Below are positions 1 to 64,000 of a DNA stretch of 64,000 nt, piece after piece. How positions within the stretch are numbered: the first letter of the stretch is position 1; each line of letters starts with the position of its first letter. The stretch is taken from NCBI RefSeq assembly GCF_000025545.1, contig NC_013889.1, positions 1,729,501-1,793,500 of the forward strand. Reading direction: 5' to 3'. A model generated the notes under the pieces. It was not told where the DNA came from and searched no databases. It saw only the letters and a list, made by a program, of their open reading frames with translations. Source of the stretch: Thioalkalivibrio sp. K90mix (GTDB lineage Bacteria; Pseudomonadota; Gammaproteobacteria; Ectothiorhodospirales; Ectothiorhodospiraceae). The position numbers were made by a program, and so were the translations under genes.

Positions 1-928
1 TCGGCAGCCATTCCGCGCGGGCCACGCCGATATCGGCATTGGCCGCAATCAGGCTGGCCTCCGCCGCCCGGATATCCGGCCGGCGGATCATCAGGTCCGA
101 CGGTACTGAATGCGGGAGTCCGGAGATCGTATCCGGCAGGTCTTCCAGACCCTCGTCGCCGAGCCCCTCCAGGCCCTCGACCACCGCCTCGGTATCCCCG
201 ACCAGGACTGCCAGCGCCCGGCGCTGCTGTGCGGCATCGGCGCGCAGATCGGGCAGGCCCGCGCGGCTGGTCTCCAGCTCGGCCTGGGCCTGGCGCACGG
301 TGAGATCGGTAGTGGCACCACTCTGGCGGCGCGAGCGCTCCAGTTCCAGCGCCTCGATCTGGGAAAGGATCGTCGCCTCGGTGGTCTCGATCTGCTCCCG
401 CGTGGCGCGGTAGTCGAAATAGGTGCTGACCACATCGCTCACAACCGCCAGGCGGGTGGCATCACGGGTAAACGCCGTGTTCAGCAGTTGCGCCCGCGCT
501 CCCTCCTCTGCGCGCGACAGCCGCCCCCATAGATCGACCTCGTAGCTCAGCAGCGTCCCGATCGCAATCTCGGTTTCCGGGTCATCGTCCCCCGCTGGAT
601 ACTCGCGTTCGAACTCGGCGAACCCGTCCAACTGAGGAAACTGCTCGGCACGACTCAGGCCCAGCACCGCCCGCGCCTGCACCACCCGCGCCGCGGCGAT
701 TTCCGCCTCGATATTGTTCTCCAGCGCCTCGCGCACCAGGCGATCCAGCAGCGGGTCCTCGAACATCTCCCACCAGAACTCGGCGTCGGCGTAGTCGGTG
801 TCCATCTGGTCACCGATCTCCTCCGGCCACTCGTCCGGGAGCGTGACCTCCGGGCGCTCGTAGTCCGGCCCGACCGCACACCCGGCCAGCAGCGCGGCCG
901 CAGAAACCCCCAACAGCGTCCTACGCAT
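1..928 (-). CDS. RND efflux outer-membrane lipoprotein (NodT/OprM family), 3' part outside window
   Basis: Outer-membrane channel of a tripartite RND exporter. The minus-strand frame starts at an ATG at 928 and stays open to the window edge (about 309 codons). The N-terminus MRRTLLGVSAAALLAGC is a lipoprotein signal with an LAGC lipobox, followed by the typical family start VGPDYERP. Further in are the helical repeat region and an RRPDIRAAEASLIAANADI stretch typical of outer-membrane factors. The start codon overlaps the pump stop by 8 bp (ATGCGTAG), so translation is probably coupled. The C-terminal part lies outside the window. The substrate cannot be told from the sequence. Confidence 0.92.
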   Translation of the reverse strand, partial: MRRTLLGVSAAALLAGCAVGPDYERPEVTLPDEWPEEIGDQMDTDYADAEFWWEMFEDPLLDRLVREALENNIEAEIAAARVVQARAVLGLSRAEQFPQLDGFAEFEREYPAGDDDPETEIAIGTLLSYEVDLWGRLSRAEEGARAQLLNTAFTRDATRLAVVSDVVSTYFDYRATREQIETTEATILSQIEALELERSRRQSGATTDLTVRQAQAELETSRAGLPDLRADAAQQRRALAVLVGDTEAVVEGLEGLGDEGLEDLPDTISGLPHSVPSDLMIRRPDIRAAEASLIAANADIGVARAEWLP

Positions 929-3900
929 GCGTTCCGGCCTCCTTCGGGTCGTCCGTGTCGCGCGGGCGCTTGCTCAGGCGCTCCATGCCACTGGAAATGA
1001 CAAAATAGAACAGGGGCACGAACAGCAGCGCGAGGAAGGTCGCGCTCAGCATGCCGCCAATGATGCCGATGCCGATCGCGTGCTGACTGTTCGCACCCGC
1101 GCCGGTTGCCAGTACCAGCGGAACCACGCCCAGGATGAACGACATCGCCGTCATCATGATCGGCCGGAAACGCAGGCGGGCCGCCTCCACCGAGGCATCG
1201 AACAGGCTCAGGCCCTCGTTGCGCTTGTTCTGCGCGAATTCGACGATCAGGATCGCGTTCTTGGCCGCCAGCGAGACCAGCACCAGCAGACCGATCTGGA
1301 AGTAGATCCCGTTCTCCTGCCCGGTCAGCCAGACCGCGACCAGGGCCCCGAAGATTGCGAACGGAACGGCCATCAGCACGGCCAATGGCAGCGTCCATCG
1401 CTCGTACTGGGCGGCCAGGATCAACACCACGAAGACCACCCCCAGAACGAAAGCGAGCACCGAGGTCCCCGCCGCCTGCTGCTCCAGGTACTCGGCACCG
1501 GTCCAGCTCAGCAGGTAGTCGTCCGACAGGGTCTCGTCGACCACTTCCTCCAGTGCCTGTATTGCATCCCCCGAGCTGTAGCCGGGTGCGGGCTCGCCCA
1601 TGATCCGCGCGGCGGGGAACACGTTGAAGCGCTCCACCTCGTCCGGTCCCTGTACCCGCTCGACCGACACCAGGCTGGACAGCGGCACCAGGTCGCCACC
1701 ATCCGAGCGCACGAAGATGCGATCGAGATCATCCGGGCTCCGGCGGTAATCGGCCTCGGCCTGCATCTGCACCTGCATCACCCGGCCGAACAGCGAGAAG
1801 TCGTTGATGTAGACCGCACCGAAGGTGCTCTGCATCGCGTCGAACACGTCCGCGATCGGCACCCCGGCGGCAAAGGCCCGTTCGCGATCCACATCGGCGT
1901 CGTAACGCGGCACCTCGATATTGAGCGAGGTGCGCACATCCGCCAGCTCCGGGCGCTCCGCGGCCGCCGCAATAATCTCCTCGGCGCGCTCGCGCATGGT
2001 TTCCGAGTCATCCCCCACCCGGCTTTGCAGATAGGCCTCGAACCCGCCCGTGGTGGAGATGCCGGTGATCGGCGGCGGATTGAACGCACGGATCGTCGCC
2101 TCCGGCTGGCGTTCGCCATCGGCGACCAGACGGTCGATCACCGCGTCGCTGCTCTGATCGTCGCCGCGACGCTCGGACCAGTCATTGAGCGTCACATAGG
2201 CCGCGCCGGCATAGGTCTTCATGCCGTCGGACAGCAGGTCCATGCCGGAGAAGGCCACGACGTCCGCGGTGTCGTCGTACTCCAGCGCCTCCTCGCCCAG
2301 GCGATCCATGACATCACGGGTACGCTGCAGCGAGGCCGCGGCGGGCAGTTCGGCGGCGGCGAACACATACCCCTGATCCTCCTGCGGCACCAGGCCACCG
2401 GGCACGATCCGGAACAGCACCACGATCGCCACCAGCAGCAGCGCGAACAGGCCCATGCCCACGAAATTGCGCCGCAGCAGGAAGCGCACCCCTACCATGT
2501 AGGCGGCGGTGAAGCGGTCGAACGTGCTGTTGAACCAGCGAAACGGGAAGGCCGGACGGCGGGGCTTGTCGGACAACAGGCGCGCGCACATCGCCGGGCT
2601 CAAGGTCAGCGCGACGATCCCCGAGATCCCCACCGATACGGCGATGGTGATCGCGAACTGCTGGTACATCTGCCCGCTGAATCCGCCGATAAAGGCAACC
2701 GGCACGAACACCGCGATGGTGACCAGCGTCATCGCGATGATCGGTGTGGCCACCTCGTCCACGGTCTGATAGGCCGCATCGACGGCCTTCATCCCCTGCT
2801 CGCGCATCAGCCGCTCGGTGTTCTCGAGCACAATGATCGCGTTGTCCACCACGATCCCGATCGCCAGCACCAGCCCGAACAGCGTCAGCATGTTCGCGGA
2901 AAAGCCGAGCACGTACATCCCGGCCAGCGTCCCGATCAGCGAGACCGGCACCGCGATGATCGGCACGGCCGTAGCCCGGAACGTCTGCAGGAACAGATAC
3001 ACCACTGCGACCACCAGGATCAGCGCCTGCACCAGGGTCAGCAGTACGCGCTGCACCGACTGGTCGATGAAGATCGTGGTATCGAACGGGATCGAGTATT
3101 CCAGCGAATCCGGGAAACGCGGCTCCAGTTCCTCCAGGATCTCGCGCACCCCGCGCGCCGTCTCCAGCGCGTTGGCGCCGGGCTCCAGGTAGACCCCCAC
3201 CGGCACGGTGGACTGGCCGTTGTGCTTGGCATCGAAGTTGTAGAAGTGCGCGCCCAGCTCCACCCGCGCCACGTCACCCAGCCGCAGGGCGGAACCGTCC
3301 GGCGCACTGCGCAGGATCACCTGCTCGAATTCCTCCTCCTCGGAGAACCGCTCGGGGGTCGTCACCGCATAGGTGAAGTCGATCGCGTTCTCCATCGGCT
3401 CGGCGCCGAACTGGCCGGCCGCGTACTGCTCGTTCTGCTCCTGGATCGCGGAGCGGATGTCACTGGCGGTCAGGTCGTACTCCGCCATCTGGTCCGGCTG
3501 CAGCCAGATCCGCATCGAATAAATCTGTGCGCCAAAGAAGGTCTGGTCGCCCACCCCCGGCGCGCGGCGCAGCTCCGCATAGACGTTGCGCCAGACGTAG
3601 TCACTGATAAAGCGGTTGTCGAGGCTGCCGTCCGACGAGGTGAACGTGATCATCTGCAGCATCGACGGGGCGCGTTTCTCCACCGCGATCCCGGCACCGG
3701 TCACCGTCTCCGGCAGGCGCCCCATCGCGCCTTCGACCTCGTTGCTGACGTTGATCGCGGCGATGTCGGGGTCGGTCCCGACCTCGAAGGTAACGATCAG
3801 CTCCATGTCGCCGTCGTCGGTGGACTTCGAGCGCATGTACGCCATGTTGTCCACGCCATCGACCGTTGCCTCGATCGGGGCGGCCACCGTCTCCGCCACC

Positions 3901-4067
3901 GCCTCGGCGCTCGCGCCCGGATAACTGGCGGTCACGATCACCTTCGGCGGCAGGATGTCCGGATACTGGTCGACCGGGAGCAGAAGGGCCGAAGACAGGC
4001 CCGCCAGCACGAACAGGATCGAGATGACCGAGGCCAGTACCGGCCGGCCGATGAAAAAGCGCAGCAT
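921..4067 (-). CDS. RND multidrug efflux pump permease (HAE1/AcrB family)
   Basis: Inner-membrane proton-driven drug exporter of 1048 aa, the normal AcrB length. It starts MLRFFIGRPVLASVISILFVLAGL, the first membrane helix of the family. The TM4 proton-relay motif reads GIVVDNAIIVLEN; AcrB has Asp-Asp where this has Asp-Asn. The TM10 motif LAAKNAILIVEFAQNK keeps the essential Lys. The start ATG overlaps the adaptor stop (TAATG). It is the middle gene of an adaptor-pump-channel operon on the minus strand. The Asp408-to-Asn change is seen in part of the HAE1 family, so it does not by itself mean loss of function. Confidence 0.95.
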   Translation of the reverse strand: MLRFFIGRPVLASVISILFVLAGLSSALLLPVDQYPDILPPKVIVTASYPGASAEAVAETVAAPIEATVDGVDNMAYMRSKSTDDGDMELIVTFEVGTDPDIAAINVSNEVEGAMGRLPETVTGAGIAVEKRAPSMLQMITFTSSDGSLDNRFISDYVWRNVYAELRRAPGVGDQTFFGAQIYSMRIWLQPDQMAEYDLTASDIRSAIQEQNEQYAAGQFGAEPMENAIDFTYAVTTPERFSEEEEFEQVILRSAPDGSALRLGDVARVELGAHFYNFDAKHNGQSTVPVGVYLEPGANALETARGVREILEELEPRFPDSLEYSIPFDTTIFIDQSVQRVLLTLVQALILVVAVVYLFLQTFRATAVPIIAVPVSLIGTLAGMYVLGFSANMLTLFGLVLAIGIVVDNAIIVLENTERLMREQGMKAVDAAYQTVDEVATPIIAMTLVTIAVFVPVAFIGGFSGQMYQQFAITIAVSVGISGIVALTLSPAMCARLLSDKPRRPAFPFRWFNSTFDRFTAAYMVGVRFLLRRNFVGMGLFALLLVAIVVLFRIVPGGLVPQEDQGYVFAAAELPAAASLQRTRDVMDRLGEEALEYDDTADVVAFSGMDLLSDGMKTYAGAAYVTLNDWSERRGDDQSSDAVIDRLVADGERQPEATIRAFNPPPITGISTTGGFEAYLQSRVGDDSETMRERAEEIIAAAAERPELADVRTSLNIEVPRYDADVDRERAFAAGVPIADVFDAMQSTFGAVYINDFSLFGRVMQVQMQAEADYRRSPDDLDRIFVRSDGGDLVPLSSLVSVERVQGPDEVERFNVFPAARIMGEPAPGYSSGDAIQALEEVVDETLSDDYLLSWTGAEYLEQQAAGTSVLAFVLGVVFVVLILAAQYERWTLPLAVLMAVPFAIFGALVAVWLTGQENGIYFQIGLLVLVSLAAKNAILIVEFAQNKRNEGLSLFDASVEAARLRFRPIMMTAMSFILGVVPLVLATGAGANSQHAIGIGIIGGMLSATFLALLFVPLFYFVISSGMERLSKRPRDTDDPKEAGTHA

Positions 4068-5314
4068 TAGTCGGACGCCTCGTCGCCGTCGGGATCATCC
4101 AGACCCGGCTCGGCGCCATTGCCCACCCCGTCCAGGATGTCCTCGACCGCATCGGCCTCGGTCTCCGGATCCATCACCTCGTCCAGCAGATCCGGTGCCA
4201 CCTCCGGCAGCACACCCGGCGACACGGGCTCTTCCGTCTCGCGCGGGGCGTCCCGGGGTTCGATCCGTTCCCCCTCCTCGACGCCGGCCACGCCCCCGAC
4301 CACAATCCGGTCGCCATCGCTCAGCCCGGCGGTAACCAGAAAGTCCTCGTCCAGGTCCATACCAATCTGGATCGGCCGCACATGCGGGATGTCATCGTCG
4401 TCGACCACGTATACCGCGGCCCCGTCGGAGCCCTCGATCACCGCGGCATGCGGCACGCGCATCCCATGTCCCGCCATCAGGCCGCTCAGGGTCACGCGCA
4501 CGAACTGTCCGGGCAGCAACTGGACCTCGCGGTTGGGGAACAGCGCGCGCACCTCGACCATGCCCGTGGCCTCATCCACCGCGGTCTCCGTCACGTCGAT
4601 CTGGCCCTGGTGCGGATACAGCGAACCATCCGGCAGGGTCAGCACTACAGTCAGGCCAACACCGGAACGGATCTGCGGCCCATAGGCCGTCAGATGGCCC
4701 TCGGGGATCGCGAAATCGGTACGGATGGGGTCGAGCTGGGTCACGGTGGTCAGCAGGTCGCCGGCCTGCAAGAGGCTGCCTTCCGGGCGTTCCTCCAGCC
4801 CCGCGACCCCTTCCAGCGGCGCAGTCACGGAGGTGTAATCCAGATCCAGCCGGGCCTCCGCCAGCGCCGCCTCGGCCTCCGCGACCGCGGCCTCGCCCAG
4901 TTCCAGTTGCGAGCGGGCCTCGTCGCGCTCACGACCACTGGCGGCGTTGTCCTCGTACAGGTCCAGCACCCGCTCCCACTCGCGCTCGGCCTGGCGCTGC
5001 TCGGCCTCGGCGCGTTCCAGGCTGGCCTGCGCGCTGCGCACCTGCACGGCATAGGGCGAGGGGTCGATGCGGAACAGTTCGGTACCGCGCTCCACCATCT
5101 CGCCCTCGTCGTAGCGCCGGCTCTCCAGCACGCCCGAGACCCGCGCGCGCACCTCCACCTCGCGCGGGCTGCGGGTGCGCGCCGTGTAGGTGCGGGAGAT
5201 CGAGACGAGCTCGCTCACCATCTCCCGCACCGGCACCTCGACCGCCTCGGGCGCGGCATCGTCTTCGTCGTCGGATTCCGCCGCGCAACCGGGCAGGACC
5301 AAAAGGGCCAGCAA
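4067..5314 (-). CDS. RND efflux periplasmic adaptor (MFP) lipoprotein; N-terminus affected by a frameshift
   Basis: Membrane-fusion protein linking the pump to the outer-membrane channel. The 415-aa frame contains a lipoprotein motif (LVLPGC), barrel-sandwich/lipoyl halves around a long coiled coil rich in Glu, Ala and Arg (residues about 90-170), then beta-barrel domains. The C-terminus has an unusual acidic tail. The only in-frame start is a weak TTG at 5314 that gives a signal peptide without positive charge. A well-placed ATG at 5375 (Shine-Dalgarno GGGAGAAG) lies one frame away. If the run of seven C (minus strand, 5347-5353) were six, the ATG would read into this frame and give MHHLRLAAPLSALSIP followed by a Leu/Ala stretch and LPGC, a perfect lipoprotein leader. 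The true gene is probably 4067-5375 with an indel. Confidence 0.9.
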   Translation of the reverse strand: MLALLVLPGCAAESDDEDDAAPEAVEVPVREMVSELVSISRTYTARTRSPREVEVRARVSGVLESRRYDEGEMVERGTELFRIDPSPYAVQVRSAQASLERAEAEQRQAEREWERVLDLYEDNAASGRERDEARSQLELGEAAVAEAEAALAEARLDLDYTSVTAPLEGVAGLEERPEGSLLQAGDLLTTVTQLDPIRTDFAIPEGHLTAYGPQIRSGVGLTVVLTLPDGSLYPHQGQIDVTETAVDEATGMVEVRALFPNREVQLLPGQFVRVTLSGLMAGHGMRVPHAAVIEGSDGAAVYVVDDDDIPHVRPIQIGMDLDEDFLVTAGLSDGDRIVVGGVAGVEEGERIEPRDAPRETEEPVSPGVLPEVAPDLLDEVMDPETEADAVEDILDGVGNGAEPGLDDPDGDEASD

Positions 5315-5435
5315 AAGGGCCAGTAGAGGAATGCTCAGGGCCGAAAGGGGGGGCGGCCAGTCGCAGGTGGTGCATGAATGCTTCTCCCGCTGATCCGGGC
5401 GCGCCCGGAGTCCACCCCCGTCAGGGGCGCAAAAC

Positions 5436-5451
5436 TGTGATTGCCATCACG
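5436..5451. promoter_or_regulatory. CRP/Vfr-like palindrome upstream of the RND operon
   Basis: TGTGA, six bases, TCACG: nine of ten bases of the CRP half-site pair. It lies 61-76 bp before the ATG at 5375, between recD and the efflux operon. A regulator of the CRP/FNR family could act here. The match is by eye only. Confidence 0.35.
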
Positions 5452-5602
5452 CCAAAAAGTCGCGGTCGTCGAAAGTACGGACCGGATTCCGATGAAAAAC
5501 CGGCCTGAATGGCGCTAAGACGGCTCGTGGAGCCACCCTAGCGTGCCCCGGCGCCGAAGGTAAACAACCCTTGTTATTGCGCATGCACCTGATCTGGGGG
5601 CG

Positions 5603-7642
5603 CTACAGCCACGTGCGCAAGCCGCCACTGCGCCGGGTCGGTTGCCGGCTCGCCTGCTGCAGAACCCCCGCCTGTGGCTCGAACAGGCTCAGCCAGCCGC
5701 TCGCGCGCGTGATCGCGGTGTAGGCCAGCTCGCGCGTCAGCAGCGGGCTCTCCGGCGGGGGCAGCAGGAAGGCGACATGCTCGAACTCCGAGCCCTGGGA
5801 CTTGTGCACCGTCAGCGCGAATGCCGTCTCCACGGACTCCAGGCGCTGCGGGATCATCCACCGCACATGCCCGTCGGCCGCGACGAAGGCGACCCGCAGG
5901 GCCGTTTCCGTCGCATCGTCCGCGCCCGGTTCGGCATCGCCCCGGGCCAGCCAGGCGGGCACGCGCAGGGTCACGCCGATGTCGCCGTTGATCAGCCCCA
6001 GCGCGTAATCGTTGCGTGTGACGATCACCGGGCGGCCCTCGTACCAGACACCCTCTGCCTGCAATACCCCGCGCGCCGTCAGTGCTCCGGCAACGCGCCG
6101 GTTCATCCGGTCCACGCCCCAGGGCCCCTCGCGCACGGCGCACAGCAACTGGAAACGCCCGTGCTCGCGCAGCGTGCCGCGCGCCCATTCCTCCCACGTG
6201 CCGCGCGCATCGCGGGATGCCGGGCGTCCGGCCGTCAAATGCTCCAGATAGCGGACCACCCCGAACGGTGCGGCGTCGGCATGCCCGGCCCCGTCCAGCA
6301 CCCGCCGCAGCAGGGCCGGATCGTCCGGGCCCTGCAGCACCGCCGCGTAGACATCCTCGCCCGGGTGGCCCGTCACCTCGGCCGTGCCGTCGTTCACCGC
6401 CGCGGCCAGACGACCGATCCCGCTGTCCGCGCCGAAGCGGCGGCTGCGGCGCAGCATCGCCACATGCTGATCCAGCGCGCGCCCGTCCTCGTCCACATAG
6501 CCGGCCGGCAGTTCCAGCCCGGCCACCTCGCGCAGCCAGGCGGCCGTCTGCGGCGTGTAATGCCCGCCGTCGGCCCGTGCGCACAGCTCGCCCAGTACCG
6601 CCCCGGCCTCCACCGAGGCGAGCTGGTCGCGATCCCCCAGCAGCACCAGCCGCGCATGGGCCGGCACCGCGACCATCAGGCTGGCCATCAGCTCCAGATC
6701 CACCATTGAGGCCTCGTCCACCACCAGCACGTCCACCGGCAGCGGATTGCGCGCATCGTGGCGGAAGCGTCGGGTATCCGGTCGCGCGCCCAGCAGGCGA
6801 TGGAGCGTGACCACCTCGCGCGGGATCGCGGCACGCAGACGCACGCCGCCGGGGAAGCGTTCCAGCCCCAGCGCGTCCACCGCCCCCGCGACCGAGGCGT
6901 TCAGCCGGGCGGCGGCCTTGCCGGTCGGCGCCGCCAGGCGGATACGCAGCGGCTCGCCCTCCCCCTGCAGCCCCTGCAGCAGCGCAAGCAGTTGCAGCAC
7001 CGTGTAGGTCTTGCCGGTGCCCGGCCCGCCGGTAATCACGCTGAACCCGGATCCGGCCGCCAGTATGCAGGCCAGGCGCTGCCAGTCCGGTTCGCCATCG
7101 GCCTCGTCGGCCGGACCGAACAGCCGATCCAGCCAGGTGCGCAGCACATCCGCATCCAGCCCTTCGCGCCAGGCCGGCTGCTCGCGCAGGCGTCCGGCCA
7201 CCGCCTCCCCGATCCGGCGCTCGGCCTCGCGGTAGCGACGCAGATACAACCGATCCTGCGCCCGCACCAGCGGCGTCCCGGCGTCCGCGTCGACACCGCA
7301 GATCCGATGCCCTTCCAGCGCAGTGTCGAGTGCCGCACGGTCCAGGCCGCGCAGCACATCCGAGGGCCTAGGAAGCCCCCGCTCCGCGCCTTCCGGCGGC
7401 AGCGACAGCATCCGGTCCGGGGCCTCCAGCAGACCGTCGAGGTCCAGGCAGACATGCCCGCGCCCGGCCTGGTGGCTGGTCAGCGCCGCCAGCAACAGCG
7501 TCAACGGCGGTGCGGCGGGCACCTGCTCGCGCAGAAAACGCACCAGCACGCGGTCGACGCCGCGCACCCAGCCCGCATGCTCCCACTCCCCGAGCAGATC
7601 CAGCAGCGCCCCGGTGTCCTGCAATGCGCGCTCGGCCGTCAT
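5603..7642 (-). CDS. recD: RecBCD exonuclease V alpha subunit RecD
   Basis: 5'-3' helicase subunit of RecBCD, which processes double-strand breaks for RecA-dependent repair. The protein has 679 aa (E. coli 608). Walker A GGPGTGKTYTVL is near residue 205, Walker B LVVDEASMVD follows, and the C-terminus has the SF1 motifs ALTVHKSQGSEF and YTAITRA. Its ATG overlaps the recB stop (ATGA at 7639-7642). It is the last gene of recC-recB-recD, all on the minus strand. About 230 bp separate it from the efflux operon on the same strand. Confidence 0.96.
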   Translation of the reverse strand: MTAERALQDTGALLDLLGEWEHAGWVRGVDRVLVRFLREQVPAAPPLTLLLAALTSHQAGRGHVCLDLDGLLEAPDRMLSLPPEGAERGLPRPSDVLRGLDRAALDTALEGHRICGVDADAGTPLVRAQDRLYLRRYREAERRIGEAVAGRLREQPAWREGLDADVLRTWLDRLFGPADEADGEPDWQRLACILAAGSGFSVITGGPGTGKTYTVLQLLALLQGLQGEGEPLRIRLAAPTGKAAARLNASVAGAVDALGLERFPGGVRLRAAIPREVVTLHRLLGARPDTRRFRHDARNPLPVDVLVVDEASMVDLELMASLMVAVPAHARLVLLGDRDQLASVEAGAVLGELCARADGGHYTPQTAAWLREVAGLELPAGYVDEDGRALDQHVAMLRRSRRFGADSGIGRLAAAVNDGTAEVTGHPGEDVYAAVLQGPDDPALLRRVLDGAGHADAAPFGVVRYLEHLTAGRPASRDARGTWEEWARGTLREHGRFQLLCAVREGPWGVDRMNRRVAGALTARGVLQAEGVWYEGRPVIVTRNDYALGLINGDIGVTLRVPAWLARGDAEPGADDATETALRVAFVAADGHVRWMIPQRLESVETAFALTVHKSQGSEFEHVAFLLPPPESPLLTRELAYTAITRASGWLSLFEPQAGVLQQASRQPTRRSGGLRTWL

Positions 7643-10600
7643 GCCCGCGCCTCCCGCGGCCGGTCCGGCCCCTCGGCGAACCAGCCGTCCAGCTGCTCGA
7701 TCAGTGCCCGTGGCGGGCAGTCATGGAACACGCCCCTTCCGGGCGCATCGATTCCGCGCAGGAACAGGTACACCCCGCCCCCCATGTGACGGTCGTAGTC
7801 GTACCCCGGCATCCGCGCCTGCAGCTGGCGATGCAGGGCCAGGGTGTAGATCACCAGCTGCAGGTCATAGCGGTGTTCCAGCACCGCGTCGCGCAGGCGC
7901 TCGGGCCCGTAGGCGTCGGGGCCGGGCCCCAGCCAGTTGGACTTGTAGTCCGCGACGTAATAGCGGCCCTCGTGCTCGAAGACGAGATCGACAAAACCCT
8001 TGAGCATGCCGTTCAACAGCCGGTCGCCCGCCGGTGGCCGCGCCTGTCCGGGCAGTAGCTGCTCGCACACGGCGGCATCCAGCCGCCGGCTTTGCAGCCA
8101 GCGCGTCTCGAACAGGAACTCGAGCTCCGGCTGATACACGCCCAGCTCGTCCAGACGGAACGAGCCGCCGGAGGCCAGCGCGTACTCGGCCGTGATCAGC
8201 CGGCGCATCCAGTCCTGCACGACGGGCGCCCAGTCACCCCAGTCGCGTTGCTCGCAGCGCCTTCGCACCTCGTCGTCCAGCCGGGCGCGGTCAGTGACCA
8301 CGGCCTCCCAGCCCTGCTCCGCCGCCCATTCCAGCAGGCCGTGCAGGAAGGTCCCCGGCGCGGGCCCGCGCGGAAAGTCGTGCAACCCGCCGGCCACCGG
8401 CACCTCGGGCCGCGACACCCCGTGGGACGGATCCGCCCCGGCACCGGGAGTCTCCGCACGTTCGCGCAGCAAGTCCTCCAGCGCGGAATCCGGGGCCACC
8501 GGGTCGGCAACCAGCGGGGCCGGCGCATGGGCCTCGTCCGGGTGTGCGATGGCGCTGTAGCTGGCCACCCACCAGGGCTCGCGTACCGGGCGTGTCGGGG
8601 TGCGGGCCCGCCCGAGGGCCGCCGTCTGCTGCGCCAGCCGCACGCTCGTGCCCATGATCTCGGGCAGGGGTTCGATCGCAATCGCGGACTCGTCACCACG
8701 GGCCTCCTGCAGCCGGTCCTCCAGCTCGCCGTTCGGCATCGGCTCCGGGCCGTTCAGCAGGTAGCCGACCGCGCTGCGGTGCAGCTCGTTCTCTTTACCC
8801 CGCCCCGACACAATCGGCGCCAGCCCCATCCAGCAGGCGTGGCGCGCGCGGGTCATGCCCACATACAGCAGGCGCAGGTCCTCCGCCAGGCGCTCGCGAT
8901 CGGCGCGCTCCTGGGCACGGCTGTCCATACGAAAGATCCAGCGCGGCCTGCCACCCGGCGGGCGGTCGATCCGCGGCACGTCCTTCTTCGGGTCGACCGC
9001 GCGAAACGCGCAGACAAACGGCAGGAACACCAGCGGGTACTCCAGCCCCTTGGACTTGTGCAGCGTGACCACCTTGACCAGGTCCTCGTCGCTCTCCAGG
9101 CGCAGTACCTGCTCGTCCGCCGCCGCCCGCTCGCCCTCGCGGTGCTCGATCAGGTGCCGGATCAGGGCCTGTTCGCCATCCAGCTCGGCGGCCGCGCGCT
9201 GCAGCAGTTCGCTCAGGTGCAGCAGGTTGGTCAGCGCGCGCTCGCCATCGGCACTGGCCAACAGCCGGCGCGGGACATCGAAGTCGTGCAACAGACGGCG
9301 CAGCATCGGCAGCACACCGCGCGTCTGCCACAGGCGGCGGTACTCGCGGAACTGCTCGACGCGGTGCTCCCAGCGCAGCTCGTCGGTGGTCAGCCGGTGC
9401 AGATCGGCCAGCGACTGCCCCAGCGTCGGGGTCGCCAGCGCCGCGCGCAGCAGGCGCTCGCTGGTCGGCTCGGCACAGGCCCGCAGCCAGCGCAGCAGGT
9501 CCCCGGCCTCCGGGGTGGCAAAGACCGACTCCCCCTCCGACAGGTACACGCTGCGCACCCCCCGCGCGCGCAGCGCCTCCTGCATCAACCGCGCCTCCAC
9601 CCGGCCGCGCACCAGCACGGCGATATCCCGCGGGCGAACCGGCCGCCACCCCTCACCATCGCGAAACCCGCAGGTCCCGTCCGCCCCGCCATTGAGCAGG
9701 CGCACCATCTGCTCGGCCGCCGCAGCGGCCATCTGTTCGCGATAGACGCCCGTGCCGACCGACGTGCCCGGGTCCGTGCACCACAGGGTCAGCGCCGGCA
9801 CCTCGGCTCCGTCGTGTTCCAGACGCTCACCGCGATCCTGGGCGTCCACCCGGTGAAACGGCAGCTCGCCGGCATCGCCCTGGCCGAACAGGAAGGCCCC
9901 CTCCGGCCAGCCGTCGGCGTGGGCGAACAGGCGGTTCACCGCGCCAACCAGGCGCGCGGTCGAGCGGAAGTTGCGCGGCAGGGTGTAGTGCCGTCCGGCG
10001 GTCGCACGCCGTGCCTTCAGATAGCTGTGGATGTCCGCGCCGCGAAAGCCGTAGATCGCCTGCTTCGGATCGCCGATCAGGAGCAGGCCCTGCTCGGCCG
10101 GGTTGTCCTCGATGCGATAGACGCGTTCCAGGATGCGGTACTGCACCGGGTCGGTGTCCTGGAACTCGTCCACCAGGGCGACCGGGAACTGACGCCGCAG
10201 CGTCTCGGCCAGCGCCTCGCCACCAGGGCCGTCCAGGGCATCGCGCAGACGCAGCAGCAGGTCGTTGAAACCCATCTGCACCCGCACGCGCTGGGCCTGG
10301 CGGAACTGGCGATCGATCTCCACGGACGCCGCCTGCAGCAGGCGTTCGCTGTCGTCCGCGCAGACCTCGGGCGCGGCATTCAGCGCGACGAAGGCCGGGT
10401 GCAGGTCATCCGGCAGCGATTGCCCCTTCTTCAGCCGCTCGCCCACGCCCTGCTCGCACATGCGCTCCAGCACCGGGGTACCGCCAACCTTCTCCGGCAG
10501 CAGCGCGGCCGGGTCCTCGGCCCAGGCGTGCATCGCCGCGATCAGGTCATCCGGCTTCTGGTATTGCTGGCGATTCAGCGCGCTGGCATGCAGGGCGCGG

Positions 10601-11361
10601 AACTGGCGTTCCACCTCGGCGGCATCCTCGCGCCAGACCGCCTTCAGCTCGGCCAGGCGCGCCAGGCGCGTGGCCAGCTCGGCGTACAATCCGTCCGGCG
10701 TCCGGTACGGCTCCAGCCCCACCGTGTCCGACAGATGCCCGAGCAGGGGCCGCACCTTGGCCAGGAGATCGTCGGGCCCCTCGCCAAAGGCCTGGCGCAG
10801 CAGACGCAGGTGATCCGCCGGCTGCGGATAGACAAAGCGGCGCCAGTAGTCACGCGCCGCCTCGGCCACCAGCTCCCCCTGGTCCGCCTCCAGGCGCTGG
10901 TTGAACAGGCTGCCGCTGTCGAAGGCATGCTCGCGCAGCATGCGATAGCACCACCCGTGGATGGTCGAGACCGCCGCCTCGTCCATCCACTCGGCGGCCA
11001 GCTCCAGCCGTCGCGCGGCCCCGGCGCGGGCGGCCGGCTCCGGGTAGGCGTCCAGCAGCGCCGGCCACAACGCCTCGTGGGCCGGGGCCGGTTCGCCGCG
11101 CAGGATGCGCGCCCCGCGCGCCAGCACGGCGCGGATGCGTTCGCGCAGCTCGCGGGTGGCGGCCTCGGTAAAGGTCATCACCAGGATCTGCGGCGGGGTC
11201 AGCTCGCCGGTACCCTCCGGCAGCTCGCCGTGGCCCAGCACCAGCCGCAGATACAGCGCGGCGATGGTGTAGGTCTTGCCGGTGCCGGCACTGGCCTCGA
11301 TCAGGCGGCTGCCGTGCAGCGGCAGTTCCATCAGCGCCAGCGGCTGCGCGCCCGCACTCAT
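7639..11361 (-). CDS. recB: RecBCD exonuclease V beta subunit RecB
   Basis: 3'-5' helicase and nuclease subunit of RecBCD, about 1240 aa. I chose the ATG at 11361 because it overlaps the recC stop (ATGA, 11358-11361) and gives the family N-terminus MSAGAQPLALMELPLHGSRL followed by Walker A EASAGTGKTYT. The frame is open further upstream but only inside recC. UvrD-type motifs include LVDEFQDTDPVQYRIL, LLIGDPKQAIYGFRGAD and VVTLHKSKGLEYPLVF. The C-terminal nuclease domain has FVDLVFEHEGRYYVADYKSN, with the Asp/Asp/Lys metal site (DYK). Complete in appearance. Confidence 0.97.
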   Translation of the reverse strand: MSAGAQPLALMELPLHGSRLIEASAGTGKTYTIAALYLRLVLGHGELPEGTGELTPPQILVMTFTEAATRELRERIRAVLARGARILRGEPAPAHEALWPALLDAYPEPAARAGAARRLELAAEWMDEAAVSTIHGWCYRMLREHAFDSGSLFNQRLEADQGELVAEAARDYWRRFVYPQPADHLRLLRQAFGEGPDDLLAKVRPLLGHLSDTVGLEPYRTPDGLYAELATRLARLAELKAVWREDAAEVERQFRALHASALNRQQYQKPDDLIAAMHAWAEDPAALLPEKVGGTPVLERMCEQGVGERLKKGQSLPDDLHPAFVALNAAPEVCADDSERLLQAASVEIDRQFRQAQRVRVQMGFNDLLLRLRDALDGPGGEALAETLRRQFPVALVDEFQDTDPVQYRILERVYRIEDNPAEQGLLLIGDPKQAIYGFRGADIHSYLKARRATAGRHYTLPRNFRSTARLVGAVNRLFAHADGWPEGAFLFGQGDAGELPFHRVDAQDRGERLEHDGAEVPALTLWCTDPGTSVGTGVYREQMAAAAAEQMVRLLNGGADGTCGFRDGEGWRPVRPRDIAVLVRGRVEARLMQEALRARGVRSVYLSEGESVFATPEAGDLLRWLRACAEPTSERLLRAALATPTLGQSLADLHRLTTDELRWEHRVEQFREYRRLWQTRGVLPMLRRLLHDFDVPRRLLASADGERALTNLLHLSELLQRAAAELDGEQALIRHLIEHREGERAAADEQVLRLESDEDLVKVVTLHKSKGLEYPLVFLPFVCAFRAVDPKKDVPRIDRPPGGRPRWIFRMDSRAQERADRERLAEDLRLLYVGMTRARHACWMGLAPIVSGRGKENELHRSAVGYLLNGPEPMPNGELEDRLQEARGDESAIAIEPLPEIMGTSVRLAQQTAALGRARTPTRPVREPWWVASYSAIAHPDEAHAPAPLVADPVAPDSALEDLLRERAETPGAGADPSHGVSRPEVPVAGGLHDFPRGPAPGTFLHGLLEWAAEQGWEAVVTDRARLDDEVRRRCEQRDWGDWAPVVQDWMRRLITAEYALASGGSFRLDELGVYQPELEFLFETRWLQSRRLDAAVCEQLLPGQARPPAGDRLLNGMLKGFVDLVFEHEGRYYVADYKSNWLGPGPDAYGPERLRDAVLEHRYDLQLVIYTLALHRQLQARMPGYDYDRHMGGGVYLFLRGIDAPGRGVFHDCPPRALIEQLDGWFAEGPDRPREARA

Positions 11362-14300
11362 TCCATCGCCTCCCCGGCGGCCAGCGCCTCGAACAGCGGC
11401 CGGTACAGCCGGTCGCGCCAGTGCCCGAACGCCGGGTCCTGCAGCAGCGCCTCCGGGTCCGGCCAGGCACGCGCCAGCGCCGGGCTCCGGGCCCATTCAC
11501 CGGGGCTGAAGTCGTCCCCGACCAGCATCTTGCGCGCCCGCGCCAGCGGATCGGGATCGTCCTTCGCCTCGGCCTGCAGCCAGGCGAAGGCCGTGGCGCA
11601 GGCCACCGGCAACGGGCGTTCCAGGCCGGCCGCCCAGCCCTCGACCAGGGCCCCGAGGTGCTCGCGGGCCTGCTCCGGCCCCAGACCCGGCAGGTGCAGC
11701 GCGGTATCCAGCCCGATCACCTCGGTGGCGACCGGTCCGCCTTCGCCCGCGCCCTGGTTTGCCAGCAGGTGTTCGAGCCAGGGCTTGGCCAGCTTGTCCA
11801 CCCGCCAGTCCTTTTTCTGTTTCAGTTTGCTCACGGTGTAGTCCAGATAGACGGCTTGCCCGGCCGCGCCACGCAGGGCGGGGCCGGCCCCCTCCAGCGT
11901 CCAGCCCCCCTGCCCCAGACGCACCGCGGGCACCGGCGGCAGCCGCTCCGGCCAGGCCGCCAGACGCAGGCCGATACGCTCCAGCAGACGCCCGGACTCG
12001 GCGATCATCGCGTCGCGTTCCAGCTCGCCGGCGGCACCCAGCGGCAACGCACCGGTGCGCTGCAGCCGCGCGGCCTCGGCCTCCAGCACCGGGCCCCAGG
12101 CCTCGGGGTCCTCGCCGTGGTCCAGCGCGGCCGCGACCAGGGCCTCGCGCACCTGCCACTGCTCCAGCCCGGCCAGTGCAAAGGGCTCCAGATCTTCGCT
12201 CGGGGCCTCTTCGCGATCGAACACCACGCCCAGCCGATGGCGGAAGAACGCCTCCGCCGGGTCGCGCAGGAAACGCATCAGCGCATCCGGGCCCAGCACG
12301 CGTTCGTCGTCGGCTGCGTCCGGCGGTGGCAGTTCGATTGCGCCCGGCGCCGGGGTCTCGTCGCCGTGGTGAACCGCCTCCCACTCGCGCGCGTAGGTGA
12401 AGTACCGGGCCTGCGCCGGGTCGGGCGGGAAATTGGCCGGCGAGAACGGCTGCAGGGTGTGCTCGGTGGTCAGATGGTCCAGCAGCGGGTCGTCCCTGCT
12501 CGGAGCACCGGCCTCCTCGGCGCCCTGGAGCCGCCAGCCGGCGGCCAGGTGATCGCGCAGCTGCGCGACCAGCACCGAGGGCGGCTGCGACTCGTTGTCG
12601 CGCGCGCTGTGGCCCACCCAGCTCACATGCAGCTGCCGCCGCGCGGACAGCAATGCCTCCAGAAACAGGTAGCGGTCGTCCTCGCGCCGCGAGCGGTCGC
12701 CCGGGCGGTAGTCGCGGCGCATCAGGTCGAAGTCCACCGGCGTCGGGCTGCGCGGATAGTCGCCGTCGTTCATGCCCAGCAGGCAGACGATGCGAAACGG
12801 GATCGCGCGCATCGGCATCAGCGTGCCGAAGTTCACCGAGCCGGCCAGGAAGCGCTGCCCCAGCCCGCTGTCCTCCTGGCTGGCCAGCCACTGCTCGCGC
12901 ACGACGCCCAGCGGCAGGGGGTCGTCCAGTTCCGCCTCTGCGCAGTCGGCCTGCCACTGGTCCAGCGCCTCGCGCAGGCGCCCCAGCGTGAACAGTTCGG
13001 CATCGGTCTCGCCGGCAAAGAAGGTATCCAGCAGTTCGCGCAGCCGGGTATTCCATTCGCCAGGGGTATGGGCATGGCGCAGCCAGTCCCACGTCTGCGT
13101 CAGTGCGGTGATCAGGTCATCCATCGGCCCCAGCAGGGCGGCCTCGATTCCACCGATCTCGTCGAACGGCTCCAGCCCCTGCCAGGCCCCCGCGCCCCCG
13201 GATGCATAGCCCAACAGCATCCGGCGCAGGCCGAAGCGCCAGGTGTTCTGCTCCAGCCCCTCCGGCAGGCCAAGCCCCGCGCGCTGCTCGGCATCCAGGC
13301 CCCAGCGCACCCCCGCCCCCTCGGCCCAGCGGTGCAGGGTGGTCAGGTCTTCTTCGGCGATCCCGAATCGCCGGCGCAGCGCCGGCACATCCAGCAGGTC
13401 CAGCACCTCGGCCACGCCCATCCGGCTCTCCGGCAGCGACAGCAGGCGCTCCAGCGCGATCAGCACCGGGTCGCGCCCGCGCGGCCCCTGGTCGGACAGG
13501 GTGTAGGGGATGTAGCGCGGGTCGTCCGGCGGGAGCTGGCCGAACACGGCCTCGATGTGCGGGGCGTAGGCGTCGATGTCCGGGACCATCACGATCACGT
13601 CGCGCGGGCGCAGGTCCGGGTCGGCGTCGAAGTGCGCGAGCAGCCGGTCGTGCAGGATCTCCACCTCGCGCAACGGGCCATGGGCGACATGAAACTGGAT
13701 GGAGTCGTCGTCCGGCGCCACGGCCGGCCAGCTCTCGCGGGTCTCGCCCAGCGGGCGCAGTTCGCGGATGTCGTCCTGCAGCTGGTGCAGCAGGCAGTCG
13801 CCGCCGTGCGGCTCGAAGTAGTCGACCCGCTTCCAGGCGAGGGTACGCAGCACCGCGTCGTAGGCAGTGGGGTCGTCGTGTTCGTCCAGCAGGCCGATGT
13901 AGTCGCGGCCCTGCTTGCCCCAGGCGGCCAGCAGCGGGTGCGCATGCTGGTGCAGCTCGGCGTCGTCCAGCACGCTGGGCATCCCGGCCTTGCGCGCCTG
14001 GCGCTGGCGCGTCGCGCGCAGCAGGTCCTTGTCGGCGACGATGTCGGCCCAGTAGTGCTCGCAGGGGTTGTGCACGCAGACGAGGATCTGGCACACGCCC
14101 GCCAGCCCCTCCAGCGCCTCGAGGATCTGCCCGGGCATCGAGGAGATGCCGAACACGATCAGCCGCCGTGGCAGGCCCGGCGGGCGCTCGCTCAGGCCCT
14201 GCACGGCCTCGCGGTAGCGGGCGTGGACCGTGGCCCGGCTGGTGTCGGCCGGGCCCTCGCCGATGTCCTCGCGCAGCAGGCGCCACAGCGCGGCCTGCCA

Positions 14301-14879
14301 GCGATCGCCCTCCGCCAGCGGGGTCTCGCGGCCACGCGCGTCGCGCAGGACATCGCGCCCGGTGGCCCAGGAGGTCAGCCAGTCGGCACGATAGACCTGG
14401 TACTGGTCGAACAGGTCGGCCAGACGTTCGGCGAGCTGGTGGCGCTTGCGCAGGTCGCCGCCGTCGCGCGGGTCATCGTCGGCAAGAAAGCGCGCCAGCG
14501 GGGCGAACTCCGGACGCGCGAGGCACTCCGGCAGCAGGCGCATCAGACGCCAGATCAGCGGGCGCTTGGCATACGGCGATTCCAGCGGCACGGCCTCCGG
14601 CCCGAGCACCGCCCGGTAGGCCGACCAGACAAAGCGCGACGGCAGCTGCATGTCCAGCGCGGCGGCGATGCCACAGCCGGGCGGATCGGCATCCGGATGC
14701 GCGGCCAGGGCATAGCGCAGCCACTGCGCCATGCCGTTGCTCTGCACCAGCAGAGTCTCGTTCTCCAGCGGGCCGAGCGGCGCGCGCTGCATCCACTCGA
14801 CCACCAGGGCACGCAGCGACTCCAGATGGTTGCCGTGCAGCACCACCATCCCTGGCTGCAGATCGCCGGACTGCGTCAC
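11358..14879 (-). CDS. recC: RecBCD exonuclease V gamma subunit RecC
   Basis: Chi-recognition and scaffold subunit of RecBCD, 1173 aa, near the E. coli length of 1122. The N-terminus MTQSGDLQPGMVVLHGNHLE is the family start (loading onto the inactive helicase fold), with LLVQSNGMAQWL soon after. The middle contains FGISSMPGQILEALEGLAGV and DVIVMVPDIDAYAPHIEAVF; the inactive nuclease-like C-terminal domain follows. First gene of the recCBD operon. The 147-bp gap to the divergent nucleoside transporter must hold both promoters. Confidence 0.96.
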   Translation of the reverse strand: MTQSGDLQPGMVVLHGNHLESLRALVVEWMQRAPLGPLENETLLVQSNGMAQWLRYALAAHPDADPPGCGIAAALDMQLPSRFVWSAYRAVLGPEAVPLESPYAKRPLIWRLMRLLPECLARPEFAPLARFLADDDPRDGGDLRKRHQLAERLADLFDQYQVYRADWLTSWATGRDVLRDARGRETPLAEGDRWQAALWRLLREDIGEGPADTSRATVHARYREAVQGLSERPPGLPRRLIVFGISSMPGQILEALEGLAGVCQILVCVHNPCEHYWADIVADKDLLRATRQRQARKAGMPSVLDDAELHQHAHPLLAAWGKQGRDYIGLLDEHDDPTAYDAVLRTLAWKRVDYFEPHGGDCLLHQLQDDIRELRPLGETRESWPAVAPDDDSIQFHVAHGPLREVEILHDRLLAHFDADPDLRPRDVIVMVPDIDAYAPHIEAVFGQLPPDDPRYIPYTLSDQGPRGRDPVLIALERLLSLPESRMGVAEVLDLLDVPALRRRFGIAEEDLTTLHRWAEGAGVRWGLDAEQRAGLGLPEGLEQNTWRFGLRRMLLGYASGGAGAWQGLEPFDEIGGIEAALLGPMDDLITALTQTWDWLRHAHTPGEWNTRLRELLDTFFAGETDAELFTLGRLREALDQWQADCAEAELDDPLPLGVVREQWLASQEDSGLGQRFLAGSVNFGTLMPMRAIPFRIVCLLGMNDGDYPRSPTPVDFDLMRRDYRPGDRSRREDDRYLFLEALLSARRQLHVSWVGHSARDNESQPPSVLVAQLRDHLAAGWRLQGAEEAGAPSRDDPLLDHLTTEHTLQPFSPANFPPDPAQARYFTYAREWEAVHHGDETPAPGAIELPPPDAADDERVLGPDALMRFLRDPAEAFFRHRLGVVFDREEAPSEDLEPFALAGLEQWQVREALVAAALDHGEDPEAWGPVLEAEAARLQRTGALPLGAAGELERDAMIAESGRLLERIGLRLAAWPERLPPVPAVRLGQGGWTLEGAGPALRGAAGQAVYLDYTVSKLKQKKDWRVDKLAKPWLEHLLANQGAGEGGPVATEVIGLDTALHLPGLGPEQAREHLGALVEGWAAGLERPLPVACATAFAWLQAEAKDDPDPLARARKMLVGDDFSPGEWARSPALARAWPDPEALLQDPAFGHWRDRLYRPLFEALAAGEAME

Positions 14880-15026
14880 CCTTGCTCCTTGTGCCCTGTG
14901 TGTGCCCCGTGTGATGGGCCTACCCTACCAATGTGCACGCCCCTGCGCCCGCCCCCATTGGCATCCGTGTGAAAGCCGGTATCTTGTGCGGTTTTTGAAC
15001 GCCGTCACAGAATCAAAGGGGACTGC

Positions 15027-16280
15027 ATGCTCGCACTGCAAGCCGGGCTGGGACTGCTCGCTTTCGTGGCCATCGCGTGGCTGCTGAGCGAACACAAGAC
15101 ACGCTTCCCCTGGCGTGAGGTGCTGGCCGGACTGGCGCTCCAGTTCGGGATCGCCGTGCTGCTGTTGAGCGTCCCCGGCGCGCAGCATGCGTTCCTGTGG
15201 CTGAACGAGGTCGTGATCGCCCTGACCGACGCCACCCAGGCCGGCACCTCGTTCGTGTTCGGCTATATCGGCGGGGACGACCCGCCGTTCGCGGTCGACG
15301 AGCCGGAAAACACCTTCATCCTCGCGTTCCAGGCGCTGCCGCTGGTGCTGGTGCTCTCGGCCCTGTCGGCGCTGCTGTTCTACTGGCGCGTGCTGCCGGT
15401 GCTGATCCGCGGGGCCTCGCTGGTGCTGCAGCGGGCGTTCGGTATTGGCGGCGCCCTGGGCGTGGGCACGGCGTCGAACGTGTTCCTCTCCATGGTCGAG
15501 TCGCCGCTGGTGATCCGCCCGTACCTGCGCCAGATGACGCGCAGCGAGCTGTTCGCGCTGATGAGCGTGGGCATGGCGACGCTGGCCGGCACGATGCTGG
15601 TGCTGTACTCGACCATCATCGGCACGGTGCTGGACGACGCGCTGGGCCACCTGATCGTCGCCTCGCTGATCAGCCTGCCGGCCGCGCTGCTGATCGCCAC
15701 CGTGATGATCCCGCCGACCGCGCCCTCCACCGCCGGCGAGCTGCTCCCCGAGACCGAGGGCGCCACCAGCTCCATGGACGCGATCACCCGCGGCACCCTG
15801 CGCGGGCTGGAACTGCTGCTGCAGATCATCGCGCTGCTGATCGTGGTGATCGCCCTGGTCGCGCTGGTCAACGTGATGCTGGGTGCGCTGCCGGAGGTCG
15901 CCGGGGCCGCGCTGAGCCTGGAGCGCATCCTGGGCTGGGTCTTCGCCCCGCTGGCCTGGCTGATGGGCATCCCCTGGGCCGAGGCCACCACCGCCGGCTC
16001 GCTGCTGGGGGTCAAGACCATCCTCAACGAGATGGTCGCCTTCCTGCAGATGGCCGAGCTGGGTGACGACGCGCTGTCCGCGCGCAGCGAACTGATCCTG
16101 ATCTATGCGCTCAGCGGCTTCGCCAACCTGGGCAGCCTCGGCATCCTGATCGGCGGCCTCGGCGCACTGGTGCCGGAACGGCGCAGCGAGATCGTGAGCC
16201 TGGGCATCCGCGCCATCGTCGCCGGCACGCTCGCCACGCTGATGACCGGCGCCGTGGTCGGCATCGTGCATATCGCCTGA
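15027..16280 (+). CDS. Concentrative nucleoside transporter (CNT/NupC family)
   Basis: Cation-coupled nucleoside importer of the inner membrane, 417 aa with about ten hydrophobic segments. Family motifs are TRFPWREVLAGLALQFGIAV near the N-terminus, GTASNVFLSMVESPLVIRPY in the first re-entrant hairpin region, and ALSGFANLGSLGILIGGLG near the C-terminus. The ATG at 15027 follows AAAGGGGACTGC, a fair ribosome-binding site. The gene stands alone, divergent from recC. Nucleoside preference cannot be read from the sequence. Confidence 0.93.
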   Translation: MLALQAGLGLLAFVAIAWLLSEHKTRFPWREVLAGLALQFGIAVLLLSVPGAQHAFLWLNEVVIALTDATQAGTSFVFGYIGGDDPPFAVDEPENTFILAFQALPLVLVLSALSALLFYWRVLPVLIRGASLVLQRAFGIGGALGVGTASNVFLSMVESPLVIRPYLRQMTRSELFALMSVGMATLAGTMLVLYSTIIGTVLDDALGHLIVASLISLPAALLIATVMIPPTAPSTAGELLPETEGATSSMDAITRGTLRGLELLLQIIALLIVVIALVALVNVMLGALPEVAGAALSLERILGWVFAPLAWLMGIPWAEATTAGSLLGVKTILNEMVAFLQMAELGDDALSARSELILIYALSGFANLGSLGILIGGLGALVPERRSEIVSLGIRAIVAGTLATLMTGAVVGIVHIA

Positions 16281-16343
16281 CGCGCGGCGGGGTCTGCCAA
16301 ACCGTTGGCAGCCGGGAGCCGTTCCGGTGTAGGCTTCTGCCTG

Positions 16344-16368
16344 GCGATATGCAAACTGAAATATAACG
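16344..16368. promoter_or_regulatory. Possible ModE-type operator upstream of modABC
   Basis: GCGATAT, ten bases, ATATAACG. The right half matches the CG(T)TATAT half-site known for ModE; the left half matches about five of eight positions. It is about 175 bp before modA in an AT-rich patch, where a promoter for modABC is expected. No modE gene is in the window. Confidence 0.35.
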
Positions 16369-16393
16369 AACCGCATATCCCCAGCTTCACCGT

Positions 16394-16500
16394 CACTGCG
16401 AGGAGCACCACGACGAAGCACAAAAGCAGCGAAGCTGCGTTGAACGGCCGAAGGCCGGCCCGAAGGGCGAGCGCAGCGAGTAATCGCGGACGAAACCACC
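16394..16500 (+). repeat. Dispersed-repeat remnant between the nucleoside transporter and modA
   Basis: The stretch begins CCGTCACTGCGAGGAGCAC, resembles one arm of the nemis/MITE-like repeats seen elsewhere in this window (CGTCATGGCGAGG), and contains a hairpin (GGCCGAAGGCCGGCC). The other arm is not clear. It fills much of the 263-bp gap before modA; no reading frame here looks coding. Confidence 0.4.
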
Positions 16501-16543
16501 CGAGCCAACCACAACCCGCACCCACAGGGAACTATCCCCACCC

Positions 16544-17302
16544 ATGCACCTGCGCGCCCTCCTCCTGACCCTCGTCCTGCTGCTGCCCGGCCTGGCGCAC
16601 GCCTCCGGGCCGCTGACCATCGCCGCCGCCTCGGACCTGCGCTTTGCCCTGGACGAGATCGTGGAGGCCTACCGCGAGGAGTATCCGGACGACCGCGTAC
16701 GCGTGACCTACGGCTCCTCCGGGCGCATGACCACGCAGATCCTCAACGGCGCGCCCTACGACCTCTTCTTCTCCGCCGACATCGCCTACCCGAAGCGGCT
16801 CTACGCGGAGGGGGCCGCCGTCACCGAGCCGTCCGTCTACGCGATCGGCCGCATCGTGCTGTGGAGCAACCGCCTGGATGCCTCCGAGCTGACGCTGGAG
16901 GACCTGACGCGCGACGACATCCGCCGCGTGGCCATCGCCTCGCCCACGCACGCCCCCTACGGCGTGCGCGCGATGGAGGCGCTGAAGGCCGCCGGCGTCT
17001 GGGAGGAGCTGCAGCCCAGGATCGTCAACGGCGACAACATCGCCCAGACCGCGCGCATGGTGCAGGCCGGCGGCGCCGACATCGGCATCATCGCGCTGTC
17101 ACTCGCGGCGTTTCCCGATCTCGCCGAACACCCGCACTACCTGATCGACGACGCGCTGCACGAACCCCTGACCCAGGGCTTCGTGATCACCCGCCGCGGC
17201 GCGGACAAGGACGCGGCGCACCGCTTCGCCGGGTTCATGGGCCGCGACACCGCCCGCGAGATCATGCGCCGCTACGGCTTCGAGATGCCTGGAGATTCGT
17301 AA
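16544..17302 (+). CDS. modA: Molybdate ABC transporter substrate-binding protein ModA
   Basis: Periplasmic molybdate/tungstate binding protein, 252 aa. The signal peptide MHLRALLLTLVLLLPGLAHA ends at an AHA-S cleavage site. Motifs of the family follow: LTIAAASDLRFALDEIV, YGSSGRMTTQILNGAPYDLF, FFSADIAYPKRLY. The stop TAA is 6 nt before the modB start. First gene of modABC. Molybdate supply fits molybdoenzymes of a respiring chemolithotroph, but none is in the window. Confidence 0.95.
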   Translation: MHLRALLLTLVLLLPGLAHASGPLTIAAASDLRFALDEIVEAYREEYPDDRVRVTYGSSGRMTTQILNGAPYDLFFSADIAYPKRLYAEGAAVTEPSVYAIGRIVLWSNRLDASELTLEDLTRDDIRRVAIASPTHAPYGVRAMEALKAAGVWEELQPRIVNGDNIAQTARMVQAGGADIGIIALSLAAFPDLAEHPHYLIDDALHEPLTQGFVITRRGADKDAAHRFAGFMGRDTAREIMRRYGFEMPGDS

Positions 17303-17308
17303 CCGAAT

Positions 17309-18001
17309 ATGTTCGAGCTGAGCCCCACGGACTGGATGGCGATCGAGGTCACCCTCAAGCTCGCGCTCTACACCACGCTGATCCTGCTGGTGATCGCCAC
17401 GCCGATCGCCTGGTGGCTGGCCAACGGGCGCGGCTCCCCCGGCGTGCGCACCGCGGTGCAGGCCCTCGTCGCCCTGCCGCTGGTGCTGCCGCCCACCGTC
17501 CTCGGCTTCTACCTGCTGGTGCTGCTCGGCCCGGCCGGGCCGGTCGGCAGCACGCTGGAGAGCTGGGGCCTGAACCACCTGGCCTTTACCTTTCAGGGCA
17601 TCCTGGTCGGCTCGGTCATCTACTCCCTGCCGTTCGCCGTGCAGCCGCTGCAGCAGGCCTTCGCCAACCTCGGCCGTCGCCCGGTGGAGATCGCCGGCTC
17701 GCTGGGCGCCGGGCGCATCGACCGCTTCGTGACCGTGATCCTGCCGATGACGCGCGGCGGCTTCATCGTCGCCGCCACGCTCGCCTTCGCCCACACCCTC
17801 GGCGAGTTCGGCGTGATCCTGATGCTGGGCGGCGCCATCCCCGGCGAGACCCAGGTGCTGTCCATCCTGATCTACGACCACGCCGAGGCGATGGACTTCG
17901 ACTCCGCCCATCGCCTGTCCTTCGGACTGCTGATCTTCGCCTTCGCCGTGCTGTTCATCGTCTACGCGATCAACCGCCGCTTCGACACGGTGCGCCTGTG
18001 A
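17309..18001 (+). CDS. modB: Molybdate ABC transporter permease ModB
   Basis: Inner-membrane channel subunit, 230 aa, five to six hydrophobic helices. The N-terminus ELSPTDWMAIEVTLKLALY and the motif ALPLVLPPTVLGFYLL are typical. The EAA loop reads EIAGSLGAGRIDRFVTVILP, the contact site for ModC. A GGAG ribosome-binding site sits 14 nt before the ATG. The stop codon overlaps the modC start (GTGA). Confidence 0.95.
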   Translation: MFELSPTDWMAIEVTLKLALYTTLILLVIATPIAWWLANGRGSPGVRTAVQALVALPLVLPPTVLGFYLLVLLGPAGPVGSTLESWGLNHLAFTFQGILVGSVIYSLPFAVQPLQQAFANLGRRPVEIAGSLGAGRIDRFVTVILPMTRGGFIVAATLAFAHTLGEFGVILMLGGAIPGETQVLSILIYDHAEAMDFDSAHRLSFGLLIFAFAVLFIVYAINRRFDTVRL

Positions 18002-19104
18002 CCCGGCCCACAACCGACACTCTGCGCATAAAGGCCCGGCTGGAACGCCCCGGCTTCACGCTGGACGTGGACACCGCCTTCCCGCTGGAGGGCGTCACCG
18101 CCCTGTTCGGCCGCTCCGGCTGCGGCAAGACTACCCTCCTGCGCATCATCGCCGGCCTGGAACACCCGCCCGGCGCCGAGGTGCACTTCGGCGACACCAC
18201 CTGGCAATCCGGCAAGACCTTCGTCCCGCTGCACCGCCGCCGCGTCGGCCTCGTGTTCCAGGAATCCACCCTGCTCCCGCACCTCTCCGTGCGCGGCAAC
18301 CTGCTCTACGGCTACAAGCGCACGCCGGAGCCCCTGCGTCGCCTGCACCTGGACGAGGTCGCCCGCCTGCTCGGCATCGACGACCTGCTGGAGCGCCGCG
18401 CCGACCAGCTCTCCGGCGGCCAGCGCCAGCGCGTCGCCCTCGGCCGCGCCCTGCTCATCAGTCCCGACCTGCTGCTGCTCGACGAGCCCCTGAACGCCCT
18501 GGACACCCAGACCAAGCGCGAGATCATGCCCTTCCTCGCCCGCCTGTCCGACAGGACCGGCATCCCCACCCTCCTGGTCACCCACGCCCCGGAAGAAGTC
18601 GAACGCCTCGCCCACCGCGTCGCCTTCATGCACGACGGCCAGCTCGAACGCCTGGAACCCCTGCGCGACGCCCTCGCCCGCGCCGACTCCCCCCTGTTCC
18701 GCGACGAAGGCGCCGTCTCCGTCCTGCAAGGCGAACTCGGCCCGGCGGACGCCCACGGCCTGCATCCCTTCGGCCCACCCGAGGCCCGCTACCGCGTACC
18801 GTCCACCCCCGGCGCCACCAACGGCGCCGGCCGCCCGGCCCGCCTGCGCATCGACGCCCGCGACGTCTCCATCGCCCTAACCCCGCCCCAGGACGTTTCC
18901 ATCCTCAACATCATCCCCGTCACCATCGAGTCGCTGGACGAGGCGCCTGGGCACCACGGGCCCGCGCGCGTACTCGCGGTGTGTCGGCAGGATGATGGGC
19001 AGACTTTGATGGCGGAGTTGACGAAGCTCTCCACCGAGCGGCTTGGCCTTCGGCAAGGCGCCCGCGCGCATGCGCTCGTCAAATCGGTCGCCTTCCTCGA
19101 CTGA
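17998..19104 (+). CDS. modC: Molybdate ABC transporter ATP-binding protein ModC
   Basis: ATPase of the molybdate importer, 368 aa. I place the start at the GTG at 17998, which overlaps the modB stop (GTGA) and gives MTRPTTDTLRIKARLERPGF. Walker A is FGRSGCGKTT, the Q-loop VGLVFQESTLLPHL, the signature LSGGQRQRVALGRALL, Walker B LLLLDEPLNALD and the switch VTHAPEEV. The C-terminal MOP/TOBE domain (RIDARDVSIALTPPQDVSIL onward) binds oxyanion and tunes activity. All key residues are present. Confidence 0.95.
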   Translation: MTRPTTDTLRIKARLERPGFTLDVDTAFPLEGVTALFGRSGCGKTTLLRIIAGLEHPPGAEVHFGDTTWQSGKTFVPLHRRRVGLVFQESTLLPHLSVRGNLLYGYKRTPEPLRRLHLDEVARLLGIDDLLERRADQLSGGQRQRVALGRALLISPDLLLLDEPLNALDTQTKREIMPFLARLSDRTGIPTLLVTHAPEEVERLAHRVAFMHDGQLERLEPLRDALARADSPLFRDEGAVSVLQGELGPADAHGLHPFGPPEARYRVPSTPGATNGAGRPARLRIDARDVSIALTPPQDVSILNIIPVTIESLDEAPGHHGPARVLAVCRQDDGQTLMAELTKLSTERLGLRQGARAHALVKSVAFLD

Positions 19105-19635
19105 GTTCCCTCGCCTGCGCCGCGAATGGCCCCCCACCATCGAACGATTCGCAAAACCCGCATAGTCCATGACAGAATCCGTATGACCGCCGTCACGAAG
19201 CCGACCTTTCCGCTGTGCACTAACCTCGAACCCCAATCCCAGCGAATCAAAGGCTTAAGACCACATCCAGATTACCCCTTACTGACCATGATAAATAACC
19301 CGGTCCACGAACATCGGGAAGCCACCCGTTCCTTAGCTGCGAACCTCAAAGGTTCCGACGTCTACCATTGGCTCATTGACAACGGGTATTTCCCAGAAAG
19401 CTACGTTCTCCCCCCATGCTATCAAGTCGCGCAGCGGCCAAATACACGGAAGAAATTTATTCCGGTTACAGGGCGCGGAAAGAACTACAACGTCCCTACG
19501 CACCAACTTGTGGGTGTGCACTTCCCAAAGTCCGAGTTTACCGATCGTGACTTTGGTGTCATACACCCACACTTACACAACGATATCGCATACCACATTT
19601 CTCGGAACTGGAAATCCGTTGTCAAGGCTCTCATT

Positions 19636-19641
19636 CCTAGT
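19636..19641. repeat. Target-site duplication CCTAGT, left copy
   Basis: Direct repeat of the CCTAGT at 20730-20735. In the uninterrupted gene it encodes Pro-Ser. The copy also provides the TAG stop of the transposase on the other strand. Confidence 0.93.
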
Positions 19642-20626
19642 TGTCAGGTCTCGCCTGGTCATATACACGTTTTCGAAATAAATCGGGGCGTTCATGCTGC
19701 CAGGCCTTGAGGGTTTCCACCGGCGTCCGATGCCCCAGCGCCTTCTGGCCAATGTGATGGTTGTACAGCCGCTGGTAGTGCCGCAGGGCTTCGTCCAGGT
19801 GCTGACCGGAGTCGAAGTGGCGGGTGCGCAGCAGATCGGCGATGCGCCCGTTGAAGCGTTCGACCATGCCGTTGGTCTGGGGCCGCTTGGGCCGGATCAG
19901 GCGATGCTCGATCCCGTGCTCGGCACACAGCCGGTCGAAGGGGTGCTGCCCCGTCGGCGCGCGCTCCCCGGTCGCGGCAAAGCGGTCCGTGAACTCCTTG
20001 CCGTTGTCGGTGACGAGGTGGGTGATATGGAACGGCGCTTTCTCGAGGAGCTTCTTCAGAAAGCCGCGCGCGGCTTCGGCGCTCTTGGTGCGCCGCACCT
20101 CCAGATAGACCCAGCGGCTGGCCCGGTCGATGGCCACGAACAGGTAGCCACGAGACGTCTGGTCTGCCATCTGCGGCAGGTACTTCACGTCCACATGCAC
20201 AAAGCCCGGCACGTAGTCCTTGAACGGCTTGTGCGCCGGCTCCTCGGGTTCCCCGTCGCGTTCCCGCTGCAGGGCCCGCAGGTCGCCCACGCCGTGCCGG
20301 CGCAGGCAGCGCGCGAGCGCCGCCCGGCTGAGATCCGGGTTCAGGAACTCACGCGCCACGATCAGCAGGTCATCCAGCGACAGCAGGGCCACTTCCCGGA
20401 CCTGGACCACGATCGCCTCCTGCTCCGGCGTCAGGGTCGTGTGCAGCCGCTTGGGGCAATGCGACCGATCTTCCACCTCCCGGCGGTAGCGCCACTTGCG
20501 CACGGTCATGCGCGTAATGCCGTAGCGCCGGGCCAGCTCGGGATCGCTCACGCCGGGCGGTGCCTCCTGCAACTCCCGCCGGATCTGGGGTGTGGTGCGC
20601 GCGTTCGAATGGATCGTGCTCGCCAT
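19637..20626 (-). CDS. IS481-family transposase
   Basis: DDE integrase-type transposase, 329 aa. Residues 1-60 hold a helix-turn-helix (SDPELARRYGITRMTVRKWR). The catalytic core has HVDVKYLPQM (first Asp), LVTDNGKEF (second Asp) and MVERFNGRI (Glu). Intact in appearance. The last codons run past the IS end: the stop TAG (19637-19639) lies in the target duplication, so the stop is supplied by the NCTAGN target. The ATG at 20626 follows GGAGGGATAGC, a good ribosome-binding site. Confidence 0.95.
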   Translation of the reverse strand: MASTIHSNARTTPQIRRELQEAPPGVSDPELARRYGITRMTVRKWRYRREVEDRSHCPKRLHTTLTPEQEAIVVQVREVALLSLDDLLIVAREFLNPDLSRAALARCLRRHGVGDLRALQRERDGEPEEPAHKPFKDYVPGFVHVDVKYLPQMADQTSRGYLFVAIDRASRWVYLEVRRTKSAEAARGFLKKLLEKAPFHITHLVTDNGKEFTDRFAATGERAPTGQHPFDRLCAEHGIEHRLIRPKRPQTNGMVERFNGRIADLLRTRHFDSGQHLDEALRHYQRLYNHHIGQKALGHRTPVETLKAWQHERPDLFRKRVYDQARPDN

Positions 20627-20729
20627 GCTATCCCTCCTGCGTGGGGCGGCCGCACACGATACTCAGCCACTCTCGTGCACGAAACAGGGGTGCCTTCTCG
20701 TGCGGTATAGAATCGTCCGTTACCCAACA
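19642..20729 (-). mobile_element. IS481-family insertion sequence, 1088 bp
   Basis: One transposase gene on the minus strand. The ends are imperfect inverted repeats beginning TGTCAGGTCTCG (left) and TGTTGGGTAACG (right, read inward), 8 of 12 identical. It is flanked by the perfect 6-bp duplication CCTAGT. This fits the NCTAGN target known for IS481. It interrupts the reverse transcriptase gene in antisense orientation. Confidence 0.93.
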
Positions 20730-20735
20730 CCTAGT
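20730..20735. repeat. Target-site duplication CCTAGT, right copy
   Basis: Identical to 19636-19641. Removing the IS together with one copy restores the reading frame ...LIPS-DSIVTSYSF... of the reverse transcriptase. Confidence 0.93.
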
Positions 20736-22022
20736 GACAGCATTGTCACATCCTATAGCTTCCCAGTTCCGATCGATTCGAAGCACCCCGGAAGACTAGG
20801 TCATCTCAGGAGTGGACGGATGATCTACGAGTTCGTTGGGATGGTTGACAAAGACATAGCCTCAATCGCCTATCGCTACAAACACTTGGTTAGAGCCGAT
20901 ATAAAGAATTTTTACCCCGGGATATATACGCACAGTATCGCTTGGGCCTTACATGGGAAAAACAACGTAAGAAAACGAGAGAACTTCCGCAACTACCAAC
21001 TTTTAGGCAACCGCCTGGATCGATTATTCCAGCGGGCGAATGATGGATGCACAAATGGAGTTCCTATAGGCCCGGCAGTGTCAGATATTGTCGCCGAGAT
21101 CATCGCCAGTGCAGTGGATCGAATCCTATCAAAAGGGGTCAAAGAAAGTTCTATCGACTGCGAGATAATTCGATTTAAGGATGATTATAGGATATTAGTT
21201 CAGTCCGAAGAAGATGGCAGGCGCGTGATAAAAGAACTACAGGCATCATTAAAAGAATTTAGCTTAGAGATAAACGAAGCGAAGACGGAAATAAAAACCC
21301 TGCCAGAAGGACTGTTCCGAGAGTGGGTATCTCGCTACCATCTTGTACACCCAAAAAAACGCGCGAAGTACTCTTGGAAGCAGTTTAGGGAGCTCTACTT
21401 GGCGGTTCTCCGCATAGATGAAGACTGCCCAGGGACAGGCGTTATTGACCGCTTCTTAGCAGACATTGTCTCTAAATATGGGGCGCTCAAGGTGACCGTC
21501 GGATCCTTCAATTTGCAAAGAATCATAAGCATGCTACTAATGCTTGCAAATAGGCGTGTAAAAGCCTTCCCCAAGGTGCTCGCAATCATTGAATCCGTTC
21601 TTCGGTCTCCATTCGGATCAGCCCATCAGACCGAGATCGTCGAGCATCTAGAAAGGTACTTACAATCACTTGTACTTGAGGAGGAGAGGAACAAGTACCT
21701 TATCTGCTGGATCAGTTACTTCATAGTCAGCAACGGACTTAAGAAAGACTTATCCATTTCGCCGAAGCTCTCCGACCCGATTACGCGCTCTGTTTATAAT
21801 AACCGCTCGGTCCTCTTCAAGAACGCTACAGAGTTCAAGCTTTTTAAAGGCTGCGTTGCCGCCGGAAAGGAAGTCTCGATGCTCGAACATCTAGAGGTCT
21901 TTTACCCCCCCAAGACTGGCTAGTTGTGTAAACCCACCAGGTTGTTCATCACGGCGTCGGACCTCGATAAGGCATTGCGAGTGGAGGACACCCACTTTCT
22001 GCGGGCTTGCCTGAAAACGAAC

Positions 22023-22042
22023 TCGGCGCCCGAAGGCGCCGA
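22023..22042. terminator. Hairpin downstream of the reverse transcriptase
   Basis: TCGGCGCC, loop CGAA, GGCGCCGA: a perfect 8-bp stem with a tetraloop 100 bp after the reverse transcriptase stop. There is no T run, so it may be a stabilising hairpin or part of a repeat rather than a terminator. Confidence 0.4.
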
Positions 22043-22121
22043 TCGAAGTGGCTGGGAGAGTGCCGGGGCCTAGCCCCAGATGTCCTGAGTGATGCCGGCG
22101 AATGGAGAGAAAAAGAGAAAC

Positions 22122-22145
22122 CGAAGAAGGGGACACCCATCTTTT
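22122..22145. repeat. REP-like palindrome (GAAGGGGACACCCATCTT type)
   Basis: Imperfect palindrome AAGAAGGGGACACCCATCTT. Related copies occur near 21983, 29887, 30768 and 33706, all between genes and on both sides of the island. Confidence 0.6.
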
Positions 22146-22170
22146 TTCGGACCCCCTGACGGGGTCGGAC

Positions 22171-22204
22171 CTCGATAAGCCGCTGAACGCAAAGGCCGGG
22201 TTTC
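22171..22204 (+). repeat. Imperfect 34-bp direct repeat, left copy
   Basis: Begins CTCGATAAGCCGCTGAACGC and matches 29827-29860 at 29 of 34 positions. The two copies bracket higA, the type I restriction operon and the DUF6994-like gene. Confidence 0.6.
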
Positions 22205-22339
22205 GTCGTTCGGGCCTCTAAAGGGGCTTAGACGGGCCATTTTTGAGCGGAAAAGGGCCACCAAGATTTCGGGACGAAGGGGGCAACCATTTTCCTTTCC
22301 GGTTGCGACGACTGCCGTAGGCTACGAGGATTACCACTG

Positions 22340-22657
22340 ATGACCATGCACAACCCTCCGCACCCGGGCGAGTTCATTCGCGAGGTCTATCTGGAACCGT
22401 TTGGACTCAGTGCCCGCCAGCTTGCCAGCAAGCTCGATGTCTCGCCTTCCACCCTGGGGCGCGTCCTGCAGGGACGCAGCGGGGTCAGCCCGGAGATGGC
22501 GCTGCGTCTGTCCAAAACGCTCGGCCGTTCGCCGGAAAGCTGGCTGGCCATGCAGGACCAGCACGATCTCTGGTGCGCACGGAAGAGCGTGAAGCTGGAC
22601 ACCGTGCAGCGGGTGCGGTTCGATGGACCTGGCGACGGCGGGCAACCTGCCGCTTAG
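22340..22657 (+). CDS. higA: HigA-family antitoxin (XRE helix-turn-helix), apparently without toxin
   Basis: 105 aa. The N-terminus NPPHPGEFIREVYLEPFGLS is the HigA signature and the HTH follows (SARQLASKLDVSPSTLGRVL). In HigBA modules the toxin gene lies just upstream; here the 416 bp upstream carry only repeats. It could be an orphan antitoxin or a regulator of the restriction operon that starts 94 bp downstream on the same strand. A GAGG motif lies about 12 nt before the ATG. Confidence 0.85.
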   Translation: MTMHNPPHPGEFIREVYLEPFGLSARQLASKLDVSPSTLGRVLQGRSGVSPEMALRLSKTLGRSPESWLAMQDQHDLWCARKSVKLDTVQRVRFDGPGDGGQPAA

Positions 22658-22751
22658 CACCGCAGGAAGTACGCCAGGGAAGTGGCGCCCACCTTTCTCC
22701 TGACCTGCGCGCGAAGGGATAATGCGGCGTCCAAGGAGAACGGGTGACTGA

Positions 22752-24239
22752 ATGTTCGAGCAAACCTTCCGCAATATCGATGATGTGCTCTGGAAAGAGG
22801 CCGGCTGCGCGACGGAGCTGGACTACACGGAGCAGACGTCGTGGATGCTGTTCCTCAAGTATCTGGATGATCTGGAGTACGAGCGCGCGCAGGAGGCGGA
22901 GCTGGTGGGCAAGTCCTATCAATACATCATCGATGAGCCGTATCGCTGGTCGGCGTGGGCTGCGCCGAAGAAGGCGGATGGTACATTCGACCATGACGAG
23001 GCGCTGACGGGCGCGGATCTGATCGGCTTCGTCAACGACGATCTGTTTCCGTATCTCCAGGGCTTCCGCACGCGCGCGACGGGGCCGGACACCCTCGAGT
23101 ACAAGATCGGGGAGATCTTCAGCGAGATCCGCAACAAGTTCTCCAGCGGCTACAGCCTGCGCGATGCGCTGGAGCTGATCGACGGCCTGAGCTTCCGCTC
23201 GCAGAAGGAGAAGCACGAGCTCTCCCACTTGTACGAGGCGAAGATCCGCAACATGGGCAATGCGGGGCGCAACGGCGGCGAGTACTACACGCCGCGCCCG
23301 TTGATCCGCGCCATGATCCAGGTGGTGAAGCCGCGCATCGGCGAGCGCATCTACGACGCCGCCGCCGGGTCGGCCGGCTTTCTGTGCGAGGCCCACGACT
23401 ACCTGCGCTACGGGCCGGACGGCCAGGGTGATGGGAAGCGCGACGGCAGCCATCTGTCCATCAGCGACCTGAATACCCTCCAGACCCGCACCTTCTACGC
23501 CAAGGAGAAGAAGAGCCTGCCCTATGTGATCGGGATCATGAACCTGATCCTGCACGGCATCGAGGCGCCCAATGTCATTCACACCAACAGCCTTACGGAG
23601 AACCTGAGCGACATCCAGGAGAAGGACCGCTTCGACGTGATCCTCGCCAACCCGCCCTTCGGCGGCAAGGAGCGCAAGGAGGTCCAGCAGAACTTCCCCA
23701 TCAAGACCGGCGAAACGGCCTTCCTGTTCCTGCAGCACTTCATCAAGTACCTGAAGGCCGGTGGCCGCACCGCCGTCGTCATCAAGAACACCTTCCTGTC
23801 CAACAGCGACAATGCCTCGCGTGCGCTGCGCAAGGAACTGCTGCAAAGCTGCAACCTGCACACCATCCTGGACTGCCCCGGCGGCACCTTCCTCGGTGCG
23901 GGTGTGAAGACGGTGGTGCTGTTCTTCGACAAGGGCGCGCCGACCCGGAAGCTCTGGTACTACCAGCTCGACCCCGGCCGCAGCCTGGGCAAGACCAACC
24001 CGCTCAACGATGATGACCTGAAGGACTTTGTCGCCCGCCAGGCCGGCTTCGACGATTCTGACAATTCCTGGACGGTGGACGTCCAGGATATCGACCCGGA
24101 CAGCGTCGATCTGTCGGTGAAGAACCCGAACAAGGCCGAAGCTGAACCCCTGCGCGATCCCGAGGTAATCATCAACGAGATCGAGACGCTGGACCGGGAG
24201 AGCGAAGAGATCCTGGAAGGCATTCGGGGGATGTTATGA
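22752..24239 (+). CDS. hsdM: Type I restriction-modification methyltransferase subunit HsdM
   Basis: N6-adenine methyltransferase, 495 aa. The N-terminal HsdM bundle has LDYTEQTSWMLFLKYLDDLE. The catalytic motif IV is NPPF at residues 300-303 (VILANPPFGGKE), and the SAM-binding region AAAGSAGFLCEAHDY lies around residue 205. The stop overlaps the hsdS ATG (ATGA). First gene of hsdM-hsdS-RhuM/Doc-hsdR. The gene shows the high GC of the flanks, unlike parts of hsdS. Confidence 0.96.
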   Translation: MFEQTFRNIDDVLWKEAGCATELDYTEQTSWMLFLKYLDDLEYERAQEAELVGKSYQYIIDEPYRWSAWAAPKKADGTFDHDEALTGADLIGFVNDDLFPYLQGFRTRATGPDTLEYKIGEIFSEIRNKFSSGYSLRDALELIDGLSFRSQKEKHELSHLYEAKIRNMGNAGRNGGEYYTPRPLIRAMIQVVKPRIGERIYDAAAGSAGFLCEAHDYLRYGPDGQGDGKRDGSHLSISDLNTLQTRTFYAKEKKSLPYVIGIMNLILHGIEAPNVIHTNSLTENLSDIQEKDRFDVILANPPFGGKERKEVQQNFPIKTGETAFLFLQHFIKYLKAGGRTAVVIKNTFLSNSDNASRALRKELLQSCNLHTILDCPGGTFLGAGVKTVVLFFDKGAPTRKLWYYQLDPGRSLGKTNPLNDDDLKDFVARQAGFDDSDNSWTVDVQDIDPDSVDLSVKNPNKAEAEPLRDPEVIINEIETLDRESEEILEGIRGML

Positions 24240-25495
24240 GGGAGGGGTGGAAGACAGCGAAGCTCAGTGAGCTTTGCGATATTCAACTTGGAAAGACACC
24301 CGCTCGCGCTAATTCTTCCTATTGGGATCAAGAGAGGTCCACCGGTAACGTTTGGCTCTCCATTGCGGATCTACTCAAATCTGAAGCCAACAACGTATCC
24401 GACAGCAAGGAGTATCTTTCGGATAAAGGGGCAAAGCTGTGCAAGATCGTCAAGAAGGGAACACTTCTTGTCAGCTTTAAGCTGACATTGGGCCGGGTCG
24501 CATTTGCGGGAAAAGACCTATATACCAATGAAGCGATTGCTGCGTTAACAATTCATGATGAGCAGATCATCAACCGAGATTATTTGTTCTACTTCTTGCA
24601 TTTTTTTGATTGGGTGAAGGCAGCACAGGATGACGTCAAGCTCAAGGGGATGACGTTAAACAAGGCGAAGCTAAAGGAGATCCTGGTGGTTGTCCCACCC
24701 CTCCCCGAGCAAAAGCGCATCGTCGCCATCCTCGATGAAGCCTTCGCGAGCATCGACACCGCGGTCGCCAACACCGAAAAGAACCTCGCCAATGCCCGGG
24801 AGTTGTTTGAGAGTTATTTAAATGCAGTGGTTGACACCGCGTTCCGCAAATCCACTGTCACGGTGTTGTCTGACTTGGCTGAAGAGATCACTGATGGTGA
24901 TCACATGCCTCCGCCCAAGGCACCATCGGGCGTTCCGTTTATAACGATCAAGAACATTGATAAAAGAACGCGAAAGGTTGACTTTGAGAACACCTTTCGT
25001 GTCCCTCGCAGCTACTTTGAGGGACTCAAGCCAAATAAACGCCCAAGAAAAGGCGACGTGTTGTATACCGTTACCGGTTCGTTCGGAATTCCTGTTGTGG
25101 TGGGTCAAAAGACGGAGTTCTGTTTCCAGCGACATATCGGTTTGATCCGGCCAAAATCAGGCACAGACAGTAGCTGGCTCTATTACCTTCTCATGTCTCC
25201 TCAGATTTTTGCGCAGGCGACTGACGGTGCCACCGGAACAGCACAGAAGACGGTTTCATTGAAAGTGCTTCGCAGTTTCAGGGTTCCAACGATTCCTTTG
25301 GATCAGCAAGTGGACAACGTACAGCAATTAGATAACCTCCTTGCTGATGTCGAAGGGCTTGAATCGATCTACAGGCAGCAGCTCCGTAACTTGGGTGAAC
25401 TGAAACAATCCCTCCTGCAAAAAGCCTTCTCCGGCGAACTCACCGCAGGCAAGGCAGCCTCCGATGCCATGCGCCAGGTGGAGGAAATCGCATGA
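24236..25495 (+). CDS. hsdS: Type I restriction-modification specificity subunit HsdS
   Basis: DNA-recognition subunit, 419 aa with two target-recognition domains. TRD1 runs from the start to about residue 150, then the first conserved helix VVPPLPEQKRIVAILDEAFA. TRD2 starts near residue 205 (LSDLAEEITDGDHMPPPKAP) and the C-terminal conserved region ends LGELKQSLLQKAFSGELTAG. The TRDs are clearly AT-richer than the conserved helices, as expected when TRDs are exchanged between systems. It overlaps both neighbours by ATGA. The recognition sequence cannot be predicted by eye. Confidence 0.95.
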   Translation: MREGWKTAKLSELCDIQLGKTPARANSSYWDQERSTGNVWLSIADLLKSEANNVSDSKEYLSDKGAKLCKIVKKGTLLVSFKLTLGRVAFAGKDLYTNEAIAALTIHDEQIINRDYLFYFLHFFDWVKAAQDDVKLKGMTLNKAKLKEILVVVPPLPEQKRIVAILDEAFASIDTAVANTEKNLANARELFESYLNAVVDTAFRKSTVTVLSDLAEEITDGDHMPPPKAPSGVPFITIKNIDKRTRKVDFENTFRVPRSYFEGLKPNKRPRKGDVLYTVTGSFGIPVVVGQKTEFCFQRHIGLIRPKSGTDSSWLYYLLMSPQIFAQATDGATGTAQKTVSLKVLRSFRVPTIPLDQQVDNVQQLDNLLADVEGLESIYRQQLRNLGELKQSLLQKAFSGELTAGKAASDAMRQVEEIA

Positions 25496-26496
25496 GCGCC
25501 GAAACCCAGGCCCCCATCGTGATCTTCGAGGATGCCGACAAGGCGGTCGAAGTTCGGCTGGATGCCGACCGCGAGACCGTCTGGCTGACGCAGGAGCAGA
25601 TGACGGTGATCTTCGATGTGCAGAAGGCGGCGGTATCCAAGCACCTGAAGAACATCTTTCAGGATGGCGAACTGGAACGTGAGGCAACCGTTTCCATTTT
25701 GGAAACCGTTCGAGCCGAGGGAAAGCGCCGGGTCACCCGGCAGATCGAGCACTACAACCTCGACGCGATCATCTCCGTTGGCTACCGGGTGAACTCGCGC
25801 CGCGCCGTCAAGTTTCGCCAGTGGGCCACCCGCGTGTTGCGCGAACACCTGACCCAGGGCTGGACCCTGAACCGCCAGCGCTTCGAGGAAAACGCCCGGG
25901 AGCTGGAGGCGGCCCTGGCGCTGGTACGGAAGGCCGCGCAAAGCCCGGCGCTGGATGCGGGCAGCGGTCGTGGTCTGGTGGATATCGTCAGCCGCTACGC
26001 CCAGACCTTTCTGTGGCTGCAACGCTATGACGAAGGCTTGCTGACCGAACCGCGCGCCCAGACTGGAGGCACGCTGCCCTCCTGGGAACAGGCGCGGGCC
26101 GCGCTGGACGGGCTGAAATCCGACCTCATGGCACGCGGCGAAGCCACCGAGCTGTTCGCCCGCGACCGGGGTGATGGTCTGACCTCGCTGCTGGGCAATC
26201 TCGATCAGAGTGTGTTTGGTGAGCCCGCCTACCCCAGCGTCGAATCCAAGGCGGCGCACCTGCTCTATTTCGTGGTGAAGAACCACCCGTTTTCCGATGG
26301 CAACAAGCGCAGCGCGGCCTTTCTGTTCGTGGACTTCCTCCACCGCAACGGTCGCCTGCTGGGTGAGTCCGGCGAGCCGGTGATCAACGATGTCGGCCTC
26401 GCGGCCTTGACCCTGCTGGTGGCCGAGTCCGACCCTGCGAACAAGGAGACCATGATCCGTTTGATCATGAATATGGTGGCTGGAGACCAGGGATGA
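25492..26496 (+). CDS. RhuM/Doc (Fic-fold) protein inside the type I restriction operon
   Basis: 334 aa with two parts. Residues about 10-125 form a RhuM-type domain (ETVWLTQEQMTVIFDVQKAA, YNLDAIISVGYRVNSRRAVK). Residues about 225-334 form a Doc/Fic domain with HPFSDGNKRSAAF at 265-277, close to the HxFxD(G/A)NKR motif of Doc kinases/AMP transferases, so the catalytic His and the phosphate loop look intact. It overlaps hsdS and hsdR by ATGA on both sides, so it is made with the restriction enzyme. Such genes recur in type I operons; their role (toxin, or guard against loss or inhibition of the system) is not settled. No separate antitoxin gene is seen. Confidence 0.92.
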   Translation: MSAETQAPIVIFEDADKAVEVRLDADRETVWLTQEQMTVIFDVQKAAVSKHLKNIFQDGELEREATVSILETVRAEGKRRVTRQIEHYNLDAIISVGYRVNSRRAVKFRQWATRVLREHLTQGWTLNRQRFEENARELEAALALVRKAAQSPALDAGSGRGLVDIVSRYAQTFLWLQRYDEGLLTEPRAQTGGTLPSWEQARAALDGLKSDLMARGEATELFARDRGDGLTSLLGNLDQSVFGEPAYPSVESKAAHLLYFVVKNHPFSDGNKRSAAFLFVDFLHRNGRLLGESGEPVINDVGLAALTLLVAESDPANKETMIRLIMNMVAGDQG

Positions 26497-28907
26497 ACGA
26501 GGCCGGCCTCAATGAGGCAGACACGCGCGCCGAACTGATCGACCCGGCCTTGAAGGAGGCGGGCTGGGGCGTGGTGGAGGCCAGCCGGGTGCGGCGCGAG
26601 GTGATCACCCTCGGGCGACTGCAGGGTGGCGGCAAGCGTGCCAGGCAGGACATCGCCGACTACGTGCTGACCTATCGCGGCCAGAAGCTGGCGGTGATCG
26701 AGGCCAAGAAGCGCAGCCTGCCGGTGAGCGAGGGGCTGGCCCAGGCTAAACGCTATGCCGAGCGCCTGCAGGCGCGCTTCGCCTACGCCACCAATGGCGA
26801 CGGCATCTACCGGGTGGACATGACGACCGGTGTGGAAGGCGCGGTGGATGCCTGGCCCGCGCCGGATGAGCTGTGGGTGGAGACCTTCGGCGCGAGTGTT
26901 GGCGCGCAGGACACCTGGCGGGAGCGCTTCGGGGCCGTGCCGTTCGAGGACAAGGGCGGCTTCTGGCAGGCGCGCTACTACCAGTACAACGCCATCAATC
27001 AGGCGCTGGAGGCGGTTGCCGCGGGACGGGACCGCATTCTGCTGACCCTGGCCACCGGCACCGGCAAGACGGCCATCGCCTTCCAGATTGCCTGGAAGCT
27101 GTTCCATGCCCGCTGGAGCCTGGCGGCGCGTGCTGCCGGCACGCCGGGGCGGCAGCCGCGCATCCTGTTTCTGGCGGACCGCAACATCCTCGCCAATCAG
27201 GCCTTCAACGACTTTTCCGCCTTTCCCGAGGATGCGCTGGTGCGCATCGATCCGGAGGTGATCCGCAAGAAAGGCCGGGTACCGAAGAACGGCAACGTGT
27301 TCTTCACCATCTTCCAGACCTTCATGACCGGGCGCGATGCCGAGGGCCACTCGGCGCCCAACTTCGGCGACTACCCGCCGGACTTCTTCGATTTCATCAT
27401 CATCGACGAGTGCCACCGGGGCGGCGCCAACGACGAGAGCAACTGGCGCGGCATCCTGGAGTATTTCCAGCCCGCCGTGCAGCTTGGCCTGACCGCCACG
27501 CCCAAGCGCACGCACAACGCCGACACCTACGCCTACTTCGGCGAGCCGGTCTACATCTACTCGCTGAAGGAAGGCATCAACGACGGCTTCCTGACGCCGT
27601 TCAAGGTGCGGCAAATCGCCACCACGCTGGATGACTACGTCTACACGGCGGATGACGAGATCATCGAGGGCGAGGTGGAGCAAGGGCGGCGCTACACCGA
27701 GGAGGACTTCAACCGCGTCATCGAAATCACCGAGCGCGAGCGCTACCGCGTGAAGCTGTTCATGGAGCAGATCGACCCGCGCGAAAAGACGCTGGTGTTC
27801 TGCGCCACTCAGGAACACGCGCTGGCCGTGCGCGACCTGATCAACCAGCTCAAGACCAGCAAAGACCCCCACTACTGCGAGCGCGTCACCGCCAACGACG
27901 GCAAGGAGGGCGAGCGTTTCCTGAAGCAGTTCCAGGACAACGAGAAGACCATCCCGACCATCCTCACCACCTCGCAGAAGCTGTCCACCGGCGTGGATGC
28001 CCGCAACGTGCGCAACATCGTGCTGATGCGGCCGGTGAACAGCATGATCGAGTTCAAGCAGATCATCGGACGCGGCACGCGCCTGTTTGAGGGCAAGGAC
28101 TACTTCACGATCTACGACTTCGTGAAGGCCTACGAGCACTTTAACGATCCGGAGTGGGATGGCGAGCCCTTACCGCCCGAACCCTGCGAGCGATGTGGCA
28201 ACAGCCCTTGTAGTTGCACTACGGAGCCTCCGCAGCCCTGCCCTGTTTGCGGCGAGCGGCCTTGTGTTTGCGAGAAGGAGCCGCCGGACCCCTGCGAGGT
28301 CTGTGGCGAATGGCCCTGCATCTGCGAGAAACGGCGCAAGGTGAAGATCCGCCTGGGCGACGGCAAGGAACGCGCCATCCAGCACATGACCGCTACCAGC
28401 TTCTGGGGGCCGGACGGCAAGCCCATTTCTGCCGCTGAATTCATCCAGCGACTATTCGGGGATCTGCCAGAGCTCTTCCAGGACGAAGATGAGCTTCGCC
28501 GCCTGTGGAGCCGCCCGGATACCCGCAAGAGTCTGCTGGAGGGACTGGAGGAGAAGGGCTACGGCACGCAACAGTTGGCCGAGGTCGGCAAGCTGATCGA
28601 GGCCGAAAACAGCGATCTATACGATGTGCTGGCCTACATCGCCTTCAACATGGCGCCGGTCACCCGGGCCGAACGAGTGGATGCCCACAAGGAGCGCATC
28701 TTCCAGGGACACGACTACAGGCAGCAGGAATTCCTGCGATTCGTGCTCGATCACTATGTCGCCCAGGGCGTGAGCGAACTGGATACGGCGAAGCTCCCCC
28801 AACTGATCGAATTGAAGTACCACAGCCTCGGTGATGCGGTGCACGAGCTAGGGCCGGTGAGCAACATTCGAGAAGTGTTCGTGGACTTTCAGCAGTATTT
28901 GTACTGA
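26493..28907 (+). CDS. hsdR: Type I restriction enzyme endonuclease/translocase subunit HsdR
   Basis: ATP-driven translocase and nuclease, 804 aa. The N-terminal nuclease region has DYVLTYRGQKLAVIEAKKRS (Asp...Glu-x-Lys). Walker A is ATGTGKT at 187-193, the DEAD-type box DECHRGG at about 305-311, and LGLTATPKRT follows. The second helicase lobe has STGVDARNVRNIVLMRPVNS and IGRGTRLFEGKDYFTIYDF. Residues about 561-614 hold three tandem cysteine-rich units, an unusual insert before the C-terminal HsdM-binding region. Last gene of the coupled operon. Confidence 0.95.
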   Translation: MNEAGLNEADTRAELIDPALKEAGWGVVEASRVRREVITLGRLQGGGKRARQDIADYVLTYRGQKLAVIEAKKRSLPVSEGLAQAKRYAERLQARFAYATNGDGIYRVDMTTGVEGAVDAWPAPDELWVETFGASVGAQDTWRERFGAVPFEDKGGFWQARYYQYNAINQALEAVAAGRDRILLTLATGTGKTAIAFQIAWKLFHARWSLAARAAGTPGRQPRILFLADRNILANQAFNDFSAFPEDALVRIDPEVIRKKGRVPKNGNVFFTIFQTFMTGRDAEGHSAPNFGDYPPDFFDFIIIDECHRGGANDESNWRGILEYFQPAVQLGLTATPKRTHNADTYAYFGEPVYIYSLKEGINDGFLTPFKVRQIATTLDDYVYTADDEIIEGEVEQGRRYTEEDFNRVIEITERERYRVKLFMEQIDPREKTLVFCATQEHALAVRDLINQLKTSKDPHYCERVTANDGKEGERFLKQFQDNEKTIPTILTTSQKLSTGVDARNVRNIVLMRPVNSMIEFKQIIGRGTRLFEGKDYFTIYDFVKAYEHFNDPEWDGEPLPPEPCERCGNSPCSCTTEPPQPCPVCGERPCVCEKEPPDPCEVCGEWPCICEKRRKVKIRLGDGKERAIQHMTATSFWGPDGKPISAAEFIQRLFGDLPELFQDEDELRRLWSRPDTRKSLLEGLEEKGYGTQQLAEVGKLIEAENSDLYDVLAYIAFNMAPVTRAERVDAHKERIFQGHDYRQQEFLRFVLDHYVAQGVSELDTAKLPQLIELKYHSLGDAVHELGPVSNIREVFVDFQQYLY
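28173..28334 (+). repeat. Triplicated cysteine-rich 18-residue unit inside hsdR
   Basis: Three consecutive units of the form PPxPCxxCGxxPCxCxxE encode twelve Cys in 54 residues: PCERCGNSPCSC, PCPVCGERPCVC and PCEVCGEWPCIC. The spacing suggests small metal-binding knuckles. Each unit is flanked by the next without spacer, and DNA differs between units. Confidence 0.9.
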
Positions 28908-29094
28908 TGTAAGACCACGAGTATCGCCGTCGAAGAGGTGTGAAAGCCAGAGGTCAACGTGCGGTTCGACGGGCATAGAGAGAACGGGCAACCAGCCGCG
29001 TAGCTCCGGGAAACGCGCGCTAACGGCACGAACACACCCACATTACCTGCGTCTAGCGCGGCAGTCACAGGTGTCTGACCGACCGAGAAGAGCC

Positions 29095-29796
29095 ATGATT
29101 GATACGACAATCAATATGTACAGTGACGCAAATGGGGGCGATCCGGATGTCACCAGCCCCACACTGCGAACCTACCACAAGCTTCTCTGGAGCAAGCCTT
29201 TACCAAGTGGCGACCTGTTCGACTTAAGCATCGATAAGCCTAGTTACTACCTATACCATCGCTCTGAGTTGGGCGAATTTTCATTAGGGAGTGACGCTAT
29301 AACTCACTCCTACAGCAAGCAGAACAAGAAGAAATGGCTGACGACACAATTACCGACGGAGGTGCAGGAGCTTTTCGATCGCGGGTCAACAATTGGTGCA
29401 TACCTGATTTTCCCAAACAGGCGGGTTAACCGGAAGCAAACAATTAATCAGGCTAGAGGAATGCTGCGGCTAATCGATGACCGATTTGACTTAACCTTGG
29501 AGTGCATCCGACGCTTCTACATCGGCGAGCCAAACCCGTTAGAGGATACCCTTAAGCGATATTCTTCGTTTTTTCATTTGTTCGATACATTCAATGGCTA
29601 CATCAACTTCTTCCTTCTCAACGATCTGGTGGATGAAAATGGGGGCGTGAAGTTCTACTTGCCGTTCGACGACTTTAAATCGCCACCAGATTTTAGGAAT
29701 GTCGAGGACTACCTCCTCTACAAGAAGAGAGTTGAGTCGTTCATCGAATCTCGTAACCAACGGATTTCAGACTACTCGGGCCAGATTGATACCTAA
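29095..29796 (+). CDS. DUF6994-like protein at the island edge
   Basis: 233 aa, soluble, no signal peptide. I recall the pattern (SDANGGDPDVTSPTLRTYHK, LDLTLECIRRFY-type helix, YINFFLLNDLVDE) from the uncharacterised DUF6994 family; this is from memory. I prefer the ATG at 29095 over the in-frame GTG at 29071 because the family starts close to it and GAGAAGAG precedes it. GC is low like the reverse transcriptase, unlike hsdM/hsdR. It stands alone 190 bp after hsdR. Its place next to a restriction operon suggests a defence role, which is inference only. Confidence 0.75.
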   Translation: MIDTTINMYSDANGGDPDVTSPTLRTYHKLLWSKPLPSGDLFDLSIDKPSYYLYHRSELGEFSLGSDAITHSYSKQNKKKWLTTQLPTEVQELFDRGSTIGAYLIFPNRRVNRKQTINQARGMLRLIDDRFDLTLECIRRFYIGEPNPLEDTLKRYSSFFHLFDTFNGYINFFLLNDLVDENGGVKFYLPFDDFKSPPDFRNVEDYLLYKKRVESFIESRNQRISDYSGQIDT

Positions 29797-29826
29797 CAAT
29801 TCGCGAAACCAATTCGGGGGGCGCCG

Positions 29827-29860
29827 CTCGACAAGCCACTGAACGTAAAAGCGGGGTTTC
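29827..29860 (+). repeat. Imperfect 34-bp direct repeat, right copy
   Basis: Begins CTCGACAAGCCACTGAACGT; 29 of 34 positions match 22171-22204. Four of the five differences fall on the third base of one reading frame (LDKPLN-A/V-KAGF), which may mean a shared coding ancestry. Confidence 0.6.
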
Positions 29861-29916
29861 TCCTACTTGGATCCATGGTGATCAAGAAGAGGACACCGAG
29901 CTTCTTGATACGCTGC

Positions 29917-30456
29917 TTACCGGGCCGCCTCGGCTTCCAGCATGTCCACGAGTTCGGCGGCGGATGCAAGGCCGTACCTGATCCGGCCCTGGGGGGTGAT
30001 GATGGTGGGGGTGCCTCGGAACCGCTGCTCCCGGGCGATGGCCAGATGATCGGCCACGGGATTCGGGCAGTCTTCCGCCTTTATGGTCTCGCCCAGCTTG
30101 GCCCGGGTGATGGCATCCTGCCGGTCGTCGCTGCACCACACCGCCTCCATCTGCTCGAAGGCGTTGCCGATGACGGGGAACGCCGCATAGCGAATGCGGA
30201 TGTCCCATAAGAGGTAGTCGTCGATTTGCTGGTGGAACTCGCGGCAATAGGGGCAGTTGACGTCGGTAAAGACCGTCACGGTGTACTGGGCGTCGTCCGG
30301 CTCAAAGACAATCAGCTCGTCCTCGTCCAGGCCTTCCACCAGTTGCACGATCTCGGCCTCCCGTTCCCCGGCGGCCGCGGTGCCGCTCAGGCCGAACACG
30401 AGAAGCGCCACGGCCACCAGGACCATGGGGCATGCGCAGATCCCGTTCCGTATCAC
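29917..30456 (-). CDS. Periplasmic DsbC/DsbG-like thiol-disulfide protein
   Basis: Thioredoxin-fold oxidoreductase with active site CPYC in TVFTDVNCPYCREFHQQI and the cis-Pro loop RGTPTIITPQGR. I choose the GTG at 30456: it gives the signal peptide IRNGICACPMVLVAVALLVF ending in AAA-G, with GGAAGG upstream. The frame is open to 30531 but that would bury the signal peptide. About 179 aa. Unlike DsbC it has only a very short N-terminal dimer region (about 25 residues after cleavage), so it may be monomeric. Extra Cys pair: WCSDD and EDCPNP. Confidence 0.85.
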   Translation of the reverse strand: MIRNGICACPMVLVAVALLVFGLSGTAAAGEREAEIVQLVEGLDEDELIVFEPDDAQYTVTVFTDVNCPYCREFHQQIDDYLLWDIRIRYAAFPVIGNAFEQMEAVWCSDDRQDAITRAKLGETIKAEDCPNPVADHLAIAREQRFRGTPTIITPQGRIRYGLASAAELVDMLEAEAAR

Positions 30457-30797
30457 GTCCACCGTCCTTCCGGCTTGATGTGCCAACAGCCGGTGTTTGT
30501 CGGCCTGCCGGATACCCTGCCCCGAACACATACCGATGGACCATTGCGAGGAATCCGGGTTCCGCCTGAACGAAACGCGAAGACCAGCGGGAAACGGGCT
30601 CGGACCTCGATAGCGTCATTTTCTGGTCTGTTATGGCGAGGCCCCGGGGGCGTAGCAATCTCCGAACGCAACTCCTGACCTTTGCCTCTGCCAGCGCCGA
30701 GGTTATTCATGGAGATCGCCACGGCGCTGGCGCCGCGCGATGGCGATGCCTGGTTATGCCGTCGAAGAAGAGGACACCCTCCTTCTCAATGCGGTGG
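30457..30797. other. Gap holding a MITE-like repeat and a REP-like palindrome
   Basis: No gene is supported. It holds TCGGACCTCGATA (30600-30612, also found twice after the reverse transcriptase), the MITE-like copy at 30631-30751 and the palindrome GAAGAAGAGGACACCCTCCTTCT near 30768. Confidence 0.55.
30631..30751 (+). repeat. MITE/nemis-like repeat, copy A (degenerate ends)
   Basis: Shares with 33574-33694 the order ATGGCGAGGCCCCG, CAATCTCCGAACGC, GCCTCTGCCAGCGCCG, GGAGATCGCCACGGCGCTG and GCGATG. The terminal repeats are worn compared with copy B. Confidence 0.75.
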
Positions 30798-31265
30798 CTA
30801 CTCGTTGTTTAATGCCAGCTGCCCCCTCACCTGACGGCGGACGAGCCAGATCAGCAGGAGCGGCAGGATCAGCCACTGAATGAGCGGAAGCAGGCCCGTG
30901 CCCAGGATCGGCAAGGTGGGCATGGTGTCGGCGTACTGCCAGCGGTCGTCGATTTCCGTTGCGTGCCACTCCAGGCCGACGGTGATCACGACTCCGATCG
31001 CCACGAACAGCAGCACGGTGCGCAGGGTGGGCTGGAGAATCCAGCTTCGGTTTCGGGTGAGCGCCGCCACGCCCCAGAAGGCCGCGAGGGCGATCAGCAC
31101 ATCGCCAAGCGTTGCCCGGGTGCAGAACACCACGGCCTCCCAGTGCGGCATGGTGGGCATGTCGTCGAAGAAGGGCACTTGCAGGAATTCCCATGGATAG
31201 TTCAGCAGGAACGCGAACAGGGCCACATTGAACTCGGGCATAGCCAGGATGCGCCGTGGTGACAT
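30798..31265 (-). CDS. Small integral membrane protein of unknown function
   Basis: 155 aa with about four hydrophobic segments (FNVALFAFLLNYPWEFLQVP; GDVLIALAAFWGVAAL; TVLLFVAIGVVITVGLEW; LLPLIQWLILPLLLIWLVR). Start chosen at the ATG at 31265 because AGGAGG lies 5 nt upstream; the frame is open to 31358. Conserved-looking NYPWEFLQVPFF motif. No function can be assigned. Confidence 0.8.
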   Translation of the reverse strand: MSPRRILAMPEFNVALFAFLLNYPWEFLQVPFFDDMPTMPHWEAVVFCTRATLGDVLIALAAFWGVAALTRNRSWILQPTLRTVLLFVAIGVVITVGLEWHATEIDDRWQYADTMPTLPILGTGLLPLIQWLILPLLLIWLVRRQVRGQLALNNE

Positions 31266-31443
31266 GGGAGCCTCCTGTTGGTGTTGGCTCGGGCTGTTCG
31301 GACACCGAGACGGTACACGATGATGCTGCCCTGCCTGAAGTAGAGGCCAATCGCCCAAGCGGCACGATCATCGAGGCGGGTCCATCCCTCTATCTGATCT
31401 AGACTCCAGGTACGCAAACGTTTCCCGCTACAGGAGGCATCCG

Positions 31444-31914
31444 ATGCTCAAGACTTATCCTCTTTCCGCCTGGATGGTCAGCGTGGTGGCAGGGCTCATG
31501 GTGTTCGGCATGGGAGCGCTGGCCAGCGACGCGCGCGCCGCGGAAACGGTCGACGGGGTGACGATCTACCTGGGCGTGGTCCCGGCTGCGGTCGTGCGTG
31601 GTCATCATCCGCCCGATCATCCGGAGGCCGAGATGCACGGCGGCGTTCCGGACGACGGCTATCACGTGATGATCGCCCTGTTCGACGACAAGACGGGGAA
31701 CCGCATCACCGATGCGGACGTCGAGGCGACGATCAGCGGCGAGGAGATGGCCGAGGTTCGCAAGGATCTCGAACGTATGGTGATTGCCGATGCCGAGACA
31801 TACGGCAATTACTTCGACCTGACCGGAAGTGGACCATACGACATTGACCTCAAGATCCGGCTGCCGGACGACGATCGCGAGGTGCGGGCCACCCTGGACT
31901 GGCAGCGCCCCTGA
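31444..31914 (+). CDS. Secreted periplasmic protein of unknown function
   Basis: 156 aa with a signal peptide (MLKTYPLSAWMVSVVAGLMV then ALASDARAAE, cleavage near ARA-A). The mature part looks like an all-beta domain: DGVTIYLGVVPAAVVRGHHP, then YHVMIALFDDKTGNRITDAD and YDIDLKIRLPDD. The segment HHPPDHPEAEMHGG holds several His that could bind metal. AGGAGG lies 8 nt before the ATG. I have seen similar small periplasmic proteins but cannot name the family. Confidence 0.85.
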   Translation: MLKTYPLSAWMVSVVAGLMVFGMGALASDARAAETVDGVTIYLGVVPAAVVRGHHPPDHPEAEMHGGVPDDGYHVMIALFDDKTGNRITDADVEATISGEEMAEVRKDLERMVIADAETYGNYFDLTGSGPYDIDLKIRLPDDDREVRATLDWQRP

Positions 31915-32078
31915 CCACCGCGACCGAGCCCCAACGGGCGGGTCTGGAACGGAAGAGGTACATACCCCCCTTTGTGCGGATGCCTGCATGCATCTCGCTC
32001 GCAGGCCGCCGGGCCCGCGGCGACAGGCGTGTGCGGACGGTTTACCCTCATAGGCCGTGATCGAGTAAGGGCCTGCCC

Positions 32079-33536
32079 ATGCCGTTTCCCGCGCAGAAGA
32101 CGAAGATCGTGGCCACGATCGGCCCGGCGTCCGACTCCCCGGACACGCTACGCCGAATGATGCAGGCCGGGCTCAACGTGGTGCGGCTGAATTTCTCGCA
32201 TGGTGACCCGGCCTACCACGCCGAGGTGATCGGACGTATCCGAGAGGCGGCACGGGATGCCGGCGCACGCGTTGCGATCCTGGGCGACCTGCCGGGGCCG
32301 AAGATGCGTATCGGCGAACTGGCCGAGGAGCCGATCGAGCTGGAGCCCGGCCAGACCATCACACTGACCACCGAGGACTGCACCGGGGATGCCTCGCGCG
32401 TGAGCGTTTCGTTCGCCGGGCTGCCGGAGGCGGTACAGCCCGGTGATGCGCTGTTTCTGAACGATGGCTACATTGAGCTGGAGGCGTTGTCGGTCGAGGG
32501 CCACGACGTCACCTGCCGCGTGCAGACGGGCGGGGAACTGCGCTCGCGCAAGGGCCTGAACCTGCCGGGCATCGATCTCGGCATCCGCGCCTTTACGCTG
32601 GACGATCACGACTGGCTGCAGTTTGCGGCGGAACACGGCGTGGATGCCGTCAGCCAGAGCTTCGTGGTCGACGGCGACGACATCCTGGCCGTGCGCAAGG
32701 CCGCGGAGGCGCTGGGCTACAGCCCGTTCATCGTCGCCAAGATCGAACGGGCGGCGGCGCTGGAGCAGCTCGACAGCATCCTGGAGGCGGCAGACGGCAT
32801 CATGGTGGCGCGCGGGGATCTGGGGGTGGAGATCCCGATCGCGAGCATCGCCCTCGCCCAGCGCCGCATCACCCGGCGCGCCAACCAGTACCACCGCCCG
32901 GTGATCACCGCGACCCAGATGCTGGAGTCCATGGTCACCTCGCGCCGCCCGACCCGTGCCGAGGCGACCGACGTGGCCAATGCCATCCTGGGCGGCAGCG
33001 ACTGCGTGATGCTCTCCGGCGAATCGGCCATGGGGCGGTATCCGGTGGAGTCGGTGGCCATGCTCGCGGCCATTGCCCGCTCCATCGAACCGGAACGCGA
33101 CCGAGGCGTGATCCCGGATGGCCCGAACGACCATGGCGAGGCCGGGCACGACCGCGCCGTCGACCTGATCGTGCGCAGCGTATTCCACACCGCGCAGCGG
33201 CGTCTGCCCCAGGTGACCCTGGCGCCCACGCTCAGCGGCACCACCGCCCGACGCATTGCCTGCCTGCGCCTGCCCTGCTGGACGGTCGCTTTCACCCCGA
33301 CCCCCGCAACCGCCCAGAGCCTGCAGTTCTCCTATGGCGTCGAGCCGGTGGAAGTCACCGAGGACCGCAGCGACTGGAACGACTTCGCCCGGACGTGGCT
33401 CGCCGAGAACGACATCAACGACGGCCTCGCCCTCCTCATCCAGGGCCCCTCGGGCCCGAACCCGACCGGCAACCACCGCCTGGAACTGCTCGAACTCGAC
33501 AGCCCCAGCCAGGGAGACGCACCAGGGCATACCTGA
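32079..33536 (+). CDS. pyk: Pyruvate kinase
   Basis: Converts phosphoenolpyruvate and ADP to pyruvate and ATP. 485 aa, the usual bacterial length. The N-terminus KTKIVATIGPASDSPDTLRR holds the substrate-binding region. The catalytic stretch FIVAKIERAAALEQLDSI includes the active-site Lys, followed by GIMVARGDLGVEIP and ITATQMLESM. The C-terminal regulatory domain ends with a short, variable tail. Stands alone. Confidence 0.95.
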   Translation: MPFPAQKTKIVATIGPASDSPDTLRRMMQAGLNVVRLNFSHGDPAYHAEVIGRIREAARDAGARVAILGDLPGPKMRIGELAEEPIELEPGQTITLTTEDCTGDASRVSVSFAGLPEAVQPGDALFLNDGYIELEALSVEGHDVTCRVQTGGELRSRKGLNLPGIDLGIRAFTLDDHDWLQFAAEHGVDAVSQSFVVDGDDILAVRKAAEALGYSPFIVAKIERAAALEQLDSILEAADGIMVARGDLGVEIPIASIALAQRRITRRANQYHRPVITATQMLESMVTSRRPTRAEATDVANAILGGSDCVMLSGESAMGRYPVESVAMLAAIARSIEPERDRGVIPDGPNDHGEAGHDRAVDLIVRSVFHTAQRRLPQVTLAPTLSGTTARRIACLRLPCWTVAFTPTPATAQSLQFSYGVEPVEVTEDRSDWNDFARTWLAENDINDGLALLIQGPSGPNPTGNHRLELLELDSPSQGDAPGHT

Positions 33537-33573
33537 GAAAAGGTCAACGAGAACACACCCTTCTTCCCTGCCC

Positions 33574-33694
33574 CGTCATGGCGAGGCCCCGCCGGGGCCG
33601 TGGCCATCTCCGAACGCGACCCCAGACGTCCGCCTCTGTCAGCGCCGGGGAGATCCACAGAGATCGCCACGGCGCTGCGCGCCTCGCGATGACG
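33574..33694. repeat. MITE/nemis-like repeat, copy B with terminal inverted repeats
   Basis: About 121 bp bounded by CGTCATGGCGAG and CTCGCGATGACG (11 of 12 complementary). Inner motifs GCCATCTCC and GGAGATC/GATCGCCAC are also inverted. Shares most of its length with 30631-30751. Confidence 0.8.
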
Positions 33695-33705
33695 GTGCCG
33701 GCCCG

Positions 33706-33725
33706 TGAAGGGGACACCCATCTTT
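33706..33725. repeat. REP-like palindrome downstream of the GlxA-type gene
   Basis: TGAAGGGGACACCCATCTTT, nearly identical to the copy at 22122-22145. It lies 15 bp beyond the stop of the minus-strand regulator. Confidence 0.6.
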
Positions 33726-33739
33726 GCCCTACCCAACCT

Positions 33740-34795
33740 TCAGCTCGCGGCCTTGTCCGGACGGGCCTTCCCGATACTCAAGTCCGCGCCTGCGAAGAAG
33801 AGCCTGCGATACCGCCCCGGGGTGGTACCCGTCAGCCGCCGGAACAGCTCGCGACAGAAAGACACATCCTCGTATCCGACTGCAAAGCTGATCTCCTCGA
33901 TGGACATCGTTGTGGTTTCGAGCAAGTGCTTGGCCCTTTCGACGCGCACGTTCTGCAGGTAGTGCACAAGGGATACGCCGGTGGCCTGCTTGAAACGCCG
34001 CTTCAGGGTGCGTTCGGCAAGGCCGGATTCCTCGATCAGCAAGCGTATCGCCGAGTGCTCGGCAAAGTGCCGGCTCAGCCAGTCCTCGCACTGCCGGATT
34101 CGGGCATCTGTGTGGTCGGATTTCAGCACCAGCGGGGTATAAGGCCCCTGACCTTCATCATGCCACTTGAGCAGATACACCTTGGCGATGCGGATGGCCT
34201 CCACCGGGCCCAGATGGCGCGCGATGATATGCAGGGCCAGATCGTGCCAGGACGTGGTACCCCCGGCACTGACCATCCGCCCCGATGGGTCCGCCAGGAC
34301 CAGATTGGGCTCGGGCCGGAATCGCACTTCCGGATAGTCGCGCCGGAACAAGTCCTGATAACCCCAGTGCGAGGTGGCGGCACACCCGGCCAAGAGGCCC
34401 GTTTCGGCCAGCATGATGGTTCCGGAGCAGGCCGAGTAGATGGATTTCCCGCCCTCGTAACAGTCGCGAACCCAGCGCATCAGTTCCGGATACCGACCAT
34501 GGAAGGATTCGTCCGGGCCGAGCCATAGCTCGGGCAGGATCACGATGGACCCATCCGGCTTGTCGCGAATCGAGCAATGCGGCTGCACCGGAATGTCGTT
34601 TCCACAAAGAAACGGCTTGCGTTCGCTCGCGACGATGCGGACCCGAAACCCGGCCTGCCTGACAGGCTCATGGCGAAGGCGTTGCCAGAGATTACCGGCG
34701 GCCGACAGCACGTCCACCATGCCGTACAACGCGGAACCAGCGGTTTCGGGGACGGCGACGATCAGCACCTCGACGGGCATGTCCGAGCGGCTCAT
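33740..34795 (-). CDS. GlxA-type AraC-family transcriptional regulator
   Basis: 351 aa. The N-terminal half is a DJ-1/PfpI-like domain (VEVLIVAVPETAGSALYGMV; the nucleophile-elbow-like stretch IYSACSGTIMLAETG). The C-terminal 100 residues carry the two HTH motifs of AraC proteins (IRLLIEESGLAERTLKRRFK; RLTGTTPGRYRRL). Transcribed away from the OsmC gene, so it probably controls that gene, perhaps in response to a reactive or nitrogenous metabolite. The 134-bp shared gap contains an AT-rich symmetric stretch GGTTATAGCCTATAAC near 34861-34876 that could be part of the operator. Confidence 0.9.
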   Translation of the reverse strand: MSRSDMPVEVLIVAVPETAGSALYGMVDVLSAAGNLWQRLRHEPVRQAGFRVRIVASERKPFLCGNDIPVQPHCSIRDKPDGSIVILPELWLGPDESFHGRYPELMRWVRDCYEGGKSIYSACSGTIMLAETGLLAGCAATSHWGYQDLFRRDYPEVRFRPEPNLVLADPSGRMVSAGGTTSWHDLALHIIARHLGPVEAIRIAKVYLLKWHDEGQGPYTPLVLKSDHTDARIRQCEDWLSRHFAEHSAIRLLIEESGLAERTLKRRFKQATGVSLVHYLQNVRVERAKHLLETTTMSIEEISFAVGYEDVSFCRELFRRLTGTTPGRYRRLFFAGADLSIGKARPDKAAS

Positions 34796-34929
34796 CTGCG
34801 TCCTCCGGTGGCACGAACGCCACGCTTCTGGCTCGTCTGCCGCTTATGCAGTCGATTACCCGGTTATAGCCTATAACTGCGCCACCATCCGATGGCGCGA
34901 AATGGTCCCTTCTGAAGCGGAGAACAGCC

Positions 34930-35511
34930 ATGAACACGCATAACACCATCAACGGCCTGAACGTGGATCAGATGACCACGACCGTGCAGGCCCTGCAGGA
35001 CAACCGCGAACTCGCGCAGTTCGAGTTTCGCGCCCGCAACACCTGGATCAGCGGAGGCGAGAATCGATCGACCATCAAGGACTTCTATGGCGCGGGTGCC
35101 GAAGACACCTCGCGGGATACCGGGTGGGAATTCACCAACGGCGAACCGCCGGTGCTACTCGGCAACAACGAGGGTGCCAACCCGGTTGAATACCTGCTCC
35201 ACGCGCTGGCGGGATGCGTCACCACGACGACCGTGCTGCACGCCACCGCCCGGGGTATTCACATCCGTTCGCTTTCGACCGAGCTGAAAGGAACGATCAA
35301 TCTGGAAGGTCTCCTGGCGCTCAATGACGAGGTCCCGGCCGGCTACCAGGACATCACCATCCAGATGCAGGTCGACGCGGACTGCAGCCAGCAAGAGCTG
35401 GACGACCTGCTCCGGTTTGCGCAGGAACATTCGCCGGTGTGCAACACGGTCTGCCGACCGGTACCGGTCAGGATCGAGCGCGTGGCCCATGCCGGCCGGT
35501 CGGCGGCGTAA
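34930..35511 (+). CDS. OsmC-family peroxide/thiol protein
   Basis: 193 aa. OsmC proteins reduce organic hydroperoxides with a Cys pair. Here LAGCVTTTTVLHATARG carries the first Cys, and HSPVCNTVCRP the second with one extra Cys. The N-terminus is longer than in short OsmC proteins, as in the YhfA/OsmC-like group. Divergent from the GlxA-type regulator. The ATG follows AAGCGGAG with 8 nt spacing. Confidence 0.9.
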   Translation: MNTHNTINGLNVDQMTTTVQALQDNRELAQFEFRARNTWISGGENRSTIKDFYGAGAEDTSRDTGWEFTNGEPPVLLGNNEGANPVEYLLHALAGCVTTTTVLHATARGIHIRSLSTELKGTINLEGLLALNDEVPAGYQDITIQMQVDADCSQQELDDLLRFAQEHSPVCNTVCRPVPVRIERVAHAGRSAA

Positions 35512-35712
35512 TGCGGACGACTGGAACCACCTGTCCCTTGCCAGCTTCCGCGGTTCCAGTGCGACGGCGGCGCACGCAGTACGCGCCGTCGTCCACTCGA
35601 CGCTGAATGGCAGGCAAGGGGGTTTCATCGTTCGGCGCCTGCCGCCACAAACGGTGCACATGACCCGCGAAGGCCCTACATTGGACGAAAGGAATGACCC
35701 AGGGAGCGGTGA

Positions 35713-37533
35713 GTGACAGCCGAGCAGTGGATGATCTTCGGGGTGCTGGCGGTCACCCTCGTGTTGTTTGTATGGAACCGCTGGCGCTACGACATCGTGG
35801 CGATCGGGGCGCTGCTGGCGGCGGCCTTTCTCGGGCTGGTCCCGTTTCGCGAGATGTTCTCCGGCTTCGGCCACCCGGCGGTGATCACGGTCGCCGCCGT
35901 GCTGGTGCTGAGCCGGGGGTTGCTGAACGCCGGGGTCGTGGACACGGTCGCGCGGCAGCTCACCCGTGTGGGCGACCAGCCCTGGGTTCAGGTGGCCGCA
36001 CTGACGGGGATCGTGGCGCTGGCCTCGGGGTTCATGAACAACGTCGGCGCGCTGGCCCTGCTGATGCCCGTGGCCATCTGGATGGCGCGCCAGAGCGGGC
36101 GTTCGCCCTCGTTCCTGCTGATGCCACTGGCGTTCGGGTCGCTTCTGGGCGGGATGCTGACCATGATCGGCACGCCGCCGAACATCATCATTGCCGAGTA
36201 CCGCGCGGAGGCGACAGGCACCGCGTTTGCAATGTTCGACTTCCTGCCGGTGGGGCTGGGGGTCGCGCTGGTTGGCGTGATCTTCATTGCGCTGATCGGC
36301 TGGCGGCTGACGCCGCAGCGCGAACGCCCGGCCGCCAGCGGCGAGCTGTTCGAGATCAGCGCCTACCTGACCGAGATACGCGTGCCGGAGGACAACCGCT
36401 ATGTCGGGCGCACCGTCTACGAGTTGATGCGCGAGCTGCGCGGCGAGGCCGAGGTGGTCGTGGTCGGACTGGTACGCGGGGAACGCCGGGAGCCGATGCC
36501 TGCCATCTACGAGGTGCTGCGCGCGGATGACATCCTGCTGGTGGAGGCGGACTCCGACAGCCTGAAGACGCTGCTGGACGTGACCGAAATGGAGCTGCAG
36601 GCGCGGGTCGAGGAGGAGGAAGAGCAGGAGCAGGCCGAACAGGAAGGCAACGGCGAGAAGCGCGACAGCGCCCTGGGCGAACTGGCGCTGGAGGAGGCGA
36701 TCGTGACGCCCGGCTCGCGCCTGGTCGGCGCCACGGCCAGTGCCCTGGAACTGCGCCAGCGCTACGCGGTGAATGTGCTGGCGGTGGCGCGCCAGGGTGT
36801 GCGCCTGCGCGAGCGCCTGGACCAGGTGCGGTTTCGGGCCGGGGACATTCTGCTGGTACAGGGAGGCGAGGAGGAACTGCCCGGTGCGCTGAGCGAGCTT
36901 GGCTGCCTGCCCCTGGCCTCGCGCGGGTTGCGCATCACCCGGCCGCGCAAGGTGATCCTGGCCAGCAGCCTGTTTGCGCTCGCGCTGGGCGCGGTGGCGC
37001 TGGGCTGGGTACCGGCGGCACCAGCGCTGGTCGGGGCCGCAGTGGCGATGGTACTGGTCGGGCTGATCGGGCCAAGCGAGGTGTATCGCGGGATCGAGTG
37101 GCCGGTGATCGTGCTGCTGGCCGCGCTGCTGCCGGTGGGCCAGGCGCTGGAGACGACCGGCGGCTCGCAGCTGATCGCCGATGGCCTGTTCACGCTGGGC
37201 GAGGCCGCCTCCCCTGCCATGATGCTGGCGCTGTTGATGGCCGTGGTCATGCTGCTGTCGAACGTGATCAACAACGCCGCGGCGGCGGTACTGGCCGCAC
37301 CGGTGGGGATCGCACTGGCGCGGTCGATGGAGGCCGCACCGGACCCGTTCCTGATGGCCGTGGCCATCGGCGCCTCCTGCGCCTTCCTCACGCCCATCGG
37401 GCACCAGTCGAACACGCTGGTGATGGCGCCGGGTGGCTACGAGTTCCGCGACTACTGGCGCATGGGGCTGCCGCTGTCGCTGCTGGTCATCGTGACCGCC
37501 GTGCCGCTGATCCTGTGGATCTGGCCACCCTAG
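35713..37533 (+). CDS. SLC13/DASS-type anion permease with two RCK_C (TrkA-C) domains
   Basis: 606 aa. Hydrophobic halves at residues 1-205 and 415-606 enclose a cytoplasmic insert with two RCK_C domains (EISAYLTEIRVPEDNRYVGR; DSALGELALEEAIVTPGSRL) and an acidic coiled stretch EEEEEQEQAEQEGN. Transport motifs include ASGFMNNVGALALLMPVAIW and IGTPPNIIIAEYRA, and near the end SNVINNAAAAVLAAPVGIAL and FLTPIGHQSNTLVMAPGGY. Related proteins carry sulfate or dicarboxylates; the substrate here is unknown. Start is a GTG preceded by GGGAGCG. Confidence 0.92.
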   Translation: MTAEQWMIFGVLAVTLVLFVWNRWRYDIVAIGALLAAAFLGLVPFREMFSGFGHPAVITVAAVLVLSRGLLNAGVVDTVARQLTRVGDQPWVQVAALTGIVALASGFMNNVGALALLMPVAIWMARQSGRSPSFLLMPLAFGSLLGGMLTMIGTPPNIIIAEYRAEATGTAFAMFDFLPVGLGVALVGVIFIALIGWRLTPQRERPAASGELFEISAYLTEIRVPEDNRYVGRTVYELMRELRGEAEVVVVGLVRGERREPMPAIYEVLRADDILLVEADSDSLKTLLDVTEMELQARVEEEEEQEQAEQEGNGEKRDSALGELALEEAIVTPGSRLVGATASALELRQRYAVNVLAVARQGVRLRERLDQVRFRAGDILLVQGGEEELPGALSELGCLPLASRGLRITRPRKVILASSLFALALGAVALGWVPAAPALVGAAVAMVLVGLIGPSEVYRGIEWPVIVLLAALLPVGQALETTGGSQLIADGLFTLGEAASPAMMLALLMAVVMLLSNVINNAAAAVLAAPVGIALARSMEAAPDPFLMAVAIGASCAFLTPIGHQSNTLVMAPGGYEFRDYWRMGLPLSLLVIVTAVPLILWIWPP

Positions 37534-37564
37534 GGAAACACTGATTCATGTACACGCTCGACCC

Positions 37565-39682
37565 TTACGGCGCGTCCACCTCGTCCACGTCCTGGCGCAA
37601 CAGGTCCAGGCGCTCCTGCACGGCCTCGGGGTAGTCGGCCTGGTGGCGGCCGCCCAGGTGTTCGGCCAGGAAGGTCTCCAGCCCGGCGAAGAAGGCGAGG
37701 CGATTGGTCTGGTCGACCAGACCGTGGCCTTCGTCCGGAGCCAGCAGGTACTCGACCGGGTGTCCGGCCTCGCGCAGGGCTGCAACGATCTGGTCGGACT
37801 CCTGCTGCTTCACGCGCGGGTCGTTGGCACCCTGCGCGACCATCAGCGGTGCCTGGATGTTCTCCACGTGGAACAGCGGCGACTGCGCCTTGAGGCGCTC
37901 GCGGTCGTCCGGGTCCTCCGGATCGCCGACGCGGCCGTGCATGCGGCGGATGCCGGCCTCCCAGTACGGCGGGATGGATTCCATCAGCGTGATCAGGTTG
38001 GACGGTCCCACCATGGAGACGCCGGCGGTGTACAGCTCGGGTGTCCAGGTGAGACCGGCCAGGGCCGAGTACCCCCCGTAGGAGGCCCCGAAGATCGCGA
38101 CCCGCTCGGGATCGGCGATGCCCTGGTCGATCAGGTATTTCACGCCGTCGGTGACGTCGTGCTGCATGACACCCGTGCCCCACTCCTGGTTGCCGGCGTT
38201 GAGGAATTCCTTGCCGAAACCGGAAGAACCACGGAAGTTGGGCTGAAATACCGCATAGCCACGGTTGGCGAGGAACTGCACCGTGCCGCTGTAGCCCCAG
38301 GTATCGCGAATCCACGGGCCGCCGTGCGGCATCACCACCAGCGGCAGGCCTTCCGGCTCCGCGCCGTGCGGGAGCGTGAGGTAGCCGGGAATCTCCTGGC
38401 CGTCGCGCGCGGTGTAGCGGATCGGCTCCATCGGCGCGAGGTGTTCGCGCGGCAGGTCCGGGCGCCCCTCGTACAGTCGTTCGATCTCGCGCGTCTCGAC
38501 GTTCGCGAGATACACGCTGCCCGGGTCGGTGTCCCGGATGACCCCGACCGTCCACAGGGACTCGTCGCGGGTGCGCGAGGTGATCTCCAGCTCACCCTCG
38601 CCCAGCTCGTCGCGCAGCCAGTCCAGGTGCGACTCGAAGTCCTCGTCATGGGCGTAGATGCGCTGGCGATCCCCGGTGTACACCGTGGCCAGCAGGCGAT
38701 GGTCCTGATCCGAGAACTTCGCGCCGCCAAGGTCGACTTCGCCTTCCGGATCGCGATGCACCCGCTCTTCCTCGCCAGTGGCCGGGTCGAACAGGACCAG
38801 TTCGATCAGGTCACGCTCGTCCCCCGCGTTGGTGCGCATATAGAGCCGCTCGCCGTCGGGATGGAAATTCGCGATGGAGCAGGTCTCGCCGAACGCGCAG
38901 GTATAGATGGACTCAAATTCGTCCTGCGACTGCACGCGCAGGATCTCGGTGCCCGCGTCGTCCGTCGTGCGCACGGCCTTGCGCAGCTCGCCTTCGTGGA
39001 AGCCCCAGCCCTCGATCTCGGCGGTGTTCTTCGCCACGCGGGTCTTCTCGCCGGTCTCCAGCGCTACGCGATAGACATCGTGCAGGCGAGGGTCGCGTTC
39101 GTTCAGCCCGACGAAGATGTACTCCGGGGTCGAGCGCGGGACATGCTGCACCCGCGCCTGCACGCCATCACCCCCGGCGAGGTGGCGCGACTCGGGAATC
39201 CCGTCCTGCCCGACGGCGTCCTTCAGCGCGATCACGCGCAGCTCAAGATTCTCGTCGCCATCGCGATCGCGCACGAAGATCAGGTGCCGTCCGTCGCGGG
39301 ACCAGAAAAAGCCCATGATCGAACGCGGCTCCGCGGTCAGCGGACGGGCCGACTCCAGGCGATCGCCCCGCTTCATCAGATGCAGGTTCATGGCGCCCTC
39401 GTGGGCGCTCACCAGTGCCACGTAGTCGCCATCCGGCGAGATACGCCCGGCGGCATGCTGCGGATCACGGAAGAACTGCTCCAGTTCAAGCAGCGGGGGC
39501 GCCTCGCCCTGTGCCCACGGGCTTTCGTTACCTTCCACGAGTTCGGCCTCGAGCTCGGTCTCGGCAGCGCCGATGGTCGGCACGGCGAACAACGCCAGCG
39601 ACACGCTCAGCGCGATGGCCGCGGGCGACCTGCGCCGCTTCGTGATCCCGTGATTCGCCAAACGCTCACCCGTGGACTGCAT
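37565..39682 (-). CDS. Secreted S9-family prolyl oligopeptidase
   Basis: Serine peptidase of about 705 aa. Start at the ATG at 39682 (GGAGACAAG upstream); a signal peptide follows a basic stretch ([20 protein letters not shown], then PTIGAAE). The middle is a WD-like beta-propeller. The catalytic domain has the nucleophile in [13 protein letters not shown], the Asp in [12 protein letters not shown] and the His in APDEGHGLV. All three catalytic residues are present. It converges on the SLC13 gene with a 31-bp gap. Probably periplasmic or exported. Confidence 0.93.
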
Positions 39683-39775
39683 ACCTTGTCTCCCGTTACG
39701 TGCTGCACCAGCGACAGCCACGCCTCCCCGCGGGTTCCCGCCGAGGGCGGGAAACGCCGGCCAGCCAGCGAATGG

Positions 39776-40183
39776 CTAGTCCTTCCAGCCGCGGAAGCCC
39801 TCGCGTACCGACAGGCAACGGGCGTAGCCCAGCTCGCGCAACAGCTCGGCGGCGCGCAGGCTGCGACGACCGCTGTTGCACAGGCACAGCAGGATCTGGT
39901 CCTGCGTCACGTGGTAGCGATTGATCAGCGAGAGGAAGTGCTGAAAGTCGCGATCATCCGGCTCGTCCGCGTCCAGCAGCTCCTGCTCCTCCTCCGAGAT
40001 CGCCCGCCCCAGCAGCTGCTTCAGCCGGAACAGCGGCACCGACACCGCGCCTTCCACCTCGCCCTCCAGCTCCAGCTCGAAGGGCTGGCGGATGTCCAGC
40101 AGCACGGCCAGGCCGATATCCACCAGTTCGCGCGCCGCGTTGACGCTGATTTCCAGCTGCGGGTCGTTCGTCTCGTTCGCCAT
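39776..40183 (-). CDS. Rhodanese-domain protein
   Basis: Single rhodanese domain, 135 aa, cytoplasmic. The domain start ISVNAARELVDIGLAVLLDI and RQPFELE lead to the active-site loop LLCLCNSGRRSLRAAEL, with Cys followed by NSGRRS as the six-residue loop. The C-terminus LSVREGFRGWKD is standard. Sulfur-transfer role likely; partner unknown. Stands alone. Confidence 0.9.
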   Translation of the reverse strand: MANETNDPQLEISVNAARELVDIGLAVLLDIRQPFELELEGEVEGAVSVPLFRLKQLLGRAISEEEQELLDADEPDDRDFQHFLSLINRYHVTQDQILLCLCNSGRRSLRAAELLRELGYARCLSVREGFRGWKD

Positions 40184-40355
40184 GAAGGCTCCTTTGCAAT
40201 TGCGGGATCGGAAAGATCGGGATTAGGCACACTAGAAATGCCACGATTCACACGGATTTGCCTTTTTTTGGGTGCCTGGGTAGCATCCTAATTTCTTTAA
40301 TTCTAACAGACAGTTATCAATCGATGGAGCATACGACGATGGGAACCCTCACCTA

Positions 40356-40383
40356 GGCCGGGCGCCGAATTCCGCGCCCGGCC
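40356..40383 (+). terminator. Strong GC hairpin before the Rnk-like gene
   Basis: GGCCGGGCGC, 8-nt loop, GCGCCCGGCC: perfect 10-bp stem. There is no T run. It sits 38 nt before the GTG start at 40421, so it could be a leader hairpin or an attenuator. Confidence 0.5.
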
Positions 40384-40420
40384 CATGCCTTCTTCTAACA
40401 CCTCAACAGGAGATGCGACC

Positions 40421-40834
40421 GTGGCGCGCAAGAGCTCGTCTTACCTACGTCAAGCCTACGATTCCCAAGTCAACCGCTGGGTCCGCCAGGACTACTGGGG
40501 CGCGATTGGTACACCAGTCGACCTTGCCTCGCTACTCGAGAAGATCGAGAGCGAGACCCCCCATTCGGACACTACTCCCCGATGCGGACAAGTTATCCAG
40601 ACAGGCTGCTGCGTCCGCCTGCTGGACTTGCAAACCGAGGAGACCTATCTGGTCGAGCTTTGCGAGCCGGAGCACGCCCAGCCCGAGCGCGGGAAGATAT
40701 CGATCTTGTCCCCTCTGGGCTCGCGTCTGCTGGGGCTGCGCAAGAACTCGCTGGCCGAGATCACGCTGCTCCGTAGCCGACTGCGATTCCTGGTAATCGA
40801 AATACTGGCACCGGGGCACGATCCAGACCAATGA
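40421..40834 (+). CDS. GreA/GreB C-terminal-domain (Rnk-like) protein
   Basis: 137 aa. The C-terminal 70 residues resemble the FKBP-like domain of GreA/GreB and Rnk (ISILSPLGSRLLGLRKNSLA; VRLLDLQTEETYLVEL). The Gre coiled coil is missing, as in Rnk, so RNA-polymerase binding without cleavage stimulation is likely. I choose the GTG at 40421 because AGGAG lies 8 nt upstream; the frame also has an ATG at 40385 directly after a hairpin, with no ribosome-binding site. Confidence 0.78.
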   Translation: MARKSSSYLRQAYDSQVNRWVRQDYWGAIGTPVDLASLLEKIESETPHSDTTPRCGQVIQTGCCVRLLDLQTEETYLVELCEPEHAQPERGKISILSPLGSRLLGLRKNSLAEITLLRSRLRFLVIEILAPGHDPDQ

Positions 40835-40993
40835 TCCACACAGGCCTGCCGGAGGTTCACGCCCCGGCAGGCACATCATCCGGCCGGAATACCGTATCCG
40901 TGTGCTGCCTCTTCGTCTTCGTCAGAGGCTATGGGCACAATCATTCTGTTGCGGTGCCGCCACCATTTCTCGCACCCAACTCCAGGAGAATGC

Positions 40994-41272
40994 ATGAGGC
41001 TCTGGTCGAAGTGGAAAAAAGGCGGTGCGTTGTTGGCCGACGTGCTCAAGCGCAACGGGATCGACCCTACGGCGGCCGCGGCCCAGGAGGTGTTCAGCCA
41101 GATCCTGAACGAGGCGGAGGCGGCGGCCGATACACGCCTGAAGAACGAGCAGGCCGACGGGAACCTCTCGCCCGACGAGCGCAACACGCGCTGGGAGGCG
41201 CTGTTCTTTGAAGAGATTCGCGCCCGGGCCAAGGGCTACGCCCAATCTGCGCGCAACCAGCGCAAGGATTAA
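40994..41272 (+). CDS. Small hypothetical protein
   Basis: 92 aa, charged, probably helical (KRNGIDPTAAAAQEVFSQIL; WEALFFEEIRARAKGYAQSA). Start chosen at the ATG at 40994 with AGGAGA 4-9 nt upstream; the frame is open to 40931. No recognised domain, no signal peptide. Confidence 0.7.
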   Translation: MRLWSKWKKGGALLADVLKRNGIDPTAAAAQEVFSQILNEAEAAADTRLKNEQADGNLSPDERNTRWEALFFEEIRARAKGYAQSARNQRKD

Positions 41273-41346
41273 GCCCGGCCATTTCGTGGCCCCCGTCGCA
41301 CTTCGTGCTACCCTCCGCCGCGTTTCCCGTTCCACCGGTCCCGCCC

Positions 41347-41649
41347 ATGAAATTCTTCCGCCTGATCAGCGTTCTCGAGGGTTTGTCGCTCGTCACCCTG
41401 CTGTTTATCGCAATGCCGCTGCGCACGTATGCGGATATGCCGCTGGCCGTCACCTATGCCGGCTGGGTGCACGGCATCCTTTTCATCCTCTACGGTGCGA
41501 CTTCGCTGGTCGCCAGCCACCTGAACGGCTGGTCGGTGTGGAAATGGCTGCTGGTTCTGTTCCTCGGCGTGGTCCCGTTCGGCTTCCTCTACGTGGACCG
41601 CATGATCCGCCGCGAGACCACCCCCGCCGGCGAGGCCGAGACGGCCTGA
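41347..41649 (+). CDS. DUF3817-family small membrane protein
   Basis: 100 aa with three hydrophobic helices. The motifs FRLISVLEGLSLVTLLFIAM, VTYAGWVHGILFILY and WLLVLFLGVVPFGFLYVD match DUF3817 (YdzA-like) proteins. Function unknown. It follows the small hypothetical gene with a 74-bp gap on the same strand. Confidence 0.88.
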   Translation: MKFFRLISVLEGLSLVTLLFIAMPLRTYADMPLAVTYAGWVHGILFILYGATSLVASHLNGWSVWKWLLVLFLGVVPFGFLYVDRMIRRETTPAGEAETA

Positions 41650-41703
41650 CCCCACTCATCGTCAGCCGAGGCCCGACAACGGGAACGGCGGGCGCCAAGC
41701 CTT

Positions 41704-41820
41704 GTCATCCCGGCCCAGGCGAAGCGTCGAGCCGCGATCTCCCGCGCGGGCAGGCCCCATCGACCGAGCCCAACCCGCGCGCGGAGATCCCGGATAACCG
41801 CTCGCGGCTTCCGGGATGAC
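41704..41820. repeat. MITE-like element with GTCATCCCGG termini
   Basis: 117 bp bounded by GTCATCCCGG and CCGGGATGAC (perfect 10-bp inverted repeat). Inside, GATCTCCCGCGCG and CGCGCGGAGATC are also inverted. A different family from the CGTCATGGCGAG elements. Confidence 0.75.
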
Positions 41821-41933
41821 ACAGTCGGGTGCGCGATGCCGGGTGAGCCTGGAATCACGGAGCGTCGCACTTCCGCACAATGGGCTTTGGCGTGGTTTAA
41901 TCGGCGCTCCACCCCGCCGATAGCGAAGCCGCC

Positions 41934-42281
41934 ATGATTGCCGTGATCTTTGAAGTGGAACCGCATGCCGAACGCAGGCAGGACTACCTGGATGCGGCCG
42001 CGAGCCTGCGCGAACACCTGAAGGACGTCGACGGGTTCATCTCCATTGAACGTTTCGAGAGTCTCAGCCAGCCGGGCAAGGTCTTGTCACTGTCCTTCTG
42101 GCGGGACGAGACCGCCGTGCAGGAATGGCGCAATCTGGAGGCGCACCGGCAGGTGCAGGCGGCCGGGCGCGGCGGCATCTTTGTCGACTACCGCCTGCGC
42201 GTGGCCGAGGTCGTGCGCGATTACGGTATGCATGACCGCGACCAGGCCCCGCCCGACTCGCGCACGGCCCACGGGGCCTGA
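41934..42281 (+). CDS. Antibiotic-biosynthesis-monooxygenase (ABM) domain protein
   Basis: 115 aa. Short ferredoxin-like fold: MIAVIFEVEPHAERRQDYLD, DVDGFISIERFESLSQPGKV, LSFWRDETAVQEWRNLEAHR. Family members are cofactor-free monooxygenases or heme-binding proteins (IsdG-like); this one fits the general YgiN/ABM type. It converges on the NirK-like gene with a 24-bp gap. Confidence 0.88.
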   Translation: MIAVIFEVEPHAERRQDYLDAAASLREHLKDVDGFISIERFESLSQPGKVLSLSFWRDETAVQEWRNLEAHRQVQAAGRGGIFVDYRLRVAEVVRDYGMHDRDQAPPDSRTAHGA

Positions 42282-42305
42282 ATCCACCAACCGCCCCGGC
42301 GCGTA

Positions 42306-43799
42306 TCAGTCCGTGTCGCGCACGATGATGCGGCCCTGCATGTAGGGGTGCGGGGCGCAGATGTAGTCGTAGGTTCCCGGCTCGGTCAGGGTCACGCTGT
42401 CGCTCTCGGCGTGTGCCAGCAACGCAGTGGCGAACGACTGCGGACCGCTCAGGGCCACCGCGTTGTGGGCACCGGATGTCTCGCCGTGCCCGTAGGTGAA
42501 GACGTCCTCGTTGACCCAGGTGATCTTCGTGCCCGGCGCCACCTCGACGATCTTCGGGTAGAAGGCATTGCCCTTCATCTCGATCACGACTTCCTCGACG
42601 TCGGACCCGAACCGAACCGGCCGATCCGCCCGCGCGGGAACCGGGTTGGCATCGGAGTCGGGGATGCCGAATGGTGAAAGGATCCGCCGCGCTTCACCCA
42701 TCCGCTCTTCCCGCTCCGCCGGCTCGTAGGACGGGCCCTCGGCCAGGATCTCGGAAGGCGTATCGGCGTCCGCACGGGCATCCAGCAGCCCGATGGCACC
42801 GCGACTGGTACCCCCCACGCCATGATCCAGCATGGTGTAGACGCCCTCCTCCGGGGGTATCCGGAACTCGATCACCCAGGAGTCCGAGGGGCCCGCGGTG
42901 ACCGTCTGCCCGCCGGGCCACATGGCCGCGGGATGCCCCTGCCAGTACACGTAGTCCCAGACGATGCCGACGATATGGAAGGTCGAGAGCAGGTTGGGCC
43001 CCACGTTCAGGAAATACATGCGCACGTAGTCGCCCGGGCGCACCGGGATCGGGTTTTCCACGTAGCGGAACAGCTCGCCATTGAAGGCGGTGTAGCTGGG
43101 ATCGCCTTCCACCGCTTCCTTGCCGCTGGCGTACAGCTCGTGCTGCAGCATGTAGAGCTTCAGATCCGGCTCCTGCCCCAGGTCCGCTTCCAGCTGGTAG
43201 GGCTCCTCGCGCGGCTCGACCACCATCATCCCGTACTGGCCGAACATCACGTGCATGGGGATGGCATGGCCACCCGGAGCGCAGTGATACATGAAGACCC
43301 CCGGCGTCGTCGCGCGGAAGGTGATCGACTTGGTCTGCCCCGGCATGATGGAACCGACGTGCTTGGAGGTCTGGGTATAGGCGGCATGGAAGGACGCCCC
43401 GTGCATCACCGCCCCGCTATTGGTGATCTCCATGCGCACAATGTCGCCCTCGGTGACACGCAGGGTGGGCCCCGGCAGTTTGCCGTCGATCAGGAAGCCG
43501 TCGTAGACGACGCCCTGCCCGATCGGCACCTGACCCTCGTTGAGGTCGATCCTGAACACATGATCCGGCTCGATATCCTGCGAGACGTACCCGGTCGGCC
43601 GCGTCTCCAGCCCCTCGTCGCGTTCGATGATCTCGATGAAGTCGCTGTCACCGAACCGCTCGCTGAAGTCCGGCCCCGGTGAAGCCTGCGCCGCAGAGGC
43701 CACCCACCAGAACAGTCCGATCACGCACCAGGCCACGAGGTGCATACCCCGATCGTGGCGACCCATGGCCGAAGATGCTGCTGGTTTTGTGTGCTTCAT
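42306..43799 (-). CDS. NirK-like copper nitrite reductase with C-terminal cupredoxin domain
   Basis: About 497 aa, exported (signal peptide around VAWCVIGLFWWVASAAQA). Two cupredoxin domains form the NirK core: MHGASFH (His133, type 1; His138, type 2), YHCAPGG (His172 type 2; Cys173 type 1), PMHVMFGQYGMM (His and Met of type 1), STFHIVG and MLDHG (second-domain His residues). The usual catalytic Asp between the two first His (HNVDFH) is Ser here. A third cupredoxin domain (about 400-497) has an intact type 1 site (GAHN, CAPHPYM). Start at 43799 has GGGGGAG upstream. Nitrite-to-NO reduction is likely, but a related multicopper activity is possible because of the Ser. Confidence 0.87.
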   Translation of the reverse strand: MKHTKPAASSAMGRHDRGMHLVAWCVIGLFWWVASAAQASPGPDFSERFGDSDFIEIIERDEGLETRPTGYVSQDIEPDHVFRIDLNEGQVPIGQGVVYDGFLIDGKLPGPTLRVTEGDIVRMEITNSGAVMHGASFHAAYTQTSKHVGSIMPGQTKSITFRATTPGVFMYHCAPGGHAIPMHVMFGQYGMMVVEPREEPYQLEADLGQEPDLKLYMLQHELYASGKEAVEGDPSYTAFNGELFRYVENPIPVRPGDYVRMYFLNVGPNLLSTFHIVGIVWDYVYWQGHPAAMWPGGQTVTAGPSDSWVIEFRIPPEEGVYTMLDHGVGGTSRGAIGLLDARADADTPSEILAEGPSYEPAEREERMGEARRILSPFGIPDSDANPVPARADRPVRFGSDVEEVVIEMKGNAFYPKIVEVAPGTKITWVNEDVFTYGHGETSGAHNAVALSGPQSFATALLAHAESDSVTLTEPGTYDYICAPHPYMQGRIIVRDTD

Positions 43800-43842
43800 T
43801 GCGTTCTCCCCCGGACCGGGTACACGGCACCCGGCCAAATCT

Positions 43843-43857
43843 GTATACCCCATATAC
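43843..43857. promoter_or_regulatory. Palindromic operator candidate before the NirK-like gene
   Basis: GTATA, five bases, TATAC: perfect inverted repeat 43 bp before the ATG, inside an AT-rich patch. It could be an NsrR- or similar NO-responsive site; the match to known consensus is weak. Confidence 0.4.
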
Positions 43858-44024
43858 CTAATTTCTAGACGCACGGATCGAAGTTGTGCAAGTCACGCGC
43901 TCATGGGGCTGCCTGAAAATGCCTTGAACTCCCCATCGCCACCAGTGGAAACGGCGTCGGCAGTGGCCTATAGGAACTTCTTTGGCAGCCGGAAAGGAGA
44001 GCGGGCATGGGCATCATGTAGTGG

Positions 44025-45217
<1,193 letters not shown>

Positions 45218-45657
45218 TCATCATTCCACCGATCGAGGTGTCCACCAACATTAGACCAGCACATCATTGAGGAGTTCAAGCAGTTTGTGGCGCGCGGTAA
45301 CGTCATCGACATGGCGGTCGGCGTCATCGTGGGGTTGGCGTTCGGGCAGATCGTGTCGTCCCTGGTGTCGGACGTGCTGATGCCACCCATCGGTCTGCTG
45401 ATCGGCGGGGTCGACTTCTCGGAGCTGATGATCGTGCTGCGTGAAGCGGAGAACGGCGTGGCCGCGGTGACGATCAACTACGGCACCTTCATCAAGCGCG
45501 TAGTGGACTTCCTGATCATCGCGGTGGTGGTGTTTGCCGCGATCAAGACGATCAGCCGGCTGCAGCGGACGAAGGAAACCCCGCCCGCGGAACCGCCCGC
45601 CCCCAGCAACGAGGAAAAGCTGCTCGCCGAGATCCGCGATCTGCTGAAGTCAAAGTA

Positions 45658-45680
45658 GCGGCGAGGGAAGCCCCCGCCGC
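45658..45680. terminator. Hairpin between convergent mscL and the MBL gene
   Basis: GCGGCG, mismatch, GGG, loop AAG, CCC, CGCCGC. It overlaps the last base of the mscL stop and ends 10 bp before the stop of the opposing gene. No clear T run. Confidence 0.4.
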
Positions 45681-45689
45681 CACTTGGCG

Positions 45690-47006
45690 TCAAAAGTCCT
45701 CGAACTCCATGGTGCGGAAGACGCGGCCGGCATTTTGCCGATGCAGCTCGTCGTAGGTGTCGAGGTGGCGGTAGGCCGACTGGTCGATGTTGTAGGCGTC
45801 GTTCAGCGTGCCGCCGGTATCGAGGATCTCCTGCACCTCCTCGCGCAGGAAGACGAGGTAGTCCCGGGTGTACTTGCGCAGCTGCTCGAAGTCGGTCACC
45901 GGACCGCCGTGGCCGGGGATGATGTAGTCGGCCTCGATCGCTTCCAGCTTGTCCCAGGTTTCGATCCAGCCGGCGGTGTCGGTGTACTCGAAGATCGGCA
46001 GCATGCGCTCGTGGAACGCCAGATCGCCGGTGATCAGCGTCTTGCGATCCGGGGCCCACAGGGCGATATCCCCCGGGGCGTGCGCGGGGCCAAGGTAGAG
46101 CACCTCGATGGTCTCACCGCCCATGTCGAGGTCGACGCGATCCTCGAAAATCTTGTCCGGCGTGCCCAGTTCGGTCAGAAACGCCTTGTCGCGCGTGCGG
46201 TTCGGTGCGCCCTCCAGGCTGCGCTGGCCGTTCTGCTCGATCTCGCGCGCGGCATCCTCGTGCGCGATCACGGTGGCGCCCTGCTCCTGCCAGTAGGTCA
46301 TGCCGAGCATCGCATGCCCCTGGGCGTTTTCCAGCACCACATACTTCACCGGCTGATCGGTGCGCTTCTTGATCTCCTGGTGCAGGGACTGCGCCAGCAG
46401 GTAGTTGTCACCCGCGTTCATCACGACCACGCCATCGTCGGTGATGATGAACGACAGGTTGTTGTTATGACCGGAATTCTCGTAGGTCGACGGCTGGGTC
46501 GCACCGATCGCGGACCACACGCCATCGGTCACCTCCTGCGGCATGTCGTAGAGGAAGGAATCGAGCGCCTTGTCGAGCACGTACAGCGGCAATTCGGCCT
46601 CCTTCCACTCGGGGAAGCCGCCAGCGTAATTGTGCACGTTGGTATAGCCCATGCGCTGGAGCGTCTGTGCTGCGAGCGCGGAGCGGCGGTTCTCGTCGCT
46701 GTAGACGACGATCGGCGTGTCCTTGTCGGACACCGCACCCGGTATACGAAACTCCAGCTCGCCCCGCGGGATATTCAGTGTCAGGTGCGAGCGGATCTGG
46801 CCGCCTCCCAGCTCGATCTCCTGGTGCGAGCGGACATCGATCAGGACATGGTCCGGCTCGTTCGCGATCAGCTCGCGCAGGGCCTCCTGGTCGATATCGG
46901 TAACCTCGGCGCGGGCATCCTCGACCAGGGAATCCGCGGTGATCTCGTCCCCCTGTGCGACGGTTGCCGCCGCGAACAGAGCCAAAGCCAGCCATGATGT
47001 ACGCAT
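45690..47006 (-). CDS. Exported rhodanese + metallo-beta-lactamase-fold protein (SoxH-like)
   Basis: 438 aa with signal peptide (MRTSWLALALFAAATVAQGD). Residues about 30-135 are a rhodanese domain (VLIDVRSHQEIE, GGFPEWKEAELP), but its active loop reads VVYSDENRRSA with Ser in the Cys position. The MBL domain keeps GPAHAPGDIALW, LITGDLAF and YIIPGHGGP, while the usual HxHxDH is replaced by ENAQGHAML. Both catalytic sites therefore look altered. It resembles the SoxH-type hydrolases seen in sulfur oxidisers. Start at 47006 chosen by the signal peptide; the frame is open to 47102. Confidence 0.87.
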   Translation of the reverse strand: MRTSWLALALFAAATVAQGDEITADSLVEDARAEVTDIDQEALRELIANEPDHVLIDVRSHQEIELGGGQIRSHLTLNIPRGELEFRIPGAVSDKDTPIVVYSDENRRSALAAQTLQRMGYTNVHNYAGGFPEWKEAELPLYVLDKALDSFLYDMPQEVTDGVWSAIGATQPSTYENSGHNNNLSFIITDDGVVVMNAGDNYLLAQSLHQEIKKRTDQPVKYVVLENAQGHAMLGMTYWQEQGATVIAHEDAAREIEQNGQRSLEGAPNRTRDKAFLTELGTPDKIFEDRVDLDMGGETIEVLYLGPAHAPGDIALWAPDRKTLITGDLAFHERMLPIFEYTDTAGWIETWDKLEAIEADYIIPGHGGPVTDFEQLRKYTRDYLVFLREEVQEILDTGGTLNDAYNIDQSAYRHLDTYDELHRQNAGRVFRTMEFEDF

Positions 47007-47122
47007 CGGGGTGTCCTGTTGTTGCCGGATGTGATTCCCTGAACATAGACAGCCACGGCGCGAGCGTCCATAAAGCGCCCGGCAACGGAACGCCCAGCCC
47101 AAGGGGTACAGGAGAAACCACC

Positions 47123-47473
47123 ATGACAGACGCCGCCGAGCTGGCGCGACTCAAGGAACGGATCGATCAACTGGCCGGGATGGCCGCCGATGAACATGCC
47201 GCGGCAGCGCGCACGCTCGCCGACGAGCTGAAGGGAGAACTGGCGGTACTGTCCGATGGCGGAAAGCCCGCCCCGGGTACCAGCCAGGCGGACCAATCAG
47301 GCGAGTTGCGGGTACCCCGGGAGACGAATCTGAGATGCCCGCGCTGCACGCTGCATTCGTTCAACTTTCAGTCCGGCTCGATGCGCGCACGCGATGACGG
47401 GGCGGGCTACGAGGCACGCTTTCACTGCATGAGCTGCGGATTCGAGGACTACGCTCCGGTCAAGCCCCGCTGA
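47123..47473 (+). CDS. Small zinc-ribbon-like protein
   Basis: 116 aa. N-terminal helix ELARLKERIDQLAGMAADEH, then a C-terminal CPRC...CMSC pair (LRCPRCTLHSFNF and ARFHCMSCGFEDYAP) typical of a zinc ribbon. GGAG lies 8 nt before the ATG at 47123. Divergent from the MBL gene. Function unknown. Confidence 0.8.
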   Translation: MTDAAELARLKERIDQLAGMAADEHAAAARTLADELKGELAVLSDGGKPAPGTSQADQSGELRVPRETNLRCPRCTLHSFNFQSGSMRARDDGAGYEARFHCMSCGFEDYAPVKPR

Positions 47474-47505
47474 GGGAAACACTGAGCGGGCTCGCTGCCG
47501 CGTGA

Positions 47506-48078
47506 TCAGCGTGGATGCGTGTGCAGCCAGGTGCGCATGCGGCGGGTCTTCTCGACCATGCGCCAGAGGGAACGGCTGTTGTTGTAGCGCGAGACGTGCT
47601 GCAGCGGGACCCACAGGATGTCGTGCGACTCGTGGCTGCCGGGCACCGGCAGGCGGTCGTCGATCTCCAGCAGAAAGCGCACGTCGATGTGTTCGTGCAT
47701 CGGAAAGTGCGGGCTCGCCGGGATGGTGTGGATGTCGAGATCAAAGACGTCCTCGGCCACCAGGTGAATATGCTCCCGTGCCAGGCCCGTTTCCTCGTGG
47801 ATCTCGCGCAAGGCGACCTGCAGGATGTCCGACTGGCCGTCGGCATGCCCGCCCGGCTGGAACCAGCGGTGGTGCTTGCCATGCAGCAGGAGCAGCGCGC
47901 GTTCGCGATCCGGGCTGACCACCCAGGCGGAACCAGTCACGTGTGCCGGCAGGAGATCGCAGTGGAAGCAGTCCGGATGGGCCTGCACGAAGTCCAGCGC
48001 ACGGCGCACAAAGCCGGCTTCCTCGATGAACGGGGTCTGGTGGCGGGCGAGCAGCTCGAGCAGTTGCGCGCGGTGCAT
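47506..48078 (-). CDS. NUDIX hydrolase linked to csoS1D
   Basis: 190 aa. Nudix box GGHADGQSDILQVALREIHE followed by ETGL; the catalytic REIHEETGL core is intact while the first Glu of the box is Ser. HHRWFQPGGHAD suggests a nucleoside-diphosphate-type substrate pocket. One nt separates its ATG from the stop of the upstream csoS1D, so the two are one operon. The substrate is unknown; a link to Rubisco metabolites or nucleotide damage is speculation. Confidence 0.9.
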   Translation of the reverse strand: MHRAQLLELLARHQTPFIEEAGFVRRALDFVQAHPDCFHCDLLPAHVTGSAWVVSPDRERALLLLHGKHHRWFQPGGHADGQSDILQVALREIHEETGLAREHIHLVAEDVFDLDIHTIPASPHFPMHEHIDVRFLLEIDDRLPVPGSHESHDILWVPLQHVSRYNNSRSLWRMVEKTRRMRTWLHTHPR

Positions 48079-48079
48079 C

Positions 48080-48694
48080 TTATGTACCGGCGGGGTTGTG
48101 CAGGGCGTGAATCGCCGCCCGTGCCGCCTCGTCGATGTCCGCCTCGGAGCCGGCCAGCGTCAGGCGGCCGAACGCACCCACCGCGCGCACGTCGATCAGC
48201 GAGACATGGGAGGCCTTCAGTGCCTGATTGGCCGCATAGATGATGTAGCCGGCCGGCTCCGCCTCGAGGATGAACATGCTCTGGTCGGGCAGGATCATGT
48301 TGCCGCGCCGGTTCTGGCGGTTGATCAGCACGGTGTGATCCGGCGTCATGCCGCGGATCGTCTCCTGCCACGGGATACGGCAGGGCTGGCGTTCGGACTG
48401 ATCCGCGCCCAGGCGCTGCAACAGCACACGGCCGGCCTCCTGCACATCGCTCTGGTCGCGATGGTGGATCACCATGGAACCGAATTCGCGTTCCACGACC
48501 TGCTGCGCGAGGTGCACACGGGTGGCCTTCAGCGCGACGTCCGTCAGCCGGTGCACGGCCATGCCCGGCGACACCTCCACCCACAGGCACGCGTCCCCCG
48601 GCACGGGCAGAAAGCCCTGGGAGACCGTGGCCATGTATTCCGCCAGCTGAGGCTGGAGGGAATCCATGTAGACGTAGGTGCGCAGCTTGATCAT
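48080..48694 (-). CDS. csoS1D: Alpha-carboxysome tandem-BMC shell protein CsoS1D
   Basis: 204 aa, two BMC domains in tandem. [40 protein letters not shown] and [11 protein letters not shown] match what I remember of cyanobacterial CsoS1D closely, and the second domain has [20 protein letters not shown] and [14 protein letters not shown]. The gating Glu-Arg pair of the large pore is present (VVEREFGS). CsoS1D trimers stack and form a gated pore in the shell. The long N-terminal extension of the cyanobacterial protein is absent. No Rubisco or other cso gene is in the window; only the nudix gene follows. Confidence 0.93.
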
Positions 48695-48987
48695 CGATTC
48701 GCTCTGGGCCGGGGCAACACCCCGTTAGCCCCCGCGCGGCGCGGCCCGGGCCCGCGCGGGAATCCGCACACACGAACTTGAGCCGCCAGAAAACCGCCGG
48801 CTTGTTCGCGCACACGGGAGAATAGAGGGGCGTATTGTGAACGCAGCGGCCCCGAAGCTCAACGCCAGACGCTCCTGCGCTGCGCGAAACCGCGCATTTT
48901 TGTGACACGGCGGAACGACAGTGCGGGTGGCTGGCTCTACTCTCGAGACAACACATTCATGTTATTGCGCCCTGCCCGGGAGCCTGT

Positions 48988-49617
48988 ATGAGCATCAACC
49001 AGGAAACGGACCTGAGTCGCCATCACGAGCCGCGCGATTTCTCCGACCGTGTCGCACGCGCCTTCACATCCATGATGCGCCTGTTCGCCGACACCTTCTT
49101 TGCCCGCCGCTACGGCCACCGCGCCGTGGTGCTGGAGACGGTGGCCGGGGTCCCCGGCATGGTCGGGGCTACCTTGCAGCACCTGCGCTCGCTGCGCCGG
49201 ATGGAGGACGACCACGGCTGGATCCGCACGCTGATGGAAGAGGCCGAAAACGAGCGCATGCACCTGCTCACCTTCATCGAGATCGCCTCGCCCAACTGGC
49301 TGGAGCGGCTCCTGATCATCCTGGCGCAGGGCTTCTTCTACACGCTGTACTTCCTGATCTACGTGATCTCCCCGCGCACCGCGCACCGGATCGTCGGCTA
49401 CTTCGAGGAGGAGGCCGTCATCAGCTATACCGATTACCTGGAGGAAGTCGAGACCGGTGCGATCGAGAACATCCCGGCACCGGATCGCGCCATCCAGTAC
49501 TGGGACCTGCCGGAGGACGCACGCCTGTCCGATGTCATTCGCGCCGTACGCGAAGACGAGGCCGGCCATCGCGACGTCAACCACGGCTTCGCCGACCTGC
49601 TCAACAAGAAAACTTGA
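48988..49617 (+). CDS. aox: Bacterial alternative oxidase (AOX)
   Basis: Di-iron, cyanide-insensitive ubiquinol oxidase, 209 aa, short like other bacterial AOX. Iron ligands: VLETVAGVPGM (Glu), EEAENERMHLL (Glu, Glu, His), FEEEAVISYT (Glu) and REDEAGHRDVNHG (Glu, His). Two hydrophobic membrane-surface helices precede and follow ERLLIILAQGFFYTLYFLI. It passes electrons from quinol to O2 without pumping. The promoter region has AACA-N6-TGTT (48950-48963), a weak candidate for an NO- or redox-responsive site. Divergent from csoS1D; the two starts are 293 bp apart. Confidence 0.95.
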   Translation: MSINQETDLSRHHEPRDFSDRVARAFTSMMRLFADTFFARRYGHRAVVLETVAGVPGMVGATLQHLRSLRRMEDDHGWIRTLMEEAENERMHLLTFIEIASPNWLERLLIILAQGFFYTLYFLIYVISPRTAHRIVGYFEEEAVISYTDYLEEVETGAIENIPAPDRAIQYWDLPEDARLSDVIRAVREDEAGHRDVNHGFADLLNKKT

Positions 49618-49653
49618 GGCAGGCCTGCCGAGAGATACGCACAAAAAAGGCGG

Positions 49654-50145
49654 TCACATCCCTGTGACGATCGCAACAAGGGACCGTGCGGGAAATCCCG
49701 GCGGTGCTCCGTAAACGGGTACCACCGCGTAGCCCTCGGCCTGATGGCCGGTCAGCGCGACGGACGCATTGCGTACCGGCTCGATGCCGGGCAGCACTTC
49801 GGCGTGATCGACCCCGAACAGGCGCGCGGCCACAGAGCAGGACTCCATCCGAACGCCCTTGTCCTTCAGCGCGGCTGATGAGCTCCTCGATCGTGTCCCG
49901 GTGGTCGAACTCCGTTCAGCCCTGATCGACACCCTCCAGTGCCCGCGCATCGTTCGGCATCACATGGGCGGCCAGCGACTCATTGTTGCGGAAGTGGTGG
50001 CAGATCGAGCCACTCGAGACACCGGGCTCACGCCGAATATCGTGGATCGAGATGTTGAAGTACCCAGCCGTGCTGCACAGTTCCAGCACCGTCTCCAGCA
50101 CACGCTGGCGCCTCGCCGATTTCCTGTGCTGATACGGTCATCGCG
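49654..50145 (-). pseudogene. Decayed TetR-like N-terminus joined to a frameshifted DsrE-like C-terminus
   Basis: No intact gene in 49618-50271. From about 50140 the minus strand reads SARRQRVLETVLELCSTAGY and SSGSICHHFRNNESLAA, a TetR-type helix-turn-helix, ending in a stop near 49919. Directly after, EFDHRDTIEELISR is followed by a one-base frameshift and KDKGVRMESCSVAARLFGVD, then LPGIEPVRNASVALTGHQAE and GYAVVPVYG, which resembles the end of a DsrE-family protein. Both pieces lack the rest of their genes. DsrE identity is from pattern memory. Confidence 0.55.
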
Positions 50146-50271
50146 CAACCGAACACGACCGTTCGTGCTCGATTGGGACCGATACACGGCGCTTGCCCCC
50201 CCTCGCATCGGGCGAAACAGGCCGGCTTCTGCCAACATGGGGGCCGAGGGGGAGAGGCCAGGGGGGCTTGC

Positions 50272-51747
50272 ATGACCGATCCAGACGATCCGCGCACCCA
50301 GGCCATGACGCCCGGGTCCGGCCAGCGCTACTGGCTGGTGTGGCTGGCAATCGGGCTTGTAGCGACATTCGCTTATATGCTGATGCCCTACGGCGCCACC
50401 ACTGCGGCCCTGTACGTTGTGGCGAGTCTCGGCGCCGCCGCCGTCGTCGCCGCGGCACTGTTTCGCGGGTGCTCCCCGTGGTGTCGATCGGCCTGGGTCC
50501 TGATCGCGATCGCCCTGCTCCTCGGGGGTACCGGGCACCTGATCTGGTATGTCCTGGATCTGCAGGGCCTTGAGCCGTTTCCGGCGGCGCCGGATTTCCT
50601 GTACCTGGCGGTGTATCCGCTGTTTATTGTCGCCCTGTGGCGGCTGGGTGGCCCGGCGGACCGCGACGATGGCGCCCTGGGCGATGCGCTGATTGTCGGG
50701 ATCTCCGCGGCGGTTCTCGCCTGGGCGCTGTTGATCCAGCCCTACCTGTACGACCCGGAGCTGACCTACCTGCAGCTGCTGGTGTCGGCCGGCTACCCGG
50801 TGTTCGACCTGATGCTGCTGCCACTGGCGCTGCGCCTGGTGTTTCGCTACAACACCCGAATTGATGGCCAGCTGTTCCTGCTGCTCGGCGTGCTGGCCTA
50901 TCTGGCGGCCGATCTCCTCTACGCCCACGGGAACTCCACCGGCTGGTATCAGCCCGGCGGACTCACCGATGCCGGCTGGCTGATCGCCTATACCCTGTTC
51001 GCCACGGCCGCGTGGCACCCCTCGTCCCAGGTCAACCCGGACGACCGAACCGGCAGCCATGAGCTCTCCCGCCGCAGGCTCTACATCCTCGGGTCCGCGG
51101 CGGTACTGGTGCCGGCGATCATCCTGTTCACCGCCGGGGTGGATACGGACACGGTGCGCGTCGCCGCCGGCGCCTCCATCCTGATCTTCCTGCTGGTTCT
51201 GTACCGCATGAGCGGATTGATCCGAGAGACCCAACGCCAGGCCCAGGCGCTGGAGCAACTCTCCCGCACCGACCCGCTAACCGGGGCGGCGAACCGGCGG
51301 CACCTGGAGACCGTTCTCGAGGACGAACTGGCGCGTGTCCGGCGTCTCGACACACCGCTCGCCCTCGCCTTTATCGATCTGGATTACTTCAAGCAGTACA
51401 ACGACCTCCACGGCCACGCGCAGGGGGATCGCCTGCTGCGCGACCTAGTCACAGCCTGGCATCAGGAACTGCGCCCCAGCGACACAATCGCCCGCTACGG
51501 GGGCGAGGAATTTGTGGTGGTGCTCCCCCACACCGGCCCGGATCAGGCGGGCACCGTCATCGAGCGCCTCCGGCAGCGCACCCCGAACCAGCAGACCTGC
51601 TCCGCTGGCATCGCCTGTGCCGAGCCGATGGAAACCGCGGAAAGCCTGCTCCGGCGCGCCGACCAGGCCTTGTACCGGGCCAAGGACGAGGGCCGCAACC
51701 AGTCGCGGTTCGCCACAACCGATGAGGCTGCGCTGGCGCCTTCCTGA
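50272..51747 (+). CDS. Membrane-bound diguanylate cyclase (GGDEF)
   Basis: 491 aa. About nine hydrophobic segments in residues 15-305 form an uncharacterised membrane sensor. A short linker (ETQRQAQALEQLSRTDPLTG) leads to the GGDEF domain with the active site RYGGEEFVVVLP (GGEEF form, active in known enzymes). The upstream I-site position (SDTI) lacks RxxD, so product inhibition is unlikely. Start at 50272 with AGGGGGG upstream; the frame is open to 50173. Makes cyclic-di-GMP from GTP. Confidence 0.92.
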   Translation: MTDPDDPRTQAMTPGSGQRYWLVWLAIGLVATFAYMLMPYGATTAALYVVASLGAAAVVAAALFRGCSPWCRSAWVLIAIALLLGGTGHLIWYVLDLQGLEPFPAAPDFLYLAVYPLFIVALWRLGGPADRDDGALGDALIVGISAAVLAWALLIQPYLYDPELTYLQLLVSAGYPVFDLMLLPLALRLVFRYNTRIDGQLFLLLGVLAYLAADLLYAHGNSTGWYQPGGLTDAGWLIAYTLFATAAWHPSSQVNPDDRTGSHELSRRRLYILGSAAVLVPAIILFTAGVDTDTVRVAAGASILIFLLVLYRMSGLIRETQRQAQALEQLSRTDPLTGAANRRHLETVLEDELARVRRLDTPLALAFIDLDYFKQYNDLHGHAQGDRLLRDLVTAWHQELRPSDTIARYGGEEFVVVLPHTGPDQAGTVIERLRQRTPNQQTCSAGIACAEPMETAESLLRRADQALYRAKDEGRNQSRFATTDEAALAPS

Positions 51748-51832
51748 ACGTTGCCAGCCCCATTAACCCGGCAAGGGCAATGGCCGCCGCGGACACGATG
51801 GACAGGCTCCAGACGCGTTGGTTATAGTTCGT

Positions 51833-51995
51833 GCACCCTCAGGGGAGTAGTCGCTCCGGCACCGCCGGAGGCATGCGTCAACATCCTTGGCCCGAGGGAA
51901 ACATGGATCCGTGTTTCCCTCGGGCCATGGCGTGTGCAGCCCGTCCGAAGGCGCCCCGACGCGCCTGCGAAAAGCGGCCTGACGAGACCTGTGGC
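51833..51995 (+). ncRNA. yybP-ykoY-type manganese riboswitch
   Basis: Shows the conserved blocks in order: CAGGGGAGTAG (51838-51850), GCGTCAACATCC (51875-51886), and GACGAGACCTG near 51981-51991, where CAGG and CCTG can close P1. Between them is a perfect 15-bp stem (51889-51903 with 51912-51926, loop GGATCC region). The family senses Mn2+ and commonly precedes Mn exporters. The GDT1-type gene starts about 105 nt after it. Confidence 0.82.
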
Positions 51996-52097
51996 ATCGA
52001 AATCCGCCTCGCGTGATCGCGAGGGTAGCCCGTGGGCGGGCGGCGGATGACGATGTCACCGGCTCTGCGTTACGCCGCCCGCCCCGGAACTGCATTC

Positions 52098-52733
52098 ATG
52101 GAACTCTTCCTGCTGTCCATTGTGGCCGTAGCCATCGCGGAGATCGGCGACCGTTCGATGTTCCTGGCGGCCGTGTTCGGCATGCGCTGCCGCAGTGCCT
52201 GGGCCGTTTTCTGGGGGATGGCCACGGGCCTCTTCCTGAACCAGTTGTTGTCCGCGGTCGTCGGGATCTGGCTGTTCGCGGTCATCGCCACTGACTGGCA
52301 CCTGTGGGTAGTCGGGGCGGCCTTCCTGATCATGGCGATCTGGGTCCTGTTCCCGGAAGACGACGAAGACGAGAAGGCACCGCAGGCGCGCAGCGCATTC
52401 TTCGCCGCCGCGGTGGCTTTCTTCCTGTTCGAGATGCTGGACAAGACCCAGCTGGCGGTCGTCACCCTGGCCGGGGCCTCCGGCGCGCTGCTGCCCGTCG
52501 TCCTGGGCGCCACAGTCGGCATCCTGCTGATCACCACCCCGGCCCTGATCCTGGGTAAGCGTTTTGCCGCGCGTATCCCGGCCGCGCCGATGCGCTGGAT
52601 CGCCTCCGGCATGTTTCTGCTGATCGGCCTGTGGACCTGGTCCGAGGCCGGCAACTGGATCCCCGATCTTGGCCTGCCAGATCTCTCGGGCTTCCTGATG
52701 CAGGCCGTCGAAAACCACCAGCAGGGGCAATAA
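52098..52733 (+). CDS. TMEM165/GDT1-family cation (Mn2+) transporter
   Basis: 211 aa with six membrane helices in two repeats. First motif EIGDRSMFLAAVFG, second EMLDKTQLAVVTLAG (usual ExGDK(T/S); Gly is Leu in the second). An acidic loop PEDDEDEKAPQ separates the halves. Bacterial relatives (MneA type) export manganese and are often under yybP-ykoY control, as here. I place the start at 52098, where MELFLLSIVAVAIAEIGD matches the family start; in-frame ATGs at 52047 and 52053 are possible. Confidence 0.9.
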   Translation: MELFLLSIVAVAIAEIGDRSMFLAAVFGMRCRSAWAVFWGMATGLFLNQLLSAVVGIWLFAVIATDWHLWVVGAAFLIMAIWVLFPEDDEDEKAPQARSAFFAAAVAFFLFEMLDKTQLAVVTLAGASGALLPVVLGATVGILLITTPALILGKRFAARIPAAPMRWIASGMFLLIGLWTWSEAGNWIPDLGLPDLSGFLMQAVENHQQGQ

Positions 52734-52943
52734 CGCAAGGCTGCGCTCGCGGAGATCGAAACCTCCTGATCCCCCGGGCGCGCTGCGTTCTCCGCGTTAT
52801 TGCAACAATTCGCGCACCGTGTCGATGACCTCCGGATCGTCCCACTCGATCAATAGGCGTCCAGCAGGTCGATCATCCACACCTCGATACCCGAGGCAAC
52901 CAGCGCGCGCCAGCCGGTAATGGTTCTCGTATTGCCCCGTTCA

Positions 52944-53071
52944 GGGAACACTGATGAATGTTCCCACTCGCGTTGGTACCCCAGGTTTTCCGAGACAAGG
53001 CGCGGTGTGCAGCGGGTAGTGGTTCTACCCGCAAGGGGCACAACGCAGCATCGGGGAACCTGGGGTACCAA
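52944..53071. repeat. Long nested palindromic element
   Basis: A short palindrome GGGAACA-N8-TGTTCCC (52944-52965) is followed by arms TTGGTACCCCAGGTT (52973-52987) and AACCTGGGGTACCAA (53057-53071), perfectly complementary, extending inward with two mismatches. Inside lie GCGGTGTGC/GCACAACGC and GCGGGTAG-TGGTT-CTACCCGC. The whole about 99-nt stretch can fold into one hairpin. Confidence 0.75.
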
Positions 53072-53171
53072 CCCCACGAACCCGAACCATTCAAAGCAGG
53101 GGCTCGGCCGCCCGTTGTTATCAAAAACGGGCGCGCGCGGCGTTGCGGCTCCCTTGTGCAGAACGACTGCG

Positions 53172-53217
53172 CGGCAGTCGCCGCGCCTTGTTCGCACGCA
53201 AAAGCGACTCGGGCGCG
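53172..53217 (+). repeat. 46-bp dispersed repeat, copy 1
   Basis: 44 of 46 positions identical to 59615-59660; contains CTTGTTCGCACGCAAAAGCG. Confidence 0.8.
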
Positions 53218-53250
53218 AGCGGGTACATGGATCAGCGTTGCCCTGCCCGC

Positions 53251-53329
53251 GCACAAGCTGAAGTGGTATCGCGGCGGCATGCAGCTATGGCATATGTTCG
53301 CCCTGACCACGGTGCCGGGGGAGGGCTGA
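53251..53329 (+). pseudogene. Remnant of a rhodanese-domain protein C-terminus
   Basis: Reads HKLKWYRGGMQLWHMFALTT and then a stop; the YRGGMQ-W end is typical of rhodanese domains. Nothing upstream continues the domain because the repeats replace it. Confidence 0.5.
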
Positions 53330-53382
53330 ACCGGCCTGTGCTGTCCGTATAATGGGGGCCTTCCGATTGCGCAGGGAGCGTT

Positions 53383-55404
53383 ATGCAGACCCCGGACGAT
53401 GCCGCCCAGTTGCTGGACACCCTGCAGGATGACAACCAGTGCGATCTCGCCGAGACCCTGCGTCGTATCGTGGACTGGCTACGCCCGGACAACCCCCGCA
53501 ATGTGGCGCCGGTCATTGCCCGAATCGAGAGCCTTACGCTGGCCCTGCAGGCACAGCCCGAGGTACGCGAACGCCTGCGCGAGCGTCTGGAGGCCGGCCT
53601 AGAGGACGCCCGCCACCTGACGCTGTACACCGGCGTGGGTCTGTTCTCCCGCAAGGGCTTTTTCCGCGAGGCGGCGGAGCTGCTGTACGAGCGCATCAAC
53701 CCGCGCCCGATGGAGCGCGCGGACCTTCGGGACGTGCTCTACCACGTCTTCCACGACCCCGATGACGCGATCTGGGTATCGGCCCTGCCGGACGATGCCT
53801 GGTCCCGGCTGCTGGGGGCGCTGGGCTGCCTGTCCGGCGAACACCCCGGCGTGCTGGACCGCGCCCGCAGCGAGACGCTCTACGCCCTGGAGATGCTCTC
53901 GATCTGGATCGCGGCCGAGGAACTGGAACCGGAGCTGCTGCGCCTGGACCCGTCGATTGCCGAGCGCAACTCGGCCTTCGTCGCGCAGGAGCGCGAGATC
54001 TCCGCCTACGTGCGCGACTACCGCGCCTGGCTGCAGGACCCCGGCCACGAACGCATGGACGACGCCCATGCCCGGGTGCTGCTGGAGCAGTGCGGGGATC
54101 AGATCCTGCGCCTGCGTCGGCGCGCGATCACGCATGGCAGCAGCCTGTCGCTAACCCACCTGCTGGAGCGCCTGGACCAGACGCTGTCGCGCATTCACAA
54201 GCTGCTGGACCTGCTGGAACCGCGTGAGGAGGCACACACCCGTGCCACCGCGGTGGGCGTGTTCCGCGAGCTGGTCACAGCCAGTGCCCGCCGCCACGGG
54301 TTGCGCGCGCTGTGGCAGGACAACATCCGCCTGGTCTCGCGCAGCATCACCCAGCATGTCTCCGATACCGGCGAGCACTACATCACCCGCGATCGTGGCG
54401 AATATCTGACGATGCTGCGCTCGGGGGCCGGGGCGGGCCTGATTATCGCCTTCATGGCCCTGATCAAGATCCAGGTGGAATCCCTGGGCCTGTCCGAGGG
54501 CTGGAACGCCTTGTGGGTCAGCCTGAATTATGGCCTGGGCTTCGTGCTGATCCACATCCTGCACTTCACCGTCGCGACCAAACAGCCAGCGATGACCGCC
54601 GCGCGGCTGGCGGCCGCGATCGAGGAGAACGAACGCGGCACGGCCGACGCCTCGAAGCTTGCGGACCTGCTGGTCCGGGTGGGCCGCTCCCAGTTCGCGG
54701 CCGTGCTGGGCAATGTCGGCGTGGCACTCCCAACGGCGCTGCTGATCGGGGTCCTCACGGCCTGGGGCTTCGGCACACCGATCCTGTCGGGCACCGAGGC
54801 GGATTATCTGCTGGATGGTCTGCGCCCGATCATGGGCCTGGCGCTGTTCTTCGCGGCCATCGCCGGGGTCTGGCTGTTCGTCTCCGGCCTGATCGCCGGG
54901 TTCTTCGACAACCGCTGCGCCTATCTCGACCTGCCCGGTCGCCTGCGCGAGCATCCGCTGCTGCAACGGCTGCTGCCCACCACCACGCGCCATCGCCTCG
55001 CCGACTGGGTCGGATACAACTACGGCGCGGTGCTGGGCAATTTCCTGTTCGGTATGCTGCTGGGCATGACCGGCTTTGTCGGCTACCTGCTGAACCTGCC
55101 CCTGGACATCCAGCACGTGGCCTTCGCCTCCGCGAACCTCGGCTACGTGACCGCCAGCGAATCCATCGGCGTGTTCACCTTCCTGTTGTTCCTGGTGTTC
55201 GTGCTGCTGATCGGCGCGGTCAACCTGTGGGTCAGCTTTGGCCTGGCGCTGTACGTTGCCCTGCGCGCCCGCGGCGTGCGCATCGGGGCCTTCGACCGCG
55301 TGCTGAAGGCCTATGGCCGGCACCTGCGCCGGCACCCGACGCAATTCTTGCTCCCGCCACGGGGTGGCGAGGCCCAGGAAGGTGACGAGGCACCCCCCAG
55401 GTGA
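53383..55404 (+). CDS. Gcr-type (COG4389) membrane protein, annotated elsewhere as site-specific recombinase
   Basis: 673 aa. The N-terminal 340 residues are helical and soluble; the C-terminal half has about seven hydrophobic segments (AGAGLIIAFMALIKIQV; FGTPILSGTEADYLLDGLRP; GALNLW-type end). The pattern FSRKGFFREAAELLYERINP and HYITRDRGEYLTMLRSGAGA match the family first called a gonococcal recombinase. No recombinase catalytic motif is visible; the membrane topology argues against that role. GGGAGCG precedes the ATG. Confidence 0.85.
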   Translation: MQTPDDAAQLLDTLQDDNQCDLAETLRRIVDWLRPDNPRNVAPVIARIESLTLALQAQPEVRERLRERLEAGLEDARHLTLYTGVGLFSRKGFFREAAELLYERINPRPMERADLRDVLYHVFHDPDDAIWVSALPDDAWSRLLGALGCLSGEHPGVLDRARSETLYALEMLSIWIAAEELEPELLRLDPSIAERNSAFVAQEREISAYVRDYRAWLQDPGHERMDDAHARVLLEQCGDQILRLRRRAITHGSSLSLTHLLERLDQTLSRIHKLLDLLEPREEAHTRATAVGVFRELVTASARRHGLRALWQDNIRLVSRSITQHVSDTGEHYITRDRGEYLTMLRSGAGAGLIIAFMALIKIQVESLGLSEGWNALWVSLNYGLGFVLIHILHFTVATKQPAMTAARLAAAIEENERGTADASKLADLLVRVGRSQFAAVLGNVGVALPTALLIGVLTAWGFGTPILSGTEADYLLDGLRPIMGLALFFAAIAGVWLFVSGLIAGFFDNRCAYLDLPGRLREHPLLQRLLPTTTRHRLADWVGYNYGAVLGNFLFGMLLGMTGFVGYLLNLPLDIQHVAFASANLGYVTASESIGVFTFLLFLVFVLLIGAVNLWVSFGLALYVALRARGVRIGAFDRVLKAYGRHLRRHPTQFLLPPRGGEAQEGDEAPPR

Positions 55405-55411
55405 GGCCGGC

Positions 55412-56428
55412 ATGATGCGCGCCTGGTGGGTCGTCCTCGTCGCCTTCTGGCTGGCCGCCTGCGCCGGCAGTCCGCCGCAACCGCCCGCGGACGAGGCCCC
55501 GGATGAACGCCCGGACGCCGAGGTCCTCGAAGCCGCGGACGGGACCCGCCTCCCGCTGCACCGCTGGGGCCCGGAAGAGCCCCGCCGGGTTGCGCTGGCC
55601 CTGCACGGTTTCAACGACCATGGCGGCAGCATGGCGGCGCTGGGCGAGGCCCTGGCCGAGCACGAGATCGCCGTCTACGCCTATGACCAGCGGGGCTTCG
55701 GCGCCAACCGCGATGTCGGCCATTGGGCGGGCTACCAGACGATGGCCGAGGACGCCCGCACCGGGCTGCGCATCCTCGCCGAACGCTATCCCGACAACCC
55801 GCCCTACCTGATCGGCAAGAGCATGGGCGGGGCAGTGGCCCTGCTGGCCACCAGCGGCGAAGAACTGCCGGCGATGCGCGGGACAGCCCTGATCGGTCCG
55901 GCCGTCTGGAGCCGTGACCAAATGCCCTGGTACCAGCGCTTCGGCCTCTGGGTTGGTGCCCGCATTGCCCCCGGCATGCGCCTGACCGGCGAGATGGCAG
56001 CGGAATTCGATATCCGGCCCACCGATGACCCGGCGGTCCTGGAACAGATGCGCGATGACCCACTGGTCCTGCGCGAGGCCCGCATCGACGCCCTCGACGG
56101 ACTGACCACGCTGATGGGTCGCGCGCTGAGCGCCGGAGACGCCCTCCCCGCCCCAAGCCTGCTGCTCTACGGTGCGAAGGACGACCTCGTGCCACCCGGG
56201 CCCACGGCGGTGCTGGCCGAACGCCTGGCCGCAACCGGCGACCCCGGCCACCGCATGGTGCTCTATCCCGAGGGCTACCACATGCTCACACGCTACACCC
56301 GTTCCGTGGACACCTTTGGCGATCTCGTCGCCTGGATGCTGGACCCCGAGGCCACCCTACCCTCCGGCCACGAACGCGCCCCCGAGACCATGGTGCAGAA
56401 CCTGCAAGATCTCGACGCGCAACGTTAA
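55412..56428 (+). CDS. Lipoprotein alpha/beta hydrolase (monoacylglycerol-lipase-like)
   Basis: 338 aa. Lipoprotein signal MMRAWWVVLVAFWLAAC with LAAC lipobox. Hydrolase motifs: ALHGFNDHGG (oxyanion), IGKSMGGAVALL (nucleophile Ser), LYGAKDDLVPPGP (Asp), YPEGYHMLTRYT (His). All three catalytic residues are present. Start at 55412 (ATGATG; next ATG 55415) with GAGG upstream. It follows the Gcr gene by 7 nt, so probably one operon. Confidence 0.9.
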   Translation: MMRAWWVVLVAFWLAACAGSPPQPPADEAPDERPDAEVLEAADGTRLPLHRWGPEEPRRVALALHGFNDHGGSMAALGEALAEHEIAVYAYDQRGFGANRDVGHWAGYQTMAEDARTGLRILAERYPDNPPYLIGKSMGGAVALLATSGEELPAMRGTALIGPAVWSRDQMPWYQRFGLWVGARIAPGMRLTGEMAAEFDIRPTDDPAVLEQMRDDPLVLREARIDALDGLTTLMGRALSAGDALPAPSLLLYGAKDDLVPPGPTAVLAERLAATGDPGHRMVLYPEGYHMLTRYTRSVDTFGDLVAWMLDPEATLPSGHERAPETMVQNLQDLDAQR

Positions 56429-56475
56429 CCCGAAACCAGCGCCTGGCTGCACAGGACCGGCGACCCAACCGGCAT

Positions 56476-56489
56476 TTGATCCAGATCAA
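56476..56489. promoter_or_regulatory. Perfect FNR/ANR box, class II promoter
   Basis: TTGATCCAGATCAA matches the FNR consensus exactly. TAATAC at 56511-56516 is a -10 element that puts the start near 56523, about 41 bp from the box centre, the classic FNR-activated spacing. The gene start is at 56551. Low O2 should turn the GGDEF-EAL gene on. Confidence 0.85.
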
Positions 56490-56550
56490 GACCCCGAGGT
56501 ATGAGGTCTCTAATACTCAGAGACCTTTTGTCTGGACCCGCGAGGTCTCC

Positions 56551-59151
56551 ATGTCCGCCGAACGTCCTGCATCCCCGCGCCGGGCCCTGCGACTGCGGCT
56601 GTTCATCGTCGCCGCGATCATGGGCGTGGCCCTGCTCGTGTTCCTGACAGTCCACATCACCTCCACGCTGATCTACGAACGCACGATGACACGCCAGGCG
56701 GAACAGACCGCCAGCGGCATCGCCCACCAGACCTTCGCCTCGATGTTTCAGATCATGCGCGAGGGCTGGACCCGCGAGCAGCTGGAGGCGTTTTCGGCCG
56801 GGATCGAGGAATCGCTGGCGGATACGCCGCTGCGGCTGGACTTCTATCGCGGCGAGAAGGTGGCGGCCCTGTATGGCGAAGTGGACCAGCCCACCTGGCA
56901 CGAACGGATCGAGCATGCATTCGAGACGGGGGCCATTGAGAGTCGCCAGGACAACGGCGAGCTGCGCTACACCTTCCCCTTGCGCGCCCGCAACGAGTGC
57001 CTCGCCTGCCATGGCAATGCCTCCACCGGCGATGTGCTCGGAGTGATGGAGGTGCGCCAGGACCTGGGTACGGCCATCAGCGAGGCGCGCAACCAGCACG
57101 TCTGGACCTTCCTGGGGACCGGGCTGGGCACGCTGCTGCTGGGTTCCCTGATCGCCGCCTGGGCGACGGCGCCCATCACCCGTTCGGTGCGCCGCTTCCA
57201 GGATCAGGTGACCCAAGTCAACGCGATCAAGGACCTCAACCACGTCGAGACGCAGGCAATCGACACCGGCTTTGTGGAGCTCAACCAGGTCGTCGATCAG
57301 GTGGATGACCTGGTGCGCAAGCTGCGCGCGGTCGCGGTGGACAAGGACATCCTCGAGTTCGAGCTGAAGCTGCTCGACAAATTCATCATCACCTCGGACG
57401 TGGTGCGGGACTGGCGCGAATACATCGGGGTCTTGCTGACCGAGATCAACACGATCATCGATGCCTACACCCTGTTCACCCTGTTCAAGGCCAACGACGA
57501 CATCTACGAGCTGGAGATCTTCTGGCGCGCAGAACCCAAAGAGGCCACACGACGCACCGTGGAACGGCTGGCCACGCATCGCATCCGGGCATCCGAGGAG
57601 TTCGTGCGGGACGCGAACATCAGCGTGCGGCACAACGTCGCCGATGCCTCCAGTCATCTGCCGGAACTCTCGCCCCGCCAGATCGAGCTGGCGACCAAGT
57701 CGCTGGTGCTGGACACCCCACGCATTGGCGGTGTGGTCGGGATCGGCGTGCAGTCCGAGCTGGTGCGCGACCCGGTCCGGCACGTGGTGATCGAGAGCAT
57801 CTTGTCGACGCTGCTGAACCTCGTCGGCTCGGTGAAGGCGATCTACAAGTACACCCAGGACCTCGAGCACTACGCCACCCGTGACCCGCTGACCAATCTG
57901 TACAACCAGCGGGTGTTCTGGGAACTGTTCAACTACGAGATCAAGCGTGCCGAGGGGCATGGCTACCCCTTCGCGGTCATGGTCGTGGACCTGGACAACT
58001 TCAAGACCATCAACGACCGCTACGGCCATGCCTTTGGTGACCGCTTCCTGCAGGCCTATTCCGAGACGATCCAGGGCGCGATCCGCAACGAGGATATCCT
58101 GGCCCGGTACGGGGGCGACGAGTTCGCGCTGATCCTGCCCGAGACCGACCAGCAGTCCGCCTGGCAGCTGGCCGCGCACATGGCCGAGGCCACCGATGGC
58201 CTGTCGCTCCCGGCCCCGGACGGCTCGCGGGTCAGGGCCACCACCTGCATCGGCATCGCCGCCTACCCAAGACACGGCAAGGACACGCGCGACCTGTTCC
58301 TGGTGGCCGACAACATGATGTACAAGGCCAAGCGCGAGGGGAAAAACGCGGTCTGCGTGCCGAGCGACGAGGAAGTGGCCGCGGTGTTCCGCGAGGCGGG
58401 CGAGACCGGGATCATGATCATGGAGGCGCTGGAAGACCGCCGCATCGTGCCCTACTTCCAGCCGATCATGGACACCACCACCGGCGAGGCCCATATCCAC
58501 GAGCTGCTCATGCGCATCCGCGTGGGCGGCGAACTGATCCCGGCGGGCCAGTTCGTCGAGGTCGCCGAGACCATGGGGGTGATGCACCAGCTCGACTATG
58601 TACTGATCGAGCAGGCCTTCATCGAGGTCAGCCGCTCCGGCTACTCGGGGCTGTTGTTCATCAACCTCTCGCCGCGCGCGCTGATCATTGGCGAGTTCAT
58701 CGGCAAGGTCCGCCAGCTCGCGCACGACCACGGCATCGAACCGGCCAAGGTGGTGTTCGAGATCACCGAGCGTGACACGGTGAAAAACATGGCCGTGCTG
58801 GAGCAGTTCGTGCTCGACCTGAAACAGCAGGGTTTCCAGTTCGCGGTCGACGACTTCGGCTCGGGCTTTTCCTCGTTCCACTACCTCAAGCGCTTCCCCA
58901 TCGACTTCGTGAAGATCGAGGGCGATTTCGTGCGTAATATGGTCCACGACGCACGCGACCAGGCGTTTGTGCGCTCCATCGCAGCGCTGGCGCGCGACCT
59001 GAACGTACGCACCATCGCCGAATTCGTGGAAGACGCCGAGATCCTGGAAGCAGTCAGGTCCATCGGCATCCACTACGCCCAGGGCTTTCACGTGGGCCAC
59101 CCCGGCCCAGGGCCGCTGCCCGGCCCCGGGGACGGCAAGACCCGCCACTGA
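56551..59151 (+). CDS. GGDEF-EAL protein with periplasmic CxxCH (DUF3365-like) sensor
   Basis: 866 aa. TM1 about 14-36; periplasmic sensor with CLACH at 150-154, a c-type heme attachment motif, in a Tll0287/DUF3365-like domain; TM2 about 184-205; a HAMP-like and helical linker; GGDEF with RYGGDEFALILP (GGDEF at 521-525) and I-site RNED at 512-515; EAL domain from about 620 with Glu651 in HELLMRI, FINLSPRAL, FEITERD, VDDFGSGFSSF, KIEGDF and HYAQGFHVG, all catalytic positions present. It may both make and degrade cyclic-di-GMP. An FNR box precedes it, so it is an anaerobic or micro-oxic sensor. Confidence 0.93.
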   Translation: MSAERPASPRRALRLRLFIVAAIMGVALLVFLTVHITSTLIYERTMTRQAEQTASGIAHQTFASMFQIMREGWTREQLEAFSAGIEESLADTPLRLDFYRGEKVAALYGEVDQPTWHERIEHAFETGAIESRQDNGELRYTFPLRARNECLACHGNASTGDVLGVMEVRQDLGTAISEARNQHVWTFLGTGLGTLLLGSLIAAWATAPITRSVRRFQDQVTQVNAIKDLNHVETQAIDTGFVELNQVVDQVDDLVRKLRAVAVDKDILEFELKLLDKFIITSDVVRDWREYIGVLLTEINTIIDAYTLFTLFKANDDIYELEIFWRAEPKEATRRTVERLATHRIRASEEFVRDANISVRHNVADASSHLPELSPRQIELATKSLVLDTPRIGGVVGIGVQSELVRDPVRHVVIESILSTLLNLVGSVKAIYKYTQDLEHYATRDPLTNLYNQRVFWELFNYEIKRAEGHGYPFAVMVVDLDNFKTINDRYGHAFGDRFLQAYSETIQGAIRNEDILARYGGDEFALILPETDQQSAWQLAAHMAEATDGLSLPAPDGSRVRATTCIGIAAYPRHGKDTRDLFLVADNMMYKAKREGKNAVCVPSDEEVAAVFREAGETGIMIMEALEDRRIVPYFQPIMDTTTGEAHIHELLMRIRVGGELIPAGQFVEVAETMGVMHQLDYVLIEQAFIEVSRSGYSGLLFINLSPRALIIGEFIGKVRQLAHDHGIEPAKVVFEITERDTVKNMAVLEQFVLDLKQQGFQFAVDDFGSGFSSFHYLKRFPIDFVKIEGDFVRNMVHDARDQAFVRSIAALARDLNVRTIAEFVEDAEILEAVRSIGIHYAQGFHVGHPGPGPLPGPGDGKTRH

Positions 59152-59228
59152 GCGGCCTCGCCTGACGGGCCACGCTGTTTTATCGTGGGGACAGCCACCC
59201 GTACTTGCAGAGAGTGGCCGGAGGCACG

Positions 59229-59606
59229 ATGGGACAAAAGGGCAAGGGGTCTTCCGAACGACTGGACGCGCTGGTCGCACAAAGTCATCGCTCGCGCGCG
59301 GAACGCGAGCAGGGCTATCGCGAACAGGCGCTCAAGATGTACCCATGGGTCTGCGGGCGCTGCGGGCGGGAGTTCACGCGCGCCAACCTGCAGGAGCTGA
59401 CGGTCCACCACCGCGACCACAACCACGACAACAACCCGCCCGATGGCAGCAACTGGGAGCTGCTGTGCCTGTACTGCCACGACAACGAACACCAGCGCTA
59501 TACCGACGCGACGCCCGGGAGCGGCAAGAACACCGACACCACGGCGACCCACAACCCCTTCGCTGGGCTCGCCGACCTGCTGAACCGGGACGACGACTCG
59601 AAGTAA
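59229..59606 (+). CDS. yajD: YajD-type HNH nuclease
   Basis: 125 aa. HNH motif: WVCGRCGREFTRANLQELTV, HHRDHNHDNNPPDGSNWELL, CLYCHDNEHQR. Two CxxC pairs hold zinc. Start at 59229 with GGAGG upstream. Common in proteobacteria outside mobile elements; cell role unclear. Confidence 0.92.
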   Translation: MGQKGKGSSERLDALVAQSHRSRAEREQGYREQALKMYPWVCGRCGREFTRANLQELTVHHRDHNHDNNPPDGSNWELLCLYCHDNEHQRYTDATPGSGKNTDTTATHNPFAGLADLLNRDDDSK

Positions 59607-59614
59607 GGCCTGTA

Positions 59615-59660
59615 CGGCAGTCACCGCGCCTTGTTCGCACGCAAAAGCGACTCGAGCGCG
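59615..59660 (+). repeat. 46-bp dispersed repeat, copy 2
   Basis: Two mismatches to 53172-53217. Lies just after yajD, before the convergent GNAT gene. Confidence 0.8.
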
Positions 59661-59685
59661 GACGCGCAATTCAATCATTGTCTCC

Positions 59686-60267
59686 CTAGAGTGACCGCCA
59701 CCAGAACTGGAGCGGCTTCCAGGTCTCCTCGTCCTCGCCCAGATCCGGCCAGTGGTAATGGCATACGAGCCCTTCGGCAGGTTCGTAGCCACGCTTGCGC
59801 CAAAAGCCGTCCAGCGGGCGATAGCCCGCCGGGCGTGCCGGATGATCGTCCGGGCGGATGACGGCGCAGAAGGTCGCCTGCCTATAGCCTGACTCACGCG
59901 CCGCGGCCTCGCGGGCATCGAAGAAGTAGTGCCCGGCACCCCGGCCCCGATACGGTCGCCGCAGGACCGACTCCGCGAGATAGAAATAGCGCTCGGGATC
60001 CAGTCCGTTCTGAACAAAAGGAGCCTGAAAATCGGCGTCGGCCGCCGCCAGCGGCAGCGAGGTCGACGCGCCCACCAGTTCGTCGCCCTCCCAGGCGAGC
60101 ACCACCGCGCTTTGCGGGCAGCGGACATAGTCGACCAGGTAGTCCCGCTCGTACTCGACGGAACCTTCGTACAGGTAGGGCCACTCGCGAAAGACCTCGA
60201 TACGCAGCCGCGCGATGGCCTCCAGATGCGGCTCAAGGCCCGTGCCACGTTCCATCGTGAAGTCCAC
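59686..60267 (-). CDS. GNAT-family N-acetyltransferase
   Basis: 193 aa. GNAT fold with acetyl-CoA loop RRPYRGRGAGHYFFDAREAA. N-terminus ERGTGLEPHLEAIARLRIEV; ends in a substrate-side WKPLQFWWRSL. Substrate unknown. Converges with yajD. Confidence 0.88.
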   Translation of the reverse strand: MDFTMERGTGLEPHLEAIARLRIEVFREWPYLYEGSVEYERDYLVDYVRCPQSAVVLAWEGDELVGASTSLPLAAADADFQAPFVQNGLDPERYFYLAESVLRRPYRGRGAGHYFFDAREAAARESGYRQATFCAVIRPDDHPARPAGYRPLDGFWRKRGYEPAEGLVCHYHWPDLGEDEETWKPLQFWWRSL

Positions 60268-60293
60268 TCCCGCCTCCTTTATTCATACGTCCT

Positions 60294-60307
60294 GTGACAC
60301 AGATCAA
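60294..60307. promoter_or_regulatory. Possible FNR-like box between GNAT and the host-attachment gene
   Basis: GTGACACAGATCAA: right half ATCAA perfect, left half GTGAC has three of five consensus bases. 173 bp before the host-attachment start and 27 bp before the GNAT start. Confidence 0.3.
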
Positions 60308-60479
60308 AGGGGCCGACTCGATGCCCCTGGAACCAGGAAACTCAGCCACAACGATCTACACTCAGGAAGAAAGGATGCAACATCCCGCGCGGACCCGATC
60401 GCAATACCGGGCCCGCTCGTGGATTGCGTGTCCATTTCGCCCTTCGGGGCATTCACGTCTGTCCAACAGGAGGCACTGT

Positions 60480-60926
60480 ATGGATACCGTATGGATCGTT
60501 GTGGCCGATGCTGCCCGCGCGCGCATCCTCAGTTGTGAAGGTCGAGCCTGTCAGGGTTTGCACGAGATCGAAACCCTGGCGCACTCCGAGTCCCGCGTAC
60601 ATGCCCAGGAACTGGTCACCGACCGGCCCGGCCGCAGCTGGAGCAGTTCGGGTGATGGCCGCCACGCCATGCAGGAGACAACCGATCCGAGCGTCAACGA
60701 ACGCAACCGCTTTGCCCGCGAAGTGGCCGAACGCCTGAAATCGGGCTATCACGGCGGCAGCTACCAGCGGCTGGTGATCCTCGCCGCACCCCAGTTCCTG
60801 GGGGCCCTGCGCGAACTGCTGGACCCGCAGGTCGCGCAGATCGTCACTTCCCAGATCGCCAAGAACGTTTCCAAGATCCAGGACCCGGCCGCCCTGCGCA
60901 GCCACCTGCCGGACTTTCTCTACTAG
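60480..60926 (+). CDS. Host-attachment-like protein (PF10116 type)
   Basis: 148 aa. MDTVWIVVADAARARILSCE, VNERNRFAREVAERLKSGYH, RLVILAAPQFLGALRELLDP and VAQIVTSQIAKNVSKI match the family first linked to plant-host attachment in agrobacteria; in free-living bacteria the function is unknown and the fold resembles eRF1-like domains. AGGAGG lies 6 nt before the ATG. Confidence 0.9.
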   Translation: MDTVWIVVADAARARILSCEGRACQGLHEIETLAHSESRVHAQELVTDRPGRSWSSSGDGRHAMQETTDPSVNERNRFAREVAERLKSGYHGGSYQRLVILAAPQFLGALRELLDPQVAQIVTSQIAKNVSKIQDPAALRSHLPDFLY

Positions 60927-60940
60927 CCCGTCCAGCCTCG

Positions 60941-60969
60941 ACAAGGGCCCGCCCAGCGCGGGCCCTTGT
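60941..60969. terminator. Bidirectional terminator hairpin
   Basis: ACAAGGGCCCGC, loop CCAGC, GCGGGCCCTTGT: perfect 12-bp stem between convergent genes. Its last base is the first base of the opposing gene's stop. The A/T-rich stem base (ACAAG/CTTGT) may help release; there is no T run. Confidence 0.75.
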
Positions 60970-61838
60970 CACTCGAACCGCACCTCGACTTCCGGGACCT
61001 GGTCCGGAACCAGGCCCTCGTAACGCACCCGAAAGGCGTCGTGTTCATCCACCGCAAACAAGGGCCCGAAGCTCCCCAGACTCAGCAGTTCGCCAGCATC
61101 GAGGGTCTCGCCGCGGGCCGCCAGTTCATCCACCAGCCAGAGTACAGCGTCCAGTGGGTGTCCGAGGATGGCGCTACCCGGATACTCGCCCAGTACCTCG
61201 CCCCCCTCGCTCTCGATGACCACCGTCATCGCGGCCAGCGTCTCACCCATCTCCTGGGTCACGGGCACCGGCTCGCCAAGGACACCTCCCCGCGCGCCCA
61301 CGTTGATCGCGGTAATGCTCCAGGCATCCAGGGTCGCGGGGTCCGCGACCATCAGATCCACGAGCTCAATGAATGGCAGCACCCAGTCGATAGCCGCGAG
61401 CACCTCGGCATGGTCCGATGCCTGCATGATGGCCGGGTCCGCCACGCGAACGGCCAGATCGGCCTCGACCATAGGGCGCGCGCCGAAATCCCGCGCGACC
61501 GGGAGCTCTGACGGCCAGATCATCCCGGCCAGCAGGGCACCGGCCACCGGGGCATCGGCGCCGAAGCGCTCCTGAACGGTCTCGGAGGTCAGCCCGACCT
61601 TCCACCCCACATGCGGCCCCACCACCACATCCAGCTCCGCCACCATGACGCGCTGAATGCACAGGGCATCGGCCATGTCCTCCGGCTTGACCCGAGCTAC
61701 GGGCTCCCGGTCCTGCCAGGCGGCTGCGAGGGTCTCGCCCTCATGGGCACTGCCCTCCGGGCAGGCCGCGAATGCCGGACCCGCGATCCATAGCCCCAGC
61801 AACAGTCCTGCGAGTCCCACACCCATGCAAGGACGCAT
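60969..61838 (-). CDS. Exported 2-keto-4-pentenoate hydratase/FAH-fold protein
   Basis: 289 aa. Signal peptide MRPCMGVGLAGLLLGLWIAG ending FAFAA-like (AGPAFAA-C). The rest follows the MhpD/hydratase pattern: VGWKVGLTSETVQERFG, RPMVEADLAVRV with metal Glu, ATLDAWSITAINVGARG. Hydratases of this kind are cytosolic; an exported form is unusual. ATG at 61838 has GGGGAG upstream; the frame is open to 61862. Substrate unknown. Confidence 0.88.
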   Translation of the reverse strand: MRPCMGVGLAGLLLGLWIAGPAFAACPEGSAHEGETLAAAWQDREPVARVKPEDMADALCIQRVMVAELDVVVGPHVGWKVGLTSETVQERFGADAPVAGALLAGMIWPSELPVARDFGARPMVEADLAVRVADPAIMQASDHAEVLAAIDWVLPFIELVDLMVADPATLDAWSITAINVGARGGVLGEPVPVTQEMGETLAAMTVVIESEGGEVLGEYPGSAILGHPLDAVLWLVDELAARGETLDAGELLSLGSFGPLFAVDEHDAFRVRYEGLVPDQVPEVEVRFE

Positions 61839-61891
61839 GCGGATTCTCCCCAAAACGGCCATTGTATCCGGGTACCGCCCAGGTGACGTCG

Positions 61892-62554
61892 CTAGTGCGG
61901 ATCGGATGCCTCGCGTTCGGGAGTCCCGGGAACGGGTGCGATGCGGTCGGCATCCGGCTCGGGGAAGTCGCTCGGCGCGAGGACCCCGAGTAGTTCGGGT
62001 CCGTCATGGGCGGGCACGAAGATCGCCAGTTCGGCCTCCTGGATCTCCAGATCGACTGCCTGGCGCAGGTTCAGGTCGTGGCCCACCACCACGATGTTGG
62101 AATAAGGATCCGCCGGCGGCGTATGAAGGTGGCGCACAAGGCCATCGATCAAATGGGCTCGGCGGTCCTCATCCCGCACCCAGGGAAGGTTGAAGAGGTC
62201 ATAGCGGATCTCGTACTCCTCAAAGGCCAGCGAGGCGGTCTCCCAGTTCCGGCAGAAGGGGCTGGTCAGCACTTGCTCGACCGGGATCTCGAGCGCGCGG
62301 AAGCCGTCACCCACCCGCCGCGAGTGATTGCGCCCAAGGGTGCTCAGGTTGCGCTGCCCCGCGCAGTCATCCATGTCGCTGATGTCATAGTCATCGTGCG
62401 AGCGATCCGTCTCCGCATGGCGCCAGAAGACAACCAGCCCGCCCCCCTGCAGTCGCTCGATCAATTGCTCCGCACTCATCTCCTCGGCCCCAGGTCCCAT
62501 GGGGACGAGGCCGAAGAGCAGTGCTCCAAAGAACCCGGACACCCGCCTCGCCAT
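61892..62554 (-). CDS. Exported histidine-phosphatase-family protein (1)
   Basis: 220 aa. Signal peptide MARRVSGFFGALLFGLVPMG. Phosphohistidine motif VVFWRHAETDRSHDD (usual RHG is RHA), then LTSPFCRNWETA and the C-terminal His in VVVGHDLNL. Paralogue of the next gene upstream; both share ELIERLQGGGLVVFWRHA-like starts. GGAGG precedes the ATG. Substrate unknown. Confidence 0.87.
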   Translation of the reverse strand: MARRVSGFFGALLFGLVPMGPGAEEMSAEQLIERLQGGGLVVFWRHAETDRSHDDYDISDMDDCAGQRNLSTLGRNHSRRVGDGFRALEIPVEQVLTSPFCRNWETASLAFEEYEIRYDLFNLPWVRDEDRRAHLIDGLVRHLHTPPADPYSNIVVVGHDLNLRQAVDLEIQEAELAIFVPAHDGPELLGVLAPSDFPEPDADRIAPVPGTPEREASDPH

Positions 62555-62633
62555 CGCCTCCGCTCCCCATACTTCGTCTACTTGATACTCAATGCGTAGA
62601 CGAAAAATCGAGGGTGCGCTCGGGCCGACCGGC

Positions 62634-63242
62634 TCAGAAGTCGCCCGGCGTCAGCACCCCCAACAGCCGCGGGCGTTCCTCCCCGGGCTCGAATACCGCG
62701 ATCTCGCCCTCGTCGATCTGAACCCGGGCCGCCCGCTGCAGATTGATGTTGTGCCCGACGATCACGACATTCTGCCCAGCCTCCTCGGGGGGTGTGTTGA
62801 GGTAGCGTTGCAACGCACGTACGAGCTCGTCCTGACGCTCGCGATCGCGTACCGGCGGCACGTTGAACAGGTCCTCGCGAATCTCGTAGGCGTCCTCGCC
62901 AAAGGCGATACGGGCGCTGTCCACGTTGCGACAGAACGCGGAACTGAGGATCGACTCCACGGGAATCGCATGGCGCTCGAAGCCCTCGCCCACCTTGCGC
63001 GCCTCTTCCTTGCCCTGATCATTGAGATTGCGCTGAAGCTCGCAGCGGGACATGTCCGACAGGTCGCGGTCACGCTGGCTGCGGTCGGTCGCCGCGTGGC
63101 GCCAGTAAATCACCAGCCCGCCCTCCTGCATGCGCTCGATCAGCTCCTCGGGAGCCAACTCCGTACCGGCATGGCCCACCCCCGGCACGAGAAGACTCGC
63201 GATCAGAATCATAGCCATGCGCCACATGCGATATGCCCTCAT
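62634..63242 (-). CDS. Exported histidine-phosphatase-family protein (2)
   Basis: 202 aa. Signal peptide MRAYRMWRMAMILIASLLVP with GVGHAG cleavage. LVIYWRHAATDRSQRDRDL, LSSAFCRNVDSARIAF and VVIVGHNINLQ match the family, with RHA in place of RHG. Start at the ATG at 63242 (GGGTGAG upstream); GTG at 63251 is an alternative. It is tandem with gene (1), 79 bp apart, by local duplication. Confidence 0.87.
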   Translation of the reverse strand: MRAYRMWRMAMILIASLLVPGVGHAGTELAPEELIERMQEGGLVIYWRHAATDRSQRDRDLSDMSRCELQRNLNDQGKEEARKVGEGFERHAIPVESILSSAFCRNVDSARIAFGEDAYEIREDLFNVPPVRDRERQDELVRALQRYLNTPPEEAGQNVVIVGHNINLQRAARVQIDEGEIAVFEPGEERPRLLGVLTPGDF

Positions 63243-63370
63243 GTTTCTCACCCGCCCTACAAATGATTCCGACCCGTCGGCCCGGCTGAGGTTCGCCCTG
63301 CGCGATCGTTGACGCCCCCCCGGCTCGGGCCTAGTATGCCGGTCTCCCCAGCCCGGAATCCCGCCCTCGC

Positions 63371-64000
63371 ATGACCTACTGTGTCGCCATTGATCTGGAC
63401 GACGGCCTCGTGTTCGCCTCCGACTCGCGCACCAACGCCGGGGTCGACCAGGTCAGCACCTACAGCAAGATGCACACCTTCGAGGTCGAAGGCCAGCGCC
63501 TGTTCGTCGTGCTGACCGCCGGGAACCTGGCCACCACGCAGGCGGTGGTAAACCGGCTCAAGCGCGACATGGAAGACAATGCCGAGGAAAGCCTGGCGAC
63601 GGTGGAACGCATGTCGGATGCCGCCGAGTATCTGGGGCGCCTGAACCGCGAGGAGACCGAAAAGCACTCCGAGGCGCTGTCGCGTTCCGGCATGCAGGCC
63701 GATGCGACCCTGATCATCGGCGGCCAGATCGCCGAGGATCCCCCTGGCGTCTACCTGATCTACCCCCAGGGCAACTACATCACGACCTCGCAGCAGACCC
63801 GGTTTCTGCAAATCGGCGAGAGCAAGTACGGCAAGCCGATCCTCGATCGCATCATCTCGCACGACACCGGGCTCGGCGACGCGGCCCGCTGTGCGCTGGT
63901 GTCGATCGACTCCACCATCCGCTCCAACCTGACCGTCGGCCCGCCGATCGAGGTCCTCGTCTACGAGCGCGGCACCCTCGACTTCGACCACTACCTGTGC
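63371..64000 (+). CDS. Anbu proteasome-like peptidase, C-terminus outside window
   Basis: Predicted 20S-proteasome-type hydrolase (COG3484, Anbu), 210 residues visible. It starts MTYCVAIDLDDGLVFASDSR, so the nucleophile is Thr2 after Met removal; FASDSRTN and FVVLTAGNLATTQ follow the HslV-like pattern. Anbu often travels with an ATP-grasp protein, an alpha-E protein and a transglutaminase; such neighbours would lie beyond 64000. Divergent from the phosphatase genes. Confidence 0.92.
   Translation, partial: MTYCVAIDLDDGLVFASDSRTNAGVDQVSTYSKMHTFEVEGQRLFVVLTAGNLATTQAVVNRLKRDMEDNAEESLATVERMSDAAEYLGRLNREETEKHSEALSRSGMQADATLIIGGQIAEDPPGVYLIYPQGNYITTSQQTRFLQIGESKYGKPILDRIISHDTGLGDAARCALVSIDSTIRSNLTVGPPIEVLVYERGTLDFDHYLC

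What the first reader, a model, noticed from the sequence alone, without database searches (positions are those of the whole stretch)
19288..21923. Defence-type reverse transcriptase, restorable on paper after IS removal
Removing 1088 bp plus one CCTAGT copy joins two open frames into about 513 codons without a mismatch. All three palm motifs are present, with RFKDD instead of YADD, and the N- and C-terminal regions are unlike retrons or group II introns. The gene sits in a defence island at low GC. An intact relative could be an undescribed antiphage reverse transcriptase; the group is not one I can name.
Basis: partly seen in the sequence, partly recalled or inferred. Interest (0 to 1): 0.85.

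Follow-up and report, generated by a model that had tools for sequence, protein, structure and literature searches.

The report
UG14 defence reverse transcriptase, IS-interrupted
A bacterial gene for a catalogued but apparently untested virus-defence enzyme (the UG14 reverse transcriptases) is cut in two by a jumping gene here, while intact copies in other bacteria look like DNA-making enzymes that mostly travel alone, without a partner RNA beside them.

Summary
A reverse transcriptase gene (19288-19641 and 20736-21923) is split by a 1088-bp insertion sequence (19642-20729) flanked by a perfect CCTAGT duplication. The two pieces tile PADLOC's RT_UG14 profile (positions 2-109 and 111-492 of 493; 117 and 577 bits). 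I found 35 related loci in eight phyla, 34 with an unbroken frame. R[FY]KDDY is a UG14 signature (35 of 35 rows). A model of an intact relative matches DRT4/UG15, DRT6, Abi-P2 and AbiK far better than retrons or group II introns. The gene sits beside a type I restriction system; relatives neighbour restriction, Shedu and AbiE genes. In 45 of 48 close pairs of relatives the only shared DNA is the frame plus at most 45 bp upstream and 28 bp downstream; one DRT2 control pair shares 225-339 bp upstream. UG14 therefore most likely needs no flanking ncRNA and works like DRT4/AbiK: template-independent, self-primed DNA synthesis with abortive outcome (inferred). This genome's copy is probably dead.

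The parts
19288..19641 (+). N-terminal piece of the UG14 reverse transcriptase gene (118 codons; fingers region and the loop that carries the priming tyrosine in AbiK/Abi-P2)
   Evidence: PADLOC RT_UG14 117.2 bits, profile 2-109/493; aligns to the N-termini of relatives
19636..19641 (.). target-site duplication CCTAGT, left copy
   Evidence: read directly
19642..20729 (-). insertion sequence, 1088 bp, TGT...ACA ends (IS481-like; family name recalled)
   Evidence: rve/rve_3 integrase core; one full copy and one 72% partial match in the own genome (40 of 102 candidates scored); matches, many partial, in 19 of 47 family genomes, best 96% over full length; ends
19637..20626 (-). transposase ORF, 329 aa
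20730..20735 (.). target-site duplication CCTAGT, right copy
20736..21923 (+). C-terminal piece of the UG14 RT gene (395 codons plus stop): palm with RFKDDY, and the all-helical C-terminal domain
   Evidence: PADLOC RT_UG14 576.7 bits, profile 111-492/493; next family 199.9 bits; 32-67% identity to the 35 relatives L074-L108
22340..22657 (+). small ORF (105 aa, HigA/XRE-like by eye, recalled) between the RT and the restriction genes
   Evidence: no PADLOC match
22752..24239 (+). type I restriction methyltransferase (hsdM)
   Evidence: PADLOC MTase_I 533.6 bits
24236..25495 (+). type I specificity subunit (hsdS)
   Evidence: PADLOC Specificity_I 182.9 bits
25492..26496 (+). PDC-S23 candidate defence protein (RhuM/Fic-like; those names recalled)
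   Evidence: PADLOC PDC-S23 447.3 bits
26493..28907 (+). type I restriction enzyme (hsdR)
   Evidence: PADLOC REase_I 466.1 bits

Best explanation
The locus is a UG14 reverse transcriptase gene of the Class 1-like UG/Abi group that lies with other defence genes and was cut in two by an IS, so that this genome's copy is most likely dead (inferred). Intact UG14 enzymes are single proteins of about 490-540 residues: RT fingers and palm fused to an all-helical C-terminal domain. By analogy with their nearest structural relatives (DRT4, DRT6, Abi-P2, AbiK) they most likely assemble into trimers or hexamers, start DNA synthesis on one of their own residues and extend it without a nucleic-acid template, the helical domain taking the place of the template. 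On phage infection the DNA product would accumulate or be stabilised and stop growth of the infected cell. Shown here: identity, predicted architecture, family signature, defence context, lack of a conserved flanking stretch in most close pairs. Inferred: priming, template independence, oligomer, trigger and abortive outcome.
For: Both pieces are best matched by RT_UG14 and by no other family nearly as well; the 10 of 35 relatives that were tested all have RT_UG14 as best hit, 475-729 bits against at most 257 for any other family. UG14 rows form one side of a branch with support 98 (35 rows of 62). The model of L078 (pLDDT 89.6, pTM 0.91) matches UG15/DRT4 (E 1.4e-21, TM 0.65), DRT6 hexamer (TM 0.68), Abi-P2 and AbiK; group II, retron, DRT2 and DRT9 chains have TM about 0.3. 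45 of 48 pairs share no further DNA on the same strand, one DRT2 pair as positive control. No neighbour cluster covers more than 3 of 36 sets (35 loci plus the window). Class 1 enzymes studied so far make DNA without a nucleic-acid template (PMC13174585, passages); DRT4 is described as single-gene, random ssDNA, tyrosine-primed, triggered by phage ORF55 (PMC13213688 and PMC13314766, passages).
Against: No biochemistry or phage test of any UG14 member was found. No tyrosine in the N-terminal loop is invariant in UG14 (Y33 30 of 34, Y38 31 of 34, Y56 27 of 34; by eye the window has Y, Y and F there), so a priming residue cannot be named; the Tyr of Abi-P2 is itself not invariant (Y in 31, H in 12 of 44 Abi-P2-like rows, if Y65 of the phage protein is the published Y61). 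Three of the 48 pairs do share further DNA: L104/L108 (several kb), L079/L084 (an upstream helicase gene), L082/L083 (207 bp just downstream, a 70-aa ORF, and other stretches). Some lineages carry extra genes (RTasHel in L079 and L084; a gene of 195/197 aa with an RNxxxH motif directly after the RT in L102 and L103), so UG14 need not always act alone. Identity to the DRT4, DRT6 and AbiK structures is only 15-21%.
Confidence: 0.68

Rival explanations
1. UG14 uses a flanking or distant non-coding RNA as template, like Class 2 systems (DRT2, DRT9, DRT10).
For: RT fold is shared; an RNA inside the frame or elsewhere in the genome, or one that diverges too fast for blastn, is not excluded. L082/L083 share 207 bp downstream, L104/L108 several kb, L079/L084 about 2.5 kb upstream, L086/L087 71 bp up and 131 bp down, L102/L103 a 73-nt patch about 80-150 nt upstream.
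Against: 45 of 48 pairs with RT identity of 70% or more share nothing beyond 45 bp upstream and 28 bp downstream; of the 12 pairs at 80% or more it is 11. L097/L100 are 94% identical in DNA over the gene and share nothing else in loci of 21 kb. The DRT2 control pair, of similar divergence, shows its upstream stretch. No Rfam match in window 16000-30000. The fold matches Class 1 enzymes, not DRT2/DRT9.
Confidence: 0.08
2. UG14 is not an antiphage enzyme but a house-keeping or repair polymerase.
For: No phage test known; a group II-like RT (G2L4) acts in repair (start of abstract in the listing).
Against: Patchy distribution: in 47 genomes of the family only the window's own pieces scored as UG14, the best match in another genome being a DRT6 at 114 bits; no other hit in 369 class genomes at E 1e-60. 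GC below that of its locus in 34 of 35 relatives. Neighbours are restriction and other defence genes in the window and in relatives, while a control set around purA from 17 of the same genomes had no restriction enzymes among its matches.
Confidence: 0.1
3. The C-terminal piece is still expressed from an internal start and does something by itself.
For: An in-frame ATG at 20820 (MIYEFVGM) precedes all palm motifs; the frame is open and departs from the UG14-invariant columns at only 1 of 42 (S to G).
Against: It lacks the fingers and the loop in which AbiK and Abi-P2 carry the priming tyrosine; an IS lies between it and the native promoter; recent insertion explains the clean frame equally well.
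Confidence: 0.05

Closest known systems
UG14 reverse transcriptases (PADLOC RT_UG14, PDLC03751)
   Same: Both pieces, and the ten relatives tested of 35, are best matched by this profile.
   Different: The window's copy is split by an IS. The family is a sequence group; I found no experiment on it.
DRT4 (UG15) and DRT6 (UG12; the UG numbers partly recalled)
   Same: Nearest folds in the PDB (9l9s, 9vdo, 9wy8); described as single-gene; Class 1-like.
   Different: About 18-21% identity; their profiles score at most 200 bits; the one DRT6 row in the tree lies on a separate branch and has RYVDDY instead of RFKDDY; product and trigger of UG14 unknown.
Abi-P2 and AbiK (protein-primed, untemplated polymerases)
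   Same: RT plus helical domain; fold match; UG14 and Abi-P2 rows share a branch of support 97 in the tree (unrooted).
   Different: RYRDD in 43 of 44 Abi-P2-like rows against R[FY]KDDY in 35 of 35 UG14 rows; no known priming tyrosine.
Retron and group II intron reverse transcriptases
   Same: Common RT palm; RVT_1 match of 48.7 bits.
   Different: TM about 0.3, no maturase domain in Pfam, far below their profile cut-offs.

Membership tests
UG14 (PADLOC RT_UG14) | Best and full-length match to the RT_UG14 profile | tested here: met
   Profile 2-109 plus 111-492 of 493; 117 and 577 bits; next best 33 and 200 bits
UG14 (PADLOC RT_UG14) | Groups with other UG14 rows in a tree with Abi-P2, DRT6 and viral Class 1-like rows | tested here: met
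   C piece inside a 35-row branch, support 98; L086 left out of the tree
UG14 (PADLOC RT_UG14) | One uninterrupted enzyme of about 500 aa | tested here: not met
   Split by a 1088-bp IS in the window; met in 34 of 35 relatives. So: a disrupted member
Class 1 UG/Abi (AbiK/Abi-P2/DRT4-like) | RT fused to an alpha-helical (HEAT-like) C-terminal domain | tested here: met
   Predicted model of intact relative L078: residues after about 313 nearly all helical; Foldseek to DRT4, DRT6, Abi-P2, AbiK
Class 1 UG/Abi (AbiK/Abi-P2/DRT4-like) | No cis-encoded template RNA | tested here: inconclusive
   No flanking conservation in 45 of 48 pairs, with one DRT2 pair as control; three cyanobacterial pairs share more, and a fast-diverging RNA would be missed
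Class 1 UG/Abi (AbiK/Abi-P2/DRT4-like) | Protein-primed, template-independent DNA synthesis; trimer or hexamer | not testable with these tools
   Needs biochemistry; no invariant loop tyrosine found
DRT4 (UG15) | Match to the Drt4 profile above its curated score | tested here: not met
   NF041749 156.6 bits against a cut-off of 450
Retron RT | Retron RT profile match and msr/msd RNA | tested here: not met
   retron_St85 33 bits against 235; no Rfam match near the gene
Group II intron RT | group_II_RT_mat above cut-off, maturase domain | tested here: not met
   49.4 bits against 300; no maturase domain in Pfam
IS481-like insertion sequence | DDE integrase core, TGT...ACA ends, short target duplication | tested here: met
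   rve, rve_3; TGT/ACA ends, 15 of 30 end bases matching, 6-bp duplication; family name and its marks recalled

The most novel reading that the evidence does not exclude
UG14 is a stand-alone antiviral DNA polymerase family, spread across eight phyla mostly as a bare gene, that self-primes and makes a DNA product of its own kind without any nucleic-acid template. Its product could be biased or patterned by the protein rather than random, as in DRT3b; the lysine next to the catalytic aspartates (R[FY]KDDY, 35 of 35) would be the first residue to test for such a role.
Probability: 0.25. Interest if true: 0.65.

Novelty: new member of a known kind. Interest (0 to 1): 0.42.

Why it matters
UG14 is one of the catalogued reverse transcriptase groups for which I found no function. 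The set of intact relatives, the sharp borders of the transferred unit and the DRT4-like fold turn it into a directly testable candidate: one gene, probably no RNA, one active-site mutant. For the window itself the finding shows a probable loss of a defence gene by an IS in a genome that keeps an intact Abi-P2 and a type I restriction system.

Tried and rejected
Retron, group II intron and known DRT subtypes: rejected on profile scores and fold. Flanking ncRNA: not found in most close pairs; Rfam empty near the gene in the window, and only two tRNAs in four relatives. Conserved partner gene: none general among what was examined; RTasHel identified in 2 loci (4 of 144 neighbours matched that profile at 1e-10, the other two not identified), the RNxxxH gene in 2 of 34 loci, DUF559 in 2 of the 9 downstream genes tested. 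An AlphaFold model of the RNxxxH protein was poor (pLDDT 46) and was not used. Priming tyrosine by conservation: inconclusive. Searches that found no UG14: single-sequence scans of genome contigs and viral contigs; alignment scan of viral contigs (38 loci, none above 115 bits or matched over more than about three quarters of the right piece; the 23 put in the tree fall outside UG14); plasmids and phages (only distant matches, all under 60% identity); E. coli genomes and plasmids with an enterobacterial UG14 gene. Rows L109-L153 of that scan were set aside as other RTs because E-values jump there from 7e-57 or better to 1e-37 or worse. A first attempt at a DRT2 control in whole genomes gave 2 of 397, neither over the cut-off. 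The defence-neighbour comparison is qualitative: the tool lists families, not proteins (54 families near UG14, 25 shown; 25 around purA, among them mad3, mad6, mad8, SspA and DndA); the UG14 set left out six genes already examined (two RTasHel, two aconitase-like, two IIG) and lies nearer to its gene than the control set does.
Full report
WHAT IS THERE. The window carries, on the + strand, two reading-frame pieces of one reverse transcriptase: 19288-19641 and 20736-21923, separated by a 1088-bp insertion sequence (19642-20729) with the 6-bp duplication CCTAGT on either side. The insertion codes for a 329-aa transposase on the - strand with an integrase core (rve, rve_3). The own genome shows one full copy and one 72% partial match (40 of 102 candidates scored), so a mis-assembly between repeats is unlikely; 19 of 47 genomes of the family hold matches, many partial, one at 96% over the full length with other flanks. 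The IS481 name is recalled. By length alone the pieces add up to 513 codons; they were searched apart and never joined.

WHICH FAMILY. Against PADLOC, the right piece scores 576.7 bits with RT_UG14 (profile 111-492 of 493) and the left piece 117.2 bits (profile 2-109); the next families are Drt6 (199.9 and 32.9), AbiP2 (175.3 for the right piece) and Drt4. NCBIfam gives only sub-threshold matches (Drt4 156.6 against 450; group II 49.4 against 300; retron 33 against 235).

RELATIVES. UG14 is rare around the window: in 47 genomes of its family only the window's own pieces scored as UG14; the best match in another genome (114 bits) is a DRT6, and weaker ones were not examined one by one. No other hit came from 369 class genomes at E 1e-60, and in 398 phylum genomes at 1e-40 the further hits, one of them in the own genome, were Abi-P2 enzymes; these sets overlap. 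34 of the 35 have an uninterrupted frame of 489-537 aa; L086 is broken at 362 aa; the 489-aa frame of L076 lacks a usual start codon at the homologous place. Ten of these 35 were run against PADLOC; all ten have RT_UG14 on top (475-729 bits, next at most 257). By record title the hosts are Pseudomonadota, Planctomycetota, Cyanobacteriota, Nitrospirota, Bacteroidota, Balneolota, Thermodesulfobacteriota and Spirochaetota; many are metagenome bins. In a tree of 62 rows (34 relatives, the right piece, 27 other RTs) the UG14 rows are one side of a branch with support 98, and the window's piece sits with Methylophaga, Salinicola, Chitinibacter and two planctomycete rows (quick method, unrooted).

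SIGNATURE. RFKDD is a family mark, not an oddity of this gene: R[FY]KDDY in 35 of 35 UG14 rows (RF 34, RY 1), against RYRDD in 43 and RYVDD in 1 of 44 Abi-P2-like rows (44 kept of 49 by BLAST score), and no K in the 22 viral and own loci, of the 42 looked at, whose motif the pattern could read (overlapping sets). Of 42 columns invariant in the 34 relatives, the window's right piece departs at one (S to G before IYTHS); a few of these columns were fixed by the scan pattern itself. So there is almost no decay apart from the insertion.

STRUCTURE. AlphaFold2 on the intact relative L078 with 34 other rows gives pLDDT 89.6, pTM 0.91: fingers and palm, then a nearly all-helical C-terminal part. Foldseek against the PDB ranks UG15/DRT4 first (E 1.4e-21, TM 0.65 by query), then DRT6 hexamer (TM 0.68), Abi-P2 (0.58-0.64), AbiK (0.58-0.59), AbiA (0.44-0.48); the group II, retron, DGR, DRT2 and DRT9 chains among the 50 rows shown stay at about 0.3. 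A profile search of PDB sequences shows no UG14 structure; the best are DRT4 entries at 146 bits.

FLANKING DNA. For 48 pairs of intact loci with RT identity of 70% or more, blastn of the whole loci (up to about 21 kb, same strand, E 1e-5) shows what else is shared. In 47 of 48 the match that covers the gene ends within 45 bp upstream and 28 bp downstream, and in 45 of 48 nothing else is shared; among the 12 pairs at 80% identity or more it is 11. L097/L100 share 1554 bp at 94% and nothing else. The three exceptions are pairs of cyanobacteria: L104/L108, with the same neighbours; L079/L084, which also share an upstream UvrD-DEDDh gene matched by PADLOC's RTasHel; and L082/L083, which share 207 bp starting 22 bp after the stop (a 70-aa ORF) and further stretches. 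Outside this set, L086/L087 share 71 and 131 bp, and L102/L103 (60% RT identity) a 73-nt patch upstream. Limits: the pairs are not independent, some loci end soon after the gene, and sequence that diverges faster than the gene would be missed. The same test on one pair of DRT2 loci (86% protein and 80% DNA identity, otherwise different surroundings) finds shared DNA from 339 bp (225 bp by the longer annotated start) upstream of the start to just past the stop; that the DRT2 RNA lies upstream is recalled. In L102 and L103 a conserved 195/197-aa gene with an RNxxxH motif follows the RT without a gap (weak HEPN match, below cut-off, in L102 only). So the core is most likely one gene; accessories are lineage-specific.

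DEFENCE CONTEXT. In the window the RT is followed by type I restriction genes hsdM, hsdS, hsdR and a PDC-S23 candidate. RT genes are lower in GC than their locus in 34 of 35 relatives (equal in L092) and in the window. Among 114 neighbours of UG14 (34 loci) PADLOC finds type II and III methylases, type II and IIG enzymes, SduA, DpdF, AbiE, ShosA and others (54 families at E 1e-30, 25 shown); L101 and L106 have IIG enzymes nearby. 114 proteins, drawn from 182, around purA in 17 of the same genomes give 25 families, mostly PD-T4-6 with mad3, mad6, mad8, PDC-S49, SspA and DndA, no restriction enzymes. This contrast is qualitative.

MECHANISM. Class 1 enzymes studied so far synthesise DNA without a nucleic-acid template, some of them primed by their own tyrosine (PMC13174585, passages; PMC9508834, abstract and passages: AbiK Tyr44, Abi-P2 Tyr61 on the loop between helices 2 and 3; oligomers needed for activity). 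DRT4 is reported as a single gene making random ssDNA that becomes toxic when a phage protein protects it, and DRT6 as related (PMC13213688 and PMC13314766, passages; the primary paper is not held). UG14 shares fold, the mostly single-gene layout and the lack of a conserved flank, so the same kind of action is the most likely. In UG14 the loop tyrosines Y33, Y38 and Y56 are frequent but not invariant (30, 31 and 27 of 34); by eye Y56 is F in the window. The class 3 enzyme DRT1 primes on a serine (PMC13275509, abstract, one section and passages), so the residue type should not be assumed.

KNOWN OR NEW. UG14 as a group is known (PADLOC). In the held library 'UG14' with 'reverse transcriptase' gives 3 papers, all on plants; 'UG-14' (5 of 165 listed) and two wider searches with 'ug14' (8 of 120 and 40 of 226 listed) show none on this enzyme in the rows listed; a text search inside PMC8934634, PMC13174585 and PMC13314766 finds no 'UG14'. 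The main UG/Abi survey is not held, so I cannot say that nothing is in print.

Noticed in passing
own genome C1:2612311-2613276 (L005:1180-2676): The same genome keeps an intact Abi-P2 reverse transcriptase of 498 aa (PADLOC AbiP2 630.9 bits).
   Followed up: partly
own genome C1:1529985-1530605 (L001): A third RT (401-aa open stretch with YTRLVDD, retron-like by eye) beside an ORF that looks like ribonucleotide reductase small subunit (both names recalled).
   Followed up: no
21951-21971 and 22159-22179: A near-perfect 21-bp direct repeat about 208 bp apart just downstream of the RT; its core GTCGGACCTCGATAAG has only these two exact matches in the own genome.
   Followed up: partly
L102:11180-11764 and L103:11180-11770: Two enterobacterial UG14 genes are directly followed by a conserved gene with an RNxxxH (HEPN-type, recalled) motif, a possible toxic RNase partner; 42% identity between the two.
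   Followed up: partly
L079:7152-9611 and L084:7071-9527: Two cyanobacterial UG14 genes have an RTasHel gene (UvrD helicase with a DEDDh exonuclease part) upstream.
   Followed up: partly
29071-29796: Low-GC ORF (241 aa) at the far end of the restriction genes, no PADLOC match.
   Followed up: no
L007 (genome of the same genus): A DRT6 of 587 aa in another species of the genus (504 bits).
   Followed up: no
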